Assembly: GCA_002840735.1 (NCBI GenBank) | Contig: PHBY01000004.1 | Location: forward strand, 1-64,000 | DNA length: 64,000 bases | Source: Chloroflexi bacterium HGW-Chloroflexi-2 | Lineage (GTDB): Bacteria; Chloroflexota; Anaerolineae; Anaerolineales; Anaerolineaceae | Direction: 5' to 3' | Shown here: piece after piece, positions 1-64,000 of the stretch | How positions within the stretch are numbered: the stretch's first letter is position 1 | Layout of the letters: each line of letters opens with the position of its first letter | Translations under genes and position numbers: made by a program | Notes under the pieces: generated by a model | Database searches by the model: none | The model's input: only the letters and a program-made list of their open reading frames with translations | What the model was told of the DNA's origin: nothing

Positions 1-84
1 TTCAATGGGAAAGATTTGTATGCAGAACCAATCATACCCACAGCAGTTTCTTCAATTTTAGATTTGTTATCTTCAGGACACTAA
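1..84 (+). CDS. C-terminal end of an unidentified protein (5' truncated by window)
   Basis: Frame 1 is open from the first base and gives 27 residues, ending SSILDLLSSGH before a TAA at 82-84. The start lies outside the window, so the product cannot be named. The same frame continues after the stop into the beta-propeller-like fragment that follows. The two may be parts of one gene broken by an in-frame stop, or two adjacent genes. Confidence 0.4.
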   Translation, partial: FNGKDLYAEPIIPTAVSSILDLLSSGH

Positions 85-354
85 AATGAGCAAGTCAGGA
101 GTGCTAAATTCGGAGAAACCTATGCAATTTACCAAGTCAATTCTGACGGTAGCTATTTAGAACGGGTGACTCCTGAGACATATTTGTTTGACATCACTGC
201 TCCGATTTGGAGCCCGGATGGTAAATTTTTTGTTGCTTATTCTCAAGACCATAACTCACAAGAAATCTTTGGTACGCCAACGCTATTTACATCAGACGGA
301 GAAATAATAACGCAAACAGGCCTTGAAGGAACAGCATTATCATGGATTTATTGA
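85..354 (+). pseudogene. TolB/PD40-like beta-propeller fragment
   Basis: Frame 1 reads on directly from the TAA at 82-84 and encodes about 89 residues. They contain IWSPDGKFFVAY, the typical PD40/TolB-like propeller strand, and SDGEIITQTG. The only in-frame start is a GTG at 166, in the middle of the homologous stretch, so the upstream part lacks a proper start. I read this as the decayed C-terminal end of a WD40-like secreted or membrane protein. A short intact gene starting at 166 is possible but less likely. Confidence 0.4.
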
Positions 355-661
355 GGTTAAAAACAATTTCGTTTACCAAACAAACCAACAAATCGCAAAA
401 ACTGCTAAATGCGGAAAGAGAAGCATTTAGAAGAGCATCAATCAGGAACCAACAATTGTAATTGGATATACTATTTTTGAAATATGAGATTTCCTTTTCA
501 TAATCTAATCATATCCGTTCAAACTAATAAATACACTGACTTAAAAATCTTTTTTTTATGTATCCAGATTGTACTGTCTGAGCTATTCCTTCCAAAAAGT
601 GTCATCAACAATATTTCGAATTTATTTATACTTTTCGCAAGAAAGCGGATTAGGGATCGTA
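355..661. other. Intergenic stretch with nothing recognised
   Basis: This AT-rich gap lies between the propeller fragment and the convergent minus-strand membrane gene. A 67-codon plus-strand open frame at 484-687 has no convincing ribosome site, has biased composition and runs into the neighbouring gene. I do not call it a gene, and I see no clear terminator. Confidence 0.4.
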
Positions 662-1075
662 TCAATCTGATGGATCATTTGGAATAAAACCCAGAATCCC
701 GCTTATCAGTACGCAGCTACCGGCAATTAACACTAAATGTGTGGGTTCGGGAAACTTGATTGGCTTCAAATTGAGGGCAATTCGAATATAAGGGGCAAGA
801 GGAGAAGCAAGACAAACAACAAAACCTCCTAGAAAAATCCAAATTAAATTGATATATCGGGCCGCATCTTTCTTTTTATAGAATAACCAAATCCCAATCG
901 CAATTACAAAACTAAAGGTTGTTCGGACCAGTAATATCAACCACCAGGACAATGCTGGATTAATAAGCCTAAAATTAATGCGAATAACTGTCTCGATCTT
1001 CTCCAGGCCCCAAGTACTAAGAATAATCAAGAACGGCAAGATACCAAGGAGGAAATTTCTATACCACAATTTCAT
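662..1075 (-). CDS. Small integral membrane protein of unknown function
   Basis: The 137-residue protein starting MKLWYRNFLLG has about four hydrophobic segments: residues 6-20, 42-62, 77-93 and 111-128. No known domain is recognised. An upstream TTG at 1093 would overlap the preceding exported-protein gene, so I prefer the ATG at 1075, four bases after that gene's stop. The close spacing indicates a two-gene operon with the 1080-1727 gene, probably under the direct-repeat promoter near 1.87 kb. Confidence 0.55.
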   Translation of the reverse strand: MKLWYRNFLLGILPFLIILSTWGLEKIETVIRINFRLINPALSWWLILLVRTTFSFVIAIGIWLFYKKKDAARYINLIWIFLGGFVVCLASPLAPYIRIALNLKPIKFPEPTHLVLIAGSCVLISGILGFIPNDPSD

Positions 1076-1079
1076 AAAA

Positions 1080-1727
1080 TTAACAAACCCCAAACGATCC
1101 GCCCTGACAAACGTTCACGGAGAAGGACCAGGAAGTCACCCCTCTTAATAAGTATACTGTTGAGGTTCCTCTTTGCTGATACGTGTCATTGATTGAGACA
1201 TACTGCCCGGCCCAAGATGGTGTCTCTGTGTAATACATGTTGTTGGCGGGATTATTCACGGTATTGGTCTCCGATTTGTTTATCTGCCCACCACCGTATA
1301 CTTCCCCAAAAACACTGGCTTTAATATCAAGGCGTGTACAACTTACCTGGGAATCCAGTCTTTCCCACTTCCCTTTGTAATAATTCACCCTGACGTAATC
1401 GAGCCCTCCGTATACAGCATGGTCGTAATTTTGTAGAATGTAAACTCGTGCGGACAAAGTTGGATCTTCATCAGATTTCTCTGAACTCGAGGTTAAAACT
1501 GAATGGGGAATTTCGGCTATGTATTCAGTTTGGAATTTGTTCACTCCAATCTGATGTGTACTCGCCACTACTGGAATTTGATAGCTATCTCCGGTTGTCA
1601 AGTTTGTAATTGTTCCCGTGATCCGATCTTCATAAATGGAAGTTTCTGCGTTTTGGGAGTTTAGCCGTCCGGTCGATGGTGCAAAGACCATTGAGGTAAT
1701 CATAAAAACAATGATGGTGAGCTTCAT
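1080..1727 (-). CDS. Exported protein of unknown function
   Basis: The 215-residue protein has an N-terminal signal peptide (MKLTIIVFMITSMVFAPSTG), so it is probably secreted or surface exposed. The mature part is rich in Ser, Thr, Asn and Tyr, suggesting a beta-rich fold. Cysteines in the middle (SCTRLD) and at the C-terminus (NVCQGGSFGVC) could form disulfides. I recognise no family. It is the first gene of a two-gene operon. Its leader of about 120 bases starts at a promoter with a PhoP-like direct repeat. Confidence 0.55.
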   Translation of the reverse strand: MKLTIIVFMITSMVFAPSTGRLNSQNAETSIYEDRITGTITNLTTGDSYQIPVVASTHQIGVNKFQTEYIAEIPHSVLTSSSEKSDEDPTLSARVYILQNYDHAVYGGLDYVRVNYYKGKWERLDSQVSCTRLDIKASVFGEVYGGGQINKSETNTVNNPANNMYYTETPSWAGQYVSINDTYQQRGTSTVYLLRGVTSWSFSVNVCQGGSFGVC

Positions 1728-1854
1728 GTCATTCCTCTTTCTGTGTTCACAGATTGTCTGGTCGCTTGAGCTTGAGAGTTGTGCTCATTATCAAATCACA
1801 CGAAGTACAACAGTTTCTTTCCAGATAGATTGGAACTTGTTCATCTCCAATATC

Positions 1855-1887
1855 ATTATAGCAATTCAGATGTTAAGTCTGTGTTAA
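1855..1887 (-). promoter_or_regulatory. PhoP/PhoB-type direct repeat and -10 for the exported-protein operon
   Basis: On the minus strand TTAACA (1887-1882) repeats after five bases as TTAACA (1876-1871). Ten bases later comes a perfect TATAAT (1860-1855). TTAACA-N5-TTAACA is the spacing known for Gram-positive PhoP boxes and for OmpR/PhoB-family response regulators generally. No good -35 is seen, which fits an activator-dependent promoter. The regulator is not in this window, so binding is an inference. Confidence 0.5.
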
Positions 1888-2183
1888 GTTTTTGAAATTT
1901 ATAGAAATTGAGGTAAAACCTTACCAAGGTTGAATATATACTGTGACATAGTGGCATTCATAAAAGGCAAGTTAAGTTACCTTGGGCTGAACAACAAATC
2001 TTAAATAATTGGGCCATACTTTTGAATCGAAGAGACATCATCACAATAATTTACCCCCCTTTGATAACACCTTTATATCTCTATAATTAGGGTTAGACAA
2101 TCTTTGATTAACCGTTGGCCAGACAGAACCTTCTGTGCAACTACGCTGAAGCGTGTCCGGTTTTGATTTTAAGCACATTTCTT
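1888..2183. other. Intergenic stretch with nothing recognised
   Basis: This AT-rich region lies between the promoter of the exported-protein operon and the truncated PIN gene. No open frame with a ribosome site, no RNA gene and no strong inverted repeat was found. Confidence 0.4.
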
Positions 2184-2258
2184 TTATGCGGAAAAGGAAG
2201 GAGCACCACTGAAGAACACTCCAGATATAAAAACATTGGTGTCAATGACTACTTTCAC
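2184..2258 (-). pseudogene. Truncated PIN-domain toxin (VapC-like N-terminus)
   Basis: A GTG at 2258 overlaps the AbrB stop by four bases (GTGA) and opens a 24-codon frame beginning VKVVIDTNVFISGVFF. This is the characteristic first strand of a PIN ribonuclease, with the catalytic Asp in VIDTNVFIS. It ends at a TAA after SFSA, so more than 80 percent of the domain is missing. The overlap with an AbrB-type antitoxin is the classical toxin-antitoxin arrangement. The toxin has therefore been destroyed and the antitoxin left as an orphan. Confidence 0.7.
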
Positions 2259-2518
2259 TCATGACCACTGGCTTTTTTGATTGCTGCTTTAATGTCCGAC
2301 TTCTTTAATCCAACGTTTTTTGCTTGCGCACGTGCTTGCTGAATGAGGTTGTCAAAATCTTCCATTATAGGTGCTTCGATGGTCTTAAGCATCACAACGT
2401 CATTTTCTCCCACGACAACAAATTGAGTGCCTTCCTTGAGGTTTAATTGCTTCCTGATGTTTTCAGGAATTACTATTTGTCCCTTTGAGGACATATGAGT
2501 AGTTGCTATTGCTTTCAT
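2255..2518 (-). CDS. AbrB/SpoVT-family DNA-binding antitoxin
   Basis: The 87-residue protein has a swapped-hairpin AbrB domain at residues 1-48, with the hallmark SSKGQIVIPENIRKQLNL followed by the EGTQFVVV strand. The Lys-rich C-terminal helix (residues 55-87) would be the toxin-binding part. It normally represses its own operon and neutralises a PIN toxin encoded immediately downstream. Here the toxin is only a 24-codon stub. A perfect 20-bp palindrome over its promoter is the likely autoregulatory operator. Confidence 0.85.
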   Translation of the reverse strand: MKAIATTHMSSKGQIVIPENIRKQLNLKEGTQFVVVGENDVVMLKTIEAPIMEDFDNLIQQARAQAKNVGLKKSDIKAAIKKASGHE

Positions 2519-2533
2519 TGGTCGTCTCCTTAA

Positions 2534-2577
2534 TTATCTTACTAGTAAGATAATAACACAAAGGAGGGGAAATTCAA
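2534..2577 (-). promoter_or_regulatory. AbrB antitoxin promoter with 20-bp palindromic operator
   Basis: TTATCTTACTAGTAAGATAA at 2534-2553 is a perfect palindrome. On the minus strand it overlaps a -10 (TATTAT, 2555-2550) that lies 16 bases from a -35 (TTGAAT, 2577-2572). An operator covering the -10 fits the autorepression usual for AbrB-type toxin-antitoxin operons. A ribosome site (AAGGAG) follows before the start codon. Confidence 0.65.
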
Positions 2578-2592
2578 CAATTACATCGTAAA

Positions 2593-3156
2593 TCATGACA
2601 ACAACTTTATCATTTGAAAAAGTATCACTGCAATTAATAGTAATGGTAAACCGGGAATTCTATGCAAACGAACCGTGTTTTCCTTGACCAAAGATTTAAT
2701 TGTCAACCATATGGTTACGATCACATGGACAGTCAAAAAAGCAAAAATAAATTTAATCTCTGGATAGATCATAATTATGGTCATGGTAGCCACCGCATCC
2801 GCCCCACCCCACCACTTCAACTCCCAGGCAACCCAAAAGCCGATGATCGCCAGAGGTGCGAAAGGTGAAGTTTGGACGGAAAAGTATACACCAAGAAATA
2901 ATAAAGGAAACCAAATAATCATTTTCCCGATCTCTTCCCATCCAATTAGGTGGGATATTCTTTCGCGCTCACTGACAGCTGCCACCAACACTGTGAGCAA
3001 AACCAAAGCCCAATTTCCCTGCCAGGTTCGATAAAAACATGCTCCAAAAAGCGGGATGATCACCCAGACACTGTGTGGGATCTCACTTTTACGAATATCG
3101 AACCAGGATACAATCCCTAACCAGACCACAACAAGAATCAATAATATCCAATCCAT
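2593..3156 (-). CDS. Prepilin peptidase (A24 family, TadV/CpaA-like)
   Basis: This 187-residue polytopic membrane protease would cleave the leader of Flp pilin and TadE-like pseudopilins at the cytoplasmic face. The two catalytic Asp are visible in SWFDIRKSEIP (D20) and in KWWGGADA (D120), equivalent to the conserved D and GxGD of the family. It lacks the N-methylation domain of PilD and matches the short TadV/CpaA size. It is the last gene of operon A, 14 bases after the transglycosylase. A broken paralog sits beyond the tRNA scar at 46,566-46,715. Confidence 0.8.
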   Translation of the reverse strand: MDWILLILVVVWLGIVSWFDIRKSEIPHSVWVIIPLFGACFYRTWQGNWALVLLTVLVAAVSERERISHLIGWEEIGKMIIWFPLLFLGVYFSVQTSPFAPLAIIGFWVAWELKWWGGADAVATMTIIMIYPEIKFIFAFLTVHVIVTIWLTIKSLVKENTVRLHRIPGLPLLLIAVILFQMIKLLS

Positions 3157-3170
3157 GAAATACCTCTACC

Positions 3171-4166
3171 CTAGGGTTTGATCTGCCCTTCGATACGTCG
3201 GATGTATTCTGCACCACTGGCACACCTGCTGGAAAAATTAGCAGCTATGCTATTCCAATCCCATTCACTTCGTTCAGGGACGTTCCGGCTATTTGGGTTT
3301 CCGGTCTTTTGAAGCGCCTGGTAAACGCAACCAGCTCCAGCGTGATAATTTGCCAGAACTAAACGCCAATAATCTTCAAAGCTCAACAATGCTGCAGGAG
3401 ATTTCCCAGTAGCCAAATAAATAACCCGTGTAGACTGCATACAACTGGCGTTAAGGGTTTCTGTCAAAACTAGTACAGCCTGATTGCCTTTTTCAATGTT
3501 CACTCCACCCACACAACTAGAGCAGGTAGCATCGATTTCTTTCAATACCAATCCACGTAGAAGCAATTGGGTCGCTGAGTCAAGGAACTGGTATTGGGTG
3601 CTACAACTTTTTCCTCCGAACGCTTGCCGGCAAATGCTTTGGTAATAATCCGGACGCCACATCAGGACAAGATCAGCGCCATATCCAGTCATTTGGCCTA
3701 ATCCAATCTCTCCCTGTATCCAATTCGCTGCTGGCCAAAATTGCGATTCAACCGCGATAACAGCTTTGACCACCTTCGGGGGCAAATCATTGGATCGAGA
3801 GTAGGTAAGGATCGTCGGATCAAATCGGTTCTGCCAGACCTTCACTTGATCTGTGGTGAGTTCGATACCACAACCATTCGCAGAGCCATCTGGATTCAGA
3901 CCTTGAGCTGGGCAGCTTGAGCTATCAATTAGTCCGGATGACAATAGCTTGGCAGCCAAAATGTCATAGCGGTTGGCGGTAGTTAGGTCTGTGTTTTCTT
4001 CAGCGTGCATCAACCAATCTGGGATTGAGGTTGGGGTAAGTCCATACGCTATCTGGCAAGTTCCCCCGCTGTCTGCTTTCACTGGTACAGCATTCCAATT
4101 GGCGGTAGTCATACCTAAGACGACCAATAGAAAACGGATTACGGGCGACCATGCACGGGATGCCAT
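3171..4166 (-). CDS. Exported lytic transglycosylase-like protein
   Basis: The 331-residue protein has a signal peptide at residues 1-32. Its SLT-like catalytic domain shows AVIAVESQFWPAAN (putative catalytic Glu), GEIGLGQMTGYG and LANYHAGAGCVYQAL, in the order known for goose-type and Slt lysozyme folds. Many Cys (CSSCVGG and others) suggest disulfides outside the membrane. Such enzymes open peptidoglycan for pili and conjugation machines. The ATG at 4166 has a good GGGAGG site four bases upstream. It overlaps the C-terminal end of the preceding Ig-repeat gene. Confidence 0.75.
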   Translation of the reverse strand: MASRAWSPVIRFLLVVLGMTTANWNAVPVKADSGGTCQIAYGLTPTSIPDWLMHAEENTDLTTANRYDILAAKLLSSGLIDSSSCPAQGLNPDGSANGCGIELTTDQVKVWQNRFDPTILTYSRSNDLPPKVVKAVIAVESQFWPAANWIQGEIGLGQMTGYGADLVLMWRPDYYQSICRQAFGGKSCSTQYQFLDSATQLLLRGLVLKEIDATCSSCVGGVNIEKGNQAVLVLTETLNASCMQSTRVIYLATGKSPAALLSFEDYWRLVLANYHAGAGCVYQALQKTGNPNSRNVPERSEWDWNSIAANFSSRCASGAEYIRRIEGQIKP

Positions 4167-5906
4167 GCCACCTCCCATACTGCACTAGCAGTTCGATAAG
4201 TCTGACCGGAATTATCCTGTAAATCTGCCCAGGCAGTCCAAATACCTTCTTCGGTGGTGCCAAAATTGAGATCTCCAGAATTTTCAGGAATTACAGACCA
4301 GGTTGATCCACTGCGGGTCAGAGAAATCAGAGCGCCCGATGGTGTACGAACCCATACAAGAATCGAATAAGGTGAAATACCACCTGACACGGTTCCAATC
4401 AGGGTTTGTGCAGGTTGTCCAAGATTTGGCGCAAACAAGATCAATCGTGCGTATGTCACTGAAATCGTTACGCTCAGTGGCGCAACGACAACCACCGTAA
4501 CCGAATCGCTGACGGTTTCATACTGATTCGAACACGTAATGGTATAGGTATGGGTTCCGGTGACGGATCCATTCAGGGATCTACTTCCAGTTACGATAAC
4601 ATTTCCCGTCCAAATTCCATCTGTACTCAGCGCTGTGCAGCTGGTTGCATCCTTACTAATCCAACTCAGCGTAAAGCTGGCCCACGACAGGCGGATTGTA
4701 GACAATGACTGTGACACTGTCCGAAGCAGATCCAATTGGATTGGAGCAGGTCAAGGTGTAGGTAAAGGTTCCGATGGTAATACCGGAGTAATTCGAAGAG
4801 CCTGTTTGGCTCTTACTTCCACTCCAGCTTCCAGAAGCGGAACAGGTATCTGCATTGCTGGAAGTCCAGCTCAACAGATATTGTGCGGGAGAAGTCAGGC
4901 GGATTGTCCCATTCTGGTTATTCGCTTTCAAATCCACACTGGGCGGGAGTGAGCACCGAATCGTTTTGTTTGTTCCTGACAAATCAAACCAGGAGGAATT
5001 ATAGGGATTTTGACCTTGAACGCGTATGGTGTGTTGAACATTGGGCGAAATCAATCCCCACAAATCTTGAGTGAACCCACAAGTGCCACCTGTACAGGTT
5101 CCAGTCAGATCCGCCCTGTACTGGTTAGCGACTCCATTCGCTACCAAATTACCATCTACCAGGATGCGGTAATTGATATCCAACCCTGGAGCGGCATCTT
5201 GCATCACCCAGCCGTAAGCACGACATTGGGATTGAGGTACTGTTCCAGAGGCTCCATCATGGTAGCCAGTAAAGGTATCTCGATAAGCCCAGATTAAGAC
5301 GAAATCTTCAAAGTCGTGGTCATAACCGCCATTACTATTATCTTCATCCCAATCTCCCCAACATTGTGGAGTGCCAATAATGGTATCCCCGGAAGCAAGG
5401 AATGCTGTCATTAAACTGGTAAAGTCTCTACCACCAGCGCTTGGGTTGTAGTTTTGCGAATAGAAGTAATTTGGGCAAAAGTAATCGTGATGAGGCGTTT
5501 TCCAACCCACATGCGGGTTAGCACATCCCCCTGAGCCGCAGTTACCTCCATAACAATCACAACCTCTGATCTGGATCGTCTCACCCGCTGCAACCGTGAT
5601 CGGGGTTAGCACAGTTTGGTTGTTGATCACATCCATATAGGTGCAGTTCTGCCCTACCCTGCAGCCATTACGGATGAAGTAATAGCGCGAAAAATACCCC
5701 GGTGAGCTTGAGGTAATGACATTCCATAAAACAATTCTTCCGGCTCTGGGAAATGTGATCGATACTGGATTTGGATTATATGCAACAATGGTATGTCCAT
5801 AATCGGCGAGTGCAGAGATGGTGATCACCAGACCAATCACAACCGCCAGGATTAATCCCAATATTGTTTTCTTACGAGTTGTTAGATTCGATAATAATTT
5901 TTTCAT
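4139..5906 (-). pseudogene. Exported Cys-rich protein with Ig-like repeats, frameshifted
   Basis: Two frames together make one protein of about 588 residues. The first (4656-5906) has a membrane or signal segment at residues 14-34, a Cys-rich part and one Ig-like repeat of the type LLSWTSSNADTCSASG...FTYTLTCSN...SDSVTV. The second frame resumes at FTLSWISKDATSCTA with another repeat copy ending in SDSVTVVVV. Removing one G from the GGG run complementary to 4681-4683 joins them smoothly as NPPVVASFTLSW. It lies among pilus genes and is probably a surface or adhesin-like component. Whether the indel is real or a sequence error is open. Confidence 0.65.
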
Positions 5907-6440
5907 TGAGCAACCCCGGCAGAAGCAAATACTCGAACGGTTTTCAAATCAATCCCAAAAATATCCAGAATTGTCCACAGAACTGGTACTTCAAGATACA
6001 CCCCGACCGCAGGCTCATTGCTTGACCAGTCGCTTAATCCTTCTCCCAACCGGACTGGACGTGGTGGAAATCCAGATACAGTTCCGCCAAAGGGGTCAGG
6101 TAACACCCGGATTGACGAGGTGTACCCAATAATTCCACGTGCTTGCATAGCAGAATTAACTACGTTTTGGGCTTCATTACTGGCCACGGCTTGATCCAGT
6201 TGGATAAAGCCTGTATTGAGAACAGCATCCCAGTCCCTCCCTCGAGATGCACCAGCAAGCGCAGCCTCTTGCGCCACAGAATAAGCCCAATTACGTGCCG
6301 CATACAGCCTGTAAATATCCACACCCACCTGCAATCACGACAAGCACGAGGATGGATAATAATCCCCACACTGCGGATTGTGCTTTTCTTTCAATAATCA
6401 TCCCATTTCCAGTAAAAGCTTTTAAAGGTAATTGGATCAT
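5903..6440 (-). pseudogene. TadG/TadE-like pseudopilin, frameshifted near its N-terminus
   Basis: The body (5903-6334) has the TadE/TadG look: GVDIYRLYAARNWAYSVA, then AALAGASRGRDWD and a beta-rich C-terminal half. The missing N-terminal membrane helix is in another frame that starts at ATG 6440, overlaps the TadE stop as ATGA, and reads RKAQSAVWGLLSILVLVVIAG. Deleting one G from the GGG complementary to 6324-6326 fuses the two as VIAGGVDIYRLY. The start is thus 6440, translationally coupled to tadE. The corrected protein is about 178 residues. Confidence 0.7.
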
Positions 6441-6883
6441 GGATACCGCTCCACGATTCCCCAGTGCTGAACTCGTATTGTCATGATGGGTTCAGAAAGG
6501 AAGGGGATATCTGCCTGAAATGGTGCAGAAGCCTCCAAGATAAAAGTAGTTCCAAATGGGCTGCCTGAAAGCCAGGCTGAACTCCGTGGAGTGCCGGTAG
6601 CATCAAAAACTTGAATGGTCGTAGCCTCAACCGTACCCATCACATTTTGGTTCGTCCCTTCTTGAATCAAGTTCTTTGCATAACTCCATTGGGTAGGATC
6701 TAGGGATAAAGCACGAACAGCTGCGCCGGCACTGCTGTCCAATGCCTGCCTCATGGCCACTCCACGGCTGAGTTCAATACCACCAAAAATGACCAGTGCA
6801 AGCACCATCAGAACTAACAAGGCTTCAACTGCTGCCTGCCCCTTTGAATCTGATTTAAGACCCAATTTCGGCGTTGACATCAT
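6437..6883 (-). CDS. TadE-like pseudopilin
   Basis: The 148-residue protein carries a prepilin-like signal: SKGQAAVEALLVLMVLALVIFGG, with cleavage expected after Gly and Glu at +5, then ELSRGVAMRQALDSSAGAAVRA. This is the TadE family pattern of an N-terminal helix with a beta-rich tail. It is thought to act as a minor pilin or assembly factor in Flp pilus systems after processing by the A24 peptidase. The start overlaps the Flp pilin gene, and its stop overlaps the next start as ATGA, indicating coupled translation. Confidence 0.8.
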   Translation of the reverse strand: MMSTPKLGLKSDSKGQAAVEALLVLMVLALVIFGGIELSRGVAMRQALDSSAGAAVRALSLDPTQWSYAKNLIQEGTNQNVMGTVEATTIQVFDATGTPRSSAWLSGSPFGTTFILEASAPFQADIPFLSEPIMTIRVQHWGIVERYP

Positions 6884-7001
6884 TGAACTTGACCTTTAAA
6901 GTGGAAAAGACTTCCCAGAGCGCGCCGCCAACCAGAGCGATGAAGATCGCCAGGACAACGATATACTCAACAACGCTTTGTCCATTTCGATCATGTAACA
7001 T
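6855..7001 (-). CDS. Flp-type pilin (48 residues)
   Basis: A short gene with a strong ribosome site (GGAGGAATT) before ATG 7001. It encodes MLHDRNGQSVVEYIVVLAIF and about 28 more residues. RNG|QSVVEY is the classical Flp prepilin processing motif G/XXXXEY, followed directly by the single hydrophobic helix. At 48 residues it is the typical Flp size. It should be the major pilus subunit, processed by the peptidase at 2593-3156. It overlaps the start of the TadE gene and follows a second pilin-like gene and a strong hairpin. Confidence 0.8.
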   Translation of the reverse strand: MLHDRNGQSVVEYIVVLAIFIALVGGALWEVFSTLKVKFNDVNAEIGS

Positions 7002-7063
7002 AATTCCTCCTCTCCTTGGAATGCTCCTCTGCACTTATACAGAAGAAGCGGAGTGTTATTGTT

Positions 7064-7099
7064 TGGTAGCTGGTCTTCAGGATAGAAGACCAGCTACCA
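7064..7099 (-). repeat. Perfect 15-bp hairpin between the two pilin genes
   Basis: Arms 7064-7078 (TGGTAGCTGGTCTTC) and 7085-7099 are perfectly complementary around a 6-base loop. There is no T run after it on the minus strand, so it is not a standard intrinsic terminator. Between two small, probably highly expressed pilin genes it more likely blocks 3' exonucleases or sets different mRNA levels. Confidence 0.6.
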
Positions 7100-7113
7100 G
7101 GTCTGCTAAAAAA

Positions 7114-7284
7114 TTATGGGTGTGCAGCTGGCACAGCGATGCTGTTAATCCAGTCCGCAATGCTGCCGCCCTGGGTACCGATATTACTCAGGATGGCCCA
7201 GATAGCCACTGCTCCCAAGACAACTGCGATCGCCAGAACAACAACAAACTGTGGAATTTCGGATGCTTTCTTATCGAACAACAT
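7114..7284 (-). CDS. Small pilin-like single-helix protein (56 residues)
   Basis: ATG 7284 follows AAAGGAG and opens 56 codons beginning MLFDKKASEIPQFVVVLAIA, then a long hydrophobic stretch (VVLGAVAIWAILSNIG) and a short polar tail. Size and position just before the Flp gene suggest a pilin or minor pilin. It lacks the G/XXXXEY motif, and the place of +5 Glu is unclear, so processing by the prepilin peptidase is uncertain. Strong hairpins flank the gene on both sides (7342-7365 and 7064-7099). Confidence 0.65.
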   Translation of the reverse strand: MLFDKKASEIPQFVVVLAIAVVLGAVAIWAILSNIGTQGGSIADWINSIAVPAAHP

Positions 7285-7341
7285 AAACAGGCTCCTTTCC
7301 CTCGCACTTTGAGCGGGGGTTTTGAAAAATGGGCTGGTACG

Positions 7342-7365
7342 CCCCCATCGCGGAGCGATAGGGGG
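7342..7365 (-). repeat. GC-rich hairpin between tadC and the pilin genes
   Basis: CCCCCATCGC (7342-7351) pairs with GCGAT-A-GGGGG (7355-7365) with a three-base loop and one bulged A. It sits immediately after the stop of the T2SS-F gene, without a U tract on the minus strand. It may be an mRNA 3' or 5' boundary that isolates the pilin messages from the upstream assembly genes. Confidence 0.5.
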
Positions 7366-8202
7366 TTAGAAACCGCCGCCAATCGACACCCCGGAGAGGG
7401 TTTTCAGGATGCGGTCAACAAGCGGGTAAAACAACAAGATAACAATTGGACCAAGGAGAAACGGCATAGCCAATAAGGTGATGCGCAGGGGCAAACGCTG
7501 CATCTGTTCTTCGGATTGGTAACCGATCTCTTCGTTCAATTCTTCGATGACACTGGCAATCGCTTGATCAACATCGGAGACTCCTCCGGATTGTTGAGCA
7601 GCCTGGACACGTTGTACAACGCGAAGCAACTGGGGGGATTTCAAATCGTCAGCTAACTGGTTAAGTAAATCCAACCCACTGCGAGCAGAACTACCCTGCA
7701 GCCTTTTTTGTAGACGTTGGTATACAACTGAAGTTTCGATGGTCGTCTTTGCCAAGCTCTCTAATCCAAGCAAGAGCGAACCTTGTAAGCTCATATGCAG
7801 ACGTACATCGATCAGAAACTGTCGAATTTGTCCGACCATGAACCGTTTTCGCTGCTGGATCAAATAGCGTTTGGCTAACCACACCAGACCTGGCAATGCC
7901 AGGAAACCCAACCGGATGCTGGGAAGCTGCGGTCCTAAGGCTGCCAATAGGATCAGTCCAATCAGGGCTGTACCCGCATAAAGAGCTCCCCATGGAATGT
8001 CGCCGAACCCCATAATTGCTTCTTCTGTTCTTTTCTCGTCGCTTTGATATTTGGTTCCGAGTCCGAGAGCGTGTAAACGTCCACGCTGTATCGGACGGCT
8101 AAGCCTCCTTCCTGTTTTAAATAAAATGGATATTACGGTATTGGCAATCATGCCCACTCCGATTGCCAGACTAAAGCCCACCACAAGGGAAAAGGTATCC
8201 AT
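7366..8202 (-). CDS. TadC-like T2SS-F inner-membrane platform protein (second set)
   Basis: The 278-residue protein has hydrophobic segments near residues 5-27, 70-105 and 245-265 around a cytoplasmic helical domain (residues 112-240; RFMVGQIRQFLIDVRLHM, then an EELNEEIGYQSEEQMQ helix). This is the usual GspF/TadC topology. It would form the inner-membrane platform on which a TadA-type ATPase acts. It pairs with the 8205-9089 gene two bases upstream. Together they form a second TadB/TadC pair besides 14,269-15,968. Confidence 0.7.
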   Translation of the reverse strand: MDTFSLVVGFSLAIGVGMIANTVISILFKTGRRLSRPIQRGRLHALGLGTKYQSDEKRTEEAIMGFGDIPWGALYAGTALIGLILLAALGPQLPSIRLGFLALPGLVWLAKRYLIQQRKRFMVGQIRQFLIDVRLHMSLQGSLLLGLESLAKTTIETSVVYQRLQKRLQGSSARSGLDLLNQLADDLKSPQLLRVVQRVQAAQQSGGVSDVDQAIASVIEELNEEIGYQSEEQMQRLPLRITLLAMPFLLGPIVILLFYPLVDRILKTLSGVSIGGGF

Positions 8203-8204
8203 TC

Positions 8205-9089
8205 TTAGACCTCTCCAAAACTCAATTGGTAGACTTCGTACTCAAAATACAAGCTGGCTAGCACGACCCCACAAATCATGACTACCAATAACACCCGATG
8301 AGGTGCATCTTGCAGGAAAAAATCACGCCAGGCTGGTGATAAAACTACGAAGGACACGGAAGCGGCAACTACACCTTGTAGCAATCGGATTGTTCCACGA
8401 ACAAGCGAAAGGGTCTGACGAGTCTTAGAGCGTAGCAGTTTTTGTCGGTGAGCTTCCTGTTCCAGTGAGACAAGCAACTCGTCCTGAATTTCTTCTGTCA
8501 GCTGAGCATTATTGGCAATCAAAGCCGAAAGCCTTGATGTGACATTTCCGGGTAATCCCTTTAATGCCTGTGCAGCCTGGGCAGGGGGTTGATGCATTCG
8601 TAAGCGGCTTGCAACCTGCTCGATAGCGTGGTTCATCACTCCCATAGGCAATTTGACCTTCATCAAAGCATTCAAAAGAGAGTGATCTACACTCATCAAT
8701 GATCGAATTTGCAAGGCAACCGCTTCCGCATCCTCGTTGATTTGTGCGCGCTCGACCTGTTTTTGCTGAAAGTTGATCCAAATCAGGATGATCAAACCGA
8801 TCAACAGTACAAGCGGTGAGAGCATAAAATCGTGGACTGCTATTGCTAACCCTGGCGTGGCAATCAATAAAATTAATCGCTTCCAATCCAATTCATTGTG
8901 TGCCTGGTAAGGCTTTTCTTGAATAACGCCCATCGCCCGTAGTCGGCGACCTGCCCAGGATACAAATGTCCTGCGCCACGTTTTCACTATGATTTCTACG
9001 CCAGATAACAGCGTATTGTATAAAGCCAGAAAGATGCCGCCCGCCAGGAACACTGCTCCTGCATCAATTAAGAATCGAAACGGACTCAT
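8205..9089 (-). CDS. TadB-like T2SS-F inner-membrane platform protein (second set)
   Basis: The 294-residue membrane protein has an N-terminal anchor (FLIDAGAVFLAGGIFLALYN), a central hydrophobic pair (LIATPGLAIAVHDFMLSPLV), a cytoplasmic helical domain and two C-terminal membrane segments (VVAASVSFVVLSP and VLLVVMICGVVLAS). This order matches TadB/GspF-like proteins, though no single diagnostic motif is seen. The start overlaps the upstream HNH/HTH gene by four bases. Confidence 0.65.
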   Translation of the reverse strand: MSPFRFLIDAGAVFLAGGIFLALYNTLLSGVEIIVKTWRRTFVSWAGRRLRAMGVIQEKPYQAHNELDWKRLILLIATPGLAIAVHDFMLSPLVLLIGLIILIWINFQQKQVERAQINEDAEAVALQIRSLMSVDHSLLNALMKVKLPMGVMNHAIEQVASRLRMHQPPAQAAQALKGLPGNVTSRLSALIANNAQLTEEIQDELLVSLEQEAHRQKLLRSKTRQTLSLVRGTIRLLQGVVAASVSFVVLSPAWRDFFLQDAPHRVLLVVMICGVVLASLYFEYEVYQLSFGEV

Positions 9090-9649
9090 GCCTCTTCCTC
9101 CGGAGAACCTTTTATACGATCCAGTCTGGTCCAGTACCCGCGCGGAGGCTTTGGAATACCTAACGTCCTGCAGCGCTTTTCAACGGCTTTATCAGAAACT
9201 CCGTATAAGACAGCAATCTGAGTAGTTGGAATTTCCCATACCAGTTGGCGTAATTCTTCTGGATCAATGATAAATTTCCGATCAGCCAACCTTCGGCAGG
9301 AATCGTTATGGTAGATCCGCCAATTTTTATGAGAAAGGGTGACTTTGAAAGGTTCTCCGCAATATGGGCAAATCAAAATTACTGCCTTATGATCCGGGTC
9401 ATGGGAAAGCTTGCCGAGGGTTGTCAGAACTAGATTTTCAATCGTCAAGTTTTGCGGATTCCCATCCTTATAAATAACAATCTCAAATGAACGCAGCCAC
9501 CGTCCTAAGCTGACTGACATCAGATGCCGGCTCAAGATCACCTTTCCATCTTTTCTGGCTAAAGGGTGATGACAATCCTGGTATTCCTGCTGTCCGGTTT
9601 CAGGATTGGCGATTGGATGTATATCTTTGTGATAATCACAAGGTTCCAT
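9086..9649 (-). CDS. HNH-like, zinc-ribbon and HTH protein
   Basis: The 187 residues combine three signals. YKDGNPQNLTIENLVLTT (about 60-78) resembles the N-N-L end of an HNH module, without a clear full His set. CPYCGEPF plus the later C of NDSCRR suggests a zinc site. IAVLYGVSDKAVEKRCRTLG followed by IPKPPRGYW is the HTH tail common in phage HNH proteins. It may be a DNA-binding regulator or a degenerate endonuclease. Its place between pilus genes, with overlap to the TadB-like gene, is unusual. A function in pilus assembly should not be assumed. Confidence 0.55.
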   Translation of the reverse strand: MEPCDYHKDIHPIANPETGQQEYQDCHHPLARKDGKVILSRHLMSVSLGRWLRSFEIVIYKDGNPQNLTIENLVLTTLGKLSHDPDHKAVILICPYCGEPFKVTLSHKNWRIYHNDSCRRLADRKFIIDPEELRQLVWEIPTTQIAVLYGVSDKAVEKRCRTLGIPKPPRGYWTRLDRIKGSPEEEA

Positions 9650-9652
9650 AAG

Positions 9653-10315
9653 TCACTCCTGGCCAATTAATAACGACTTATCCAGGTCATCATCTGTGGA
9701 GATAATTTGCCAGCATAAATAACCATACATTGGATAAGTTGGCGGTTCCCAACCATAACGAATAAACCCGTTCGTGAGTCCAGTTTCCACATCATCCAGC
9801 ACAATCATGGTGTCAATCATTTGCGCCAAGTGGCAATAATCAGACTCACAATCCTCCCAATAAACGCCATTTTGAGTGACATAATCCCCTTTCAGTTGAA
9901 CTCCAATCAACTGGCCTTCCTGGATAGGATGGGAAATCAATGAGTATGCCGGTTTTCCAGAAAATTGAATTTCAGTAGCCGCCCAGGTGAAGCTAAGATC
10001 ACCGTCTGCTTCGAGATAGTAGACTTTCACCAAGCTCATCGGTTGGATAAAATCGATCTGTTTGGTTTCACCAGCTACCCCATAAAAACGCCACGTTCGT
10101 TCTTGCCGGATAAAACGCAACCCTTGCCAGGGGGCATTCCGCAATTTGCTCTCGATTTCCTCGTTCTTATGATTCACATCTTCGGAAGAATCTAAACTTG
10201 ATGGTGCTGGGTCCACCTTCATTAGGACATTCAGGTTCCCGAAAACAAAAACCAGGCATCCTACGACAGCAAGTAGAAATACAACGACAAGGATCCACTT
10301 TAAGAAGCGGTTCAT
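9653..10315 (-). CDS. Membrane-anchored protein of unknown function
   Basis: The 220-residue protein has one N-terminal membrane helix (residues 6-28), then a soluble, mostly beta-like domain with WEDCESDYCHLAQ, whose two Cys could pair. No family is recognised. It overlaps the TadA/CpaF ATPase stop by four bases and precedes the HNH/HTH gene by three, so it belongs to the same transcript. It is plausibly an accessory of the envelope machine with its domain outside the membrane. Confidence 0.5.
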   Translation of the reverse strand: MNRFLKWILVVVFLLAVVGCLVFVFGNLNVLMKVDPAPSSLDSSEDVNHKNEEIESKLRNAPWQGLRFIRQERTWRFYGVAGETKQIDFIQPMSLVKVYYLEADGDLSFTWAATEIQFSGKPAYSLISHPIQEGQLIGVQLKGDYVTQNGVYWEDCESDYCHLAQMIDTMIVLDDVETGLTNGFIRYGWEPPTYPMYGYLCWQIISTDDDLDKSLLIGQE

Positions 10316-11667
10316 TTTCTTTCCTCCAACTGGTGATAGGCTTGTTCAAAGACAGGGAGGCTCTCATCACCTTCTGCCCTGTAAAGGTAGTTCAAACAAT
10401 AATCACCTTTCGCATTAATTCCTTTAATCGTGGCGATGGCCTGTAAGGTGCGTTGAACTCTTCCAGATCTGTTGACTCTTCCCATCAAAGCAACAACATC
10501 CAATCCCATCGCAACCATTGAGCGAACAGCAGCTAATCCCAATTCCGGCGCTGCAGCAAGGGCAAGTTGTTCAAGGCGCATTAGGGATTCTTCTATCGTC
10601 CCACCGTGAATGGTTGTCAATGCTTTGCGCCCCAGGCAGGTGGCTTTTAAGAATTGCAGTGCCTCATTTCCTACCACCTCACCCACTAGGATGGCTGCCG
10701 GGTTCATACGGGTATAAATGACGTTTAGGACCCAATCCAGGGTCACGCCAGGTGTGCCAGGCGATAATTCAGCTGGAGCTACAGTACGCAATAAAAAAGG
10801 GTGCTGGATTTCCAATTCCCGGAAGGTTTCCAGCGCAGCAATCGGTGCAGATACAGGCAAGAAACCCGAGAGAGCGTTGAGTAAAGTCGTCTTGCCAGAA
10901 CCCATTTCACCGGCAATCATCAGGCTGCCAGCCAGGTTGGCTACCATCCAGGCTAGAAATCGATCTGGTGTGTCTTTCAGACATTGGATCCGATAGGTCA
11001 GTTCGGACCTGGTATCTTTTTCGGCAGGACTGGTAAATGTCTGCAGCAATCCGATTGATGTCGGATCACATTTAGCAAAAGTGCCAGTCTGCTCCATTTC
11101 TTCCAATGTGCGAACACGCCGTCCGAAGGTACGGATATTGATTGCAGTCCCCTCAGTTGACAGACGCGGAACGATAGCGGTAAACCGTTCTCCTCCAGGG
11201 AGATCAATTAATACTGCCGGCCGGTCGCCTCTTAGGGTGGCTCCACCTTGATCAGCAACATGCACTGCCAGGTTTTCGAAATACCTATCATCTGCCAGTT
11301 TCCCAAGATGATAGAAGCTGCCGTCATATTCCACAGCCACTACCCCATTGCGGACGAATATTTCCTCCACATACGGATCTCGTAGAAGTTGATCGAGCAA
11401 GCCAACACCGGATAAGGCATCGGTGATGATTTGTGCATTTCGGTTGACTGCAATGCGGTCTTCACCTTGTTCGATCAGGATGGAACGCACCTCATCAAAA
11501 AATCGGCGGCGCTTTTCGGGATCTGCTTCGCGCCAGCTGGGCGGGTTGATTCCACGCTGTACCAATTCCTCACGGACCCGTTCAATCAGGAGCAGATCGG
11601 ATTGGTTTAAGGGCTGAATGGTTGGTGGAGCGGTTGGATGGATCAAGGAAGGGCCAGGGTTGACCAT
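10312..11667 (-). CDS. CpaF/TadA-family secretion ATPase (second copy)
   Basis: This 451-residue hexameric ATPase of the GspE/VirB11 superfamily powers pilus assembly. The N-terminal helical part (20-130) is followed by the catalytic core: Walker A GEMGSGKTTLLNAL (about 250-263), an Asp-box region (LETFRELEIQHP), Walker B AAILVGEVVGNEAL and the His-box TTIHGG. It overlaps the CpaB-like gene by 25 bases and the next gene by four. A second TadA-type ATPase at 18,813-20,096 makes this locus a double system. Confidence 0.85.
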   Translation of the reverse strand: MVNPGPSLIHPTAPPTIQPLNQSDLLLIERVREELVQRGINPPSWREADPEKRRRFFDEVRSILIEQGEDRIAVNRNAQIITDALSGVGLLDQLLRDPYVEEIFVRNGVVAVEYDGSFYHLGKLADDRYFENLAVHVADQGGATLRGDRPAVLIDLPGGERFTAIVPRLSTEGTAINIRTFGRRVRTLEEMEQTGTFAKCDPTSIGLLQTFTSPAEKDTRSELTYRIQCLKDTPDRFLAWMVANLAGSLMIAGEMGSGKTTLLNALSGFLPVSAPIAALETFRELEIQHPFLLRTVAPAELSPGTPGVTLDWVLNVIYTRMNPAAILVGEVVGNEALQFLKATCLGRKALTTIHGGTIEESLMRLEQLALAAAPELGLAAVRSMVAMGLDVVALMGRVNRSGRVQRTLQAIATIKGINAKGDYCLNYLYRAEGDESLPVFEQAYHQLEERK

Positions 11668-12353
11668 AACAATCCACCTTGTTTTTTACTTACTGCAACC
11701 GCAGTGAGAATAACGTCCACATCTTCCGGCTCCACTGCCAGGGTAAGGATTTGGACTTGTTCGTTCTGAGGGCTGCCACCAAACGTTGAGTTATCCTCAC
11801 TCTTCTGATTGGATTCTGCAGCGACACCTTGTGCATTGCGGACATCTACTACCAAAACACTCCTGGCGATGAGCTCTACCTTGAAGGTGGGCTGATCGTT
11901 GGCCGAAATTGCTGTGTTCTCAGGGTCGTTTTTCTCGGGAAGCACCTGATAAAGATTGACTCGTTCTCCAATGCGGATCTGTCCACCAACAGCAGAGACA
12001 GGTTCAACCGGGATGGATAGCACCTCAAAAGCTGCATCAGCAAGACGAAATTGTGCAATGGGAACTGCGTTAACCTGAGCCACCGGCAGACCAGCCGGCA
12101 ACGGAACCGTGCTAATCTTTCCTTCCAGATCCTGGGTGGATTGGTAATAGGGTAAGGATTCTATCGTGCGCGGCATCTCGCGCATTTGGAACATGTCTGC
12201 ATTGAGAACGGTATAAGCCGGGATAGCACTGATCGGAACAGGCACCTGGTAAGTGGATACTTCCTTCAAATATAGATTGCGTCGATAGAACCCTGCCCCC
12301 AGGGCTACCACAACGGAAATTACACCGATAATAAATTGAACAGTTCGATTCAT
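11643..12353 (-). CDS. CpaB/RcpC-like SAF-domain protein
   Basis: The 236-residue protein has an N-terminal membrane helix (residues 6-22), a SAF-type domain (VPVPISAIPAYTVLNADMF ... KISTVPLPAGLPVAQVNAVP) and a second beta-rich half (IRIGERVNLYQVLPEK). This is the pattern of the CpaB/RcpC pilus assembly family. It sits in the periplasmic or outer face of the envelope. It overlaps both its neighbours, the MinD-like gene upstream and the TadA-like ATPase downstream. Confidence 0.75.
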   Translation of the reverse strand: MNRTVQFIIGVISVVVALGAGFYRRNLYLKEVSTYQVPVPISAIPAYTVLNADMFQMREMPRTIESLPYYQSTQDLEGKISTVPLPAGLPVAQVNAVPIAQFRLADAAFEVLSIPVEPVSAVGGQIRIGERVNLYQVLPEKNDPENTAISANDQPTFKVELIARSVLVVDVRNAQGVAAESNQKSEDNSTFGGSPQNEQVQILTLAVEPEDVDVILTAVAVSKKQGGLLWSTLALP

Positions 12354-13330
12354 TTATTCCCCCGCTTCCAGCCGGCATATGCTTGTTCTAAAATGGGATC
12401 AGCCAGGCGTGGGTCGAGCGACTGAGCCCATGTTTCGTTGTAAGGCAACACAATCGACACGCCGCTTTCTGCACGATCAGAGACCGATTTGGCCATGTTC
12501 AAGACTAAATGGTGTGGTTCTGAAACTTCGCTCATCAATCGTCTGGCTTGTAATATGGCATCATCGCGCGGAGAGGTAACGACCAGGTTGATCAATCCAG
12601 GCTTGGGCTTTGACAATTCCGAGAAAAGGGGATGACCGGGAAAACAGTCCACGGCAAAAAGTGTGTGTTTCCGTTGGATCTCTGCCAGTAAATTTCGAAC
12701 CCCTTGCGGGTCTTCACTCCAGAGGACATCGATCGTGCGGCCATCCATCGGGTATAAGCTGACCCCATTCCAAAGTGCAGGCTCTGCTTTATGAGTGGCA
12801 ATGGTAAAGAATTCGGGAAGGTCGGGTGAAATTCGAGCGTGCAGTGCGCTACCGCCCATACTAAGTTCAAGCAATGCCGCTGGCAGTCCTGTATTCCTGA
12901 CGAAGCGTTTACAAACAGCCATCGCAAGGGTTGTTTTTCCCACTCCTCCAGACCAATTCACCAAATTAATCTGACGGGCTGGTAGAAACGAGACTTGTTT
13001 GGCACTGGTCAACCGGGTTCGCCCTAACCATTCAGCCGGGTCTATTACAAAATTGTCTTGAGTAACCACCTGGATCCCACTCTTATCCAGCGCACTATGA
13101 AGTATCTCTTCAGATACGTCTGATAATGGGAGCAGGTTACCGAGAATAACCAGGTGTACTCCAGACAGGTTCTGTAAAACACCACGAGTAGAGAATGCTT
13201 CCCGTACTGAGAGATTGTCAGTCTGGGAGAGTGCTTCCAATACTTTTTGATCAGGTTGGTAAGCCCCAAGCAAAATATCAAGAGCCGAATTCCGTTTCAA
13301 ATTAAAGGAATTTCCAAAACTAAATTTCAT
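12350..13330 (-). CDS. CpaE/TadZ-like MinD-family ATPase
   Basis: The 326-residue protein has a variable N-terminal receiver-like region and a MinD/ParA-type ATPase domain. Its deviant Walker A is intact: NWSGGVGKTTLAMAV at about 122-136. LFAVDCFPGHP fits the Walker B area. Members position Flp pilus machines at the pole or recruit other components. The ATG at 13,330 lies about 11 bases from AGGAGA; the ATG at 13,342 is jammed against that site. The 13,330 start places the gene one base after the upstream stop. Confidence 0.7.
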   Translation of the reverse strand: MKFSFGNSFNLKRNSALDILLGAYQPDQKVLEALSQTDNLSVREAFSTRGVLQNLSGVHLVILGNLLPLSDVSEEILHSALDKSGIQVVTQDNFVIDPAEWLGRTRLTSAKQVSFLPARQINLVNWSGGVGKTTLAMAVCKRFVRNTGLPAALLELSMGGSALHARISPDLPEFFTIATHKAEPALWNGVSLYPMDGRTIDVLWSEDPQGVRNLLAEIQRKHTLFAVDCFPGHPLFSELSKPKPGLINLVVTSPRDDAILQARRLMSEVSEPHHLVLNMAKSVSDRAESGVSIVLPYNETWAQSLDPRLADPILEQAYAGWKRGNK

Positions 13331-13331
13331 G

Positions 13332-13694
13332 TTATTTTTCATCTCCTTGGATGTTTTTCGATGGGTAGGACAAATCTGCATAGATTGCCAGTAGCACCGC
13401 AGTAACCAAAAGCAAAGTGGTTAAGACCGTCAAAATGGTTCCAGGTAGTGAACTGCTACCCAACTTGATATACACGATGGATAAACCGCTAATCCCGGCA
13501 ATTCCAATGGACCGAATCCACATCAAATTGGTCAGAATGGCAGAAACAAATACACTGAACACCGCCAGCCAGACCAAATCGTCTTGGACAGCAAATGATT
13601 TCATGAGTAGAGCGATACTCAAAGCCAACGCAAAGCACATGTTTGAAAAGTTCCGCGCCATATTTTTCACCAGAGTCAAGGAATCAATCGCCAA
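13332..13694 (-). CDS. Small four-helix membrane protein
   Basis: This 120-residue, strongly hydrophobic protein has segments near 18-33, 40-58, 61-78 and 84-105. No motif is recognised. It overlaps the methyltransferase-like gene by 19 bases and is followed directly by the MinD-like gene, so it is co-transcribed with the pilus genes. It may be an accessory membrane factor of the same machine. Confidence 0.5.
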   Translation of the reverse strand: MAIDSLTLVKNMARNFSNMCFALALSIALLMKSFAVQDDLVWLAVFSVFVSAILTNLMWIRSIGIAGISGLSIVYIKLGSSSLPGTILTVLTTLLLVTAVLLAIYADLSYPSKNIQGDEK

Positions 13695-14269
13695 GGTACA
13701 ATCCGCATGTAGCAGGCATATCCGTCAATCATTTTTTCTTCTCGAAGGATTCGCCAACATTGAATAAACGTCAGAGCAACAGATAAAAGAATGGCAGTGA
13801 ACCAATCTGGAGAACTGAAGACCATCATTGCCCTGAACACCAGTTCTCCTAGATACATCGGGTGACGTAAAAACCGATAGGGACCACGACTGGTCAGGCC
13901 ACGATCCGCAGGAGCAACCCCAAAACGTGATCCTAAAGTGATGAGAGACCACAAGATCAATGAGTAGCCAGCCAGGGCAGGTATGAGCAAATACCACTCG
14001 CTATGGCTGGAAGTTGTGAATGTGGGCAAGAATGCGGCGATCATTCCGAGCCATAATCCGGTGCGATCATATTGTTTCGCCGGTGTTCGCCGGGTGTAGA
14101 AGAAAGCTAATAACCCGTTATGAATCGCAAACAGCCAGGCCAGGATAGAAGGATGCTGCCAGGCTGCCAACCCGGAAATAAGCGTGGCAAAAAGGAAGAA
14201 GCCAAAACCAACCAGGTCACGTATGCGATCGGAATGTTTCCGAATGAAATGGAGGGGATTGGTGGCCAT
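13676..14269 (-). CDS. Isoprenylcysteine carboxyl methyltransferase-like membrane protein
   Basis: The 197-residue polytopic protein has the conserved C-terminal signature of the ICMT/phospholipid methyltransferase group: RGLTSRGPYRFLRHPMYLGE, then EEKMIDGYACYMRIVPWRLIP. These bind S-adenosylmethionine at the membrane surface. The ATG at 14,269 overlaps the TAA of the TadC gene as TAATG; an ATG at 14,302 would intrude further. Prepilin N-methylation is an attractive role, because the A24 peptidase here lacks a methylase domain, but this is only inference from location. Confidence 0.7.
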   Translation of the reverse strand: MATNPLHFIRKHSDRIRDLVGFGFFLFATLISGLAAWQHPSILAWLFAIHNGLLAFFYTRRTPAKQYDRTGLWLGMIAAFLPTFTTSSHSEWYLLIPALAGYSLILWSLITLGSRFGVAPADRGLTSRGPYRFLRHPMYLGELVFRAMMVFSSPDWFTAILLSVALTFIQCWRILREEKMIDGYACYMRIVPWRLIP

Positions 14270-15086
14270 TACATCGCACCTAGATTCTGGACAATTGGCC
14301 ATCCGATTACAGCCAGCAACGTCACCAGGAATGGCAGGAAATAAAAAACCACCATTGGGATTACCAGTTCGGACCCCACCTTTTCTGCTCGCTGCTCAGC
14401 GGAGCCAATATAGTCAGCTGCAATACTGGTTGCCAGCTGTCCCATCAATTCCTGTTGGGCAGTACCGCGTCGGATGAATTCCAATTGAACAGACATGCCG
14501 ATCAATTCGGTGAGATGCGATTCCTGGGCTTCGCGTTGCATTTGCTCAATCAGATCACGACCTTGCGCCATCTGAAGAACCCACCGCATCCATTTGCCTA
14601 CCAAGCTTTGCGCTTGAGCTGTCCGACGCAAGGCTTCTTCCATCGAAACATTTGCAGACATCTGGGCTGAAACTAGCTGAACAAATTCTGGAAGTTGAGC
14701 AATAAACTGACGTGAAATCCAACCAATCCACCTACCAAAGCAAATACTGGTTCTGCAGTGGCTACTATCCCCAATCCAAACCCTGCTACAGCTAAAGCCA
14801 CCCGCAGAGAGGTGAATTGCACTTCATTCCAATCGTTCCAGCGATCTCCGATGTGAGCCCAATACAGATCTGCCCGTGTTTTCCGTAAAAAACCAGCTGG
14901 TGTCCATCTAGATACAGGCTTGTCTAGGGGAGATAGGGATTTACGCCATCCGGTCAGGATAACGCCATCTGCTGGCGTAAGAATCTCAGATAACCGGCCT
15001 GTGGGTGATGCAGGTGCAAGTTCAAGTGTCAGGTAGATAACCAATGCAAAAACAGCGATTCCGGTGAGATAAATGAGTGCTGTCAT
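14269..15086 (-). pseudogene. TadC-like T2SS-F protein, split by a frameshift
   Basis: The N-terminal frame (14,673-15,086) ends with VFALVGG and then diverges. The next frame holds WIGWISRQFIAQLPEFVQLV, the typical T2SS-F start of the cytoplasmic domain, and continues into MSANVSMEEALRRTAQAQ to TLLAVIGWPIVQNLGAM. Adding one G near the complement of 14,729-14,736 (GTAGGTGG to GTAGGGTGG) restores a 270-residue TadC. The gene abuts TadB (15,087) with no gap. Unless the base is a sequence error, this platform subunit is broken and the second TadB/TadC pair may substitute. Confidence 0.75.
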
Positions 15087-15968
15087 CTACACTGCCTCCA
15101 TAATCATGGAACGGATAATGAAGTACCCACCCACCATGGCTGCCATCGTGCCACCAATTACGATTTGAACAGGGAGGGCGGTTAACGAAGAGCGCACCAT
15201 TGGGTCCTGGCTGAGATAAATCAGAATGAGGATCAAGACAGCTGGCAGGACTTTTGCAGAAACCAGCGAATCGCCGGCTTTCGCCTGGGCACGATTCCGA
15301 GCAATCAGGATTTGCTGAACCCGGCTTGAGATATCCATGAGGACTGCGGTGTAGGCTCGTCCGCCTGCTTCGGTATATCCTTCCAACAGTTGAGCTAGAT
15401 TGGACAGGGACACCGAAGGGCTGCGCGATGCCAGACTTCGCAATGCCTCCACCCTATCTTTGATTCGCATTTCTGAAGCAGTGAGAATAAACTCTGGGGT
15501 GAGTGGATTGGTTTTTTCTATCTCCAAGGACTCACCGACTTGCTGTAAAACATCGGGCACGGATCCACCAGCGAGTAAGCCAGCAGCAGTCCGACCAATA
15601 GCAATTGGAAGCAGCTGGTCAATATTCCGACCACGACTTTTCACCCGATCATCCAACCATGCGCCAGGAATGTAAATTAGGATTCCCCCAATAACAATTG
15701 CTGGTAGGCCGGGGAGGAACAACCAGGCAATGACCATGCCGCATACACCAGCAGCGATACGCAGTAGGCGGAAGGTAACGGGTTTGATATTCAGACCGGA
15801 GGCTAATAGTTTATACTCCAGCGATTTTTGATCGAGGCTGGATAGAGTTCGGGCTGAATCAACAGTATATAAAGCGGATAATCTACCCGTTTTGATTTGT
15901 TTTGGATACCACAGTAAGAGCACCAAAGTAGTGGATAAGAGCCCAACCACTGGAATTAATAACGTCAC
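15087..15968 (-). CDS. TadB-like T2SS-F inner-membrane platform protein
   Basis: The 293-residue protein has an N-terminal helix (2-20), a central pair of helices (83-116), a cytoplasmic T2SS-F domain beginning NIDQLLPIAIGRTAAGLLAG and continuing through AQLLEGYTEAGGRAYTAVLMD and QAKAGDSLVSAKVL, and C-terminal helices. This is the TadB layout. It is the first gene of operon A. About 130 bases of leader separate it from the -10 of a promoter that shares its box with operon B. Confidence 0.75.
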   Translation of the reverse strand: MTLLIPVVGLLSTTLVLLLWYPKQIKTGRLSALYTVDSARTLSSLDQKSLEYKLLASGLNIKPVTFRLLRIAAGVCGMVIAWLFLPGLPAIVIGGILIYIPGAWLDDRVKSRGRNIDQLLPIAIGRTAAGLLAGGSVPDVLQQVGESLEIEKTNPLTPEFILTASEMRIKDRVEALRSLASRSPSVSLSNLAQLLEGYTEAGGRAYTAVLMDISSRVQQILIARNRAQAKAGDSLVSAKVLPAVLILILIYLSQDPMVRSSLTALPVQIVIGGTMAAMVGGYFIIRSMIMEAV

Positions 15969-16098
15969 AGATCCTCCAGGTAAGTATTAAAAACAAAAGC
16001 CAGACACTCGTGCTTATGCGCCTTTGACGTGTGCATCCAGCAGGTAGAGTCCGGCCAACGATTGAAAGAATAAATAATTAAGTTGTCAGATTAGATTG
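15969..16098 (-). promoter_or_regulatory. Structured leader of Tad operon A
   Basis: The minus-strand leader contains GCCGGACTC and, further on, GAGTGTCTGGC, which can pair with one G-U and a small bulge. TTTTGTTTTTAA follows directly, so the end resembles an intrinsic terminator in front of the first gene. The leader of operon B ends in nearly the same string. This suggests a shared control of read-through. I match it to no known riboswitch class. Confidence 0.4.
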
Positions 16099-16135
16099 AG
16101 TATAGCAAGCGAAAAGGGCTTATCCTAGGGGGACA
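16099..16135 (-). promoter_or_regulatory. Promoter of Tad operon A with conserved 15-bp box
   Basis: The plus-strand string TATCCTAGGGGGACA (16,121-16,135) lies exactly 16 bases from a minus-strand -10, TATACT (16,104-16,099). The identical 15-mer occurs before operon B at the same distance from TATGAT. The box stands where a -35 would be, which fits class II activation. CCTAGG at its centre is palindromic, in the style of NarL/LuxR-type sites, but the regulator is unknown. Confidence 0.7.
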
Positions 16136-16335
16136 ACTTCGGTATTTACAGATTTAATATTTCGCAACTATTTCTCATTTCATAACTAATTACAAAGTTT
16201 TATTGTTACGGGAAAAGAATAACAAAGAAGTAGTTCAGTAATGAAGTCCCTTTATATGATCGATTAGGAAATCAGACAGTTATAATTCAGGTGGAAGACA
16301 AAGGGAAATCTTATTGGCACTTCTTCAATATTGGA
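16136..16335. other. Intergenic stretch upstream of the operon A promoter
   Basis: This AT-rich sequence lies between the operon A promoter box and the end of the zinc-ribbon gene. No gene or RNA was recognised. Confidence 0.35.
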
Positions 16336-16761
16336 TCAGAAAATAATTGGACAGCCACATCTTGAACATAACTTGGGTATTACAGAACCACTTGTTGAGA
16401 AAGCATGGATTTTATTCGTGTCTTTATAAAATACAAGTCTGACAGCGTCATCAGGTCGAAATATCTCACCATTTACTAAAGTGTATCCAGTTGTTTCACC
16501 CGCAACAAAGATCAGGTTTTTTCTACCATGGTCATCAATTTCAAGACAACCTGACGCCGATGTATTTACTACATATTGAGAATATTTGAGTAAATTTGGC
16601 TCCTTGAATATTGAGTGAATTTCTTCAAATTCAGTTGGGAAATTATGCTTTACGAATTTTTCTAATTTGTATTCATTCCCTATGAGATTGTCTGGAATTG
16701 GAAACTCTTCACTTATCTCTCCTATCTCTACAGCACATTTACGGCAATAATATATACCCAT
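16336..16761 (-). CDS. Protein with two terminal zinc knuckles, unknown function
   Basis: The 141-residue protein has a CxxC pair at each end: YYCRKCAVEIG near residue 6 and LCSRCGCPIIF at the C-terminus. They could join into a single four-Cys zinc site. The middle (LVNGEIFRPDDAVRLVFYKD) is beta-like. No family is recognised. It lies in the AT-rich insert between the two Tad operons, after the AbiE pair. The frame looks genuine, with a ribosome site (AAAGGAGGAAAAC) before the ATG. Confidence 0.6.
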   Translation of the reverse strand: MGIYYCRKCAVEIGEISEEFPIPDNLIGNEYKLEKFVKHNFPTEFEEIHSIFKEPNLLKYSQYVVNTSASGCLEIDDHGRKNLIFVAGETTGYTLVNGEIFRPDDAVRLVFYKDTNKIHAFSTSGSVIPKLCSRCGCPIIF

Positions 16762-16910
16762 GTTTTCCTCCTTTAAAAAATTAAAACAAAACTGGTCGAA
16801 GCGAGAGTAAAATCTCGCACGTTAAATTTGTAATTTACCCCTGATTATTTTGGCGCATTTTTTACCATAAAACTAGGCAAACTGAACGGAAACATCTGAT
16901 ATGGATAAAA

Positions 16911-17756
16911 TTAGGGATTATTTATGATTTCATCCAGGAGTTGTAAAACGCACTGCCAGGCTTTTTCAAAATTCACGTCTTTGTTTATTACCAGATAATT
17001 AAGCCGACGCTCCCAGTCTCTCTCAAATTCAGATCGCCTTTGTTTGATGTTTTTTACATCAATACCCATCAGGCTTAATCCCCGTATCTCAAACTTATCA
17101 GGTAAGATCTGCATAACGGATTTTTTATTGATTCCAAATGAGACAAGGTTGTAGATATCATAAAGGTCTCTTGAAACTGCAAACCTTCGCTGACCTCCAA
17201 CCGCTCGGATTTTTTCAGCGATTACTTCTTCCAGGCAATAACATGGAAAAAAGAGATCATCAAAACTCACTTGATCTGAATATGGGTGTATGATTTGTTT
17301 TTCCTTTACCGGCAGTAGGATTTTTTCTGCTCGTGTCACATCCAATTTAACAGTTCTCAGTGACCCGCCCCAACGCAGAGGGCCACGATAATAGATTCGA
17401 GCCTGATAAGATTCACTTCCGTATTCATCATCCACTACTTCAAAGTGGATCGGCTGGACTCGAAAATCAGGGCCATCATGATCACTAATCCAATCAACAC
17501 TTTTAGTGATCCAACTTTCGACCTCGGTAGGTGATAGATGATTTGTGGCAGTAAAATCGAGATCCTCTGAAAACCGGTAATCAGGAAAGTAGCACTTTCG
17601 TAAACAGGTACCTCCTTTGAATATCAAACCTCCGAATGAGGTACTTGTTTCTCGCATACCAAGCAAAAACCATCCAAGACTATAATCCAGGTCGATCACC
17701 ATCGGATCAACTTTTGCTGCAGCTGCGATCCGGCGAACTTCAGCTTCACTTATCAT
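16911..17756 (-). CDS. AbiEii-type nucleotidyltransferase toxin
   Basis: The 281-residue protein has the AbiEii/DUF1814 minimal nucleotidyltransferase signature: FKGGTCLRK at 46-54 and YRFSEDLDFT at 60-69, where the acidic pair carries out NTP transfer. Later CLEEVIAEKIRAV and RDLYDIYNL are also typical. AbiE systems are type IV-like toxin-antitoxin pairs that give phage resistance or stabilise elements. The gene lies 12 bases downstream of its AbiEi partner. All key residues are present, so it should be active. Confidence 0.85.
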   Translation of the reverse strand: MISEAEVRRIAAAAKVDPMVIDLDYSLGWFLLGMRETSTSFGGLIFKGGTCLRKCYFPDYRFSEDLDFTATNHLSPTEVESWITKSVDWISDHDGPDFRVQPIHFEVVDDEYGSESYQARIYYRGPLRWGGSLRTVKLDVTRAEKILLPVKEKQIIHPYSDQVSFDDLFFPCYCLEEVIAEKIRAVGGQRRFAVSRDLYDIYNLVSFGINKKSVMQILPDKFEIRGLSLMGIDVKNIKQRRSEFERDWERRLNYLVINKDVNFEKAWQCVLQLLDEIINNP

Positions 17757-17768
17757 TCTTTACTCCAA

Positions 17769-18563
17769 TTATTGTTCTTGGGATTCTATTTGAACATTTA
17801 TCTGAAGTTGCCAACGAGTAACAACTGGTCCCGATTTTCCTAAACCGGGTTCTAATTGGCTAATCCCTTTAGAGATCATGGTTTGCCAGTGATTTATCGT
17901 CGAAACTCGATCTGGGATAGGCAAAGAAAGCGTTTCTATTAAATATCCAAGTCGTTTAGCCACCACGCCACCACCCCATTGGTCCAAATAACGGTCGAGT
18001 TTCTCCCAATCAACGGAATTTATTGAAGACTTCATTGCCTGTGCTAATTGAATGATCCCCCCACTTAACTCAGGCCGGCTTGCTGCATCGATTATGGTTT
18101 TTTCGCGATCTGTCACCATAATTTGCAAATCTTCAATTTTCCGGGTACTAATTCCAAAAAAATATCGTTCCGACACATAAATAAATTGGAATTCAACTCC
18201 CTGAATCACAAGGGGTCTTTTCCTTTTCGTTGTCTGTATAAATTGAACACGAGGAATTTGCTCCGTCATATTCCAAAAACGAAGAGCTGACCAATATGCA
18301 ACAGCTCCCGGTGAGATCAAATTAGATGCCAATACCAATGCATTCTCCGACCAGAGTCTTTCGGGTCCAGCCTCCAGTGGAATGATCATGTATAATCCGC
18401 GTTCCAAGCGCTGGAGCCATCCTTTTCGGACAAGACGGCTAAGAGTATTCGTTGCAGCTACCTTTGACTGCCAATAATCAGTAGCCTGTTGGTAACTGAA
18501 AACCCTCTTTCCAGATGCGGAAAACGTAGTTAGAAATTCGGTTTCTTGTTTACTGAGTGACAT
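17769..18563 (-). CDS. AbiEi-type antitoxin and transcriptional regulator
   Basis: The 264-residue protein begins with a winged-helix domain (residues 1-60; QATDYWQSKVAATNTLSRLVRKGWLQRLERGLY split across two helices). It continues with the AbiEi C-terminal domain (PGAVAYWSALRFWNMTEQIP; DREKTIIDAA). AbiEi proteins repress the operon by binding inverted repeats in the promoter and neutralise AbiEii. The gene is immediately upstream of the toxin and downstream of a promoter with an imperfect inverted repeat. Confidence 0.8.
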   Translation of the reverse strand: MSLSKQETEFLTTFSASGKRVFSYQQATDYWQSKVAATNTLSRLVRKGWLQRLERGLYMIIPLEAGPERLWSENALVLASNLISPGAVAYWSALRFWNMTEQIPRVQFIQTTKRKRPLVIQGVEFQFIYVSERYFFGISTRKIEDLQIMVTDREKTIIDAASRPELSGGIIQLAQAMKSSINSVDWEKLDRYLDQWGGGVVAKRLGYLIETLSLPIPDRVSTINHWQTMISKGISQLEPGLGKSGPVVTRWQLQINVQIESQEQ

Positions 18564-18575
18564 TATATTTTATGT

Positions 18576-18642
18576 ACCACAACCGTCAGAAATTGATATT
18601 TCGGTTACACAAAATATTATAACAACAAACAGCAACAATGCA
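18576..18642 (-). promoter_or_regulatory. AbiE promoter with imperfect inverted repeat
   Basis: On the minus strand TTGCAT (18,642-18,637) and TATAAT (18,620-18,615) are separated by 16 bases. Just downstream, GTGTAACCG (18,609-18,601) and CGGTTGTGG (18,585-18,577) form an imperfect inverted repeat with 15 bases between. This is a likely AbiEi operator, as in described AbiE operons. Confidence 0.5.
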
Positions 18643-18753
18643 ATACTTGGAAATTTCATAAATTACTACTTTGGAAAATTATGTTGTTTGTGCTATTCAG
18701 GTATTAAAACACAAGCAAATTAACCAAGAATATTCAAAGAAATATAATGGATT

Positions 18754-18797
18754 TTACAACCATGCTTATTTTAAGAAAAATATAAGCATGGTTGTAA
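18754..18797. terminator. Perfect 16-bp inverted repeat after Tad operon B
   Basis: Arms 18,754-18,769 (TTACAACCATGCTTAT) and 18,782-18,797 are perfectly complementary around a 12-base loop. It lies 16 bases past the stop of the TadA gene, the last gene of operon B, and is well placed as a transcript end. A clean U tract is missing on the minus strand, so the function could also be 3' mRNA protection. Confidence 0.5.
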
Positions 18798-18812
18798 GTT
18801 TTATTGACTTGT

Positions 18813-20096
18813 TTATTTCAATTCCCCTAATTTTTCCCAGTAAGGTTCTTCCGCTGAGGATTCCTCTTTATATCGATAGATGGGTTCAAAATATACGTCA
18901 CCGTTCTTCAAATCCTTGGACACATTGGATATGGCAATCACCCGGCGAACTTCGTGACGGATACCGATCTGTACCAGCAAATCAACCGCATCACAAATCA
19001 TCTGATTGGCTTCGTGCGGCCGTACGCCGGCATCCGCGCCCATGACTGTTGCTAATCGGCGAACTGCTTCGCGGGGACTGTCTGCATGGAAGGTGCAAGC
19101 TCCACTGTGACCTGTCATCAATGCCCGGAATAAACTCATGGCTGCTATTCCATCCCTTACCTCACCAATCACCAGGTAATCGGGGGACATACGCATGGCA
19201 TCATCCACTCCGTCTGCCAGGGTATACGGTCGGACATCCGTGCCAATCGCTTGTGGACGTGCCTCTATTGTTTGTACAGTCGGCCGATCTACCCAGATTT
19301 CCTCCGGATCTTCAATCTTCACAATGCGCCAAATTGACGGCAAGAAATTGCACAAGGCACTAAGCAGAGTGGTCTTTCCGGTCCGGGTTCCCCCGGAGAT
19401 TAAAATTCTTTTACCTCCTTCCATGGCCTGACGAAGAACCCCCATTATTTCGGAGCTCATCATTCCTCGCTCCAATAACCACTCTGGTTTGACCGGCTTT
19501 TGTTCATAAAGGCGGATATTGATAGAAGGATTACGACCTGGTGGTGCAATAACCGGGTGAAGCGCCTTGATCCGTCCACCACCTGGATTATGTGGCGTTG
19601 CCGGCAGTTTGGCATTGATACTTGGGTTGGTCTCATTCAGAGTTTTGTTTTGCGGACCAATCAAGCGATCCAATACACGCCAGATTTCACCTGGTTCAGG
19701 CCGCAGTTCGATGGTTTCCCAACGAACCGATCCTTTACGCATGATTTGAAGAAGGCCGCTGGAGTAAATGGTGATTTCAGAAATATCTGTGCGAGCCGGC
19801 GGCAAGAGCAAATCTAAAAAACCTAATCCCAATATCCGCCGGGTGAGTTCCTCAGCAATAGCAGCTTCCTGAAGGGCACCAGGGCGGCAGTTGCGTTTTC
19901 TTAGCGCAGCAGCAATCTGTGCTTCGACCCGCTCCCGAATGCGCTGCCGGTCGGTTTCACTAGGACTCTGAAGAACAGAAGTTGGGAAATCATGGTTGAT
20001 CAGATCGATCACCTCGTTGAATACCTCAGACCGAATAGATTCGTCCAGGTTATTCCCGTTCGTGACAGTGTCGTACAAACCTAATATTCCCGGCAT
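18813..20096 (-). CDS. CpaF/TadA-family secretion ATPase
   Basis: The 427-residue ATPase has an N-terminal helical region, DISEITIYSSG before the core, Walker A GGTRTGKTTLLSAL (about 236-249), an acidic segment KIEDPEEIWVDRP, Walker B PDYLVIGEVRDG and the His-box CTFHADSPREAVRRL. All catalytic parts are present. It is the last gene of operon B, after TadZ, CpaB and the HerA/VirB4-like ATPase. It and the copy at 10,312-11,667 are diverged, so they probably serve different steps or two machines. Confidence 0.85.
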   Translation of the reverse strand: MPGILGLYDTVTNGNNLDESIRSEVFNEVIDLINHDFPTSVLQSPSETDRQRIRERVEAQIAAALRKRNCRPGALQEAAIAEELTRRILGLGFLDLLLPPARTDISEITIYSSGLLQIMRKGSVRWETIELRPEPGEIWRVLDRLIGPQNKTLNETNPSINAKLPATPHNPGGGRIKALHPVIAPPGRNPSINIRLYEQKPVKPEWLLERGMMSSEIMGVLRQAMEGGKRILISGGTRTGKTTLLSALCNFLPSIWRIVKIEDPEEIWVDRPTVQTIEARPQAIGTDVRPYTLADGVDDAMRMSPDYLVIGEVRDGIAAMSLFRALMTGHSGACTFHADSPREAVRRLATVMGADAGVRPHEANQMICDAVDLLVQIGIRHEVRRVIAISNVSKDLKNGDVYFEPIYRYKEESSAEEPYWEKLGELK

Positions 20097-20150
20097 AGGT
20101 AACCTCCAACATTATGTACCTTTTCCAACTCAAGAGACAAAAATGTTATT

Positions 20151-21464
20151 CTACGTAAATCGGATTTTGGGTAGTCGCAAAATGCCCTTTTTCCCATCCG
20201 CACGAGCAAGATTGTTTTCCACCAAGGGAAATAAAGTGTTGATGATAGCGCGTATCCCTTTGGCAAACTCATCCCCTCGCGTCACCGGCATCAAGCCATC
20301 ATCTTGTGCCTGAAGAACCCCTGGATCAAAAGGTACAATGGCTGCGATGGGTGGAGCCCACCCCAAGGATTTGGAAAGCTCCTCCTGGAATAATCGGGGG
20401 GTAAAGCTGCTGCGATCAGTAGTTTGATTTAGAACCAGGTAGATCGAATCTCGGGCCAGGCGTTTCTCACTCTTTAAGCCGGTCAACAATAAGTTGAGGG
20501 TATGGCGAATCGCAGTTAAGTCAGCCAGAGTAGGTCGGGCAACGATCAAGGCATAATTGGCAAAGATGATTGAATGCATCATCCACAAATCTTCTGTGGT
20601 CGGCACATCCATGACAATAGCGGCATAGCGACCATCTTCCGAGTCAATCAGCATCCCATTAATGCTGCCTTCTCCGGTTCCTTTACTTGAGCTTTCCAGA
20701 ATGTGCATATATTCCAGGGAGGATTCTGGCGCGAGCAAGATCTCCAAATTTTCCTTGCGTTGGATTGCAGCCTGAAAAGCCGCCTTGCCCGGACGATCAA
20801 AGTATTCGGTTAAATTGGGGACATATCGTAACCCTAAATGTGGTGCAGCAGCTGGTGGCAACCCCATGGACACCAGCAACGTTTTCACACTGAGCCGGAC
20901 AGACAATTCATAAGCCAGGTTTTCCGCAATGGTTGAGCATCCAGACCCACCGGCGTGCGATAAGACAGCGATCCTTTTCGTGCCGGTGATGTAGGCAGAT
21001 GTTCCGCTGTTGGTATAGCCGGATACCCCTTGCTGCATGGGCGCAGCTTGAGTCAGGCTTGCCCGGGCTGTCATCGCAGCACCATAAGCAGCCTGGATGA
21101 TCTCAGTCCAGTTGACCGGTGCGACGAAAACTCCTCGCACAGTATCCACCTTGGTAAAAGCCCCCTGAAAATCCTTTTGAGCCAAAGGCAATACAACAAT
21201 CGCAATTCCACGCCAGGCTGAAATTTTCTGAAGACTACGAATTAAGGTGTCCGGGTCGGGGGCAATATCGGTCTGGACGATCACCAGATCCGGCCGCAGG
21301 TTGTTCAAGTTCGTCTCGAACATGGACCATTGGGCGGCGTGACCTGAGATCATAAAGCGTTGGTCTGCCAGGATCGACTGCTGCATCTGGTAGTAAACAA
21401 CATCATGACCGGCTCCTGCCAGCATGACGGTGATTTTATTGGTTTGGTAAGCGTTATCGCTCAT
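20151..21464 (-). CDS. TadZ-like ParA/MinD-family protein with altered Walker A
   Basis: The 437-residue protein has a receiver-like N-terminal domain (residues 10-130; LRPDLVIVQTDIAPDPDTLIR) and a MinD-like domain. Its P-loop reads LSHAGGSGCSTIAENL: the signature Lys are replaced, leaving no GK pair. TadZ proteins are known to have atypical Walker A motifs and to act mainly as localisation hubs. It lies six bases after CpaB. The canonical MinD-like paralog is in operon A. Confidence 0.75.
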   Translation of the reverse strand: MSDNAYQTNKITVMLAGAGHDVVYYQMQQSILADQRFMISGHAAQWSMFETNLNNLRPDLVIVQTDIAPDPDTLIRSLQKISAWRGIAIVVLPLAQKDFQGAFTKVDTVRGVFVAPVNWTEIIQAAYGAAMTARASLTQAAPMQQGVSGYTNSGTSAYITGTKRIAVLSHAGGSGCSTIAENLAYELSVRLSVKTLLVSMGLPPAAAPHLGLRYVPNLTEYFDRPGKAAFQAAIQRKENLEILLAPESSLEYMHILESSSKGTGEGSINGMLIDSEDGRYAAIVMDVPTTEDLWMMHSIIFANYALIVARPTLADLTAIRHTLNLLLTGLKSEKRLARDSIYLVLNQTTDRSSFTPRLFQEELSKSLGWAPPIAAIVPFDPGVLQAQDDGLMPVTRGDEFAKGIRAIINTLFPLVENNLARADGKKGILRLPKIRFT

Positions 21465-21470
21465 TTTGAC

Positions 21471-22397
21471 CTATTTCTCCCCTACGGGGATGTTCCGATT
21501 TCGATAATCGTTCATCTCGGTATACAACTCACCCAGATTGAGGGTAAACACGTCCGCAACATCCAACGCCAACCCTGAGGTGGGTTCCAAGGCAAGGTGA
21601 ATCATGCCATATTGGTCGAGAGCAGCCAGCAAAGTTGCCGGATCAACCTTAAATCCTGGAGTGACCTCGATCAACCCCGTGGGAACATCCAGAACGATCA
21701 CACTGCCTTCCTGAGCTGACATGCTTGTTCGAGCAGAGGAAAACAATTCTTCTTCACTGGCACCGGCTGGAACCTCTTCATAACGAAACGATTGAGGCAC
21801 TAAGAGAACTCGCACACCTGTGATTGCCAACCGAGCGAGAGGAGAAGCCGGCTGAGCGGGGGTAGGAGTTGGGGTAGGTGTTGCGGTCACGCCAGGAGTG
21901 AGTGAAACAATGGGTGAAGTAAATTCCGCAATCGGCGCCGTGAACACCGAGGTGGTACTCGCCTTGAGAATATCTGGAGAAATCATACCAATCACCGTAA
22001 CGGTCTGTCCTGGACGAAGTAAACCAGCCACGCCACTGGCCAGGTCGACATGGATCGCCAGAGCAACATGCCCTTCTGGAAGTTCAGCGGGAATGCCTGC
22101 ACTGGCTATCTCTCCCAAAACGGAAGTAACGATCAGATCCCCCGGAGCTCTTCCAACAGCCAGGATCTTCCCGGTCACATCTTCAATTTTTGAAGTGGCA
22201 TCCGCAGGTTTAGCTCCCATCGGGATGGTGCGTAACTCGACCAATTGGTCAGTCAGAACGGTTCCAGGGGCAATGGCGACTTTGGCGACCACCACCTGGG
22301 TTGGACGGATCACCCCGTTCAAAAGGGCGATCACAAGCAAACCGATGACAACAGCCAGTACAATTGCGGCAATGGGGGAACGTTTTTTTGTTTGCAT
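21471..22397 (-). CDS. CpaB/RcpC-like SAF-domain protein
   Basis: The 308-residue protein has an N-terminal membrane helix (residues 8-28) and a SAF domain (VVVAKVAIAPGTVLTDQLV ... VGRAPGDLIVTSVLGE). The RcpC-like half follows (VALAIHVDLASGVAGLLRPG, then QTVTVIGMIS). A Thr-Pro rich linker lies near 165-185. CpaB proteins act on the outer side of the inner membrane in Flp pilus assembly. Its upstream neighbour is the HerA/VirB4-like ATPase. Confidence 0.8.
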   Translation of the reverse strand: MQTKKRSPIAAIVLAVVIGLLVIALLNGVIRPTQVVVAKVAIAPGTVLTDQLVELRTIPMGAKPADATSKIEDVTGKILAVGRAPGDLIVTSVLGEIASAGIPAELPEGHVALAIHVDLASGVAGLLRPGQTVTVIGMISPDILKASTTSVFTAPIAEFTSPIVSLTPGVTATPTPTPTPAQPASPLARLAITGVRVLLVPQSFRYEEVPAGASEEELFSSARTSMSAQEGSVIVLDVPTGLIEVTPGFKVDPATLLAALDQYGMIHLALEPTSGLALDVADVFTLNLGELYTEMNDYRNRNIPVGEK

Positions 22398-22453
22398 GAA
22401 TTATTCTTTCTCCTTTTTACAAATCATTGGATTCAGTGCCCCGACGCGAAGCG

Positions 22454-25400
22454 TCAGTGGGATCGATTGGTTGCCAAGATGTCAGAAGCTGTCCGTTCCA
22501 GAGAAACGGCTCCCAATTCCTGGGTAATCTCGAGGTCAGAGGGTTCATTACTACGGATGATCATTGGGCGGACTAACACGGGTTCCAGCCAGAATACATC
22601 ATCGCTATAACCCAGCTTGGCAATCGCATACGTACGCGGAATGCGCGCCAGGTAGCGTTTGTATTCGGTATTGACCAGCCCTTTTTCGGAGCGGCCTAAA
22701 TGTGGCAAGATCAAATCCCGATCTTTGGGATCTTTGGTTTGGAACACAAATACATTCGCACAGGAGGATAGGATGCCTGAGGGTAATTCGCTTACGGTTT
22801 GAGCCATCAGATGCAGAAAAACGTTGTATTTTCTTCCGTCACGCCACATCGTTTGAAAAAGATGGCTGACCGGGTTACCCGACTCTCCTGATCCTTGATC
22901 TGAAGCGGCTCCACCTGAGACGCCGGTCAGGACTTTATTCGCTTCTTCAAAGAAGATTTGCATAGGCGGGAAATGTTTGCCACCCAAGGCTTCGCACCGG
23001 CGGGTGACCGCATCCGAATACAATATGCTGGCCAATAATGAGAGCAATGCTGCTTTGGAGTATTCATCCATTTCAGCGCCACCTTCGATGACAATGACGC
23101 CCCAGGGATTATCAGGATTGCCCATCAATCCCAAATCTTCCACGCCGGTTCCACTGGCTGAAGATCCGTATTGCTTTGCCATATGTCCTTCGGAGAACTG
23201 CTCCAATCGAAGGAGAACGCCCTCCAGACTGGTACGACTTACCTGATCCCGTTCAAGCTTCTCTTTGTAGGTTCGCAGACGATCAACCCATTTGGAGACA
23301 TCCAATTTCCGGCTACGATTGACCGCTAGAACTTGTAGTTCGGACGGCGAGAGACTTTCTAATAAGGTTCCAGGATGAAGATCATTCAGATCCTCACCAA
23401 GACTCTGACGCTCATTGCGGATTAACTCCACTTCATGTTCATCCTGAAGATGCCCTAAGGGACCATTCTGCAGCTTGGGGTCGCCGGTCAGAACACCCGC
23501 TTCAAAATACAATTCGGTCAGCGCGCGGCGCATGAAGCCCAACTGTCTGGCTCCCATCCTGCCAGCGTTCGCAAATAACTCAGCCACCATGCTGCGGTAA
23601 CGTCCGGGTTCTATCCTTTTCGGTACTTGCAGGATATTCCACCGGAGAGGGCGTGGAGAACCGGGGTAGAGTTGACGGATATCCACATGTCCAAGACTGT
23701 CTTCTGAACCTTTCGGACCCACCCCTGGCCAGTTCAATGCTTTACGCCAGCCCTGTCCGAAATCCAACACAATGGTGCGGTAATGCCAGAAACGGGTCGC
23801 CTCATAAGCCAGGCGTTCAGCAGCAATCGATTTTCCAAAACCGGTATCCCCGACAAATGCAGTATGAAAATGACGGTCTGGAGATAACTTTAGAAAAGTA
23901 TCTGTTAATAAACCTGTTTCACTCGACCACTGCCGGGCGAGGGTGATATTTCCAGGCATATCCGGATAAAAAGCAAATGCTGGGGTTTCTTCCTGGGTGG
24001 TGAGCGCTGATCCCTGCTCGAACATGCCTGGTGCGGTATAAGCTGCCACCTGAAGCATGGTGAGTAAGGTCGAATCTGCATACCCACTCATTGCCTCTGG
24101 AATCGTCTCGATGCGGGTCGATGGGGTAAACGCTCGTGCATGTAAGCCGATATAAGCCTGTTCCGGATCGGTTAACGCACGGGTTTGCACACCTGCGACG
24201 ACATCCTCGGTGCCATGAAATGCTTCTGGGATGAGCCCCATCATCGCCTGAATGCCTTGTTCGCTGGTAGCCAAAGCATACAAATCTGTATAAAAAGCAC
24301 CTTCCCGACTGGCTATATCCAACAACTTGCGTTGAGTTCGCATGATATCCGTGAGGAGGATATAAGGATCATCCTGCCATTGATAAGCGTTTGAAAGCGA
24401 GAAAGAAGGAGCCACACCAACACTCATCCCGGCGCTAATTCCACGTCCAATACTTTGCCCCAAGCCAACACCATCTGTCTCAGATCGGGCTGTGCTTTTT
24501 GTATCTGCATGGCTCTGGGTGGTAGATGTGCTGGTCGTGTCGGCTACTGAATCCGTCTCAGCTCCAGAGGTTGTCCAAGCTTCCGATTGCGTCGTCGAAT
24601 GACTTTGGGAGGTTGTATTCGATTGACTCTGAGTAGTACTTTGCGAAACGGTGTCTGCCTGGCTGTGTGTGACCGAACGCATGCTTGAGTCGGATGATCC
24701 GCTACTGACAACCACACCATCTGCTGAACCCCAATTGGCATTACCTCCCACGTTAGCCGATAAACCTACGCCGGCCGGAGCAATGCTCCCACCCACACCG
24801 CCATTCACGCCATAAGAAGAGCTATCCGTATGAGAGTTCGCTACACCGGACGAATCAGAGTGGGACGTTCCATCGGTTACTGCTGTTCCTTCGGTATGAG
24901 CTGTCCCTTGACTGACTGCAGTTCCAACCGTGGAAGACGAACCAATCGTATCGGTTTCGGAGATTCCAACTGTGTGCGCCCAACCGCGAGTGCTGGCATG
25001 ACCCGTGGTGTGCGCCTGGCCTTCTGAATTTGCGACGCCATCTGTGGCAGCTTCACCCTGGGTGACGCCGCTCGAATGGTTTGTGCCATAAGACCTGGAT
25101 GCGTTTTCAGCGAGTCCCCCAGTCAAAATGGCAGGCAGGCTGATTCCAAACGAAGCAGCCCGGGTTCCCAACTGACGGGAAGCGTAAACGGAGGTATCTT
25201 CCAACATACCGGCCAACATGCGGGTAATATCTTCAAGACGAACATGATTTGTGAGCAGCATCAACAAGAACTCTTCTTCCAGGCTGCTCATACCGCGAAA
25301 GAGCAGTTCATTCTGTTGAATGGAATATTGTTGTGCACCCTGACTTCCAGACACTAATGGATCACGCATCGAAGAATCTCCACCGCGGGCGTTTTCACGT

Positions 25401-25948
25401 GGATCTGGATGCCCGACAGCCACAATGGCATAAGGCATCTGCTCCAGAGCACGCGCTAACCATTGAGCCACTTCAGTTGAAAGTGGTTCAAGGCGGATTT
25501 GACGGTAAGTACCCACCAATCCGGCTCGTAAGGCAGATAGATCACGTAAAGAGCGCTGGATAGCTTCATCTTTCTTTGGCGAAAACGCAGCGACTCCATA
25601 GCATTGAACAATTCCAACATTGGGGTTCTTAAAAACGCCGGCAGCCAGATAAACTAGATCCACTTGAGCGCCATACAAACCACGCAAGACCGTACGCATC
25701 TTCTGTAGCAGCCCAGCATCCCGGCGAGCTTCTAGAGAGATGTAGCGTAATTGCAGCAGCCGGACCGCCCGGTATCCCTGATATTCCCGCGGGCCTTCCC
25801 GCTCTGTGACACGAAAGACCAGATAGTCCAGCTCATTTCGGTCGTTGAAATGTAGCTCTGTGCCTTCCACTTCCAGGTCATTTGGAATGGAGAGAGGATC
25901 ATCTGATCTCAGCCAGGGTATTTTTTCGGTCAGTTTTCCAATAATCAT
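22454..25948 (-). CDS. HerA/VirB4-family ATPase with Ser/Thr/Gly repeat insertion
   Basis: This 1164-residue protein was started at ATG 25,948 because GGAGAA lies nine bases upstream. Residues 1-280 form a globular N-terminal domain. About 285-490 are low complexity, with alternating Ser/Thr, Gly, His and Ala in short repeats (for example GTAHTEGTAVTDG and TTQSQSNTTSQS). The ATPase follows: Walker A FVGDTGFGKSIAAERL near 695-710 and Walker B MQIFFEEANKVL near 998, then a late sensor region (VFLHLMAQTVSE). The fold is that of conjugative VirB4/TraC and HerA pumps. It lies between membrane genes and CpaB in operon B. Confidence 0.8.
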   Translation of the reverse strand: MIIGKLTEKIPWLRSDDPLSIPNDLEVEGTELHFNDRNELDYLVFRVTEREGPREYQGYRAVRLLQLRYISLEARRDAGLLQKMRTVLRGLYGAQVDLVYLAAGVFKNPNVGIVQCYGVAAFSPKKDEAIQRSLRDLSALRAGLVGTYRQIRLEPLSTEVAQWLARALEQMPYAIVAVGHPDPRENARGGDSSMRDPLVSGSQGAQQYSIQQNELLFRGMSSLEEEFLLMLLTNHVRLEDITRMLAGMLEDTSVYASRQLGTRAASFGISLPAILTGGLAENASRSYGTNHSSGVTQGEAATDGVANSEGQAHTTGHASTRGWAHTVGISETDTIGSSSTVGTAVSQGTAHTEGTAVTDGTSHSDSSGVANSHTDSSSYGVNGGVGGSIAPAGVGLSANVGGNANWGSADGVVVSSGSSDSSMRSVTHSQADTVSQSTTQSQSNTTSQSHSTTQSEAWTTSGAETDSVADTTSTSTTQSHADTKSTARSETDGVGLGQSIGRGISAGMSVGVAPSFSLSNAYQWQDDPYILLTDIMRTQRKLLDIASREGAFYTDLYALATSEQGIQAMMGLIPEAFHGTEDVVAGVQTRALTDPEQAYIGLHARAFTPSTRIETIPEAMSGYADSTLLTMLQVAAYTAPGMFEQGSALTTQEETPAFAFYPDMPGNITLARQWSSETGLLTDTFLKLSPDRHFHTAFVGDTGFGKSIAAERLAYEATRFWHYRTIVLDFGQGWRKALNWPGVGPKGSEDSLGHVDIRQLYPGSPRPLRWNILQVPKRIEPGRYRSMVAELFANAGRMGARQLGFMRRALTELYFEAGVLTGDPKLQNGPLGHLQDEHEVELIRNERQSLGEDLNDLHPGTLLESLSPSELQVLAVNRSRKLDVSKWVDRLRTYKEKLERDQVSRTSLEGVLLRLEQFSEGHMAKQYGSSASGTGVEDLGLMGNPDNPWGVIVIEGGAEMDEYSKAALLSLLASILYSDAVTRRCEALGGKHFPPMQIFFEEANKVLTGVSGGAASDQGSGESGNPVSHLFQTMWRDGRKYNVFLHLMAQTVSELPSGILSSCANVFVFQTKDPKDRDLILPHLGRSEKGLVNTEYKRYLARIPRTYAIAKLGYSDDVFWLEPVLVRPMIIRSNEPSDLEITQELGAVSLERTASDILATNRSH

Positions 25949-26055
25949 CGTTCTCTTTTCTCCGTACTTGGCGTTCTGCCTCATCAATTCGCCAACTTAA
26001 CCAGCTGGTGAATTCGTGAGGCTGCTCTTGCTTGCGCAAGAGAAGCCCTGGATTG

Positions 26056-26388
26056 CTATTGCTTCACTGTTTCCCACCAGATTGCATCAACCACCTCATT
26101 CGTATTTGGTTCGACAACCACCACCTGTGGTGAACGCTGGCGATGGGGAGATGATGCTCGCTGGTCTTCACGAGTTGCGGAACGTTGCTCAAATGTTTCT
26201 TGTGGGCAACCTTCATTCCCTTTTTCACTTCTCTTTTCGGAAGTATTCCAAGGTCGAAGCCGGAACAAGAGACTCATCTGGGCAATTAGCGCCGCAAATG
26301 CAGTGATGATGAGGACGCCTGCCATCAGGATGATCATGACGATCACGCCTAAAGCAGGTCCGCGCAGCAAATCCATCAGTTGTGACAT
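26056..26388 (-). CDS. Single-helix membrane protein with charged tail
   Basis: The 110-residue protein starts at ATG 26,388, with GGAGGTCAAT just upstream. A long hydrophobic stretch at about 8-42 (GVIVMIILMAGVLIITAF and onward) is followed by a charged, Ser-rich, probably cytoplasmic tail ending NEVVDAIWWETVKQ. No family is recognised. It precedes the large ATPase by 107 bases and may anchor it to the membrane. Confidence 0.5.
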   Translation of the reverse strand: MSQLMDLLRGPALGVIVMIILMAGVLIITAFAALIAQMSLLFRLRPWNTSEKRSEKGNEGCPQETFEQRSATREDQRASSPHRQRSPQVVVVEPNTNEVVDAIWWETVKQ

Positions 26389-26447
26389 ATTGACCTCCAA
26401 TCGTTGAAATAGAATCTGGCGTTAATCAAGAATTTCCGACGTTCATA

Positions 26448-26473
26448 AGACTCTCACCTAAAAAGGTAGAGTA
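26448..26473 (-). repeat. Small intercistronic hairpin in operon B
   Basis: On the minus strand ACTCTACCT and AGGTGAGAGT face each other around a T-rich loop, with one bulged base. It lies between the polytopic membrane gene and the single-helix gene. It is a modest structure and might trim or stabilise the polycistronic message. Confidence 0.3.
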
Positions 26474-26521
26474 ATAAATCATGCAAGCTCACGATTTTGT
26501 GTGCTGGTTTCATCTATCACC

Positions 26522-27205
26522 CTATCTTCTGGTTCGATAGCGATTGATCAACTCGCTCGCGCCTGCCAATGGATTGACCAACGACATCGGATTGATCAGA
26601 ACTTGCTGCAGTAACATGGCAAAATAACCTAACGGGATCACCAACCATAAAGCCCAAAGAATAATCGTAGTTACATTTCCGCGTGTATTCGCAATCACTG
26701 CTGATGCGCTTTCAGATGTCCCTATCAGTGCAGCCCATTGATCTGCTGATAATTGAGCGGTGTATGCCAGGTAGAGCCGGCTTCCGATGACGGCCAGGGA
26801 ATAAATCGCAATTCCCGATTTCATATTCCACAAAAGGGTATGTTCCTGCATGTGCACCAGTAAGAGGATGATTGTGCCAGCGATCCACATCGCTGTACCC
26901 AGCCAGGGGACCGGTGCTCCCATCCCCCATTGACTAATTACCCACAGCACCAGAATAATCGCCGTCGTGATTTGAGCTGTGTATAAATCCGGAGTAGTTG
27001 CTTCCCGCCCACTTCGTCCAGGTCGGAAAGCTGCTCTGGATTGCACACGTTGATCCACAAAACGGATGATCAACCCTGCGCAAAGAATACTTACCAGAGC
27101 AGCTCCAGATTCGCCAAGCCAGTAAACGGTTGCGAGAACACCGTTCAACAGGTAAGTAGGCAGAGCGGCGAGAAAATCTCCAAAGACGACAAAATAATCT
27201 GTCAT
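26522..27205 (-). CDS. Polytopic membrane protein of the Tad/conjugation-like operon
   Basis: The 227-residue protein has about six hydrophobic segments: 10-32, 34-50, 78-95, 99-117, 130-150 and 180-203. The soluble parts are short, and LLQQVLINPMSLVNPLAG is near the C-terminus. Family unknown. In size and position it resembles the multi-spanning subunits (VirB6 or TraL-like) of secretion machines, but this is inference from context only. It starts 14 bases after a 39-residue membrane peptide, with an AAGGAGG site. Confidence 0.5.
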   Translation of the reverse strand: MTDYFVVFGDFLAALPTYLLNGVLATVYWLGESGAALVSILCAGLIIRFVDQRVQSRAAFRPGRSGREATTPDLYTAQITTAIILVLWVISQWGMGAPVPWLGTAMWIAGTIILLLVHMQEHTLLWNMKSGIAIYSLAVIGSRLYLAYTAQLSADQWAALIGTSESASAVIANTRGNVTTIILWALWLVIPLGYFAMLLQQVLINPMSLVNPLAGASELINRYRTRR

Positions 27206-27219
27206 GAACTAATGCCTCC

Positions 27220-27339
27220 TTACTTGTCATAATCGTTTCGTGGACACCACAACCCTATCGCCAGTAGTAAGTAGATGACGGACATGAAACCCAGGACGAC
27301 TGTCAGCAACACACCGACCCCAATTGATAAAATCTGCAC
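27220..27339 (-). CDS. 39-residue membrane peptide
   Basis: A GTG at 27,339, preceded by AAAGGTCAAA and nine bases after the upstream gene's stop, opens 39 codons: VQILSIGVGVLLTVVLGFMS, then IYLLLAIGLWCPRNDYDK. One or two membrane segments are followed by a short charged tail. An in-frame stop precedes the GTG closely, so it is a separate cistron. It fills the gap between two operon B genes and ends 14 bases before the next start, which makes it likely to be real. Confidence 0.55.
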   Translation of the reverse strand: MQILSIGVGVLLTVVLGFMSVIYLLLAIGLWCPRNDYDK

Positions 27340-27348
27340 TTTGACCTT

Positions 27349-28641
27349 TTATGGCACCAGTGCCGGAAGAGCCACATATACTTGCATCGTTCCATCAATC
27401 CCTACTCGCCTCGGTTGGGTGATTGGAACTCCACGGAAGCGAGTGCCCGTGGTCACAACGTCCATTCGCAAGTTGAAGGTTCCTGGATCTGCAAATGGAA
27501 CACGGAGTGCCTGGCCAGTAGCAGTACAGGTGCCGCCGCCATCACATCCGCCTGTCCATGAACCAATTCCGGGAATCAGGGTGAAATTCGCCTGGTGGAC
27601 GAAGGCTTCATAATGGGTTTGCCCTAATCTACCTGTGATCCAATCCTGGCTGGCGGCATCCAATGCTGCAGTAGCTTGTAGGGATGCTACCGCATCCGGT
27701 AAATGTTCTACGTGTGTCCGGCATTCCTTGAATACCATTTCGGTATCTGAGACACCATCATTGATAACTGATCCAGCTCCGGTATTGCAATTGGCGGTTT
27801 CTCCGGAATTGACTGAGCGGCAAACATCTCTTTCTTCATAAATCGGCTCATACCAGGTGAAAATCACTGGAGGAACTGTCACCCTGACCTGGATATCTGC
27901 ACCGCGTCGATTTTCAGTATCTTGTCCCACTACCAGGGGATTGTTCGGCGCAGTTTTTTGAATGACGAGGACAGGTTGTTGCATAGAAACTGTTGGATCA
28001 GGACACTCCCTTGGGGGAGGAGGTGGGGTGACAATTCCCGAGCACCCCCCTGGAATGGCCGCACAGTTTTGTGAACCATTCAAATACAACAAATACAACG
28101 AGCGGAGAGCGCCGTCATTCCAAGTCATTTGAAGCAGGGTTGTGATGAATCCCCACCCGGAGAAATAGGTCCACACATCTTGCTGACCATTGAGAACTGC
28201 TCCCCAGAATTGATCCGGGCTGGTGTACTCTGGATGTTCCGCCTGTACCTTGCTCCAATCCAGATTATCGCCGGCAACAAGCCCAAGAAAAGAGATCAGG
28301 CTGCCGTAACCATTTCCCAGTGATCCATAAGAGCCGGTCAAACCGCTTTCTTGGGGGTTCATGGCCATAAAAAATAACGTCGAGGCAGAGGGTAAGACAA
28401 CGATATTCCCGCTAGGTGTTTGATAGCGGTGATAATTTGCATCAAGATCAATAGACTGGCCAAAGGGCAGTTCAATTGACATCCAATCGGGGTGATCTGT
28501 GGTTACTCCCAGATCAATCAAATCAGGATTCAGATTTCCATCCGGCTGAAAAACTTCTGACCAGGGATCAGTGCCCTGAGCATAAACAGCAGATGGTATG
28601 AGCAAGGTCAAGACGACAATGATCAGGAAGAATCTTTTCAC
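27349..28641 (-). CDS. Large exported protein of unknown function
   Basis: The 430-residue protein has a clear signal peptide (MKRFFLIIVVLTLLIPSAVYAQ). The N-terminal half (to about 190) is mixed. A Pro-rich linker (IVTPPPPPREC) leads to a beta-rich, Cys-containing C-terminal half with GSWTGGCDGGGTCTATGQAL. It should work outside the cytoplasmic membrane. It overlaps the upstream gene by one base and belongs to operon B. No known family is seen; an outer component of the pilus or secretion apparatus is plausible. Confidence 0.55.
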   Translation of the reverse strand: MKRFFLIIVVLTLLIPSAVYAQGTDPWSEVFQPDGNLNPDLIDLGVTTDHPDWMSIELPFGQSIDLDANYHRYQTPSGNIVVLPSASTLFFMAMNPQESGLTGSYGSLGNGYGSLISFLGLVAGDNLDWSKVQAEHPEYTSPDQFWGAVLNGQQDVWTYFSGWGFITTLLQMTWNDGALRSLYLLYLNGSQNCAAIPGGCSGIVTPPPPPRECPDPTVSMQQPVLVIQKTAPNNPLVVGQDTENRRGADIQVRVTVPPVIFTWYEPIYEERDVCRSVNSGETANCNTGAGSVINDGVSDTEMVFKECRTHVEHLPDAVASLQATAALDAASQDWITGRLGQTHYEAFVHQANFTLIPGIGSWTGGCDGGGTCTATGQALRVPFADPGTFNLRMDVVTTGTRFRGVPITQPRRVGIDGTMQVYVALPALVP

Positions 28642-29201
28642 TACTTCTTTCCTTCTTCTACAGTTGTGGTGGGGGTTTTTCCCCGAGCGAGAATGGCATT
28701 GATTTCTTCTTCCATCAGGAAACGATCAAACTTCCAACCACTTTCTGTTTTCGCGAGAACAACATATGCTGTATCCTGGGTTTTATTGCTACCCGGTAAG
28801 GGAGAAGATAGCGTGATGGTCATCTGCCAGACTTGCTCGGAACCATTGTCTGCTACTTTTTCTACTGCCTGAGAGGCAGCTGTGACCACAGATTTGGCAT
28901 CCACGTATTTTTCCCACATACGGTCTGCGCCGGTCGAAAACAGCTCGCATCCAGCGGGAGTGCTTACCTCGCAGATACGCTCAAGCCAGGCTTCTTTTCC
29001 TTCCTGATAGTTCACCTGGAAGACCTGGTCGATGGCATTGACCGCTGCAGTAGACCCCAGACTGTCTTCGTTGGTTGCTGCTGCTGAACTCTGCTCCGTA
29101 CGAAGTGGCCAGTTTTCGATCACCAGGATACCGACAGCAATGACAACTGCCAGGATGACGGCAATGATCAGATTGCGCTTTGAGACTGGAATTTCTTTCA
29201 A
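28641..29201 (-). CDS. Membrane-anchored protein, first gene of operon B
   Basis: The 186-residue protein has one N-terminal membrane helix (residues 10-27). Its outside domain (about 50-170) ends with VWQMTITLSSPLPG and DTAYVVLAKTESGWKFDRFL, which resembles the NTF2-like layout of TcpC/VirB8 conjugation proteins. That similarity is by eye and is not proven. The start is a TTG with AAGGAGAA at good distance. It opens operon B, 186 bases downstream of the -10. Confidence 0.5.
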   Translation of the reverse strand: MKEIPVSKRNLIIAVILAVVIAVGILVIENWPLRTEQSSAAATNEDSLGSTAAVNAIDQVFQVNYQEGKEAWLERICEVSTPAGCELFSTGADRMWEKYVDAKSVVTAASQAVEKVADNGSEQVWQMTITLSSPLPGSNKTQDTAYVVLAKTESGWKFDRFLMEEEINAILARGKTPTTTVEEGKK

Positions 29202-29387
29202 TTTTTTCTCCTTTTCCGGTTAACGGGTTTGAAAGTTAGTTAAAACAAAAGCGACCATTCAGATCTCAACACCTATTTACACGCACTCAAGTTGCGTAGA
29301 CAGGGAAGAAGCTGATGGTCGCTCCAAGGATTCTTTGGAACAGCTGATGATTATCAGCGACCGAACAGATATTTGGTTGTGACTCTA
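29202..29387 (-). promoter_or_regulatory. Structured leader of Tad operon B with attenuator-like segments
   Basis: Three minus-strand segments can pair in two exclusive ways: GGTCGCT (29,362-29,356), AGCGACCATCAG (29,323-29,312) and CTGAATGGTCGCT (29,262-29,250). Pairing of the second and third gives a 12-bp stem directly followed by TTTGTTTT, a terminator-like end. Pairing of the first and second would prevent it. Other small hairpins lie at 29,343-29,358, 29,325-29,339 and 29,281-29,297. The terminator loop is long (about 48 bases), which lowers certainty. Confidence 0.45.
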
Positions 29388-29424
29388 ATCATAGCAATAA
29401 GAAAGCACCTATCCTAGGGGGACA
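29388..29424 (-). promoter_or_regulatory. Promoter of Tad operon B with conserved 15-bp box
   Basis: TATCCTAGGGGGACA (29,410-29,424, plus strand) is identical to the box before operon A. Again it lies 16 bases from the minus-strand -10 (TATGAT, 29,393-29,388). Similarity extends into the spacer (ATAGCAA, GAAA). Two promoters with the same box and geometry strongly suggest common control by one activator. Confidence 0.7.
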
Positions 29425-29459
29425 TATTTGACTAAATTAGCAAAAATGCGGAAATTAAC

Positions 29460-29488
29460 TTGACAAAGAAATACTAGAGTATTACATT
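29460..29488 (+). promoter_or_regulatory. Promoter for the RHH regulator
   Basis: TTGACA (29,460-29,465) and TACATT (29,483-29,488) are separated by 17 bases, about 31 bases before the start of the RHH gene. It is divergent from the operon B promoter, with 35 bases between the two elements. A regulator made here could therefore influence both. Confidence 0.55.
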
Positions 29489-29519
29489 ATAAATAACCTA
29501 ACCGATAAGGAAAACGAGC

Positions 29520-29774
29520 ATGCCGAAAACAAATTCTGCGAGTAAACCAGTACGATCTTTTCGAATAAGCCCAGAAGGCGTGAGTCAATTAAGAGCGATG
29601 GCAAGCGTTATGGGACGGAGTGAAAGCGATGTGATTGAGGTTGCTCTAGATCGAATGTATCGCGAGGAGATTCGTTATAACCGGGTCCTACGAGATGGTG
29701 CCCGACCAGAAGATAAGTATCAGACAGATAAAGAGAATGAAGGAGAAAATGAAATTCATCGTAGTGATTCTTAA
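29520..29774 (+). CDS. Ribbon-helix-helix (Arc/CopG-like) DNA-binding protein
   Basis: The 84-residue protein has VRSFRISPEGVSQLRAMAS, then GRSESDVIEVALDRMYRE: one beta strand and two helices, the RHH fold (residues 10-50). A charged tail follows. RHH dimers bind short operators. The gene is divergent from operon B, so a role as regulator of that operon is a fair guess. It overlaps the start of the following small membrane-protein gene. Confidence 0.65.
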   Translation: MPKTNSASKPVRSFRISPEGVSQLRAMASVMGRSESDVIEVALDRMYREEIRYNRVLRDGARPEDKYQTDKENEGENEIHRSDS

Positions 29775-30213
29775 GTTGATTGGATGGGTTGTCAAAACTG
29801 CTGTCATCCTGGCGATTTGCTCCAGCATTTTATTCGTTGCCTACAAGGGAAACCAGCCTATGCAGGTTCCTGAAGCTCCGAAGGGGATGACTTACTTTGA
29901 ATTCGTTGCTGACCGGATAGATGCAGCTAAGACAGTAGAACCTTCCCGATGCGGGTGGGGCATGATGTTATCTTTAGCCACTTTAGGCCCAATTTATTCA
30001 TTTGTTTATACTGAAGTTGGCATCCACCCGGATGGAGCTCTTGCGCATGGCACCGCCCCAGATCCAGATATCCCTAAGGATGTCGCAAATGCTAAGTGGT
30101 ATGAAGTACCTGGAATCTGGTGGAATACAGTTGAAAATCTATCCTGGACGATGGTGGGGAAGCCGGCAATGTATGGATGTAAGTTTAGGCCAGTTCAAGC
30201 TGTAAAATATTGA
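29749..30213 (+). CDS. Small membrane-anchored protein of unknown function
   Basis: The 154-residue protein starts at ATG 29,749 after GAAGGAGAAA; upstream in-frame starts would sit deep in the RHH gene. A hydrophobic anchor (residues 2-32) is followed by a soluble part with two Cys, one in PSRCGWGMM and one in MYGCKF. Family unknown. The overlap with the RHH gene suggests one transcript. Confidence 0.5.
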   Translation: MKFIVVILKLIGWVVKTAVILAICSSILFVAYKGNQPMQVPEAPKGMTYFEFVADRIDAAKTVEPSRCGWGMMLSLATLGPIYSFVYTEVGIHPDGALAHGTAPDPDIPKDVANAKWYEVPGIWWNTVENLSWTMVGKPAMYGCKFRPVQAVKY

Positions 30214-30430
30214 GACGTGCGTGTTGTTAATAAAAGAAGTTTGGGATATACCTCAAATCTTATAAAGATATATTCCTGTTAAAAGTATCTCTGCTTGGTA
30301 CATGAATTGTACAAGCGCACAAGAAAAGACAACTCAACTGCAAGGCTGATGTCAAATTGGGATTCAAAATTAACTGCAGATACAAGAAAATTTTAAATAC
30401 AAATCTGTCATAAATAATCCAAATTCATGG

Positions 30431-30458
30431 TTGATTTTATGACAAAACGCGCTATAAT
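30431..30458 (+). promoter_or_regulatory. Promoter of the XRE - ImmA - PIN operon
   Basis: TTGATT (30,431-30,436) and a perfect TATAAT (30,453-30,458) are 16 bases apart, 28 bases before the XRE start. GAAGGAAGAGG supplies the ribosome site. XRE proteins of such loci normally bind near this position and repress their own operon. The preceding 217 bases (30,214-30,430) hold nothing else I recognise. Confidence 0.55.
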
Positions 30459-30485
30459 CATGTTATAAGAAGGAAGAGGATAATT

Positions 30486-30830
30486 ATGAACGAAACTATC
30501 GGGAATAAGATAAAGGGATTGCGGGAAATGGCCGGCTTGAATCAGGTTCAAATTGCACATTTCTTAAATGTCGATCAAAGCACAATATCAAAATGTGAAA
30601 AGGGTGAACGCCAATTCCAAGTGGATCAATTGGAACTATTGGGAAGTCTATTCGGGTGTGCCTTAACAGATTTAGTTAAAAGAGAATTGGAAGTAAAACC
30701 TTTACGTATCGCCTTTCGCGCAGATGCCATCGGAAACGAAGATTTGATGGCTATCGCGGATATTCACAAGCTCGCATTAAATTTAACCGAAATGCGCAAT
30801 TTACTTCAGAGGGCGGCAGTTGAAGGCTAA
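30486..30830 (+). CDS. XRE-family HTH regulator
   Basis: The 114-residue protein has a Cro/C1-type HTH at residues 5-60 (LREMAGLNQVQIAHFLNV, then DQSTISKCEKGERQF) and a short C-terminal helical region. It overlaps the following metallopeptidase gene by 11 bases. Paired XRE plus ImmA/IrrE proteins are the known switch of ICEBs1-like elements, where the peptidase cleaves the repressor, and also occur in toxin-antitoxin and defence loci. Here a PIN protein is the third member. Confidence 0.8.
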   Translation: MNETIGNKIKGLREMAGLNQVQIAHFLNVDQSTISKCEKGERQFQVDQLELLGSLFGCALTDLVKRELEVKPLRIAFRADAIGNEDLMAIADIHKLALNLTEMRNLLQRAAVEG

Positions 30831-31584
30831 AAGCGAATTAAGTTATCAAGCGAACGATTTACGAAAACGATTCGGAGAGGATTTGTTCTCTCCGATTGAT
30901 GTGTTTGCTATTCTGCAATCTCAGGAGCGATTAACTCTAGTTTTTTATCCGCTATCCGAGCACATTTCTGGTATGTGTGTACGTACCCACAGTGGAGATC
31001 AACTGGTAGCAATCAATTCCAGATTGACGCAAGGTCGGCAACGATTTACTGCCGCGCACGAGCTTTACCACTTGTTTATCCAAAAAGAAATTCAAAGTAT
31101 AGTTTGCGGGAAAGAAATTGGTGCCGGGAAGGACGAAGAGGAGAAGAACGCTGATGGATTTGCCTCATTTTTCCTGGCACCCAATGACGCTCTACGCAGT
31201 TATATTGAAAATAATTTAAAGAAGGGCAAAAATCGTCCAATCTCGTTGGAAGACATAGTGCGTATTGAGCAGTATTTCAGGATGAGCCGCCAGGCAACGC
31301 TTTACCGCTTAGTAGGGGACGGATTTATCACACTTGATTTTGCTAATACTCTAAAAAGCAATATCATCGCTTCTGCTCGTAAGTATGGATTTAATGAAAC
31401 GTTATACGTTTCCACTCCCTCCGATCAGCAATACTACACGACTGGAAGTTATATTGAATTAGCGGAACAACTCAAAGATCGCGATTTGGTTTCCAACGGT
31501 AAATACGAAGAGCTTTTGCTCGATGCGTATCGGGCTGACATCGTTTTTAACTTTGAAACCGAAAACCAGGAGACGTATGATTGA
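30820..31584 (+). CDS. ImmA/IrrE-family zinc metallopeptidase
   Basis: The 254-residue protein has the zinc site RFTAAHELYHLF, with H80 and H84 and the catalytic Glu between. The typical third-ligand region ADGFASFFLAPNDAL follows. Members cleave an XRE repressor or act as its regulated partner. The start is a TTG inside the last codons of the XRE gene, indicating coupling. A C-terminal extension (about 170-254) may sense a signal or contact the PIN protein, whose ATG overlaps this stop. Confidence 0.8.
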   Translation: MKAKSELSYQANDLRKRFGEDLFSPIDVFAILQSQERLTLVFYPLSEHISGMCVRTHSGDQLVAINSRLTQGRQRFTAAHELYHLFIQKEIQSIVCGKEIGAGKDEEEKNADGFASFFLAPNDALRSYIENNLKKGKNRPISLEDIVRIEQYFRMSRQATLYRLVGDGFITLDFANTLKSNIIASARKYGFNETLYVSTPSDQQYYTTGSYIELAEQLKDRDLVSNGKYEELLLDAYRADIVFNFETENQETYD

Positions 31585-32104
31585 GTCATTATTCCTGGAT
31601 ACGGACTGCCTTTCGACGTTTCTAGTTGTTGGGCAAGAAAATCTTATACTCCAGTTATATGCCGGGCGAATCGGTATCCCTCAGCAAGTTTATGCGGAAC
31701 TAAAAAAAGTGCATTTCATGAAGAACAAAGTGGATACTTTACTCAAATCAAATCGAATAATCCTCTACCAGATCGATGCCAGTACGGACTCGGGGGCTTT
31801 ATATCTTAAAATGATTACTAACCCAGACAAAGGGTATAAGATTATTGGTAGCGGGGAGGCTTCTGCAATTGTATTGGCAAAACAATATAAAGGCATCTTG
31901 GGAAGTAATAATATGCGAGATATTTTGCCATATATTCGATTGTTTGACTTGAAGCACCGCACTAGTGCTGAAATCATGGTGGAAGCTTTTGAACAGCATT
32001 TGATCAGCGAAGGACAGGGAAATGTGATCTGGCGGGATATGCTTCAGAGGAACCGAAAACTTCCCGCTGATACCTTTAGTGAATTCCTGGCAACCCAAAA
32101 TTAG
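31577..32104 (+). CDS. PIN-domain protein, probable nuclease
   Basis: The 175-residue protein starts at ATG 31,577 within the stop region of the peptidase gene (ATGATTGAG). It shows the PIN order: FLDTDCLSTFLVV with N-terminal Asp, IPQQVYAEL with Glu, KIIGSGEASAIVLAK with Glu, then LGSNNMRDI with the last Asp. The fold is a metal-dependent ribonuclease, here probably the effector of the three-gene operon. It carries a longer C-terminal tail than simple VapC toxins. Confidence 0.7.
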   Translation: MIESLFLDTDCLSTFLVVGQENLILQLYAGRIGIPQQVYAELKKVHFMKNKVDTLLKSNRIILYQIDASTDSGALYLKMITNPDKGYKIIGSGEASAIVLAKQYKGILGSNNMRDILPYIRLFDLKHRTSAEIMVEAFEQHLISEGQGNVIWRDMLQRNRKLPADTFSEFLATQN

Positions 32105-32289
32105 TCGGGGTAAATTGTTCGAAAAGTTGTTGAGTTATCTCCAACCACTAAAAAAAATTCTCAATCTAATTTCTCATCTCGCTAACATTGCAATAAATTC
32201 GTAAGAGCACTTAGGTGGTATTATTTTGGAAAGATTCAACTATCCACAACAGCAGATCGTCACTTGCATATGATGAGGTCTAAAAACAC

Positions 32290-35200
32290 ATGAAATCATT
32301 ATTAAAACCTCCGATGCAAAAAGGGAAAGAACCGCCTTTCTTTGATATGGGAGCTATACCGTTTCAAGAGTTATGTCGGGATTTGTTAGCTGTGCAGGGC
32401 GAATTTACTGATTGCAGAATTTATGGTGACAATGGAGAAGGGCAATTCGGCATTGATATTCGTTGCGACCGGAAGACTGGAATTCTGGAAGTTGCACAAT
32501 CCAAATGTTATAAAAATTTCCCGCCAGCAGAAATAGTTGAGGTTTCAAATAAATTTTTCGAAAGCATTCAATTTTGGCAAAAAGAGGGAGTGAAAAAGTT
32601 TATCCTAATAGTAGCATGTAGGATAACATCCCAAAAAGCCAACACTCAAATTTCAATTGAAAGACAAAGATTCAAAGATGCGGGTATTGATTATGAATTA
32701 TGGGATGCAATCCGCATTCGTGACATTCTCCGAGATAATTCCAAATTAATTTATACACATATTGAGAATAGTCAATTTTGGTCTGAACAAATATGTGGTC
32801 AAGTAACTGCATCTCCATTTACTAATCAGCCGGGCTTTGGCATAAATTTATCATTAGCCACTGATTTTAACAACTTATTAACACTTCTAAATTCAAAAGC
32901 ATCAGAGGAACTTGAAAAGAATAGAATATTATGGCGGGAAGGGGATAAGAAAAAGGTTTTTGAATGGATAAAACAGAAAAAAACTAATATTGATGAGTGG
33001 AAAGCAATAGATGTAAAAACAAAGGCGGGAATTATTCGATTAGAAGCAATTACATATATTGATTTTTATGAAGATTTTGATAAAGCTGAAAACCTTCTTC
33101 AAGCAGCAAAAGAACTCGACCCAGAAGGACTTGATAGGAAATATTGGGCAATTCTTGCTTTACATCGGTCGGGTCTGGAGGACAGTTTAGAGACGCTTAG
33201 CGATGCGGATGATATTGATTCAATATGCGCTCGAGTTTCTCTCTTGCTTCAGAAAAGTAGCATTTATGAAGCAAAAAGCTTGCTTGAACAATTACAGGTA
33301 GAGACCAGTAATAATGCTGAAGTTTTCCGTCTGCAGGCATTGTTACATTTGGAGTTCCGAGATTTACAAAAAGCTAGAGAAACCATCAACCAAGCAAAAC
33401 AAATCGCAAGCAATTGGGAAAGCATTCAGATTGCCGACGCGGTAATTTCTTATTTTTCTGCGCTCTCGCCAGCAGTCTTTTCTAGGACAACGACATTGTG
33501 GCCAGAACCAATTGAACTAGACCTTATAAAGTCTTCTAACGAAGCCATTCATGCGCTTGATTATGCGGCAGAAATATTCCGAAAAGTTTATCAGAATGAG
33601 TATTCAGGTGCTTCCTACAGACTTTCCTTGAAGCTATGGTATGCTGCTTGTTTAGCATGCAATTTTAGAAGACAGAAAGAAGCAGAAAATTTTTTCAGTA
33701 GTCTGCTGACCGACTTTCCTACTGATCATCGAATAATCTCTTGGGTATTCTATAGAAGATATCCATTTCAGTTACAGAAAAGCCATCAAGAGTTAAAAAA
33801 GAAACGTGAGAAAGGTTTGGCCACTGCAGCAGACATTATTAGCAGTGCTATGCTAAATATTCAACTTAAGAAAGTACGAAATACTCTGTATCTACTCGAG
33901 AGCAATAAAAAGTTATTTATTACAGAAGGACTCGAGCAATTATGGGATTTTTGGCATATTCAAACACTCATCGCACAAAAAAAGATGAGTGATGCCAACA
34001 GAGAATTTCAGGAATCAAGTTATCGCGAACAGTTAAAACCTATTCAATATTTATTGCTTAGTCAAGAAAGCAACGAAGGTGAAGGTTTAGATAAATTTAT
34101 TGGCTTATTAATAAAATCATATGAGGAACAGAAAGATGCATTGGCGCTAATGGAAATGTGCCAGTACTACGCAGCAAAACAAAAATGGCAAGAGATCAGT
34201 TCATATCCGGACCGATTGGTCTCTGAAATCCAAACAGAAAAAGCATTTAAGATTGGTGTTGCAACTCTTTATAACCAAGGAATGTACCAGGAATGTAAAC
34301 TTTATATCGAGCGAAATAAATCTTTATGTTTTGATAACAACCTTCCAAGTGATCTGATATTAATTTACATACAAAGCAAGGCACTATCTGGTGAATTTCC
34401 TGAAGCCCTGTCGGATTTACGTCAAATAGCCGAGAGCAACCCAACCAAACAAAATCTCCTATTGCTCCGTGACTTCTATATTCGTAAAGGTGATAAATTG
34501 GGTTTAAGGGATGTTGCAATTCTGATAAAGAAGCAGCCGGATTTTAAGGCTGACGAACTTATCCAAATTGCCAATTCTCTGCTTTGGGCATCTCCCGAGC
34601 TCGCAATCGAGTTTTTTGATTTAGCACCAGTTGACCAATTAAGTTCACAGCATGTAGTCGAGAAAATGATGCTTGGTTTCTCGTTAGGTCTTGATTCTGA
34701 AATGAAAGATATCCACAAACTGATTCCTAATATTATGAGTGCGGAAGGCGCACTAATAAGGGTAACAACATTCGAAGAGACAATTGACATAATAAAACAG
34801 AGGAATCAGCAGTGGAATGAATTAGTCTATAAATACAACTCCGGAGAAATACCTATCCATTTTCTTTCCATGAATGCCAGGTCCAATTTATTCACGCTTT
34901 ACAATATGGCATTTAGTAACAATAATTTAGCTTCTCCCAAGCAAAAATTCCCACTATTTATCCGCTTTGGCGGGAGACCATCCCTTGTCGATTTTAAAGA
35001 GCCTGATGAACCAATATTGGATCATTTATCCCTTGATGTAACGAGCCTTTTATTATTGGATCACTTTTCTCTTCTTGATGTCTTTGAGGAAATTGGAAAA
35101 CCAATCAATCTACCCGGTGAAACTGTCCTTGCTCTAGTAAATATGAAACAGTCACTTGAGCAGTATCAACCGGAAATTGTTCAGGCATCAAAACTATTGC

Positions 35201-38200
35201 TAGAGCTTTTAAATGTAAACAAGATAAGAAAAATTGAGATTAATTCAAATCAATTTACTGGTGATTTCGATATAGACATCATATTAAATTTGATCGATAG
35301 TCTTGGAAACCTTCAAGGTTTTGTGGTTGGATTTGCTTCACAAAGAAACATTTGGGATAGCCTTGAGCACAGAACTAGTAATTTAACATTCATTACCATC
35401 GCTGACATTGTTGAAAATATTCGTGCAGATGCGATCATTTCTGAAGTTGAAAGAATTACAGCTATTGATCGATTGGGAACAGAGGGGCTTGTTAAAACGG
35501 ATAATGGAGTACCTAAAGGGTCAAACTTATTTTTTGTCGCTAATACTATTCAATTGCTTGCACAAACTGATATCTTGAACCAGGTTTGTTCGGCGTATAC
35601 TGTTTGGGCAGAAAGTAGTGAAACATTCAACATACAAGGTTCTGTGAGTGAAGAGCGAAATCGTTCTATGTATGCGAATCGGCTCCAAAATCTTATTGAT
35701 AGAATTAGTAAAGGTATTGAAGAGAGAAAGTATTCATTTCTTCCTCAACAGAAGCTAGGTAATGAAATCAAATCTACTGCTAGAGAAGATTCATTATTAC
35801 ACAACCTCTCAGAAAATTTCATCGCAGGACAAAGTAGTAACTTTCTACCTGCTATTGATGATCTTTTTATTCAGAGGGAACTTCATTATCATGGCGTTCA
35901 TGCTATAGGTATTTATGAATTAGTTTGGTCGGCGTTTAAACAAGGGTTGATTGAAGAAGCTAGATACTATGATCTCCTTATAGAATTTCGAAAAGCTGAC
36001 TTACGATATATCCCAATTTCAAGTGCTGAGATAGTGTTCCATATCAAGACGGCATCGATTGAGAATAAAGCGGTTCAGGAAAATTCCAATCTTAGGATTC
36101 TCAAAGAATATGTATCGTCCTCTCTTGTAACAGGTAGGAAGATACAAATACCAAGGCTGCCCATTGACTCTGTAGAGGCAATGGGAGAATTCGAATATAT
36201 CATTAATTTCGTGCACAGCATTTCCTATGCAGTAATGAAAATCTGGCAAGATAACGTGTCTGAGGAATTGAAGCAAATTCGCTCATCGTGGATTTTTGAA
36301 AATCTTTTTCTCGACATACTGACTCTATGCAATATTGTTGGATGGGAAAGGGATCACAAAGATCATGTATTCCTTGTAGCATTAAGCTTGGCAGAATTTT
36401 TCTTGAATGGTTTGCAGTTTATAAAGGATGACTCTGATAAGTCACCGCGTAAACAGTTCTATGATTGGTTTTATTATAAAATCTGTGAGCCGAGATTTGC
36501 TGCCAACTCAGGATTGCTCGAAAGAACGGCCGAATTAATCAAGGATTCTTTATCTTCCCAAATTTCCAGTAATGCCAATTCGGAGTTCGATCCATACATA
36601 CGCCTTTTTAGTCAAAGGCTTTACCAGGATCTTCCGGATCCATTAAAAACAATAATTAATAGGGACCCAAAATTTTTAGAGCAAATTGGGATTGAGATCA
36701 TCTCTGTGATTGATGTGGCTGGCCTAATGTTTCCAGCCGCAAACTTTTGGGACAATTTAGCCAAGACTTTAGAAGGAGAATCCATCGCAATTGAGGCTGT
36801 TAATCCCAAAGCAGAAGTCTTATTTTCACCAAATACATCTAAGAAGAAGTTAAGCGCAACTTTCATCAATCCCAATAATGGGGAAAAAATCAACATAGAA
36901 TCTGGAGATTTTGTATTTATTCTTAATGCAAATAAACAATTTTGGCTTGAAAGTAACTATGATTATTTCTGTGAATGGTCAGCAAGCGAGCTAGAAGCCA
37001 CTATCTCAAAGATTTGTTTACTGAAAAGTCCAGCAGAACGGATGGAAGAACTAAACGAATTACGAAAATCAAGTATAGGAAATTATTATCATAGTCTCAA
37101 AGAAAAACTCTTATCCACTAAAACTCTCGATTTTGCGCGTCTATTACCGCCATCTCGACAAGGTTTACACCAATTCTTCGGTTTTGTTTCAAGTGATAAT
37201 GCCATTGCCAATATAGAAGAACAAATAAATTTGTCTGCGGGAAATTTAATCACTAGACTTGGTTTATTTACTGCGACATCAAGAATATCGGCTTTTCCAA
37301 TTGGAATCCCTACCACTTTACTTGATGAAATCCAAAAACTATCATTTGATGAACGACAGAAATTCCTCTCAGGACTTTCCGATGTTCTTATTACCCCTAT
37401 CAGCCGGTTGCAATATCTTCGATTGATATGCCAATTCGGTGATGAAGAACAAACCGCAATGTTAGTAACTTCTTTCTTTACAGAAGAAATGAACATAGAA
37501 ATATCTGCTTTTCTTCTTTTATTAGGATGGATTTCAGACGAACTTGATGATCTTCCGGGGGGCAACCAGTTTACAGCAGATGAAAAACTTTTATTTTCAT
37601 GGGGTCATACCAACGAACTGTTTACTATTTTCAAACAAGTTGGAGTTCCATTTGATTGGCTTATAAGTGTTTTGAAAGAAAGAAAACCACAATTACCTTT
37701 TAGATATATTTTTGCTTCAGCACCCCTCGAATGGAATGATGTGATTCATCCAAGTAGATTGGATGTATTACCATTCAAAATTCTTGGGTTAAATTACGCG
37801 CTTGGAGATAATAAGACGCTTAGTAAAGAAGAACGAGATAAATTGCTAAATGAGGTCTTTCCATGGAAAGAAAATAACATTTTGCCGGCTGTGGATTTGT
37901 TAGAACAAAGGGAATCATATACAAATATCTTGCATTCTTTCTTTGGTAAGGAGATATCAAATTCACTTTTATCCTTGACTTCTGGTGAAGAAGAGAGAAT
38001 TACAGCATTATCAAATTCATCATTAAAAAATCTCGCTTCTGAAGCTATAGATTGGTTGTCTTCACCAGATTCCGCTATAGCAGGCTTCCAGTTCCTTTTT
38101 GGTTTATACCATACACAACTTCTTCCTAAAGACCTCTTATTTGATTTTGAGAAAAAAATCTCCGGTTTTAATTTTGTAGGATTGATCAATTTGAACCCGA

Positions 38201-38586
38201 TGATTGTCATTCTTGGTCTTTACTTCTCAACATGCCAGGCTAAGCAACTATCGGATAATGCTAAGAACCACTTGATTGAAGAATTACTAGGACTTGCGGA
38301 GGCTTGTTCGAAGTTGTATCCCGGACAGAGTAGCATACCGGATGATAATGTTCTAGAGGTTGAATTATCCGCATTGCTTTTTGAATCAGCTGTCCAACTT
38401 TCAAAATCTATGACAGAGAATAAAGTAATTGATGAATTTGAACGCCTTATGATGGGAATTCTATCTCGGTGGAGTGAAACAAAACCGATAGCCCTTCGAT
38501 TACTAACTCGTCTATACTCGGATATTCCCATCCCTATCTCACATACTCTTGGTAAAGTACTCCTTGAGATTCGTTTATTAAGATAA
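32290..38586 (+). CDS. Giant Mrr-like nuclease, TPR and PIN-like fusion protein (2098 residues)
   Basis: The N-terminal domain (about 20-165) looks like an Mrr-type PD-(D/E)xK endonuclease. GQFGIDIRCD supplies D56, and LEVAQSKCYKN supplies Q70-x-K72, the QxK variant. From about 200 to 900 are helical repeats of TPR character (for example AENLLQAAKELDPEG). At about 915-1250 lie segments matching PIN-like proteins of the TPR-PIN type: LSLDVTSLLLLDHFSLLDVF, then IYELVWSAFKQGLIEEARYY and ADLRYIPISSAEI. The last 800 residues are helical and unassigned. The gene is visibly AT-richer than the pilus genes, which suggests transfer. It probably acts in defence, but this is not proven. Confidence 0.65.
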   Translation: MKSLLKPPMQKGKEPPFFDMGAIPFQELCRDLLAVQGEFTDCRIYGDNGEGQFGIDIRCDRKTGILEVAQSKCYKNFPPAEIVEVSNKFFESIQFWQKEGVKKFILIVACRITSQKANTQISIERQRFKDAGIDYELWDAIRIRDILRDNSKLIYTHIENSQFWSEQICGQVTASPFTNQPGFGINLSLATDFNNLLTLLNSKASEELEKNRILWREGDKKKVFEWIKQKKTNIDEWKAIDVKTKAGIIRLEAITYIDFYEDFDKAENLLQAAKELDPEGLDRKYWAILALHRSGLEDSLETLSDADDIDSICARVSLLLQKSSIYEAKSLLEQLQVETSNNAEVFRLQALLHLEFRDLQKARETINQAKQIASNWESIQIADAVISYFSALSPAVFSRTTTLWPEPIELDLIKSSNEAIHALDYAAEIFRKVYQNEYSGASYRLSLKLWYAACLACNFRRQKEAENFFSSLLTDFPTDHRIISWVFYRRYPFQLQKSHQELKKKREKGLATAADIISSAMLNIQLKKVRNTLYLLESNKKLFITEGLEQLWDFWHIQTLIAQKKMSDANREFQESSYREQLKPIQYLLLSQESNEGEGLDKFIGLLIKSYEEQKDALALMEMCQYYAAKQKWQEISSYPDRLVSEIQTEKAFKIGVATLYNQGMYQECKLYIERNKSLCFDNNLPSDLILIYIQSKALSGEFPEALSDLRQIAESNPTKQNLLLLRDFYIRKGDKLGLRDVAILIKKQPDFKADELIQIANSLLWASPELAIEFFDLAPVDQLSSQHVVEKMMLGFSLGLDSEMKDIHKLIPNIMSAEGALIRVTTFEETIDIIKQRNQQWNELVYKYNSGEIPIHFLSMNARSNLFTLYNMAFSNNNLASPKQKFPLFIRFGGRPSLVDFKEPDEPILDHLSLDVTSLLLLDHFSLLDVFEEIGKPINLPGETVLALVNMKQSLEQYQPEIVQASKLLLELLNVNKIRKIEINSNQFTGDFDIDIILNLIDSLGNLQGFVVGFASQRNIWDSLEHRTSNLTFITIADIVENIRADAIISEVERITAIDRLGTEGLVKTDNGVPKGSNLFFVANTIQLLAQTDILNQVCSAYTVWAESSETFNIQGSVSEERNRSMYANRLQNLIDRISKGIEERKYSFLPQQKLGNEIKSTAREDSLLHNLSENFIAGQSSNFLPAIDDLFIQRELHYHGVHAIGIYELVWSAFKQGLIEEARYYDLLIEFRKADLRYIPISSAEIVFHIKTASIENKAVQENSNLRILKEYVSSSLVTGRKIQIPRLPIDSVEAMGEFEYIINFVHSISYAVMKIWQDNVSEELKQIRSSWIFENLFLDILTLCNIVGWERDHKDHVFLVALSLAEFFLNGLQFIKDDSDKSPRKQFYDWFYYKICEPRFAANSGLLERTAELIKDSLSSQISSNANSEFDPYIRLFSQRLYQDLPDPLKTIINRDPKFLEQIGIEIISVIDVAGLMFPAANFWDNLAKTLEGESIAIEAVNPKAEVLFSPNTSKKKLSATFINPNNGEKINIESGDFVFILNANKQFWLESNYDYFCEWSASELEATISKICLLKSPAERMEELNELRKSSIGNYYHSLKEKLLSTKTLDFARLLPPSRQGLHQFFGFVSSDNAIANIEEQINLSAGNLITRLGLFTATSRISAFPIGIPTTLLDEIQKLSFDERQKFLSGLSDVLITPISRLQYLRLICQFGDEEQTAMLVTSFFTEEMNIEISAFLLLLGWISDELDDLPGGNQFTADEKLLFSWGHTNELFTIFKQVGVPFDWLISVLKERKPQLPFRYIFASAPLEWNDVIHPSRLDVLPFKILGLNYALGDNKTLSKEERDKLLNEVFPWKENNILPAVDLLEQRESYTNILHSFFGKEISNSLLSLTSGEEERITALSNSSLKNLASEAIDWLSSPDSAIAGFQFLFGLYHTQLLPKDLLFDFEKKISGFNFVGLINLNPMIVILGLYFSTCQAKQLSDNAKNHLIEELLGLAEACSKLYPGQSSIPDDNVLEVELSALLFESAVQLSKSMTENKVIDEFERLMMGILSRWSETKPIALRLLTRLYSDIPIPISHTLGKVLLEIRLLR

Positions 38587-38712
38587 TATCAATGCTTTTT
38601 TGAATTTTTTTGAAAGGTAAGGATTATTCTAGGTGAACCATCGAAAACCATAAAAATATGATAGGATAGATCACACCATTCCCCCTTAAGACTCTAGAGG
38701 AACGATGCAGAC

Positions 38713-38740
38713 AGAACGGAGTGCACTCCGTTCTATTTTT
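38713..38740 (+). terminator. Intrinsic terminator of the giant gene
   Basis: AGAACGGAGTG/CACTCCGTTCT (38,713-38,734) forms an 11-bp GC-rich stem followed on the plus strand by ATTTTT. It overlaps the last codon of the convergent minus-strand gene. It ends plus-strand transcription 127 bases after the giant gene's stop. Confidence 0.75.
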
Positions 38741-40043
38741 CATTCGCCCTTCTTTGAGAAAACCAGATGCTATCGTCCTTGCCTGCTCGCTTCCCATTTC
38801 GCAATCCGTGTAGATTTGTCAGAAATGAGTTGTAGTTTAACCCACTTAAAGCAAGGTTGATTTCTCCCTGAATAGCTCTCTGACAGTTTAAGTTGTCGCA
38901 AAATACATACAGGTTTCCATTTGAAGCTTCATAAAACTTCATCCATTTCGTTTTTCGGGATATTTGATCCTTACTCACATCCCGCTCTACTTCGACGAAT
39001 ATTACCTCGCCTATTTTTGGATCCACAGCAATAATATCTGGGATATAAGTCTCACCATTGGATAAACTAATAGCTTGTGCCCGTCCTTGAATTCTGTAAC
39101 CTTCATCTACCAGGATTTCCCCGGCCTGAATATTCAGAATGGTATGTTCCGGTGAAGAATGATGTCTTCTTAGGATGTCAAATTCATTTTCCTTGGGAAT
39201 TTTGCCTGTTAATACCTGGTATGCAACTTGACCATTACGAGTCAAATGCAGCACCGCAGGCTGATTTCCACCAGAACTGGATCCTTGCTCAACAACGCCA
39301 TTTATCTGTTCAACCAGGATTGGGACTTCATTTCCTTCCGGTGACACTAACCAATTCAAGGCTTCATCCAGGTTTTTGTTTGCAGCTGATAAGGAAAGGC
39401 GATTTGCCATCTGCTTTATGATGGATGGTCGTAAAGCAATCCCCATTTCACCCATCACAAAAATTGCCGCCGATGTTTTTTCAAAGTTCTTGGATGACTG
39501 CCAGGTTTTTACCCAATCTGGAACAGGCGTAAGGTCCCTCGATTCTTCAGTACCCGATTTTGGGGATTGAATGTCCTGGGCAACCTCATCTTTCTGGATC
39601 TGTCGAAGGGCAGCTAAGTGGGCTTCCAGTGCTGCCTTCTCTGCCTGTATATTCTTTTTCGATTCCTGTGTGGCAATGAGCTCTTGTTCCAGATCAGAAT
39701 ATTTCTGATTGAGTTCTTTCAAGCGCTGTTTTAATTCATTTATTTCCACGGGCTCAATTTTCTTCGATGCTGACCCTTGCAAAGCTCGCAGTCGAACATG
39801 AATCAGATATGCCAGGTCATCATCGCTAAACGATTCCAGTGGACGGCTCGCTTTTTCGCAGGATTCATCGTAATCCTGATCGAGAAGCCTCAAGAGTGCG
39901 ACAAGATGTTTGTGGGCATTTTCCCATAATTTCTGAGCATTGGCTTGCATTTTTTGCTCGTGCTCCTCGCTTTGCCCGATGATTTCTCTGGAGATTCGAG
40001 TAGACTGATTTCGTTGGAATTCTTCTAACGTGAGATCAACCAC
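38733..40043 (-). CDS. Coiled-coil, winged-helix and nuclease-like protein
   Basis: The 436-residue protein has a long coiled coil (about 105-155; ELKQRLKELNQKYSDLEQEL), a helical HTH-like middle (about 180-280) and a C-terminal domain with PDIIAVDPKIGEVIFVEVE. The D...ExE pattern fits PD-(D/E)xK-type nuclease folds as in replication-relaxation-like proteins. It is the last gene of the rep/par operon and overlaps the membrane-protein gene by 19 bases. It may be a DNA-processing protein of the element, possibly for transfer, but no relaxase motif is seen. Confidence 0.5.
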   Translation of the reverse strand: MVDLTLEEFQRNQSTRISREIIGQSEEHEQKMQANAQKLWENAHKHLVALLRLLDQDYDESCEKASRPLESFSDDDLAYLIHVRLRALQGSASKKIEPVEINELKQRLKELNQKYSDLEQELIATQESKKNIQAEKAALEAHLAALRQIQKDEVAQDIQSPKSGTEESRDLTPVPDWVKTWQSSKNFEKTSAAIFVMGEMGIALRPSIIKQMANRLSLSAANKNLDEALNWLVSPEGNEVPILVEQINGVVEQGSSSGGNQPAVLHLTRNGQVAYQVLTGKIPKENEFDILRRHHSSPEHTILNIQAGEILVDEGYRIQGRAQAISLSNGETYIPDIIAVDPKIGEVIFVEVERDVSKDQISRKTKWMKFYEASNGNLYVFCDNLNCQRAIQGEINLALSGLNYNSFLTNLHGLRNGKRAGKDDSIWFSQRRANEK

Positions 40044-40567
40044 TTGTTTTTCTCCAATTCCGATTTCATTTGCCGAGCATCTTCAAGTAATTGGATAGCC
40101 TGGTCCTGATTTTCTTGCTCTGGCACGCTGACCCACTGTAGAGCGCTTCGAGCAGCTTCAAGATAACTCAGCGTTGTCGAGAGCATTTGCTCATGCATCC
40201 CCATGCCAATTGGTGGCACTCGGGTTCGATCAACCTGTTGAGCGAGTTCAACAGCATGCTGGAGGGTCTGTTGGGAGGCTCTGGACTGTGAAAAGAGATC
40301 ACCTTGTTGGTCAGCAGCAATAATGTGCGCGATCTCGCCATCCAAAATGTTCAACTCAGAAATCCATGATTGTGCCGCCTTTCTGTAATCTTCCACTGCT
40401 TTGACCTCCGGCAAGAGAAGTACCGGTTTCCCCTGGTCATCCAATGGGGAAACGAACGCACCAATAATGGTAAAAAACACCGCAAGACCGAATAGTATCC
40501 AACCAAGCTTTTGTAGTTTTTCTTCAGAGATTTGGATTTCCGGTTCAGTAGGATTATTCACTGTCAT
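40025..40567 (-). CDS. Single-span membrane protein with helical domain
   Basis: The 180-residue protein has one hydrophobic segment (about 24-42; LGWILFGLAVFFTIIGAFV). A long helical outside or cytoplasmic part is rich in Gln, Ala and Glu (QTLQHAVELAQQVDRTR). No known family. It overlaps both neighbours (the SSB-like gene by 14 bases, the nuclease-like gene by 19), so it belongs to the replication operon. Confidence 0.5.
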   Translation of the reverse strand: MTVNNPTEPEIQISEEKLQKLGWILFGLAVFFTIIGAFVSPLDDQGKPVLLLPEVKAVEDYRKAAQSWISELNILDGEIAHIIAADQQGDLFSQSRASQQTLQHAVELAQQVDRTRVPPIGMGMHEQMLSTTLSYLEAARSALQWVSVPEQENQDQAIQLLEDARQMKSELEKNKWLISR

Positions 40568-40994
40568 GACCTAATTCTCCAACTTCAAGGATCTGTGTGA
40601 TGATTTCCAGATCGGTTACGGAATTTCGTTTTCCACGCTGTTTTAAATCTGCGATCACTTGTTTTCCGCGTTCATAATCAATATTGCGGATAAATTCAAC
40701 TCGTTCGGCAACGACTTCAAAAACAGGGGTCGTCGTGTTTGGCCGGTAGCGCAGTTGAATATGCCCTTCAACACCGATCCGGCTGCCTTTCTGAACATGT
40801 CCGTACACCAATTCAGCCAGGGTGCCATAAACCAGCACTCGTAATCCCTTCACCGGTTTTGATTCTGGGCTGCCAGCGATCATCAGGTACAGGCGAACAT
40901 AAGGGATAGGGTCCTGATTCTGGGGACGCAAATAATCAAAATAGATATCCCCGGTGATGTCGCCACGTTGCCACGTAAGATTTCCTTGCGCCAT
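40554..40994 (-). CDS. SSB-like OB-fold protein
   Basis: The 146-residue protein starts at ATG 40,994 after AAGGAGACAAC. The pattern VRLYLMIAGSPE, LRVLVYGTLAELVYGHVQ, KGSRIGVEGHIQLRYR and PVFEVVAERVEFIRNI is that of single-strand DNA-binding proteins of the SSB family. The acidic C-terminal tip is lacking; it ends GELGHDSE. It lies directly after the rep gene and probably coats DNA during replication or transfer of the element. A broken SSB-like gene lies beyond the tRNA scar. Confidence 0.7.
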   Translation of the reverse strand: MAQGNLTWQRGDITGDIYFDYLRPQNQDPIPYVRLYLMIAGSPESKPVKGLRVLVYGTLAELVYGHVQKGSRIGVEGHIQLRYRPNTTTPVFEVVAERVEFIRNIDYERGKQVIADLKQRGKRNSVTDLEIITQILEVGELGHDSE

Positions 40995-41057
40995 AATTTG
41001 TTGTCTCCTTATTATGAATGTTTGTTTGAATTCGGTAGTCCACAAAGTGCGTCTGGC

Positions 41058-43244
41058 TTAATTACTCATCCAACCTGTTTCCTCCTCGATATCCAGAACC
41101 AATCCCAATGCATCCGCTAAAAGCCGGATACGATCCCTTTTCACTTCTGCAAAAAGCCGTCGCCAATTTTGGTCGGTTGGGGAACAAAAGGTGAACGACT
41201 GCTCAATCAGGCGGGCAAGATTTCGCGGCTGTAATGCAGCCAGGCGTTCACTCGCTCCGCCGGCTCCGATTCTGGGGTTCTCTTTTAGCTTGGCGATGGC
41301 CAGACTGTACGGATTCTGGATGTTGGGTTGGGAAGCGCCATGAATAATCCAAGATACAAAAGGTAAAGCATTCTTTTCCTGATCGAGTAAAGCCTGCCGA
41401 TTTTTCTTGTCTGCGCGCACCAATAATTTATCCAATGACCAATTTCCACTCGAATCAGTCACTACCGCCACCGATTGACTGGTTGGATCGTTCAGCAAAA
41501 TCGATGTATCTTGGGTAGAGGAGGTATCTTTTTCTTTTGGGGAATCTTTAAAGCTTTTGAGAATCTTTAAAAGGGTCTCAAAACAACCCTTGGCTTCCGG
41601 GTTGAGCGTCGCAAAACAATCATTGAGGATACCCTTGAGAGTCTCAGAACAATCTTTGGTTAAATCTGAGAGTCTCACGCCAGAGGCGGGCAGTCGCCAA
41701 ACAACCTTTGGTTCTGTTTTGACAGTCTCAGATCCCACTCGCTCCGCTCGGGGACGCTCCGCGCAACCATTGCCCAATAAAGTGATCCAAGAATCTAATT
41801 CATCCTGAACACCTTGACTTTCTGATTTCACAAGAAGGGACGAAACAGCCTGTTGGATGGCTTGGTGTTGTGGAGTAAGTGGATCCACCCTCTGTACCTT
41901 AAATTTCCAACTATAGCTGCCCTCAGAATTGATCCGATGATCAATACGCTCAACAAAAAGAGCTAATAGATCCTGAAGACGTTGCCGACGAGAAAATTCA
42001 TCAACGGTACGATCTCTTAATTCATCCTTATGTTTTCCTCGCTCTATCCAGGCTGGAAGCCAATTTGCCACAACGCGAGGGTTATTGATCCCTAGACGAT
42101 TTGCGATAGATTGATATCCACCTTCAATCCAGACTGCATCTCGGATCTCACCCGTTTCATCATTGAAGTAGCACAGATTGCGCAAAACCAGGATAAACAT
42201 GGCTGCATCTGCTCCGAGAACCGGTAACCAGTTTCTTAGGAAATACCATGTAACCAGGATGAAATTCCCCTGACCTAACAATCGGTCAGTAAGCTGATCC
42301 GCCAGGGTCCCAAGTTCTCCGTCGAGCCGATGACCAATCAATTCCCGGATGACATCCTGAACGGTCAGATAGTGTGGAATGGTTTTGTTGAATTCTTTTT
42401 GAGGAAGCCGCACCGGATAATGCAAGATGTCCTTCGGATTCGCGTTGATAGCCAATTGCAGAGCGGCCTGAGGGGAATCCTCGATACCATGAGCCAGTAA
42501 GAAAGTTTTCAAGTCTTCAGCATCCCCAGGTGTCAGCGGTGATTCGAATAGTTCATATTTGTTGGAGGACTTTTTGGCTCTTCCTGAGCGCTTATCTACT
42601 TCATGATCGGTGTCAATCTTTCTCGCAAACCATCCCAGACTGCTACCGGGTTGTAACAAGCGAAAGAACTGAGCCCGGCTGATCCCAGCCCATTGGCAAA
42701 TACGCTCAGCGCGAACGGCAACTTTGCAGCTCCCTTTTCGAGCCTTTCTACCGCTTGCCAGGTAATATTCCTGCCACAATGCCATGATCAAGAAAATCAT
42801 TTGTGATCCGACGTATGGCAGCCAGCGCAGGTAATATACCGGCAAGCGAACTACCCGGCTTGGCTCAATTAGGTTATTCCGGATGGAGCTGTAATGGATA
42901 TCCAACGCAATGGCATTGTCCTCAGAATCTTCTTGTTCTGGACCCTCTTCCTGAAAGAGATCATCTCCGCCATCAATTTCCTGATCACTGACGACAAAAC
43001 GAACCTTTACTTCTCTGTTCATCACCCCCATAAGGAATCGCTGTAAGGTGGTCGTTAAACGGTTTTCTAACCACTCACGGCCATACGCATTTATGCAGCC
43101 GATCACAAAGGTGTCATCTGAAAAATCCACCAGATGGGTTGGTTTCACCCAGGCGCTAAAAGTCACCCGCGACATAACCAGTTCGAGGTTAGCAATTGCC
43201 GCTTGCCAGGCTTTTTCCGGTGAAAATTCAACAACTGCATTCAT
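41058..43244 (-). CDS. Replication initiator-like protein with DnaA domain I-like N-terminus
   Basis: Residues 1-85 follow the DnaA N-terminal domain closely: KAWQAAIANLELVMSRVTFS, WVKPTHLVDF and FVIGCINAYGREWLENRL. There is no AAA+ motor after it. The rest (to 728) has winged-helix-like parts (VRAERICQWAGISRAQFFRL; YQSIANRLGINNPRVVANWL), typical of element Rep proteins. DnaA domain I recruits the helicase loader or helicase, so the protein may mimic DnaA in that step. Four 18-bp iterons lie inside its coding sequence. The gene follows ParA and its partner. Confidence 0.7.
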   Translation of the reverse strand: MNAVVEFSPEKAWQAAIANLELVMSRVTFSAWVKPTHLVDFSDDTFVIGCINAYGREWLENRLTTTLQRFLMGVMNREVKVRFVVSDQEIDGGDDLFQEEGPEQEDSEDNAIALDIHYSSIRNNLIEPSRVVRLPVYYLRWLPYVGSQMIFLIMALWQEYYLASGRKARKGSCKVAVRAERICQWAGISRAQFFRLLQPGSSLGWFARKIDTDHEVDKRSGRAKKSSNKYELFESPLTPGDAEDLKTFLLAHGIEDSPQAALQLAINANPKDILHYPVRLPQKEFNKTIPHYLTVQDVIRELIGHRLDGELGTLADQLTDRLLGQGNFILVTWYFLRNWLPVLGADAAMFILVLRNLCYFNDETGEIRDAVWIEGGYQSIANRLGINNPRVVANWLPAWIERGKHKDELRDRTVDEFSRRQRLQDLLALFVERIDHRINSEGSYSWKFKVQRVDPLTPQHQAIQQAVSSLLVKSESQGVQDELDSWITLLGNGCAERPRAERVGSETVKTEPKVVWRLPASGVRLSDLTKDCSETLKGILNDCFATLNPEAKGCFETLLKILKSFKDSPKEKDTSSTQDTSILLNDPTSQSVAVVTDSSGNWSLDKLLVRADKKNRQALLDQEKNALPFVSWIIHGASQPNIQNPYSLAIAKLKENPRIGAGGASERLAALQPRNLARLIEQSFTFCSPTDQNWRRLFAEVKRDRIRLLADALGLVLDIEEETGWMSN
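41576..41711. repeat. Four 18-bp iteron-like repeats inside the rep gene
   Basis: Copies start at 41,576 (TCTCAAAACAACCCTTGG), 41,609 (TCGCAAAACAATCATTGA), 41,642 (TCTCAGAACAATCTTTGG) and 41,694 (TCGCCAAACAACCTTTGG). The first three are spaced exactly 33 bp, three helical turns. The fourth is 52 bp further and is read in a different codon phase, so DNA rather than protein sequence is conserved. This favours binding sites for the Rep protein, that is an origin or a handcuffing control site. Confidence 0.65.
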
Positions 43245-43271
43245 AAAAGAAATCCCTATCGATAAAAAAAA

Positions 43272-43523
43272 TCAATATCGAATAAGACGAAATAAAGGCA
43301 CAATTACAGCCTTTTTTGGAAGGACAGTGGTTATCCCATTTCTTCTAGAAAAGACCCCTTTACGGGCTTCCTGTGGTTTCAACGTCAGCAACTCCGTCTG
43401 CGTCGACGTCTGCGGTGTGTCAGCAGTGCGTCTGCGGCACGTCAGCATGGACGCAGACGGAGTTTTTGGAGTGAAATTGAAATTATTGATTTTCCAAGAA
43501 AGGTCAGTGGTCATTAGCATCAC
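43272..43523 (-). CDS. Possible small basic protein between par and rep genes
   Basis: An 83-codon frame starts with GTG at 43,523, overlapping the preceding stop as GTGA, with CTGGAG nearby. The product is rich in Arg, Lys and Thr (MLTCRRRTADTPQTSTQTE) and matches no family I know. It runs across the repeat-rich site at 43,384-43,464, which could equally be a non-coding control region. I regard it as uncertain. Confidence 0.25.
   Translation of the reverse strand: MMLMTTDLSWKINNFNFTPKTPSASMLTCRRRTADTPQTSTQTELLTLKPQEARKGVFSRRNGITTVLPKKAVIVPLFRLIRY
43384..43464. promoter_or_regulatory. Repeat-rich site between par and rep operons (candidate parS, oriT or origin)
   Basis: AACTCCGTCTGCGTC (43,390-43,404) and its perfect complement (43,450-43,464) enclose further repeats. 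GTCAGCA occurs at 43,384, 43,419 and 43,441. TCTGCG occurs at 43,398, 43,409 and 43,431. The right arm is followed by TTTTT on the plus strand, so the outer stem could also stop plus-strand transcription. The place between ParA/partner and Rep is usual for a partition or transfer site. Confidence 0.5.
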
Positions 43524-44215
43524 TCCAGAAATAACGTCTTTCCTATTGTTTTAGGTGATGGTTGTAGGACTAGGCTTCCGTTGTGAAAAGCCTTTGAACC
43601 TTCCATTACGAAGAAACGGACAACTTCTCCGACCGGTAAAGTATGCTCCCCCGCAATCGACCGAACTTCTTCCTTTAATAAAGCTGGAATTCGGAATGTC
43701 GCTCTTACTTCCCATTGGGGGATGGCTTCTTGGTCTTTCTTGATTTTTTTCTTTTTGGTTCCACCAGCTTTCTTTTCCGTAACTGGGAATGCATCAGCCA
43801 GCCATTTATGGTTTGCCGGTTTTTGAGCAGGAAAGATGGTGCTTCCTTCATTGCCTTCAGAGTACAAGGTCATTCTCTGCGCCTTGGGGTACGCTAAAAG
43901 TTTGATCTCTCCATTGCGGTAAAGCCTTGCGCCATATTCCAGAAATGCCCTAACGACTTCATCTCTAGGAACCGAAAGAGACTGAGCATCTTTGATAATC
44001 AAATCCACAACCTGCTGAGGTATTCCCCGGTACGTTACAGTTTCAAGCCGATGAACTTGTTCCCACTTACGGGATCTTTTCTTCCTGAAATCTGCCGTGG
44101 GAATTAAATCCAAGGGCTGTTGTTGGACCATCTGGGATCCTTGCTTTTGATCCTCCTCGACCTCGGTTATTGGATTAGGATCACGTAGACCCGTAAATGC
44201 GTCTCGCCTTGCCAT
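43520..44215 (-). CDS. ParA partner with two ribbon-helix-helix-like repeats
   Basis: The 231-residue protein holds two copies of one small domain: VTYRGIPQQVVDLIIKDAQS ... VPRDEVVRAFLEYGARLYRN (about 60-108) and ATFRIPALLKEEVRSIAGEH ... LPVGEVVRFFVMEGSKAFHN (about 168-215). Each is a strand plus two helices ending in GARLYRNGEI or GSKAFHNGSL, an RHH-like unit. A Lys-rich linker (KKAGGTKKKKIKKD) joins them. It is the gene after ParA, nine bases on, so it is the probable centromere-binding protein, acting as a covalent RHH pair. Confidence 0.65.
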   Translation of the reverse strand: MARRDAFTGLRDPNPITEVEEDQKQGSQMVQQQPLDLIPTADFRKKRSRKWEQVHRLETVTYRGIPQQVVDLIIKDAQSLSVPRDEVVRAFLEYGARLYRNGEIKLLAYPKAQRMTLYSEGNEGSTIFPAQKPANHKWLADAFPVTEKKAGGTKKKKIKKDQEAIPQWEVRATFRIPALLKEEVRSIAGEHTLPVGEVVRFFVMEGSKAFHNGSLVLQPSPKTIGKTLFLE

Positions 44216-44223
44216 CGTAACCT

Positions 44224-44994
44224 CTAATATTTCAATACGAGAGTTGCCAAAGCTTTATATTCCTCGGCAGCCCGCGTTTCTGGCGCATACTCAAAAATGG
44301 TCTTTGCCTCAGACCAACATTCACGCAAGACAGTCGCCCGATGAATGGGGGAAAGCACCTTGTCGCTGAATGTTGCCTGCAGATCCTGAAGTGAGTCGCG
44401 TGACTCGTTGGTACCATCAAAAAAGGTAGGTAATATTCCCAGCAATCCCCCTTGCCAATTCTTTTTGTCCCTCAATGTCTGGATAGTTGTGACTGTCTTC
44501 GCTAAAGAATCTAATGATGCGAATTCTGTTGCCGTAGGAACAATCACCAGGTCAGCCGCCCATATTGCACGTTCCTGTAAGCCACCCACAGATGGGGAAG
44601 TGTCGAAAATGATGTAGTCAAACCGATCTTTAGTGAATGTTTTCAGCAGCCCTTTTATGTAGGAGATCGGTTGATCCTGGACACCCAACATCATTTGCGC
44701 AGCGGAGGTCATTGAGTTGCCTGGAATCAACTGTAAGAAATCACGACCTGTATCACGGACCCATTGGCGGATAAATGTTATTTCACTTGTAGAGCCTGGT
44801 TGGGTTGTCAGGAAATAATACGTTCCCATTTGGCTATCCATACCCAACTTGGTTGCGCACTGTCCTTGTGGATCAAGGTCAATCAACAACACTTGTTTAT
44901 TTCTCAAGGTGAGAGCATGTGCCAGATTTACGGCGGTGGTTGTCTTTCCTACCCCGCCTTTTTGATTCGAAATGGTGATGATTTTTGTGGTCAT
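44224..44994 (-). CDS. parA: ParA-family partition ATPase
   Basis: The 256-residue protein has the deviant Walker A ISNQKGGVGKTTTAVNLAHA (residues 8-27), Walker A' VLLIDLDPQGQCA and Walker B DYIIFDTSPSVGGLQ. It lacks an N-terminal HTH and has the Soj/ParA type Ib size. It should move or anchor copies of the element together with the downstream RHH protein. On an integrated element this implies an extrachromosomal phase. The upstream gene ends 11 bases before its start. Confidence 0.85.
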   Translation of the reverse strand: MTTKIITISNQKGGVGKTTTAVNLAHALTLRNKQVLLIDLDPQGQCATKLGMDSQMGTYYFLTTQPGSTSEITFIRQWVRDTGRDFLQLIPGNSMTSAAQMMLGVQDQPISYIKGLLKTFTKDRFDYIIFDTSPSVGGLQERAIWAADLVIVPTATEFASLDSLAKTVTTIQTLRDKKNWQGGLLGILPTFFDGTNESRDSLQDLQATFSDKVLSPIHRATVLRECWSEAKTIFEYAPETRAAEEYKALATLVLKY

Positions 44995-45005
44995 TTGATT
45001 TCTTC

Positions 45006-45596
45006 TTAATCGATAAATTGCAACTGTGTTCGGCCTTCATGACCATGGACAGAAATGACATCTTCGAGAGTCTGATAAACACCCATGGCATAAGGTTCCC
45101 TGAGCCAGTGAATGACTGCCAAGCCACTACTAAATACAGTTCCTTCTGCTACCTCACCAGTCCCTGAAACTCCGGTGAGATCCTCCACTCGAATCAACAC
45201 AAATCGACGCATCTGGCTGGTTGATGAAATATGATTTTGTTTTCGCGCCATACTTTCACCTTTAGCTTGGTTTCTGCAATCTGGCTGCCGGCTGCGATCA
45301 CGGATTCTTGGCTTTTTCTGAATGACTTTGGAATTTGTCAGATCCATCAACAAGCCATCTTTATAAGTAAGGCGGCATCCTGAGGTGATGTGTTCAAATA
45401 CGATCTCTTCCGGCCAGGTTGATTTCTCGTCCCGGTTGAGGCGGATATCGATCATTCGAAACAACCTCCCAAAGAACATCCCAGGATCATCATCGACCCT
45501 GGTTGGATCCATAATGACTTTCCAAACATAACCTCGAAGTTCAACGGGGTTCTTTTTATCTTGAGCAATAAAAAAATCTAAATCTTTACCTGGCAT
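45006..45596 (-). CDS. Two-part protein of unknown function at the head of the par operon
   Basis: The 196-residue protein starts at ATG 45,596, with GGAGAG nine bases upstream. The N-terminal part (1-100; LRGYVWKVIMDPTRVDDDPG) is unassigned. The last 65 residues (FVLIRVEDLTGVSGTGEVAE ... SGLAVIHWL ... VYQTLEDVISVHGHEGRT) match a small domain I know from other bacterial and phage proteins, without assigned function. It is the first gene of the replication operon. Confidence 0.5.
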   Translation of the reverse strand: MPGKDLDFFIAQDKKNPVELRGYVWKVIMDPTRVDDDPGMFFGRLFRMIDIRLNRDEKSTWPEEIVFEHITSGCRLTYKDGLLMDLTNSKVIQKKPRIRDRSRQPDCRNQAKGESMARKQNHISSTSQMRRFVLIRVEDLTGVSGTGEVAEGTVFSSGLAVIHWLREPYAMGVYQTLEDVISVHGHEGRTQLQFID

Positions 45597-45982
45597 CTTG
45601 AATGGCTCTCCGAACCTTATAAAATTAGCCGGCAAACAGGTGCGCAAATAGACGGGCAGGGGGAAAGGATTAGCCCTTACCTTATGCAGGCTTATTGAGA
45701 TTGTGGAACACCCATGACTGGGGAATCAAAAACTAATAGTGTGTTGCACCATTATTGAATCAGGGAGGACGCATCCCCCATGAGAAAATAGATTTGAATA
45801 AATTGAATTGGAAAGAGGAATGAAGAAAAGCAAGAAAAACTACTTGACGAACCCACGTAAAACAGATACTATACGAACATCGATTAGCTACCGCAGCGTG
45901 CCCGGCAAGCGTGGACCAGAGTTCGTCAGGTCGGCTGATTTGCAGAGCCCGCCGCACAAATGGCACGGATTCAGGATTTTGA
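45597..45982. other. Upstream region of the par operon up to the tRNA scar
   Basis: This region holds the promoter area of the par/rep operon but no clear -35/-10 pair. Open frames on both strands (45,760-46,053 minus, 45,808-46,125 plus) run through the tRNA remnant and have its usual spurious antisense translation. I find no integrase gene or fragment here. Confidence 0.35.
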
Positions 45983-46027
45983 CTCATAACCCGGAGGTCA
46001 GTGGTTCGAATCCGCTCCCCGCTACTA
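45983..46027 (+). pseudogene. 3' half of tRNA-Met (CAT), probable attachment site
   Basis: CTCATAACCCGG at 45,983-45,994 gives a CAT anticodon loop (anticodon 45,985-45,987). The variable region and T arm follow (AGTGGTTCGAATCCGCT to 46,016), then the 3' acceptor strand CCCCGCT, discriminator A and CTA. The five bases before the loop do not pair with CCCGG, and no D arm or 5' acceptor (AGCGGGG) is found upstream. This is the remnant left when an element integrates at a tRNA 3' end. The intact gene should lie left of the window. Confidence 0.7.
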
Positions 46028-46032
46028 AAGTC

Positions 46033-46080
46033 AAACCAGAGTCCTGTCCCCAAGGGGATGCTACGCGAGGCTCTGGTTTT
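46033..46080 (+). terminator. Terminator downstream of the tRNA remnant
   Basis: AAACCAGAG (46,033-46,041) pairs with CTCTGGTTT (46,071-46,079), with a small inner stem (TCCCC/GGGGA), and is followed by TT. It has the position of the original tRNA terminator, which supports the view that the sequence right of 46,027 is the old chromosome. Confidence 0.55.
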
Positions 46081-46248
46081 TGCTTCGCGAAATGGAGGAA
46101 TTTCTTACACGTCTGTGCACCTTAGGTGTGAACCGCAGTTCGCTGGACTTGTCCCACAGGGATACTTCGTTATCAATTGCAAAACCTATCGATGGCTCCC
46201 TAAAATACAAAACAGCGTCAATTTCTCCAGAGCAGATACTTTTTCACT

Positions 46249-46569
46249 TTAATCATTAACTTCTTCGGCGTGCCTATTAGTAAAAACTCTCTCAATCGAT
46301 GCGGCAGCATCCAACACAATAATACGCATGGCGACTGCCTCTACCACGTTTCGGTCAATGAAAACGTGGTTTTGTTTCAAATCGCATGCTTTGATATCCA
46401 CCGTCAGATCAGTACAATTCTTGGATTTCCGCGCTTTGTTGATAAACTCTTCCAAGCTTTCGCGGAATTCTCGAGACTGAAGGAAACCATGCACTCGCAA
46501 TCGCATGCCGCGGCGAATATGGATCAACCCATTGGCTCCGCCATTGGCCCGAATGTTGCATGAAGTCAT
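46249..46569 (-). pseudogene. SSB-like fragment
   Basis: The 106-residue frame contains LIHIRRGMRLRVHGFLQSRE and NVVEAVAMRIIVLDAA. This is the K-G-x-x-V-x-V-x-G-x-L and E-V-V-A-x-x-I pattern of SSB proteins, without the N-terminal strands. I take it as the truncated remainder of an OB-fold gene, distinct from the complete one at 40,554-40,994. It lies next to a prepilin peptidase fragment, so both may be leftovers of an older related element. The assignment is by eye only. Confidence 0.4.
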
Positions 46570-46715
46570 TCCCAGCCAAATGCTTGAGATATCCTATACC
46601 GTTCACTAACCGCTGCAACTACAGCAGCTAGCAAAGCCAATTTCCAATCTCCCTGCCAGATCCAATAAAGACCTGCACCAATGAGAGGAATAACCACCCA
46701 GATTTGCGAATAACC
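46566..46715 (-). pseudogene. Prepilin peptidase fragment, paralog of the 2593-3156 gene
   Basis: The minus-strand frame encodes GYSQIWVVIPLIGAGLYWIW, then QGDWKLALLAAVVAAVSERY and RISQAFGWE before a stop. The intact element gene reads IPHSVWVIIPLFGACFYRTW, then QGNWALVLLTVLVAAVSERE and RISHLIGWE at the same place, so about 50 residues align without gaps. Both catalytic Asp regions are missing. It lies outside the tRNA scar and therefore did not arise from this element's own right end. Confidence 0.75.
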
Positions 46716-46792
46716 TTCTTGGCTTGTTGTATCTTACAACCGGAGAAGTTATAAATTCGAGGACGAACAAGACTTTTACATCTCACTTGAAG

Positions 46793-47647
46793 TCAATCAG
46801 TCAAACTGTAAAAGACCAAACCTAATGTACCCGGCCCAGCGTGAACCCCAATCACAGGTCCCATTTCGGAAGTGACCAATTCTACACAATTGAACCTTCC
46901 GCGGATCTGTTGTTCCAGCTCATGGGCTTCATCGGGGATATTGCCGTGTAGAATGGCAACATGAACCTCATCGCTACCAACTTTTTCTTCCATGATTTTT
47001 AATAATCGAGCGACCGAACGTTTGCGGGTACGCTGCTTCTCTAAAGGTTCAATTCTTCCATCTTTTATGTAAAGAATTGGTTTTATGCTTAATGCTGAAC
47101 CAAGGAAGGCCGTCGCGCCACCGATGCGTCCCCCCTTGTGCAGATACTCTAATGTGTCCACGGTAAAAATGACATTGATCCTTCGTTTGATCTCCTCTAC
47201 TAGCTGAATCACGGCTTTTGCATCCTGTCCCTGCGCCGCCACCCGGGCAGCAGCAATCGCCATCATGCCAAATCCCAAAGAAACTGATTCGGAGTCAATG
47301 ATATGGACTGGAACTTTGGTAAACTGTTCTTTTGCCATCTCTGCGGACTGGAGAGTGGCGCTCATGTGATGCGAAATCACAACAGTCACAATTTCATCTG
47401 CTTCATCGGCCAGTCTGGTATACAGATTGATAAAATCCGCAGCAGTGGGTTGTGCCGTAGTGGGCAGTTTCTTACTGGCATGCATCAAACGGTAAAATTC
47501 AGAGGTTTCCAGATCCACACCCGCCTGGTAGGTTTTGTTATCGAAATTCACATAAACCGGGGCTACATGGACTCCAAGTTGTTCCCCCTGAGCAGGGCTC
47601 AGAGAACAAGCACCATCCGTTACAATTGCAACCTTTTGCTTTTTCAT
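46793..47647 (-). CDS. DegV-family fatty acid-binding protein (FakB-like) 1
   Basis: The 284-residue protein starts at ATG 47,647 with AAAGGAGA before it; the TTG further upstream lies in that site. DegV signature parts are VAIVTDGACSLSPAQGEQLG at the start, PTTAQPTAADF, VVISHHMSATLQSA and a C-terminal GPVIGVHAGPGTLGLVFY. DegV/FakB proteins hold a fatty acid for phosphorylation by FakA before transfer through PlsX/PlsY. Two more paralogs and PlsY follow upstream in the same strand; FakA is not in the window. Confidence 0.85.
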   Translation of the reverse strand: MKKQKVAIVTDGACSLSPAQGEQLGVHVAPVYVNFDNKTYQAGVDLETSEFYRLMHASKKLPTTAQPTAADFINLYTRLADEADEIVTVVISHHMSATLQSAEMAKEQFTKVPVHIIDSESVSLGFGMMAIAAARVAAQGQDAKAVIQLVEEIKRRINVIFTVDTLEYLHKGGRIGGATAFLGSALSIKPILYIKDGRIEPLEKQRTRKRSVARLLKIMEEKVGSDEVHVAILHGNIPDEAHELEQQIRGRFNCVELVTSEMGPVIGVHAGPGTLGLVFYSLTD

Positions 47648-47661
47648 GTTTTTCTCCTTTA

Positions 47662-48333
47662 TCAATTAATTAACACTTCTTTTTTATTACGGAAGCTGTG
47701 CCAATTTTCTCCATTAAGAACGGTTGCGCTGATGCGTTCTCTAATTTCAAGTGGTGAAGCTTCCGTTCCTGGCAAGTCAAAATGGATGGGAAGGATGTAT
47801 GGAGCATCAAATTGCATTGCCGTTCGGATTACAGTAGATTTGTAGCGTTTTGACCCAAAGGGTGTCGTGCGCCATGGCAGGCACAAAATGTCCGGACGAA
47901 CCGTCAGGGGGGCTTCGTGGGCATCGCCAATATGCAAAAGGTCTGCTTCATCCTGAATGAGAAATGAAAGTGGGGTGCCGCCTGGATCTGGCAGTCGAAA
48001 ACGGAAAAATAAATTCATAACAATGTACATTGGACCTTTTACAACACTAAAGCCAGGAAGAATATTAATGTTTTCTATCTGTTCTCCAGCCTTTACCGGT
48101 TTAAGTCGCGATGCGGGGACGCCCATTTTATAAGCAATTTCGCATACATCAGGCGCCGCCAAAATAAGACCGCTTGATACAGATGCAATCTTACCAATAT
48201 GGTCTTTGTGAGCGTGAGATACACAAATGAATTCCACATCGGGCAACGGCGGATGAGTAAAATCCGGATCTATTAAGATATGGTGCTTTCCGAGAATTTC
48301 CACGCAAGAGTGGCCAAGATACCTGATTTTCAT
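47662..48333 (-). CDS. Metallo-beta-lactamase-fold hydrolase (UPF0173-like)
   Basis: The 223-residue protein opens MKIRYLGHSCVEILGKHHIL and has the metal-binding SHAHKDHIG (HxHxDH). Further His/Asp ligands are likely in LHIGDAHEAP and LPIHFDLPG. The fold is that of small metal-dependent hydrolases such as UlaG or UPF0173; the substrate is unknown. It lies 14 bases upstream of the DegV gene and is probably co-transcribed with the lipid cluster. Confidence 0.75.
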   Translation of the reverse strand: MKIRYLGHSCVEILGKHHILIDPDFTHPPLPDVEFICVSHAHKDHIGKIASVSSGLILAAPDVCEIAYKMGVPASRLKPVKAGEQIENINILPGFSVVKGPMYIVMNLFFRFRLPDPGGTPLSFLIQDEADLLHIGDAHEAPLTVRPDILCLPWRTTPFGSKRYKSTVIRTAMQFDAPYILPIHFDLPGTEASPLEIRERISATVLNGENWHSFRNKKEVLIN

Positions 48334-48370
48334 ACAAATCCTTTCTGCTGTCTCAGAATGAGCCAGATCA

Positions 48371-49036
48371 TTAAGTCGCCCTTCTACCCACCATCATTCG
48401 CCACAGAGCAATCACACCCAGACCGAATCCAAGAAAATAAAGCGGCCAATTAAATTGCGAGGGTTTTAGACTACTCAGGGTTGATATGTCTGTGGGTAAC
48501 GCCATTAAAGCGTCCGCCATAAATGTATAAAGCATGATCAAAATGCCAGTGATCAGACATATCCAAAACCAGGCGTCTATGTGAAGAGCACCATTGTTCT
48601 CCACTCTGATCACTGCAAAAATTCCGCCGATCACCATCAATAAGGCTATCAGGACGGGAGATAGTACCGGTCCCCACCAGGGGAGGGGAATCAAGAAAAG
48701 CAAATCCGGTTCCATTATGCTCTGGGGCCAGCCAATAAAAACCCGTAACCAGATGTAATAAAAAATATCCCACAAGCCAAATGTAATGAAAGCAAAACCG
48801 ACCCTGGATTGAAACGTCTTTCCAGCAATCCACCCAATGCAAAGGAGCATTACCAATGTGGCCAATTCTCTCCCGATTTCAATTGCAGCAATTTGCGCAT
48901 CAAAAGGTGGAACCTGCAGAATTAAATCGGTGATGCCGTACACCCGCCTTAAATAAACAACCACGGCGGCTTCCAAATATGCCATAGCAATTGAAAAGAC
49001 CGAAACCCAAATAATTTTAAAAAAAGCTCTATCCAT
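48371..49036 (-). CDS. Polytopic membrane protein, unknown function
   Basis: The 221-residue protein starts at ATG 49,036, which overlaps the TAG of the thioesterase gene; an earlier start at 49,156 would run far into it. Six or seven hydrophobic segments are seen (including VSVFSIAMAYLEAAVVVYL, LVMLLCIGWIAG and WFWICLITGILIMLYTF). RRVYGITDLI and FGLWDIFYYIWLRVFIGWP are distinctive, but I cannot name the family. It is part of the lipid-related operon. Confidence 0.5.
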   Translation of the reverse strand: MDRAFFKIIWVSVFSIAMAYLEAAVVVYLRRVYGITDLILQVPPFDAQIAAIEIGRELATLVMLLCIGWIAGKTFQSRVGFAFITFGLWDIFYYIWLRVFIGWPQSIMEPDLLFLIPLPWWGPVLSPVLIALLMVIGGIFAVIRVENNGALHIDAWFWICLITGILIMLYTFMADALMALPTDISTLSSLKPSQFNWPLYFLGFGLGVIALWRMMVGRRAT

Positions 49037-49478
49037 TTTTAGACTCGAAATTCTGAATGGCATCCTGGTCAAGAAAATGAGCGCCCTCAACATAAATGCC
49101 TTTGGCAAAAACCGCCACAGATCTATCCGGCAATAAAATTTCACCTGAAGTTTCAATACGCCTTTTCGCTTTGCCGCTCATCGCACCGCGGATCAGGATG
49201 GGTTCACCTAATGGAACCGGTTTACGATAATCTATCATGAGGTTTACGGTAACAGCGTGGTAACCAGCTTGCCAAATCGCCAGTCCCATGGCTTCGTCTA
49301 ATACGGCAGCGGATGCGCCTCCATGGACATAACCAGGCGGGCCTTGGTGATGAATGGTGAAGATGAAATTTGCTTCAATTTTTTTATCATCATCAAGATA
49401 CCATTCAACGCCGATACTATTGGGGTTGGCTTTGCCACAAACAAAACAAGAACCATGCTCACGTATTTTTTCCCTCAT
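49029..49478 (-). CDS. PaaI-like hotdog-fold thioesterase
   Basis: The 149-residue protein has the hotdog signature PGYVHGGASAAVLDEAMG, with His-Gly-Gly and the catalytic Asp/Glu region, then VNLMIDYRKPVPLGEPILIR and later KGIYVEG. The N-terminal CFVCGKANPNSIGV is common in this subgroup and may bind metal. Such enzymes hydrolyse acyl-CoA or related thioesters, which fits its neighbours PlsY and the DegV proteins. Confidence 0.75.
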   Translation of the reverse strand: MREKIREHGSCFVCGKANPNSIGVEWYLDDDKKIEANFIFTIHHQGPPGYVHGGASAAVLDEAMGLAIWQAGYHAVTVNLMIDYRKPVPLGEPILIRGAMSGKAKRRIETSGEILLPDRSVAVFAKGIYVEGAHFLDQDAIQNFESKNG

Positions 49479-49496
49479 GAAAACTCCGGTTTGCGC

Positions 49497-50186
49497 CTAA
49501 TTATGCTGATGAGGTTCTCTTTGTATCCAGCTCTTGTGATCTTGAATATCACGATCTAAGAAAATTCGCCGAAGGATTACTTTCCGGCGTTCGACTGGAT
49601 CGGTTGGGAGAGGTCTGCGGTTTGCCTCAAGTCGTTTGACAATGGTAATAACCGTCATTCCTGCCGCTAGCCACAGCACGGTGGGAGAGCCGTTCAAGTA
49701 TGGGGAAACGATTGGCAAACCCATCACGACAAATAATGGTATCGCTGGCGATCGAAGTGGGTTGCCGATGGCCAAGCCCGCCAATGTAATCGCAACTCCC
49801 CAGGGGAAAAGAACCAACAATACACCTAAAAATGGGCTGAATCCTCGTCCCCCATGAAAATTCAGGTAAACCGGCCAGTTATGACCAATGATCGCCGCCA
49901 ACCCAACCAGCATGGCCGCGACCTCTCCCAAACCCAGACGCAACCCCAACCACGCAGGCAGCACGCCTTTGAAAATATCAAAAAGACCGACCGGAACCAC
50001 CGCCCACCTGGTGACATGTTCCCAGACCATCGAACCGCTGACTGTCCCACTGCCGTAATTTCGCAAGTCGATGCCTTTAATCCATTTTCCGGCAAGATAC
50101 CCGCTTGGTATTGAGCCTAGCAAGTATCCAAATAATAATAAGGGAACAAAAAGGGCTATGGACCAAAAGTGAGTCGGATTGATCAT
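49497..50186 (-). CDS. plsY: Acyl-phosphate:glycerol-3-phosphate acyltransferase
   Basis: The 229-residue multi-span membrane enzyme makes lysophosphatidic acid from acyl phosphate. The three PlsY motifs are visible: LLGSIPSGYLAG, GIDLRNYGSGTVSGSMV (the usual GSGNxG changed to GSGTVS) and GHNWPVYLNFHGGRGFSPFL. The C-terminus has an extra charged tail (about 190-229). It is surrounded by DegV/FakB-like proteins, which deliver fatty acid for acyl phosphate formation, so the cluster fits exogenous fatty acid use. Confidence 0.8.
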   Translation of the reverse strand: MINPTHFWSIALFVPLLLFGYLLGSIPSGYLAGKWIKGIDLRNYGSGTVSGSMVWEHVTRWAVVPVGLFDIFKGVLPAWLGLRLGLGEVAAMLVGLAAIIGHNWPVYLNFHGGRGFSPFLGVLLVLFPWGVAITLAGLAIGNPLRSPAIPLFVVMGLPIVSPYLNGSPTVLWLAAGMTVITIVKRLEANRRPLPTDPVERRKVILRRIFLDRDIQDHKSWIQREPHQHN

Positions 50187-50216
50187 TTTAAAAATCCTCC
50201 ATATGCGATTAACCTG

Positions 50217-51086
50217 TTATTCATAGTAATACCCCACTCCCACCAATCCCGGTCCAGCATGAGCTCCCATCACTGGCGTAAACTCAAGAATTGGAATCTC
50301 GATGGAGGGATAAAGTTCAAGAAGCATTGTTTGTAATCTTTTTGCCCGTTCCAGCGCATCCGCGTGCATCACAGATAATCTAAGGCTCTGGCAACCCTCA
50401 GTTTTTTGCTTCACGATTGATGTAATCCTGGAAAATACTCTGTCCTCCGTGCGGACAATAGCCTCAGGTGCGACAATACCATCTTTAATTGTCAGAATTG
50501 GCTTAAGTTGAAAAGCATCGCCCACCAAAAAAGCTGCTCTTCCAATCCGTCCGCCCTGCGAAAGGTATGATAACGTATCTAGTGCAGCTAAGAACCCAGT
50601 CTTTTGCCGGGCAGTATTTAAGTAACTCACGACGGAATCCATTGATTCCCCTCTGTGTAAGTGGTGAGCTGCCTCAATGGCTAAATAACCTTGTGGTACA
50701 GCTGCCGCAAAGCTATCAAAGACAATGACCTTAGCGGTCTGAAATTCCTCCTGGGCCATATTGGCAGCATTTACAGCGCAAAGGTAATCCGAGCTTAATT
50801 TGCTTGAGAGGGTAATACATAGGATATCACGCTCTCCTTGTTCCAAAATTTTCTTGAAAGATTCATAGTACTGTCCTATGCTTGGCGCGGCTGTCTTCAC
50901 ATCTATCTTATCGCTTCGCATTTTCTGATAAAGATCATTTGGGGATAAATTAATGCCATCCAGGTATTCCTTCCCATTTACATAAATTTTCAAAGGGAGT
51001 ATTTCAATACCTAGCTGCTCTGCTATATCAGACGGCACCTGGGCAGCGCTACCGGTGACCACTATTGAATTGATGTGTTGATTCAT
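50217..51086 (-). CDS. DegV-family fatty acid-binding protein (FakB-like) 2
   Basis: The 289-residue protein has IVVTGSAAQVPSDIAEQLGI (the usual TDS replaced by TGS), KTAAPSIGQYYESF, LCITLSSKLSSDYLCAVNAA and a C-terminal TPVMGAHAGPGLVGVGYYYE. It is closely related in layout to the next gene upstream and less so to copy 1. It should bind a fatty acid in the same way, and the altered first motif could change phosphate handling. It is followed 30 bases later by plsY. Confidence 0.8.
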   Translation of the reverse strand: MNQHINSIVVTGSAAQVPSDIAEQLGIEILPLKIYVNGKEYLDGINLSPNDLYQKMRSDKIDVKTAAPSIGQYYESFKKILEQGERDILCITLSSKLSSDYLCAVNAANMAQEEFQTAKVIVFDSFAAAVPQGYLAIEAAHHLHRGESMDSVVSYLNTARQKTGFLAALDTLSYLSQGGRIGRAAFLVGDAFQLKPILTIKDGIVAPEAIVRTEDRVFSRITSIVKQKTEGCQSLRLSVMHADALERAKRLQTMLLELYPSIEIPILEFTPVMGAHAGPGLVGVGYYYE

Positions 51087-51161
51087 TTTATGCTGGTCTC
51101 CTTAAAGTGAATTTTGTAATCATCTTCCGGATTTATGAATCCTCCAGAAGCAATCCACCTG

Positions 51162-52064
51162 TTACTCATAGTAATAGCCCAATCCAATCAGCCCCGGTCC
51201 GGTATGAACACCCATTACAGGCGTGAATTCCGTGTGAAAAAATTCTGTCGGTTGCAATTGTTGCAAGGCTAGTTCCTGCAAACGTGCGGCCTGTTCCGGG
51301 GCATCCGCTTCCATAATGGACAGGTACAGTAACCGGTTTCCTTCGACTCGATGCGCTACGTAATCCACGATGGCCTGCAGAGCATTGTTTTCGCCGCGCA
51401 CCTGGCGCACCGGCATCACTTCTCCCTCCTTGATGGAGAGGATGGGGTTGATTTTGATCAGGCTTCCAAGCATGTAGGCGGCCTTGCCGATGCGCCCGCC
51501 GCGCGCCAGATATTCCAGTGTTTCCAGGGTTGCTGCGAAGCCAACGCGCTGTTTCGCTTCTTTGGCCGCTTGCCGCACTTTCGCCAAAGGTTTTCCTTGT
51601 GCGGCGGCGCGGGCTGTGGCTATGGCTACAAAACCTTGTGAAATGGTCGCCAACTGGCTGTCCAGCACCTCAACGATCCGGTCTGGGAACTCCTTCTGCA
51701 CCATCTTGGCTGCATGGCAGGCTGTGCTGTAGCCCGAGCTCAGTTTGCTGCTGAGCGACACGTAAAGCACAGCTTGCGCCCCGGCGTGCAGACAAGCCTC
51801 GAAAGCCTGCTGATATTGCCCTAGAGAAGCTGCAGTGGTGGTCGGCATGACGTTTTCGAGGCGCATGCGGCGGTAGAGTTCCTGGGGTGCGAGGTCAATC
51901 CCATCCAGATACAGTTGTCCATCAATAGACACGGTAAACGGGATGACCGTAATATCCAACTGCCGCACCACCTCTGCCGGCACCTGGGCCACGCTATCGG
52001 TCACAATAGCAACGTTCCGCCCGGAATCAGTGATCGCTTTTTGGGAGTTATCGGTGAAATCCAT
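51162..52064 (-). CDS. DegV-family fatty acid-binding protein (FakB-like) 3
   Basis: The 300-residue protein has the canonical VAIVTDSVAQVPAEVVRQLD, PTTTAASLGQYQQAF, LYVSLSSKLSSGYSTACHAA and TPVMGVHTGPGLIGLGYYYE. It is the first gene of the DegV - plsY - thioesterase - hydrolase - DegV series. Base composition is visibly GC-richer here (about 51.3-51.9 kb) than in copies 1 and 2, so it may have a separate origin. Copies may differ in acyl chain preference, as known for FakB paralogs. Confidence 0.85.
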   Translation of the reverse strand: MDFTDNSQKAITDSGRNVAIVTDSVAQVPAEVVRQLDITVIPFTVSIDGQLYLDGIDLAPQELYRRMRLENVMPTTTAASLGQYQQAFEACLHAGAQAVLYVSLSSKLSSGYSTACHAAKMVQKEFPDRIVEVLDSQLATISQGFVAIATARAAAQGKPLAKVRQAAKEAKQRVGFAATLETLEYLARGGRIGKAAYMLGSLIKINPILSIKEGEVMPVRQVRGENNALQAIVDYVAHRVEGNRLLYLSIMEADAPEQAARLQELALQQLQPTEFFHTEFTPVMGVHTGPGLIGLGYYYE

Positions 52065-52159
52065 AGATTGTTTTCCTTTCTCTCAAATTATTTCGATAGG
52101 AAACATTGACCGAGGCGCTCTTCCATCAGAAAAGGACAATGCTTAATTATGAACTGGTA

Positions 52160-53497
52160 TTACTTCAGGTGAAAAACTACATCCGCCGGCATACCAGGCT
52201 TGAGCTTCAGGTCGGGATTGGGCACAATTAATTTAATGGCATAAACCGTAGCTTGCCGCCCATCGACGGTCTGGACATTGCGAGGGGTGAATTCGGCTTG
52301 CTCCGAGATGTGTGCCACCGTTCCTGTAAAGGTTTCATTGGGGTAGGAATCCACAGTGAGTGAAACCTGATCGCCAAGCTGTATCTTTCCGTATTCGGTT
52401 TCGGGGATGTACACTACCAGTTCCACCTCTTCCAACTGTCCAATTACCATGACCACGCCAGCCGGAGCGACGGTTTCGCCAACTTCCAGGTTACGGATCA
52501 ACACAACCCCATCGGATGGGGCAAGGATGATCGTTTTCGCAATCTGCGCATTAATCAATTCAAGATTTGCCTGCGCCTGTTTAGTAGCGATCTTTGCTTG
52601 CTGGGCGACAGCCTCAGCCTGCTCAAGGGCTTTCTTGGCAGCTATCACTCTGGGCGCATACAACCCGGTTTCGAGTGTACGCGAGTAATCCAATGCCGTG
52701 TTATAGGTTTCCTGGGCAATAAAGACTTTGGCGCGTGCTTCGAGCACATCAACGGCGCCCTCGGTAGTTAACGCTCTATCATAATCTTGTTGGGCATCTT
52801 CTAGGTCATCTTTTGCATCGTCGAAAGCTGTCTGGGCTTCATCCTTTAAAGCCTGGCCTTCACGTGCCTCATTTGCCTTATCCAACACACTTTGAGTAAT
52901 TTGGTAAGCCAGGCGGGCATCAGCAAGCCGCTTCTCTATATCGAGAAAACCCTTACTGGTGGATCGTTGTTCGATCCATGACAAGTTTTCCTGGGCTTGA
53001 CTTAAAGCTTTTTCAGCATCTTCCAGATATGCTTGGGCAGATTCCATTTGTTCAGCCTTGCTAAAATACCAGGAAGGCTGATCAAAATCAGCCGGCATAT
53101 CAGTCAACCAGTCAGCCGTACGATTGGGCTGCTCCTCGCTCAAGGCGGCTTTGATGGCCGAGTCATATTGCACCTGAGCAGATGCTAAACCCGCCTCAGC
53201 TACGACAACGGCAGCTTGAGCTGTTTCCAGGCTGGCAGCGGCAACATTACGTTGAGCACGGAGCAAACTGTCATCCAGACGGAAGATTTCATCACCGGTC
53301 TTGATCTGCGCACCTTCCTCAAAGCTGACCGAAACAACTTGACCGCCAATTTGAGGCGCGATGTTGACTTTAAGTGCGGAAATCGTACCGGAAGCTTTGA
53401 GATCAGTAGTATTTGTGCCGTTAAATGTTACGCAGGCGCTTAACACTATACTTAAAACAATGATGAGAGCTGCTAGTAGATAGAGATGTTTTTTCAT
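52160..53497 (-). CDS. HlyD-family membrane fusion lipoprotein of an ABC exporter
   Basis: The 445-residue protein starts at ATG 53,497; a longer frame upstream lacks a signal. Residues 1-25 are a lipoprotein signal with lipobox VLSAC. A biotinyl-lipoyl-like half (SALKVNIAPQIGGQVVSVSF, EGAQIKTGDEIFRLDDSLL) and a long coiled coil (about 70-330, including LEDAQQDYDRAL) follow. Then come the second lipoyl half (IILAPSDGVVLIRNLEVGET) and a beta domain. This is the adaptor layout of YbhG/HlyD/MacA. It is the last gene of the ABC-2 export operon. Confidence 0.8.
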   Translation of the reverse strand: MKKHLYLLAALIIVLSIVLSACVTFNGTNTTDLKASGTISALKVNIAPQIGGQVVSVSFEEGAQIKTGDEIFRLDDSLLRAQRNVAAASLETAQAAVVVAEAGLASAQVQYDSAIKAALSEEQPNRTADWLTDMPADFDQPSWYFSKAEQMESAQAYLEDAEKALSQAQENLSWIEQRSTSKGFLDIEKRLADARLAYQITQSVLDKANEAREGQALKDEAQTAFDDAKDDLEDAQQDYDRALTTEGAVDVLEARAKVFIAQETYNTALDYSRTLETGLYAPRVIAAKKALEQAEAVAQQAKIATKQAQANLELINAQIAKTIILAPSDGVVLIRNLEVGETVAPAGVVMVIGQLEEVELVVYIPETEYGKIQLGDQVSLTVDSYPNETFTGTVAHISEQAEFTPRNVQTVDGRQATVYAIKLIVPNPDLKLKPGMPADVVFHLK

Positions 53498-53558
53498 TTT
53501 AAACTCCTGAATATTAATGAATTCTTGTGTCAAGAAAGGGAATGTTCCAGATTGGAGG

Positions 53559-54695
53559 CTATAAGCGCTTATGGAACATAAAAACACTGGCAAAGAACAC
53601 AACAAGACTGAATACAGACATTGGCCAGATCCAATTCCATAGGACAAAGAAATCAGCGCCCTTGAGAATGATGCCGCGTACAATCTCAAGGAAATAGGTT
53701 ACTGGTAATAGGTAGCCAGAATAGTAAGCCAGCCAGGGCATATTCTCGCGCGGAAATAACAATCCTGCCAGCAGGAAAGATGGCAGCATAATAAACGATG
53801 ACATATACATTGCCTGCATTTGGGTTCGCGAGATAGTAGAGATCAATACGCCCAGTCCGAGCGAACCGAGCAGGAAAATCAAGCTTAAACCTGCCAGTAA
53901 GGCAATGCTTCCAGCCACTTTCACGCCAAACAGGAACGTACCAGCGCCTACAGTCATGGCTACATTCAGGAAGGCTACCAGCACAAAAGGCAGAATCTTT
54001 CCGAGAATCAATTCCCAAGACCGTACAGGTGAGACAATTAACTGCTCCAAAGTCCCCTGCTCGCGCTCACGTACGATAGCGAAGGCGGTCAGCAACAGGG
54101 TTTGGACTTGCAGAATGACCGCCACCAGGCCGGGTATCATAAAATTCATTCGGCGCATGTCTGGGTTGTACAAATAGAGTATGTGCGTGTCTATTGGCAG
54201 GCTGATAGTCAAGCCTGCTCCACTGCGTTCAAGGCGTTGAATGAGAATTTGTTGCGATGTCGCCTGGCTTACAGTTTCTGCAGCCAGTTGTGCGGTCTGG
54301 GCCACGGTCGGATTTGAACCGTCAATATAAAACTGGATTGCTCCCACTCCGCCGGTGCTGATGTTACGCCCAAAATCTTCGGGGATATAAATACCCGCCT
54401 TGACCGTGCCAGCATCAAGCATCTCCAGAATTTCAGCTTCATTTTGAGCAATGTGGGTGACCATGTAGAATCCACTCGCGCTGAATTTCTCCAGCAGGGT
54501 GCGGCTGGCGTCCGTACGTGAGAGATCAGCTACTGCCAAAGGCAAATCTTCCACATCATTGGCAACTGCATATCCCAGCAGAATCAACATCATCACTGGC
54601 ATAATAATGACTAATGCCAGCGTACGCGGGTCGCGGATAATATGCAGCCATTCTTTGCGAACAATTGTCGCCATGCGGCGAAAACCCTGTCCCAT
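53559..54695 (-). CDS. ABC-2 type transporter permease
   Basis: The 378-residue protein has an N-terminal helix (about 22-42), a large extracytoplasmic loop (to about 170) and five C-terminal helices with the ABC-2 signature region VREREQGTLEQLIVSPVRSW, then ELILGKILPFVLVAF. This is the YhiH/YbhS class. It overlaps nothing and follows its ATPase by nine bases. Only one permease gene is seen, whereas Ybh systems have two, so it may act as a homodimer. Confidence 0.8.
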   Translation of the reverse strand: MGQGFRRMATIVRKEWLHIIRDPRTLALVIIMPVMMLILLGYAVANDVEDLPLAVADLSRTDASRTLLEKFSASGFYMVTHIAQNEAEILEMLDAGTVKAGIYIPEDFGRNISTGGVGAIQFYIDGSNPTVAQTAQLAAETVSQATSQQILIQRLERSGAGLTISLPIDTHILYLYNPDMRRMNFMIPGLVAVILQVQTLLLTAFAIVREREQGTLEQLIVSPVRSWELILGKILPFVLVAFLNVAMTVGAGTFLFGVKVAGSIALLAGLSLIFLLGSLGLGVLISTISRTQMQAMYMSSFIMLPSFLLAGLLFPRENMPWLAYYSGYLLPVTYFLEIVRGIILKGADFFVLWNWIWPMSVFSLVVFFASVFMFHKRL

Positions 54696-54704
54696 GTATA
54701 CCTC

Positions 54705-55658
54705 CTATTCGATTTCTGCCCGCAAACGCAGGCGATTTTCTTTGTCGACCAGGGAAACGAATACGTCTTCCAAAGATGGCAGAACGCTGTCGATGCGTCG
54801 GGGATCAATGCCATTCTGAACCAACGCCTGCCGGATGGCGTGCTCTGCTGTTTCTGTCTCGACCAGTACGTGGAGCGACACACCGTGCGCAGCCACGTCT
54901 GTCACTTCAGGCAAGGCTTGCAGAACAGGTTCGGCGGCTCCGGGTTGGTCGCAGTCTACTTCAAGCAAAACCCCTTCCATCGCTTCCTTGAGCGAATCGG
55001 GGTCGTTCAGCGCGATTAGCCGTGCATTGTACATCATGCCGATCATGTTGCAAAACTCGGCTTCATCCATGTAGTGGGTGGTCGCCAGCACGCTTACGCC
55101 CTGCCCGGCGAGGGTATAAATCATCTCCCAAAACTCGCGGCGCGAAATGGGGTCCACGCCTGCAGTAGGTTCATCCAGAAACAGCATTGGCGGCTCATGA
55201 ACGATGGCGCAAGCCAGCGCTAACCGCTGCCGCCACGCGCCGGAAAGGTCGGCGGTCCGTTGCTTTTCATGCCCGCGCAGGCCCGCCATGTCAATCAATT
55301 CTGCCAGGCGCGATTTGAATGTCTCACGCTTTACGCCATACAGGTTAGCGTAAAAATCCAGATTCTCATACACAGTCAGGTCGTTATAGAGTGCAAATTT
55401 CTGTGACATGTAGCCAATATGCTGCTTTACATCCTCTACCTGCCTGGCGACATCGAATCCCATCACCCGCGCTTCTCCTGAAGTGGGCTTTAGAATTCCA
55501 CACAACATCCGAATGGTGGTTGTCTTTCCCGCCCCGTTCGGTCCAAGCAATCCGAAAATCTCGCCGCGCGGAATTTCAAAATCGACCTGGTCCACGGCTG
55601 TAAAATCACCGAACAGGCGTGTCAATTGAACAGCTTCAACGGCGTTCTCTACACTCAT
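54705..55658 (-). CDS. ABC transporter ATPase, export type (second)
   Basis: The 317-residue protein has Walker A GLLGPNGAGKTTTIRMLCG (about 35-53), a Q-loop in GYMSQKFALYNDL, and Walker B PPMLFLDEPTAGVDPISRRE. The signature region reads RTADLSGAWRQRLALACAIV: the usual LSGG is changed to LSGA. It overlaps the other ATPase gene by four bases. In YbhF the two nucleotide-binding domains are fused; here they are separate genes, and the altered signature points to one degenerate site in the pair. Confidence 0.85.
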   Translation of the reverse strand: MSVENAVEAVQLTRLFGDFTAVDQVDFEIPRGEIFGLLGPNGAGKTTTIRMLCGILKPTSGEARVMGFDVARQVEDVKQHIGYMSQKFALYNDLTVYENLDFYANLYGVKRETFKSRLAELIDMAGLRGHEKQRTADLSGAWRQRLALACAIVHEPPMLFLDEPTAGVDPISRREFWEMIYTLAGQGVSVLATTHYMDEAEFCNMIGMMYNARLIALNDPDSLKEAMEGVLLEVDCDQPGAAEPVLQALPEVTDVAAHGVSLHVLVETETAEHAIRQALVQNGIDPRRIDSVLPSLEDVFVSLVDKENRLRLRAEIE

Positions 55659-56602
55659 GCCTGCTCCTTCTGCTTTTCCACCAAATATATGAATACATCC
55701 TCCATCAAAATACGCGCTTCTCTCAGAATGCTGATTTGCGCCCCGGCTTTTTTCAAATTATCATCGATTCGTGGCATGACCGTATCAGGGTTGTCAACCG
55801 ACAAGCGCAGGCGGTCGCCGACGGCTCTCCAACTCAACACACCATCGGTCTGGTCTGCTACGGCGCGCAAGGTGTGCCGTGGTCTGGCTTTAACCTCCAC
55901 AATTTGGAAGGGCATTTGATTTTCCAGTTCGATAGGAGCACCGGTTATAAGCATACGTCCCTGGTTGATGATGCTTACGGTACTGCACCGCTCGGCTTCA
56001 TCCATGTAAGGTGTGCTGACCAATACGGTTACGCCTTGCTGGATGACCTTTGCAAGCAAATGCCACAACTCACGTCTTGAAACCGGGTCCACGCCGGTGG
56101 TGGGCTCGTCCAACAGCAAAATCTTCGGCTCGTGGATAAGGGCGCAGGCGAGGGCAAGTTTTTTGCGCATCCCGCCAGAAAGGTTCTCACTGCGGCGGGT
56201 GGTGAACTCAGTAAGCCGGGCAAACTCCAGCAATTCATCAATACGTTTTTTTTGTTCCCTGGCAGGTACATCGTTGATGTCGGCAAAGAATTTCAGGTTT
56301 TCCATCACGCTCAAATCGGGATATAAACTGAAGGCTTGTGGCATGTACCCTAACAATGCCCGCACTTCTTCGGATTGTTTCATTACGTCAAAACCCGCCA
56401 GTTGAGCGGAACCTGATGTCGGTTCCATCACGGTGGACAGAATGCGGAGGAGTGTGGTTTTTCCCGCACCGTCGGGACCGACCAGTCCATACAGTTGACC
56501 GGACTCGACAGTCAGGTCAATCGTATCAATAGCCGGACGGTCCTCTTTTTTTTGCCCGGGATAACGTTTTATAAGTTGAAGAGATTCAATCGCTATACTC
56601 AT
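55655..56602 (-). CDS. ABC transporter ATPase, export type (first)
   Basis: The 315-residue protein has Walker A GLVGPDGAGKTTLLRILST (about 38-56), Q-loop GYMPQAFSLYPDL, signature SENLSGGMRKKLALACALI and Walker B PKILLLDEPTTGVDPVSRRE, all canonical. A C-terminal domain of about 90 residues is typical of drug-export ATPases. It is the first structural gene after the regulator. The 17-bp motif shared with the regulator's leader lies six bases before its ATG. Confidence 0.85.
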   Translation of the reverse strand: MSIAIESLQLIKRYPGQKKEDRPAIDTIDLTVESGQLYGLVGPDGAGKTTLLRILSTVMEPTSGSAQLAGFDVMKQSEEVRALLGYMPQAFSLYPDLSVMENLKFFADINDVPAREQKKRIDELLEFARLTEFTTRRSENLSGGMRKKLALACALIHEPKILLLDEPTTGVDPVSRRELWHLLAKVIQQGVTVLVSTPYMDEAERCSTVSIINQGRMLITGAPIELENQMPFQIVEVKARPRHTLRAVADQTDGVLSWRAVGDRLRLSVDNPDTVMPRIDDNLKKAGAQISILREARILMEDVFIYLVEKQKEQA

Positions 56603-56608
56603 GTCACC

Positions 56609-56625
56609 TTTCCAAAAAGACCAAA
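56609..56625 (-). promoter_or_regulatory. Copy 1 of a 17-bp operator-like motif
   Basis: TTTCCAAAAAGACCAAA (plus strand) lies directly before the first ABC ATPase start and is identical to 57,361-57,377 before the regulator gene. On the minus strand it contains TTTGG twice with a 9-bp period. It probably binds the HTH regulator encoded next to it. Confidence 0.55.
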
Positions 56626-56641
56626 GAGTTATGCAAAAATT

Positions 56642-57352
56642 TTATGCCTTGAAGATTGGAGCAAATACATCTTTCATACTGTCACCCAACCGGCGGCACA
56701 GGCGCGGTTCCATATCCATGACAAGCGACTGGTAACGGCGGATGTGCCCCAGAAAGAGCTTATTCCATTCCACATCACTATTACTTTCATTGGCCAGTAA
56801 TCCCAGTGTAAAACCGCCCAGCAGCATCAGACCCGAGCGGGTAACCGTGCCCTTCCATTCAATAATCTGAGGCAGGTGTTCAGCCAGAACCCGACGTCCC
56901 GCTCCTTTGCCAAGCCGCAGGATAACGATGGTCATGACTTCAATGCAATAGCGAAGAACATCTGGAACATCCGGTGGCACACGCGCCAGTATTTCCTCTG
57001 CCAAAACAAGGTCATTCAATCCTCCCCCTTGAATCTTCTCCATGATTTGTGTCCTGACATTTTCCCAGTTGTCTTGGTCAGTATCTCCAGCCAATTCATT
57101 GAACACCTGGTGGGCGCGCTCGGTTGGCAGAAAGACTATTTCGGAACGCCCAACTACTGGTTTATCAGAATTGAGACGGTATTGGGAAGTCACCAAACCT
57201 TTTTCTTCGAGCAGGCGCAGCATGTCGTACGCTGTGAATGGACTGACCCCAATTCTTTCGGCAAGCGCTGAATAATGAATCGGACCATTCAATTCGCGAT
57301 ACAGGTCAAGCAAGCGGTGAACAAAAGTTTCCTGACGATGAGTGAGTTTCAT
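56642..57352 (-). CDS. Winged-helix regulator of the ABC export operon (GbsR/MarR-like)
   Basis: The 236-residue protein starts at ATG 57,352; the frame upstream covers the operator. The N-terminal wHTH (about 5-80) has LAERIGVSPFTAYDMLRLLE and EKGLVTSQYRL. A long helical domain follows (about 90-236; VLRYCIEVMTIVILRLGKG), probably for ligand binding or dimerisation. It is the promoter-proximal gene of the exporter operon and probably represses it from the twin 17-bp motifs. Confidence 0.7.
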   Translation of the reverse strand: MKLTHRQETFVHRLLDLYRELNGPIHYSALAERIGVSPFTAYDMLRLLEEKGLVTSQYRLNSDKPVVGRSEIVFLPTERAHQVFNELAGDTDQDNWENVRTQIMEKIQGGGLNDLVLAEEILARVPPDVPDVLRYCIEVMTIVILRLGKGAGRRVLAEHLPQIIEWKGTVTRSGLMLLGGFTLGLLANESNSDVEWNKLFLGHIRRYQSLVMDMEPRLCRRLGDSMKDVFAPIFKA

Positions 57353-57360
57353 AGTTGTTT

Positions 57361-57417
57361 TTTCCAAAAAGACCAAAAATTAGATGAAATTTTACTTCCT
57401 CGTAGTGAATATGTCAA
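57361..57417 (-). promoter_or_regulatory. Promoter of the ABC export operon with operator copy 2
   Basis: On the minus strand TTGACA (57,417-57,412) and TAAAAT (57,394-57,389) are 17 bases apart, a good sigma-70 type promoter. The start of transcription is expected near 57,382. The 17-bp motif TTTCCAAAAAGACCAAA (57,361-57,377) follows just after it, where bound repressor would block elongation. Confidence 0.65.
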
Positions 57418-57678
57418 GAAGAAGCGGACAGGAGAAGTGACATAGGTTTTTTTAAAATTGTAATTTCAGTAACATAATATTGTATAAAAACAAGAATTAA
57501 CAAATTTTCATTTAAGAGATTTAGACTCACAGGGATTGTTATCGATAAAGTCGAACAAACATTGAGATATTATCACCACATTAAGAAAGAAATTTATGAT
57601 TGGAATAAATTTTCTCTTGATTTTGGTCACCTGAATTTGCAATAATAATCTATACTAAAGTGATGGAGAATTCACATC
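57418..57678. other. Divergent intergenic region between exporter regulator and ECF sigma gene
   Basis: This AT-rich region has a possible -10 (TATACT at 57,651-57,656) about 23 bases before the sigma factor gene. No clear -35 accompanies it. Nothing else was recognised. Confidence 0.35.
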
Positions 57679-58311
57679 ATGCACCGAACGAATGAGGATT
57701 GGTTGACAGATCTGCATGCTGCTGGGGAACAAAGAGAAACAGCCCTGTCTGATTTGCACGCCATCATCATCGCCGGGCTTCCGTATGCATTATCAAAATG
57801 GATTCTTCCTGAGGATCCTCGTTTTTCGGCGCTGGTAGAGGAAGTGACCCAGGAGACGATTTTACGTACCATTGCAAAATTAGATACTTTTGAAGGACGC
57901 AGCCAGTTCACCACCTGGGTTCATACCATTGCCGTCCGAATTGCATTATCCGAACTCCGCAGGGCGAAATGGCGTGAGGTCTCGTTGGATGAAATGCAGC
58001 AGGGAAACGACCCTGAGGACGAAGCTCGTGAGATGCCTGATCAAGGCCAAAGTGTGGAAAAAAGCATTGAAAATAAAGAAATGATGCACATGTTGCAACA
58101 GGTAATGTTGCATGAACTTACTGATAAACAACGTAAGGCTTTAATGGCGGTGGCTGTACAGGGTATGCCACTGGAAGAAGTTGCCAGACGCATGGGAACG
58201 GAAAGAAATGCACTCTATAAATTACTGCATGATGCACGTTTAAAGTTAAAAAAACATCTCGAAAAACACGGTTTATCGCCATTGGAAATTCTGGCAATGT
58301 TTGAACAATAA
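57679..58311 (+). CDS. ECF-type RNA polymerase sigma factor
   Basis: The 210-residue protein has sigma region 2 (about 55-105; EEVTQETILRTIAKLDTFEG, then RSQFTTWVHTIAVRIALSEL) and region 4 (about 148-195; LTDKQRKALMAVAVQGMPLE, VARRMGTERNALYKLLHDAR). There is no region 3, as in ECF sigmas. The following gene codes for a protein with a zinc anti-sigma motif and starts 46 bases later, so the two make a usual sigma/anti-sigma operon. Confidence 0.8.
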   Translation: MHRTNEDWLTDLHAAGEQRETALSDLHAIIIAGLPYALSKWILPEDPRFSALVEEVTQETILRTIAKLDTFEGRSQFTTWVHTIAVRIALSELRRAKWREVSLDEMQQGNDPEDEAREMPDQGQSVEKSIENKEMMHMLQQVMLHELTDKQRKALMAVAVQGMPLEEVARRMGTERNALYKLLHDARLKLKKHLEKHGLSPLEILAMFEQ

Positions 58312-58357
58312 CGTAAGGTTTGGAGGTTCAACAGCATCTAATGGTATGGAGAATAAA

Positions 58358-58657
58358 ATGAAATGGTTCGATAAAATTTTTAAACGTAAACAATCTACGC
58401 CACAAAAATCATCTGGAATGGAAATAACTCCTGAGCATGCGAAAAAAATGCTGATGATGATTGAAAAAACACAGGAAAAAGAGCTCTCCTGTGATGAAGT
58501 GCATGCATTACTGGATCAGTATGCAGAAATGTCGTTGCGTGGGGAAGATCCAGCCGAATTGTTACCCCTGGTACATTATCACCTGGATATGTGTCCGGAT
58601 TGTAAGGAAGAATACGAAGCCCTCGCCAGAATTCTCCATGCGCCGATCGAATACTAA
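58358..58657 (+). CDS. Zinc-binding anti-sigma-like protein
   Basis: The 99-residue protein starts at ATG 58,358 after GGAGAATAAA. A basic N-terminus (MKWFDKIFKRK) leads to a helical domain with YHLDMCPDCKEEYE, which has the HxxxCxxC zinc motif of ZAS anti-sigma factors. There is no membrane helix, so it is a cytoplasmic, possibly redox-sensing, anti-sigma. A thiol-redox cluster next door fits that idea. Confidence 0.7.
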   Translation: MKWFDKIFKRKQSTPQKSSGMEITPEHAKKMLMMIEKTQEKELSCDEVHALLDQYAEMSLRGEDPAELLPLVHYHLDMCPDCKEEYEALARILHAPIEY

Positions 58658-58662
58658 AGAAA

Positions 58663-58691
58663 AAAAAATCCGGATTGCTACCGGATTTTTT
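58663..58691. terminator. Bidirectional intrinsic terminator
   Basis: AAAAAATCCGG (58,663-58,673) and CCGGATTTTTT (58,681-58,691) form an 11-bp stem with a 7-base loop, with A and T runs on both sides. It separates the convergent anti-sigma gene and DsbA-like gene and can stop transcription from either direction. Confidence 0.85.
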
Positions 58692-58711
58692 ATTTAATCA
58701 GCGAAGACCAA

Positions 58712-59377
58712 TTAACTTTCTTCCAGATTGAGGATAAGTTCATCAATGATGACGGATAATTGCTCGAAGGAGGGTGGACCGATTAGACGCTGACCATTCA
58801 CCAGGAAGGATGGTACACCTCGGAATCCAAAACCGAGCGCTTCCTGTAATTCAATTTCCACTGTTGCAGTGTGTTTTCCGGAATCGAGACACTGATTAAA
58901 TTCCTCAGAATCCAGTCCTAATTCAGCCGCATATTGTTTTAAGTTATCGGCCTTCAGGGCTGGGGCATTTTGATAAAGCACATCATGGTATTCCCAGAAT
59001 CTCCCCTGGTCATGTGCACAGAATCCTGCTTCAGCTGCCATGGGAGAATCAACAGTGATGACAGGAAAATCATGCCAGACGAAGCGCACCTGATCACCAT
59101 ACTTTTCCAGGACCTGTTCTTTGATTCCAAATTGATGCCAGACCTTGCATGTAATGCAGCCAAAATCCGCAAATTCTGTGATGGTTACCAGCGCTTCTAC
59201 AGCTCCCACTGCCCGTAGCGGTGAACTTTCTGAAACGATGGGTTCGTCAGTTTCATTCTGGTTAAAAAAGTTATTACTAAAAATTACGACGACAATAACC
59301 AGACCTGCTGTGAGCAGCAATAAGGGTAGATACTTCTGAAATCCACGTTTATTTTTATTTTTCTCAAACTTTTTCAT
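58712..59377 (-). CDS. Membrane-anchored DsbA-like thiol oxidoreductase
   Basis: The 221-residue protein has an N-terminal membrane anchor (residues 16-36), then a thioredoxin-like DsbA domain with FADFGCITCKVWHQF (CxxC) and FGFRGVPSFLVNG, containing the cis-Pro. The order and the DQGRFWEYHDVLYQN segment are typical of the extracytoplasmic BdbD/DsbG-like group. It probably oxidises or isomerises thiols in exported proteins. It is divergent from the DUF3179 - CcdA operon. Confidence 0.8.
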   Translation of the reverse strand: MKKFEKNKNKRGFQKYLPLLLLTAGLVIVVVIFSNNFFNQNETDEPIVSESSPLRAVGAVEALVTITEFADFGCITCKVWHQFGIKEQVLEKYGDQVRFVWHDFPVITVDSPMAAEAGFCAHDQGRFWEYHDVLYQNAPALKADNLKQYAAELGLDSEEFNQCLDSGKHTATVEIELQEALGFGFRGVPSFLVNGQRLIGPPSFEQLSVIIDELILNLEES

Positions 59378-59438
59378 ATGAATGACTCCTCATTAAGTGG
59401 TAGGGATTAACCCTTTTGACGACGAAAACACCTCAAAC

Positions 59439-59469
59439 CTTACCTGTTTTTTCAGTCGTATCAGGTAAG
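59439..59469. promoter_or_regulatory. Inverted repeat between divergent redox operons
   Basis: CTTACCTG (59,439-59,446) and CAGGTAAG (59,462-59,469) form a perfect 8-bp inverted repeat separated by 15 bases. It lies in the 156-base gap between the DsbA-like gene and the DUF3179 gene. It could be an operator for both directions. Confidence 0.45.
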
Positions 59470-59533
59470 AAACCATGCAGCATATGCATCTAAAGGAAAA
59501 ATAGCGGTTTGATGAGAAAAAGAGAGGTATGAA

Positions 59534-60772
59534 ATGAAAATTTACTTTGTATTGTTAGCAACAATAACCACATTTATCGTACTGGCTGCCTGCCAGCCAT
59601 CTGGTATCTCTGAAAATGAAATTGTTGTTGCCAACCCGATTCCACCTGAGAACCCCACTGACAACATCGAACCACTTCTGACTGCCACACTGACACCTCA
59701 ATCAACCAATACTCCCCAACAAAAACCTCCGGGAGGGGCTGATCGGGAATTTACTACCGACTTTTCGATTACCTCCATCGATTTTTCGGAAATCTTATCC
59801 GGTGGTCCATCGAGAGATGGTATCCCTGCCATTCTAAAACCGAAATTCGTTGATATCAATGAAGCAGATTCCTGGTTAATGCCTCAGGAACCTGTTGTGC
59901 AGGTATTGGTGAATAACGAAGCCAAGGCTTACCCGATTCAGATTTTGATGTGGCATGAGATTGTCAATGATGAGATCGGCGGTGTCCCGGTATTGGTCAC
60001 TTTCTGTCCTTTGTGTAACACAGCCATTGCTTTTGAAAGGACTGTCAATGGAAGAGCGTTTGATTTCGGCACGACCGGGAGATTGCGCTTCAGCAATTTG
60101 ATCATGTACGATCGCCAGACCGAAACATGGTGGCAGCAAGCGGAAGGCAAAGGGATTGTGGGTAAATTGACAGGCACCCAGCTGGTATTCGTCCCGGCTG
60201 CTATCATCTCCTGGGAGGAATTTAAGAACGCTAATCCCAATGGACTCGTCTTATCAAAGGATACCGGTTTTCTCCGTAATTATGGATCCAATCCGTATGT
60301 TGGCTATGACGATGTAAACCGGCCACCATTTTTGTATCAGGGTCCTGAAACACCGGACAAATTACTACCAGTAGCACGGGTGCTTGCAGTTGAGATTGAA
60401 GAAGAAGCTGTCGCCTACCCCTATGAACTATTAAGTGAAGTAAATGTGGTCAATGATACCGTCGGAGGGAAGGAAATCGCCGTGTTCTGGTCAACCGGTA
60501 CAGCGTCCGCACTGGACACCTTACAGATCGCAGACGGAAGAGATGTTGGTACAGCTATATCCTATAGTCGCCTGCTGAATGGGTCTGTTTTGACTTTCAA
60601 ATACGACGGTCAAAACATTGTGGATGATGAGACCGGCAGCACCTGGGATGTGTTGGGGAAGGCAATTTCTGGAGAATTAGCTGGAAAGCAACTGGAACAG
60701 GTTGTCTCAGTCAATCATTTCTGGTTCTCCTGGGTTGCATTCAAACCCGAAACACGTGTTTACCAACAATAG
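59534..60772 (+). CDS. DUF3179-domain lipoprotein
   Basis: The 412-residue protein has a lipoprotein signal (FIVLAACQPS) and a Pro/Thr-rich spacer (to about 65). Its DUF3179 domain shows the characteristic VLVTFCPLCNTAIAFERTVN, then DFGTTGRLRFSNLIMYDRQT and ETWWQQ. The function of DUF3179 is not established; CPLC could be redox active or bind a metal. It ends 26 bases before the CcdA-like gene, consistent with a thiol-related role. Confidence 0.8.
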   Translation: MKIYFVLLATITTFIVLAACQPSGISENEIVVANPIPPENPTDNIEPLLTATLTPQSTNTPQQKPPGGADREFTTDFSITSIDFSEILSGGPSRDGIPAILKPKFVDINEADSWLMPQEPVVQVLVNNEAKAYPIQILMWHEIVNDEIGGVPVLVTFCPLCNTAIAFERTVNGRAFDFGTTGRLRFSNLIMYDRQTETWWQQAEGKGIVGKLTGTQLVFVPAAIISWEEFKNANPNGLVLSKDTGFLRNYGSNPYVGYDDVNRPPFLYQGPETPDKLLPVARVLAVEIEEEAVAYPYELLSEVNVVNDTVGGKEIAVFWSTGTASALDTLQIADGRDVGTAISYSRLLNGSVLTFKYDGQNIVDDETGSTWDVLGKAISGELAGKQLEQVVSVNHFWFSWVAFKPETRVYQQ

Positions 60773-60798
60773 ACAAAGGAGAGCAGGGAAAGAAAACG

Positions 60799-61695
60799 AT
60801 GAACATTATTGATAAATCTCCGTCCCATATATCAAAACGAACGATTGCCTTTGGATTTGTCATCATTGTAGCTTTGGCACTGATTATTGGAGCATTGCTT
60901 GCTGGAGATGGTACAACACAAACGGGTACCTCCATGCTGGCACTTATACCCGCTGCTTTTCTCTCCGGTGTTCTAAGTTTTCTTTCCCCATGCTCGCTGC
61001 CTATCTTACCTGCCTATTTTGCTTATTCCTTTCAAAGCAATCGTAAAAATGTAATCCTGACGACAATTGCTTTCTTTTTGGGATTGGCAACCACCATGAC
61101 GATATTGGGTGCCAGTGTTGCCGCGATTGGAAGCATCCTGGTTCGGAATATTTCAACAATATCCATCATCGGCGGACTGGTGATCATTGCTTTTGGCGTA
61201 TTGAGTATTTTTGGCAAGGGCTTTACCGGCATCCAATTTCAGGAAAGACCAGCCCGATCCGTGCTGGGATCCTTTGTGTATGGGGCGACCTTTGCCATCG
61301 GTTGGACAGCCTGTATCGGTCCAATTTTGGGTGCCATTCTGACATTATTAGCCACCCAGGGAACGGGAGTCCTTCAAGGCGCCTTCTTATCTTTTGTTTA
61401 TGCATTAGGATTGGGCTTGCCATTAATCCTGATTTCAACATTTTTCAGTCGTTTAGGAAACGGCAGCCGCTTCTGGCGCTTTATTCGCGGCAGAGGATTT
61501 GAATTAAAACTGGGGAGGATCACATTGGAGCTACATACTACCGGTTTGATCAGTGGCTTGTTGATGATTGCCATTGGGTTCCTGCTGGCAACCGGAAAAT
61601 TGACAGAAATTACTCAACTGGCATTGAATAGTGATCTATCCCTGTGGGTGGTGGAAACAGACGAAAAAATCCGCACATTCTTTGGGATAAGATAA
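60799..61695 (+). CDS. CcdA/DsbD-like transmembrane thiol transporter
   Basis: The 298-residue protein has about seven membrane helices. SGVLSFLSPCSLPILPAYFAY has the first conserved Cys-Pro and IGWTACIGPILGAILT the second Cys, the redox pair of CcdA. It carries reducing power from cytoplasmic thioredoxin across the membrane. Compared with short CcdA, it has an extra N-terminal helix (about 15-38) and a C-terminal tail. It is co-directional with the DUF3179 gene. Confidence 0.8.
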   Translation: MNIIDKSPSHISKRTIAFGFVIIVALALIIGALLAGDGTTQTGTSMLALIPAAFLSGVLSFLSPCSLPILPAYFAYSFQSNRKNVILTTIAFFLGLATTMTILGASVAAIGSILVRNISTISIIGGLVIIAFGVLSIFGKGFTGIQFQERPARSVLGSFVYGATFAIGWTACIGPILGAILTLLATQGTGVLQGAFLSFVYALGLGLPLILISTFFSRLGNGSRFWRFIRGRGFELKLGRITLELHTTGLISGLLMIAIGFLLATGKLTEITQLALNSDLSLWVVETDEKIRTFFGIR

Positions 61696-61794
61696 CCATT
61701 CTGCCTTCAACGCGAAAAATCAGGGTCATTCTGCATGTAACGTAAGAAATGGTTGCTTCTAACCGTCTATTGAACGTGAAGAGGAGAAATAAGT

Positions 61795-62958
61795 ATGAAC
61801 GAAAAATTCATCATTCAAAGCCGCGATAAAACAACGGTTGCAAAAAATGAAAACAAAGATGGATATATTAATCCCTTTGAATTCACAGACAGGGAAATGG
61901 AAATTGTTCTGGAAAGAATGATCCAAAAAAATCCGGATTTTCAGATGCAATCAAAACCTGTTAAATTGTCTGGAGGTTTACTCAATTATGTCTGGCGCAT
62001 TCGAGGAGAAACAGGTTCCATATTTCCTTCTTTGATCGCAAAATGGGCACCTCCCTTCATTGCTTCCAACCCACAAATCCAGCTTGATCCCGGGCGCATC
62101 ATCATCGAAGCGAATGCACTGAAAACCTTTGGAAAATCCGGCTCACTTTCACATCTGACGAATGAAAAAATTCGCCTGCCTGAATTTGTCTGGATGGATA
62201 CAACACACAATATTCTAATCATGGAAGATGTATGTAATTGCCCTGACCTTGCCGAATGGATTCAACTCTCGCAGGAAAATGAGAAGGTTTACTCCATTGG
62301 CAAAAGCATTGGAACATTTATTGCCAATATTCACAAATACAGCGCTAACCAGTCGGATCTGGGATTACAGTTTCTCAATCAACGCATTCAAAAAACGCGC
62401 CTGGAAGTCCTGTATCAGAATGTGAAGATGTATGCCCAAAAAGCACATCTGGAAAACGTAGATGATGTAGGAAACGCAGCACTCGCTTATGGAAAATTGT
62501 TACAGGCACCGGGGAATGTGATCATCATGGGTGACCTGTGGTTACCTTCGATCATTGTGTCTGGTGAGGAGTTGAGAATTATTGATTGGGAACTTTCACA
62601 TTATGGTCGACCTTCTCAGGATGTCGGGCATCTGGCTGCCCATTTATGGATGCACACCCATCGACCACCGTCCAAATTTACAGCAGATAATGCCAGGTTG
62701 ATATTGCAGGGGTTTTTGGAAAGTTATCGAACCACGCTGGGAAAGGATTTTGACCAAATTTTTGGCGTTGATGGTGTACAGGAAAGTTCCATTCATTTCG
62801 GATCTGAAATTTTGGCCAGAACCGTGGGTTATTTTCAAACAGGTTATCTTTACCAGGGATTGGATTGGAATCATCCGGATATTCAACAAGCTGCTCAAAC
62901 AGCTGCCCGGCATATTCTCAATCCAGCTGGTGAAAAAACCTTTGAAATTCTTAAATAA
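61795..62958 (+). CDS. APH/choline kinase-fold phosphotransferase
   Basis: The 387-residue kinase shows a loop PVKLSGGLLNYVWRI, an ATP Lys region SLIAKWAPPF, hinge NILIMEDVCN, catalytic loop VIIMGDLWLPSIIV (MGDLW in place of HGDLH) and metal loop LRIIDWELSHYGRP. The set resembles the MtnK/APH superfamily, with a changed catalytic His. The substrate is unknown; small molecules such as sugars, choline or methylthioribose are typical. It is preceded by a 99-base gap after CcdA. Confidence 0.65.
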   Translation: MNEKFIIQSRDKTTVAKNENKDGYINPFEFTDREMEIVLERMIQKNPDFQMQSKPVKLSGGLLNYVWRIRGETGSIFPSLIAKWAPPFIASNPQIQLDPGRIIIEANALKTFGKSGSLSHLTNEKIRLPEFVWMDTTHNILIMEDVCNCPDLAEWIQLSQENEKVYSIGKSIGTFIANIHKYSANQSDLGLQFLNQRIQKTRLEVLYQNVKMYAQKAHLENVDDVGNAALAYGKLLQAPGNVIIMGDLWLPSIIVSGEELRIIDWELSHYGRPSQDVGHLAAHLWMHTHRPPSKFTADNARLILQGFLESYRTTLGKDFDQIFGVDGVQESSIHFGSEILARTVGYFQTGYLYQGLDWNHPDIQQAAQTAARHILNPAGEKTFEILK

Positions 62959-62971
62959 GGCAAAGAGAAAT

Positions 62972-63054
62972 ATCATCTCAATTAATCGTGGTTAGCAGGT
63001 GTTTTGGAGTGCACTTGCACTCCAAAACACCCTACTGCTAATTATTGAGATGAT
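62972..63054. repeat. 83-bp imperfect palindrome
   Basis: The central arms GGTGTTTTGGAGTGCA (62,998-63,013) and its exact complement (63,016-63,031) have almost no loop. Outer arms ATCATCTCAAT (62,972-62,982) and ATTGAGATGAT (63,044-63,054) also match exactly; TAGCAG and CTGCTA in between pair as well. No T run follows, so it is not a simple terminator. It could be a small palindromic mobile repeat or a stable RNA structure. Confidence 0.6.
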
Positions 63055-63094
63055 CCAAAGAGAAGATATCTATTCAATGTAGAAAGAAGGACTT

Positions 63095-64000
63095 ATGAAA
63101 AAATATGACTTAGCAGTTATTGGTGCAGGTTCAGGTGGTTTAGTGGCAGCCATGACTGCCAATCGCCGTGGCCTTAAGGTGGCTATGATCGAAAAAAATA
63201 AAATTGGTGGCGAATGTACCCATGCGGGTTGTGTTCCCAGCAAAACATTTATCAGCAGTGCCCGGCTTTTCCATGCGATGAAAAAAGCAGAACGGCTTGG
63301 TTTACCAGCTTCCAATCCAGACAGCCGCCTGGATTTTGGCAGGGTGATGGAGCATGTCAATGATGTGGTTCAGAGCATTTACGAATATGAAAAACCCCCT
63401 GTTTTTCAAGATCAAGGGATTGATGTTTACATACATGATGCTGGTGCAGCATTCATTAACCCCACTGAAATTAAAATTGGTGAGGAAGTCATTTTTACGA
63501 AAAACACCATTATTGCCAGCGGTTCCTCACCGCGCATGGCACCACATAGTGGCGGCCAAATGCCTGATGTGTTGACTAACAACAACTTCTGGGATTTACG
63601 TGAACTGCCGGAATCCATTGTCTTCCTGGGTGGAGGTGTAATTTCCGTGGAATTGGGTCAATCTCTGGCAAGGTTCGGATCAGAAGTGAGTATTATTGAG
63701 CAGTATCCCCGAATTCTGCAGGTCACAGATGAGAAGGTTGGTGAACTGGTGAGTGAAGTTCTGGGCAGGGAAGGAGTTAAGATCTACACGAATACAAAGG
63801 TAATCGATTGTCTGGCTCTTGATAATGGAAAAGTAAGACTCTTTCTCGATCAAAATGGGGAAAGAAAGGAAATGGTGGTCGATCGAATTTTTGCTGCCCT
63901 CGGACGTGTTCCCAATATCGCCGGATTGGAACTCGAGAATGCCGGTGTGGCGTATAACGAATTTGCGATTAAAACCAATGAATATCTGCAAACAACAGCC
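63095..64000 (+). CDS. Pyridine nucleotide-disulfide oxidoreductase (truncated by window)
   Basis: The first 302 residues of a flavoprotein of the lipoamide dehydrogenase/mercuric reductase group. Seen are the FAD fold LAVIGAGSGGLVAAM, redox-active GGECTHAGCVPSKTF (Cys-x4-Cys), NAD fold VFLGGGVISVELGQS and IFAALGRVPNIAGLE. The start at 63,095 follows AGAAGG. The C-terminal dimer domain is cut, so subgroup (Lpd, MerA-like or other) cannot be decided. Its place after thiol-redox genes fits a dithiol reductase. Confidence 0.85.
   Translation, partial: MKKYDLAVIGAGSGGLVAAMTANRRGLKVAMIEKNKIGGECTHAGCVPSKTFISSARLFHAMKKAERLGLPASNPDSRLDFGRVMEHVNDVVQSIYEYEKPPVFQDQGIDVYIHDAGAAFINPTEIKIGEEVIFTKNTIIASGSSPRMAPHSGGQMPDVLTNNNFWDLRELPESIVFLGGGVISVELGQSLARFGSEVSIIEQYPRILQVTDEKVGELVSEVLGREGVKIYTNTKVIDCLALDNGKVRLFLDQNGERKEMVVDRIFAALGRVPNIAGLELENAGVAYNEFAIKTNEYLQTTA

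Follow-up and report, generated by a model that had tools for sequence, protein, structure and literature searches.

A 2098-residue Chloroflexi protein as a probable single-chain member of the TPR-GreA/B-C-PIN conflict systems

The locus described here raises the question of whether a single giant protein can act as both sensor and killer in a biological conflict. It lies in a 64,000-nucleotide stretch of DNA from Chloroflexi bacterium HGW-Chloroflexi-2 (the whole stretch is called the window), and an earlier note had read it as one 2098-residue defence protein that joins a nuclease, helical repeats and PIN-type segments in an order matching no described system.

Layout, relatives and spread

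ORF calling gave an intact frame of 2098 codons from the ATG at 32290 to the stop at 38586. Relatives that span all or the greater part of the protein are carried by plasmids of cyanobacteria and alphaproteobacteria, by genome contigs and by one genome of the same phylum, and a genome of the same order holds a partial relative split in two ORFs. Given these relatives, the ORF is a real gene and not a chance frame, and the description as one protein holds. The gene is present in a single copy; its promoter and terminator matches were no higher than those in shuffles. The parts follow the order nuclease, TPR-like repeats, HTH, PIN, PIN, linker, GreAB-C-like domain and C-terminal part:

32290..38586, + strand: whole gene, 2098 aa (ORF calls; long relatives)
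32347..32805, + strand: putative PD-(D/E)xK nuclease effector, residues ~20-172, with D56, Q70 and K72 (AlphaFold2 model, Foldseek, VIA-align, conservation)
32887..34749, + strand: TPR-like helical repeats, residues ~200-820 (weak Pfam, NCBIfam and PDB sequence profile matches)
34771..34977, + strand: HTH_upst_double_PIN, PF24407, residues 828-896 (30.3 bits, cut-off 27)
35002..35544, + strand: PIN1-like half, residues ~905-1085, with D916 (homology to L016 ORF1, 18-row alignment, hhalign to PIN2)
35545..36054, + strand: PIN2-like half, residues ~1086-1255, with D1190 and D1191 (PF20698 in relatives L010, L016 and L080; alignment)
36610..38583, + strand: C-terminal part, residues 1441-2098, of which ~1442-1800 align with what is a gene of its own in two relatives (hhalign)
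36700..36939, + strand: permuted GreAB-C-like domain, residues ~1471-1550 (PF24388 in relatives; profile comparison)

The long TPR-like repeats that had been noticed earlier were recovered by several TPR models, all weakly: no Pfam, NCBIfam or PDB profile score on the window protein exceeded a curated cut-off (TPR_19, 18.5 bits against 25; TIGR02917, 29 bits against 312.2; PDB consensus TPR, E=0.013). A genome profile search placed PF24407 at the same spot with 36.8 bits; among the relatives, this family was absent at E≤0.1 in L012 and L020 and below its cut-off in L011.

The family is rare and patchy, with copies on plasmids. Matches were found in 6 of 400 genomes (long only in the window's own genome and G169), in 7 of 201 (long only in its own genome and G422) and in 25 of 386 cyanobacterial genomes, where only G401, the search centre that holds L019, and G672 gave long matches and the rest were short, mainly in the repeat region. 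Relatives appeared in 13 of 72,556 plasmid records and in none of 50,697 phage records; the viral contigs scanned also held none. The protein has no close relative, its core segments being 19-28% identical to those of six cyanobacterial rows (the 14-row identity table and tree leave out L013/L081, L016, L066, L067 and L080). A search with L002 added two Agrobacterium records, its other matches (best 40 of 74) being mostly to the TIR domain alone. Loci L003-L006 were rejected as relatives: they match the nuclease alone, and the proteins scanned from the three other than L003 (L069, L070 and L071) are without PF24407.

The N-terminal nuclease and its replacement by other heads

Residues 20-172 were modelled with AlphaFold2 at a pLDDT of 81, and the model has the PD-(D/E)xK nuclease fold, as the earlier reading had anticipated. 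With VIA-align the top match was Avs4 (8dgf_B; Z 10.4, 135 residues, rmsd 3.1), above the Z of 8 beyond which, by the tool's note, a match counts as more than a common arrangement; LmuA, Shedu, Cap4 and Card1 followed at Z 7.0-7.5, and unrelated proteins (acetyl-CoA carboxylase, RsbS and others) reached 5.5-5.9. Foldseek returned only two matches at E≤0.001, EcoT38I (4.1e-4) and Ydc2 (6.8e-4), the latter a resolvase of a different fold. D56 and K72 are kept in all eight nuclease-bearing rows of alignment A1, a count that omits L010 and L011 with their different N-termini, and Q70 is replaced by S in alphaproteobacterial rows. The proposed QxK-type nuclease thus stands in its fold and in its D...(E/Q)xK residues D56 and K72, and the Q itself is not general. 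On this model, the head is probably a DNA-cutting nuclease.

Sequence profiles saw less. Mrr_cat (PF04471), the family suggested for the head, did not match the window protein at E≤0.1, nor did any PIN family, and three Pfam matches in all were obtained at that level; it is among relatives that such profiles score. L009 reached 13.9 bits with Mrr_cat, below the cut-off, and the distant nuclease relative L069 reached 23 bits (cut-off 21). A PDB sequence-profile search of residues 1-180 gave no meaningful relative (Card1, E=0.92).

The head resembles that of Avs4 (PDB 8dgf), a STAND nuclease defence protein whose N-terminal PD-(D/E)xK nuclease gave the best VIA-align match; the comparison concerns the heads, and no NTPase family such as the STAND NTPase is among the three Pfam matches of the window protein. 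On homologous cores, the N-terminus varies: it is a nuclease, TIR plus nuclease (L002), a caspase (L010) or a DUF676 esterase (L080). L016 carries two hydrophobic stretches by eye, likely a two-helix membrane head, and L011 has a different N-terminus in which none of these heads was recognised. A variable N-terminal effector thus sits on a constant core.

PIN-like halves and the GreAB-C-like part

Proteins of this kind are already in print, which weakens the earlier remark that no described system with this order of parts was known. In the accessible text of Kaur et al. (2021, eLife; PMC8195603), a common core of TPR, GreA/B-C and PIN, mostly a standalone gene, carries exchangeable N-terminal effectors that include REase and TIR; the caspase and DUF676 heads found here are unnamed in its effector passage. 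The order effector, TPR, GreAB-C and C-terminal PIN is given there for one archetype (WP_017307658.1) with no stated requirement, whereas in the window protein the HTH and two PIN-like halves precede the permuted GreAB-C, all in one chain.

PF20698, the PIN of that system, had no match in the window's genome. Residues 817-1337 are homologous to ORF1 of L016, a Methylophaga protein (BLASTP E=1e-17, 20% identity), which scores 46.8 bits with PF20698 (cut-off 27.8) in two stretches; it is by this homology alone that the window protein has the PF20698 PIN. Scores below the cut-off were obtained for L009 (14.9 bits), L019 (15.8), L010 (26.9) and L080 (26.5). The PIN-type segments expected near residues 915-1250 were recovered as two degenerate PIN-like halves at ~905-1255. 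Their profiles match each other in hhalign (probability 50, E=1.6e-4, 148 columns); seven control windows outside both halves gave 0.1-0.4, and other borders for PIN1 (880-1050) lowered the probability to 12.7. Comparison of PIN1 and PIN2 with seven ordinary PIN proteins, five of them encoded in the window's genome and the other two taken from L020 and L067, gave hhalign probabilities of 0.2 and 0.1; this was a weak test, with a small profile, no positive control and one incomplete row, and the PIN reading draws on the PF20698 relatives.

D916 and D1191 are invariant in all 18 rows of an alignment that omits L013/L081, which argues for a chemical role, and 1190/1191 are acidic throughout. The first Asp is among the residues that make up an active PIN site. 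In PIN2 this column holds V1083 in the window protein, D in 4 of the 18 rows and a non-acidic residue in 13; in PIN1, positions 930, 933 and 1042 are mostly acidic, with no counterpart of the PIN2 Asp pair. Since neither half shows a complete acidic set in this alignment, the second of the two nucleases proposed earlier is doubtful, and it is the N-terminal one that the model and residues favour. Conceivably, D916 and 1190/1191 form one composite or domain-swapped ribonuclease site, although we consider this unlikely; if true, the site would assemble only upon a shape change of the body, sensing and RNA cleavage would be one event, and the N-terminal nuclease would then be freed. Single-protein system DS-3 of DefensePredictor, as described in the accessible part of PMC13092281, has a PIN that is split along the chain and required for defence; the window protein is much larger and has its two PIN-like halves next to each other, and the likeness is one of description only.

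Structure prediction of the PIN region, modelled as residues 815-1640 from five sequences, was unproductive: the model was too poor (pLDDT 45.5) to be used for folds and showed neither PIN nor GreAB-C. A PDB sequence-profile search of the same residues gave no meaningful relative.

The 800 C-terminal residues once left unassigned begin with the GreAB-C-like part. In hhalign, the profile of 1440-2098 aligns over 335 columns with the second gene of L080 and L016 (probability 90, E=1.4e-6; probability 4.5 for the narrower window 1465-1575 alone), and PF24388 (Permuted GreAB-C) scores 31.7 and 39.6 bits in that gene against a cut-off of 27. It is through this homology alone that the window protein has the GreA/B-C domain: Pfam gave no direct GreAB-C match, and plain BLASTP against the GreAB-C gene of L016 found none (E=0.56). 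PF24388 is weak in L002. Across 117 cyanobacterial genomes including G401, PF20698 and PF24388 gave one (weak) and no match, respectively; neither was found in G401 at E≤0.001, and PF24388 did not match in control genomes either. The body is thus encoded by two adjacent genes in L016 and L080, with GreAB-C as a separate one.

These data also bear on another reading of the same family, in which the effector-bearing sensor uses its TPR scaffold to recognise a phage protein directly, in the manner of Avs proteins, with the PIN and GreAB-C parts being structural or RNA-binding only. TPR arrays are frequent peptide binders, and both the non-acidic first-Asp column of PIN2 and the Avs4-like nuclease would suit it; the invariant aspartates, however, point to chemistry, and GreAB-C is kept as an adjacent gene in two relatives. 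We regard this reading as rather improbable.

Genomic neighbourhood, class assignment and proposed mechanism

Three genes lie directly upstream:

30486..30830, + strand: XRE-type HTH protein (HTH_3, 35.2 bits; PADLOC RmrA, capH and PDC-M69A models)
30820..31584, + strand: ImmA/IrrE-type M78 metallopeptidase overlapping the HTH gene (PF06114, 54 bits; PADLOC capP 2.2e-22, PDC-M69B 1.3e-20)
31523..32104, + strand: small protein (PADLOC PDC-S70, 1.6e-6)

The first two resemble CapH-CapP type regulators, and the HTH protein may repress the cluster. Of the loci read, L019 alone carries a comparable HTH-M78 gene, fused and on the other strand, and the pair may be an independent module. The small protein has no Pfam match, looks PIN-like by eye and likely starts at ATG 31577. 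An HTH-M78-PIN neighbour common to the window and L019 was considered and rejected: the M78 parts match (3e-10) and the small proteins do not.

The giant gene is flanked by genes of Flp/Tad-type secretion, by ParA and by an AbiE pair. Pfam scans of 40 proteins, of 96 ORFs of at least 100 aa in the window, revealed neither a relaxase nor an integrase family; PHROGs gave a single faint integrase match (38733-40043, E=6.6e-4), and 28500-46500 held no bounding repeats of at least 18 bases. The mobile-element setting assumed earlier is therefore not proven. Surveying the neighbourhoods of relatives cut both ways: defence-type genes adjoin L009, L010 and L019, and none was recognised at 9 of the 14 named loci.

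L019 adjoins a pPIWI-RE system and L016 adjoins MksE, kinds that are linked to plasmid exclusion. Together with the presence of relatives in plasmid and not in phage records, this would fit a role not in phage defence but in guarding a plasmid or element against competing DNA; we give this little credence, given that caspase, TIR and esterase effectors suit cell suicide better than the cutting of chosen DNA. That the gene is decaying, or serves housekeeping and has no part in conflict, is very improbable: the lost first Asp of PIN2, the single copy and the lack of a close relative agree with it, but the nuclease residues and the frame are intact, the spread is patchy and effectors are exchanged.

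We therefore favour, as reasonably probable, membership of the TPR-GreA/B-C-PIN conflict systems, with sensor and killer in a single protein. This assignment follows from PF24407 above its cut-off, the homology of 817-1337 to a PF20698 protein and of ~1442-1800 to a GreAB-C gene, the exchange of heads on the same core, the Avs4-like nuclease model, the patchy spread with plasmid copies and the defence-type neighbours. PF24388 and PF24407 probably belong with this system beside PF20698, judging by their names; their origin paper was not found in the literature searched, and the accessible text of PMC10907252 and PMC7159879 holds nothing on a TPR-HTH-PIN-GreAB-C core. Against membership stand the want of direct PIN or GreAB-C matches, the poor 815-1640 model, PIN preceding GreAB-C, the incomplete PIN acidic set, the lack of phage matches, the gaps in PF24407 and the 9 of 14 loci without a recognised defence gene. 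The earlier suggestion of a defence role, which we infer from the core and its exchanged effectors, is thus retained as probable.

RNA polymerase binding and counter-invader activity are predictions in the accessible text of the 2021 paper (PMC8195603), and no bench test of the class was found in the literature searched, most subscription journals lying outside its reach. In our reading, invasion would be sensed by the constant body, which runs from the TPR and HTH through both PIN-like halves to GreAB-C and the C-terminal part: most likely, as in the 2021 proposal, GreAB-C would dock on RNA polymerase transcribing foreign DNA and the PIN-like region would handle the extruded transcript. The TPR scaffold would keep the nuclease, a replaceable effector, silent until successful sensing released it to cut the DNA of phage or cell.

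The existence of giant guards made of one protein was a prediction from sequence, published in 2021, and the window would hold a whole single-chain member of this class with the nuclease head intact. The protein and its relatives point to residues (D56/K72, D916 and D1190/D1191) and to a module border at ~1440 that would allow a direct test of the RNA polymerase idea.

The giant gene and its setting

Positions 32290-38586 (+) hold a reading frame free of internal stops, which bears out the single 2098-residue protein claimed in the earlier note. When its 4.1 Mb genome was searched at the protein level, no further copy turned up. The protein matched 13 of 72,556 plasmid records and none of 50,697 phage records. 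Relatives that cover most of the protein or its full length are carried by Allocoleopsis, Gloeocapsopsis and Nostoc plasmids, and also occur on four genome contigs and in a genome of the same phylum (L002); those in Leptolyngbya and alphaproteobacteria have other or more distant N-termini. On a Rhizobium beringeri plasmid (L013/L081), a copy lies in several pieces and is apparently decayed.

The G+C content of the giant gene is 36.7%, against 46-48% in the flanks, and the following features were located.

Features in the window
16911-18563, minus strand: AbiEii toxin and AbiEi antitoxin pair (PF08843, 106 bits; PF13338, 37 bits)
30486-32104, plus strand: HTH gene, M78 peptidase gene (HExxH) and small PIN-like gene, overlapping and operon-like, directly upstream of the giant gene
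38733-40043, minus strand: 436-residue coiled-coil protein with faint LmuB and phage-integrase matches
46793-47665, 50217-51086 and 51162-52064, minus strand: three clustered DegV-family genes

The small PIN-like gene, which probably starts at ATG 31577 (preceded by AGGAG) rather than at 31523, is separated from the giant gene by 185 bases on the same strand. The PADLOC neighbours of the upstream trio are RmrA/CapH, CapP/PDC-M69 and PDC-S70. The cargo is flanked on the opposite strand by Flp/Tad-type genes (two T2SSE, two RcpC), ParA and the AbiE pair, a second conflict module within the window; an AAA_31 protein among the Flp/Tad-type genes, marginally below cut-off, is read as CpaE-like. The 38733-40043 protein possibly has a PD-(D/E)xK-like C-terminus, judged by eye from an EVERD motif.

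An HTH, PIN-like and GreAB-C-like core

HTH_upst_double_PIN (PF24407), whose name implies two PIN domains after it, was found at residues 828-896 (30.3 bits; Pfam cut-off, 27). It scored 68-78 bits in L002, L009, L010, L019, L016 (Methylophaga) and L080 (Agrobacterium), 44.9 bits in L066 (same order as the window) and 19.5 bits, below cut-off, in L011; L012 and L020 gave no match at E<=0.1. The PIN-type segments proposed in the earlier note are supported by homology via relatives, although structure prediction gave no usable model here: residues 817-1337 align with L016 ORF1 (E=1e-17), in which PF20698 (cut-off, 27.8) scores 46.8 bits over two stretches. This family, which Pfam names for the PIN domain of the TPR-GreAB-C-PIN system, is marginally below threshold in L010 (26.9 bits) and L080 (26.5 bits), and scores 14.9 and 15.8 bits in L009 and L019. 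Profiles of the putative halves PIN1 and PIN2 matched each other with a probability of 50, against 0.1-0.4 for seven control windows outside both halves; shifting the PIN1 borders lowered it to 12.7.

All 18 rows of the alignment share D916 and D1191; at position 1190, 14 rows have D and 4 have E. Acidic residues occupy positions 930, 933 and 1042 of PIN1, and 1159, 1210 and 1247 within PIN2 or close to it, in at least 80% of rows. Where PIN2 would normally have its first Asp, the alignment shows D in four rows (L002, L066, L080, L016), E in one, N in six, G in four and K, S and V in one each, the last being V1083 of the window protein. By eye, no PIN1 counterpart of the 1190/1191 pair was seen in these rows. 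The PIN part may be a pseudo-enzyme here, or its two halves may share one site.

In L080 and L016 the core is encoded by two adjoining, overlapping genes, split right before the GreAB-C part (overlaps 9476-9479 and 8163-8170, respectively), and the second gene carries Permuted_GreAB-C (PF24388; 31.7 and 39.6 bits; cut-off, 27). A 14-row profile of residues 1440-2098 matched that of this second gene, built from two sequences only, with a probability of 90 (E=1.4e-6, 335 columns), from near the gene's start and covering about 1442-1800. Among twelve 110-residue windows, the eight ending before residue 1361 reached at most 0.5 against the second gene, and the four later ones gave 66 (1400-1510), 1.4, 8.0 and 0.1; residues 1465-1575 gave 4.5, and plain BLASTP against the L016 second gene gave no match. 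Because the 1440-2098 profile matches a separate gene, the start of what had been described as 800 unassigned residues would, by homology via relatives, be a GreAB-C module fused on, and the remainder is still without assignment. In L066 the frame also changes, near residue 1501; this may be a frameshift, since it lies further in than the split in L016 and L080.

Exchangeable N-terminal effectors

The PD-(D/E)xK head with D56 and K72 noted earlier is solid. The structure prediction suggested for the N-terminal part, run on residues 1-180, gave pLDDT 81 and the order helix, three strands, helices, strand, helix, strand. VIA-align placed the Avs4 nuclease first (Z 10.4); Z 8 was reached by 12 of 999 chains, mostly restriction enzymes (MspJI, EcoT38I, FokI, BspD6I) and also AF1548 and a viral RNA polymerase subunit. 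Foldseek returned only two matches at E<=0.001, EcoT38I (4.1e-4) and Ydc2 (6.8e-4), the latter a resolvase of different fold, and then EndoMS, Avs4 and Cap4 at 0.004-0.01 amid RuvC-type and other rows. D56 and K72 are kept in all eight nuclease rows of the alignment of relatives, a count that leaves out L010 and L011 for their other N-termini. Six cyanobacterial rows show better conservation of the nuclease than of the core: identity to the window protein is 39-41% for the nuclease versus 19-28% for core segments.

By alignment or by eye, the nuclease sits on the core in the window protein, L007-L009, L012, L014, L015, L017-L020 and L067. L002 has a TIR domain ahead of it (TIR_2, 55.6 bits), a caspase replaces it in L010 (Peptidase_C14, 38 bits), and L080 bears a DUF676 esterase (22.2 bits; cut-off, 20.3). 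At the L016 N-terminus lies a pair of hydrophobic stretches, by eye putative membrane helices, and L011 has another N-terminus, without assignment. In L069 and L071, each some 1000 residues long, a related nuclease stands at the N-terminus (Mrr_cat above cut-off in L069) and HEAT-like repeats at the C-terminus, the same effector type on a different scaffold.

Relation to a described conflict system

The earlier note knew of no described system with this exact order of parts; a system of the same kind is in print. Kaur et al. 2021 (PMC8195603) describe, in the text available to us, a system whose TPR, GreA/B-C and PIN core stays constant while 13 effectors are exchanged on it, encoded mostly by standalone genes, and the window protein fits this TPR-GreA/B-C-PIN kind. 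Unlike the order in that text, its PIN part precedes GreAB-C. PF24407 and PF24388 show that such parts are already known to Pfam curators; the literature searched yielded neither their source paper nor a bench test of the kind. The available text of PMC9503650 (2022) places TPR-GreA/B-PIN among anti-phage systems carrying sirtuins.

Fourteen loci of relatives were read with their flanks (L007-L010, L012-L020, L080; L011, without annotation, was not counted). Clear defence-type neighbours were present in L009 (type IIG restriction), L010 (ThiF and multiubiquitin) and L019 (pPIWI-RE, C5 methyltransferase). Less clear ones were MksE by Pfam in L016, without a PADLOC match at 1e-5, and an annotated HsdR N-terminal domain in L080, without a PADLOC match. 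Among the scanned neighbours of the other nine loci, no defence gene was recognised beyond toxin-antitoxin-like ones (e.g., RelE in L008).

A defence role of the window protein is likely. Under the mechanism proposed, in the available text, by Kaur et al. 2021 (PMC8195603), the core would act on RNA polymerase transcribing viral DNA, and the effector would follow as a second line.
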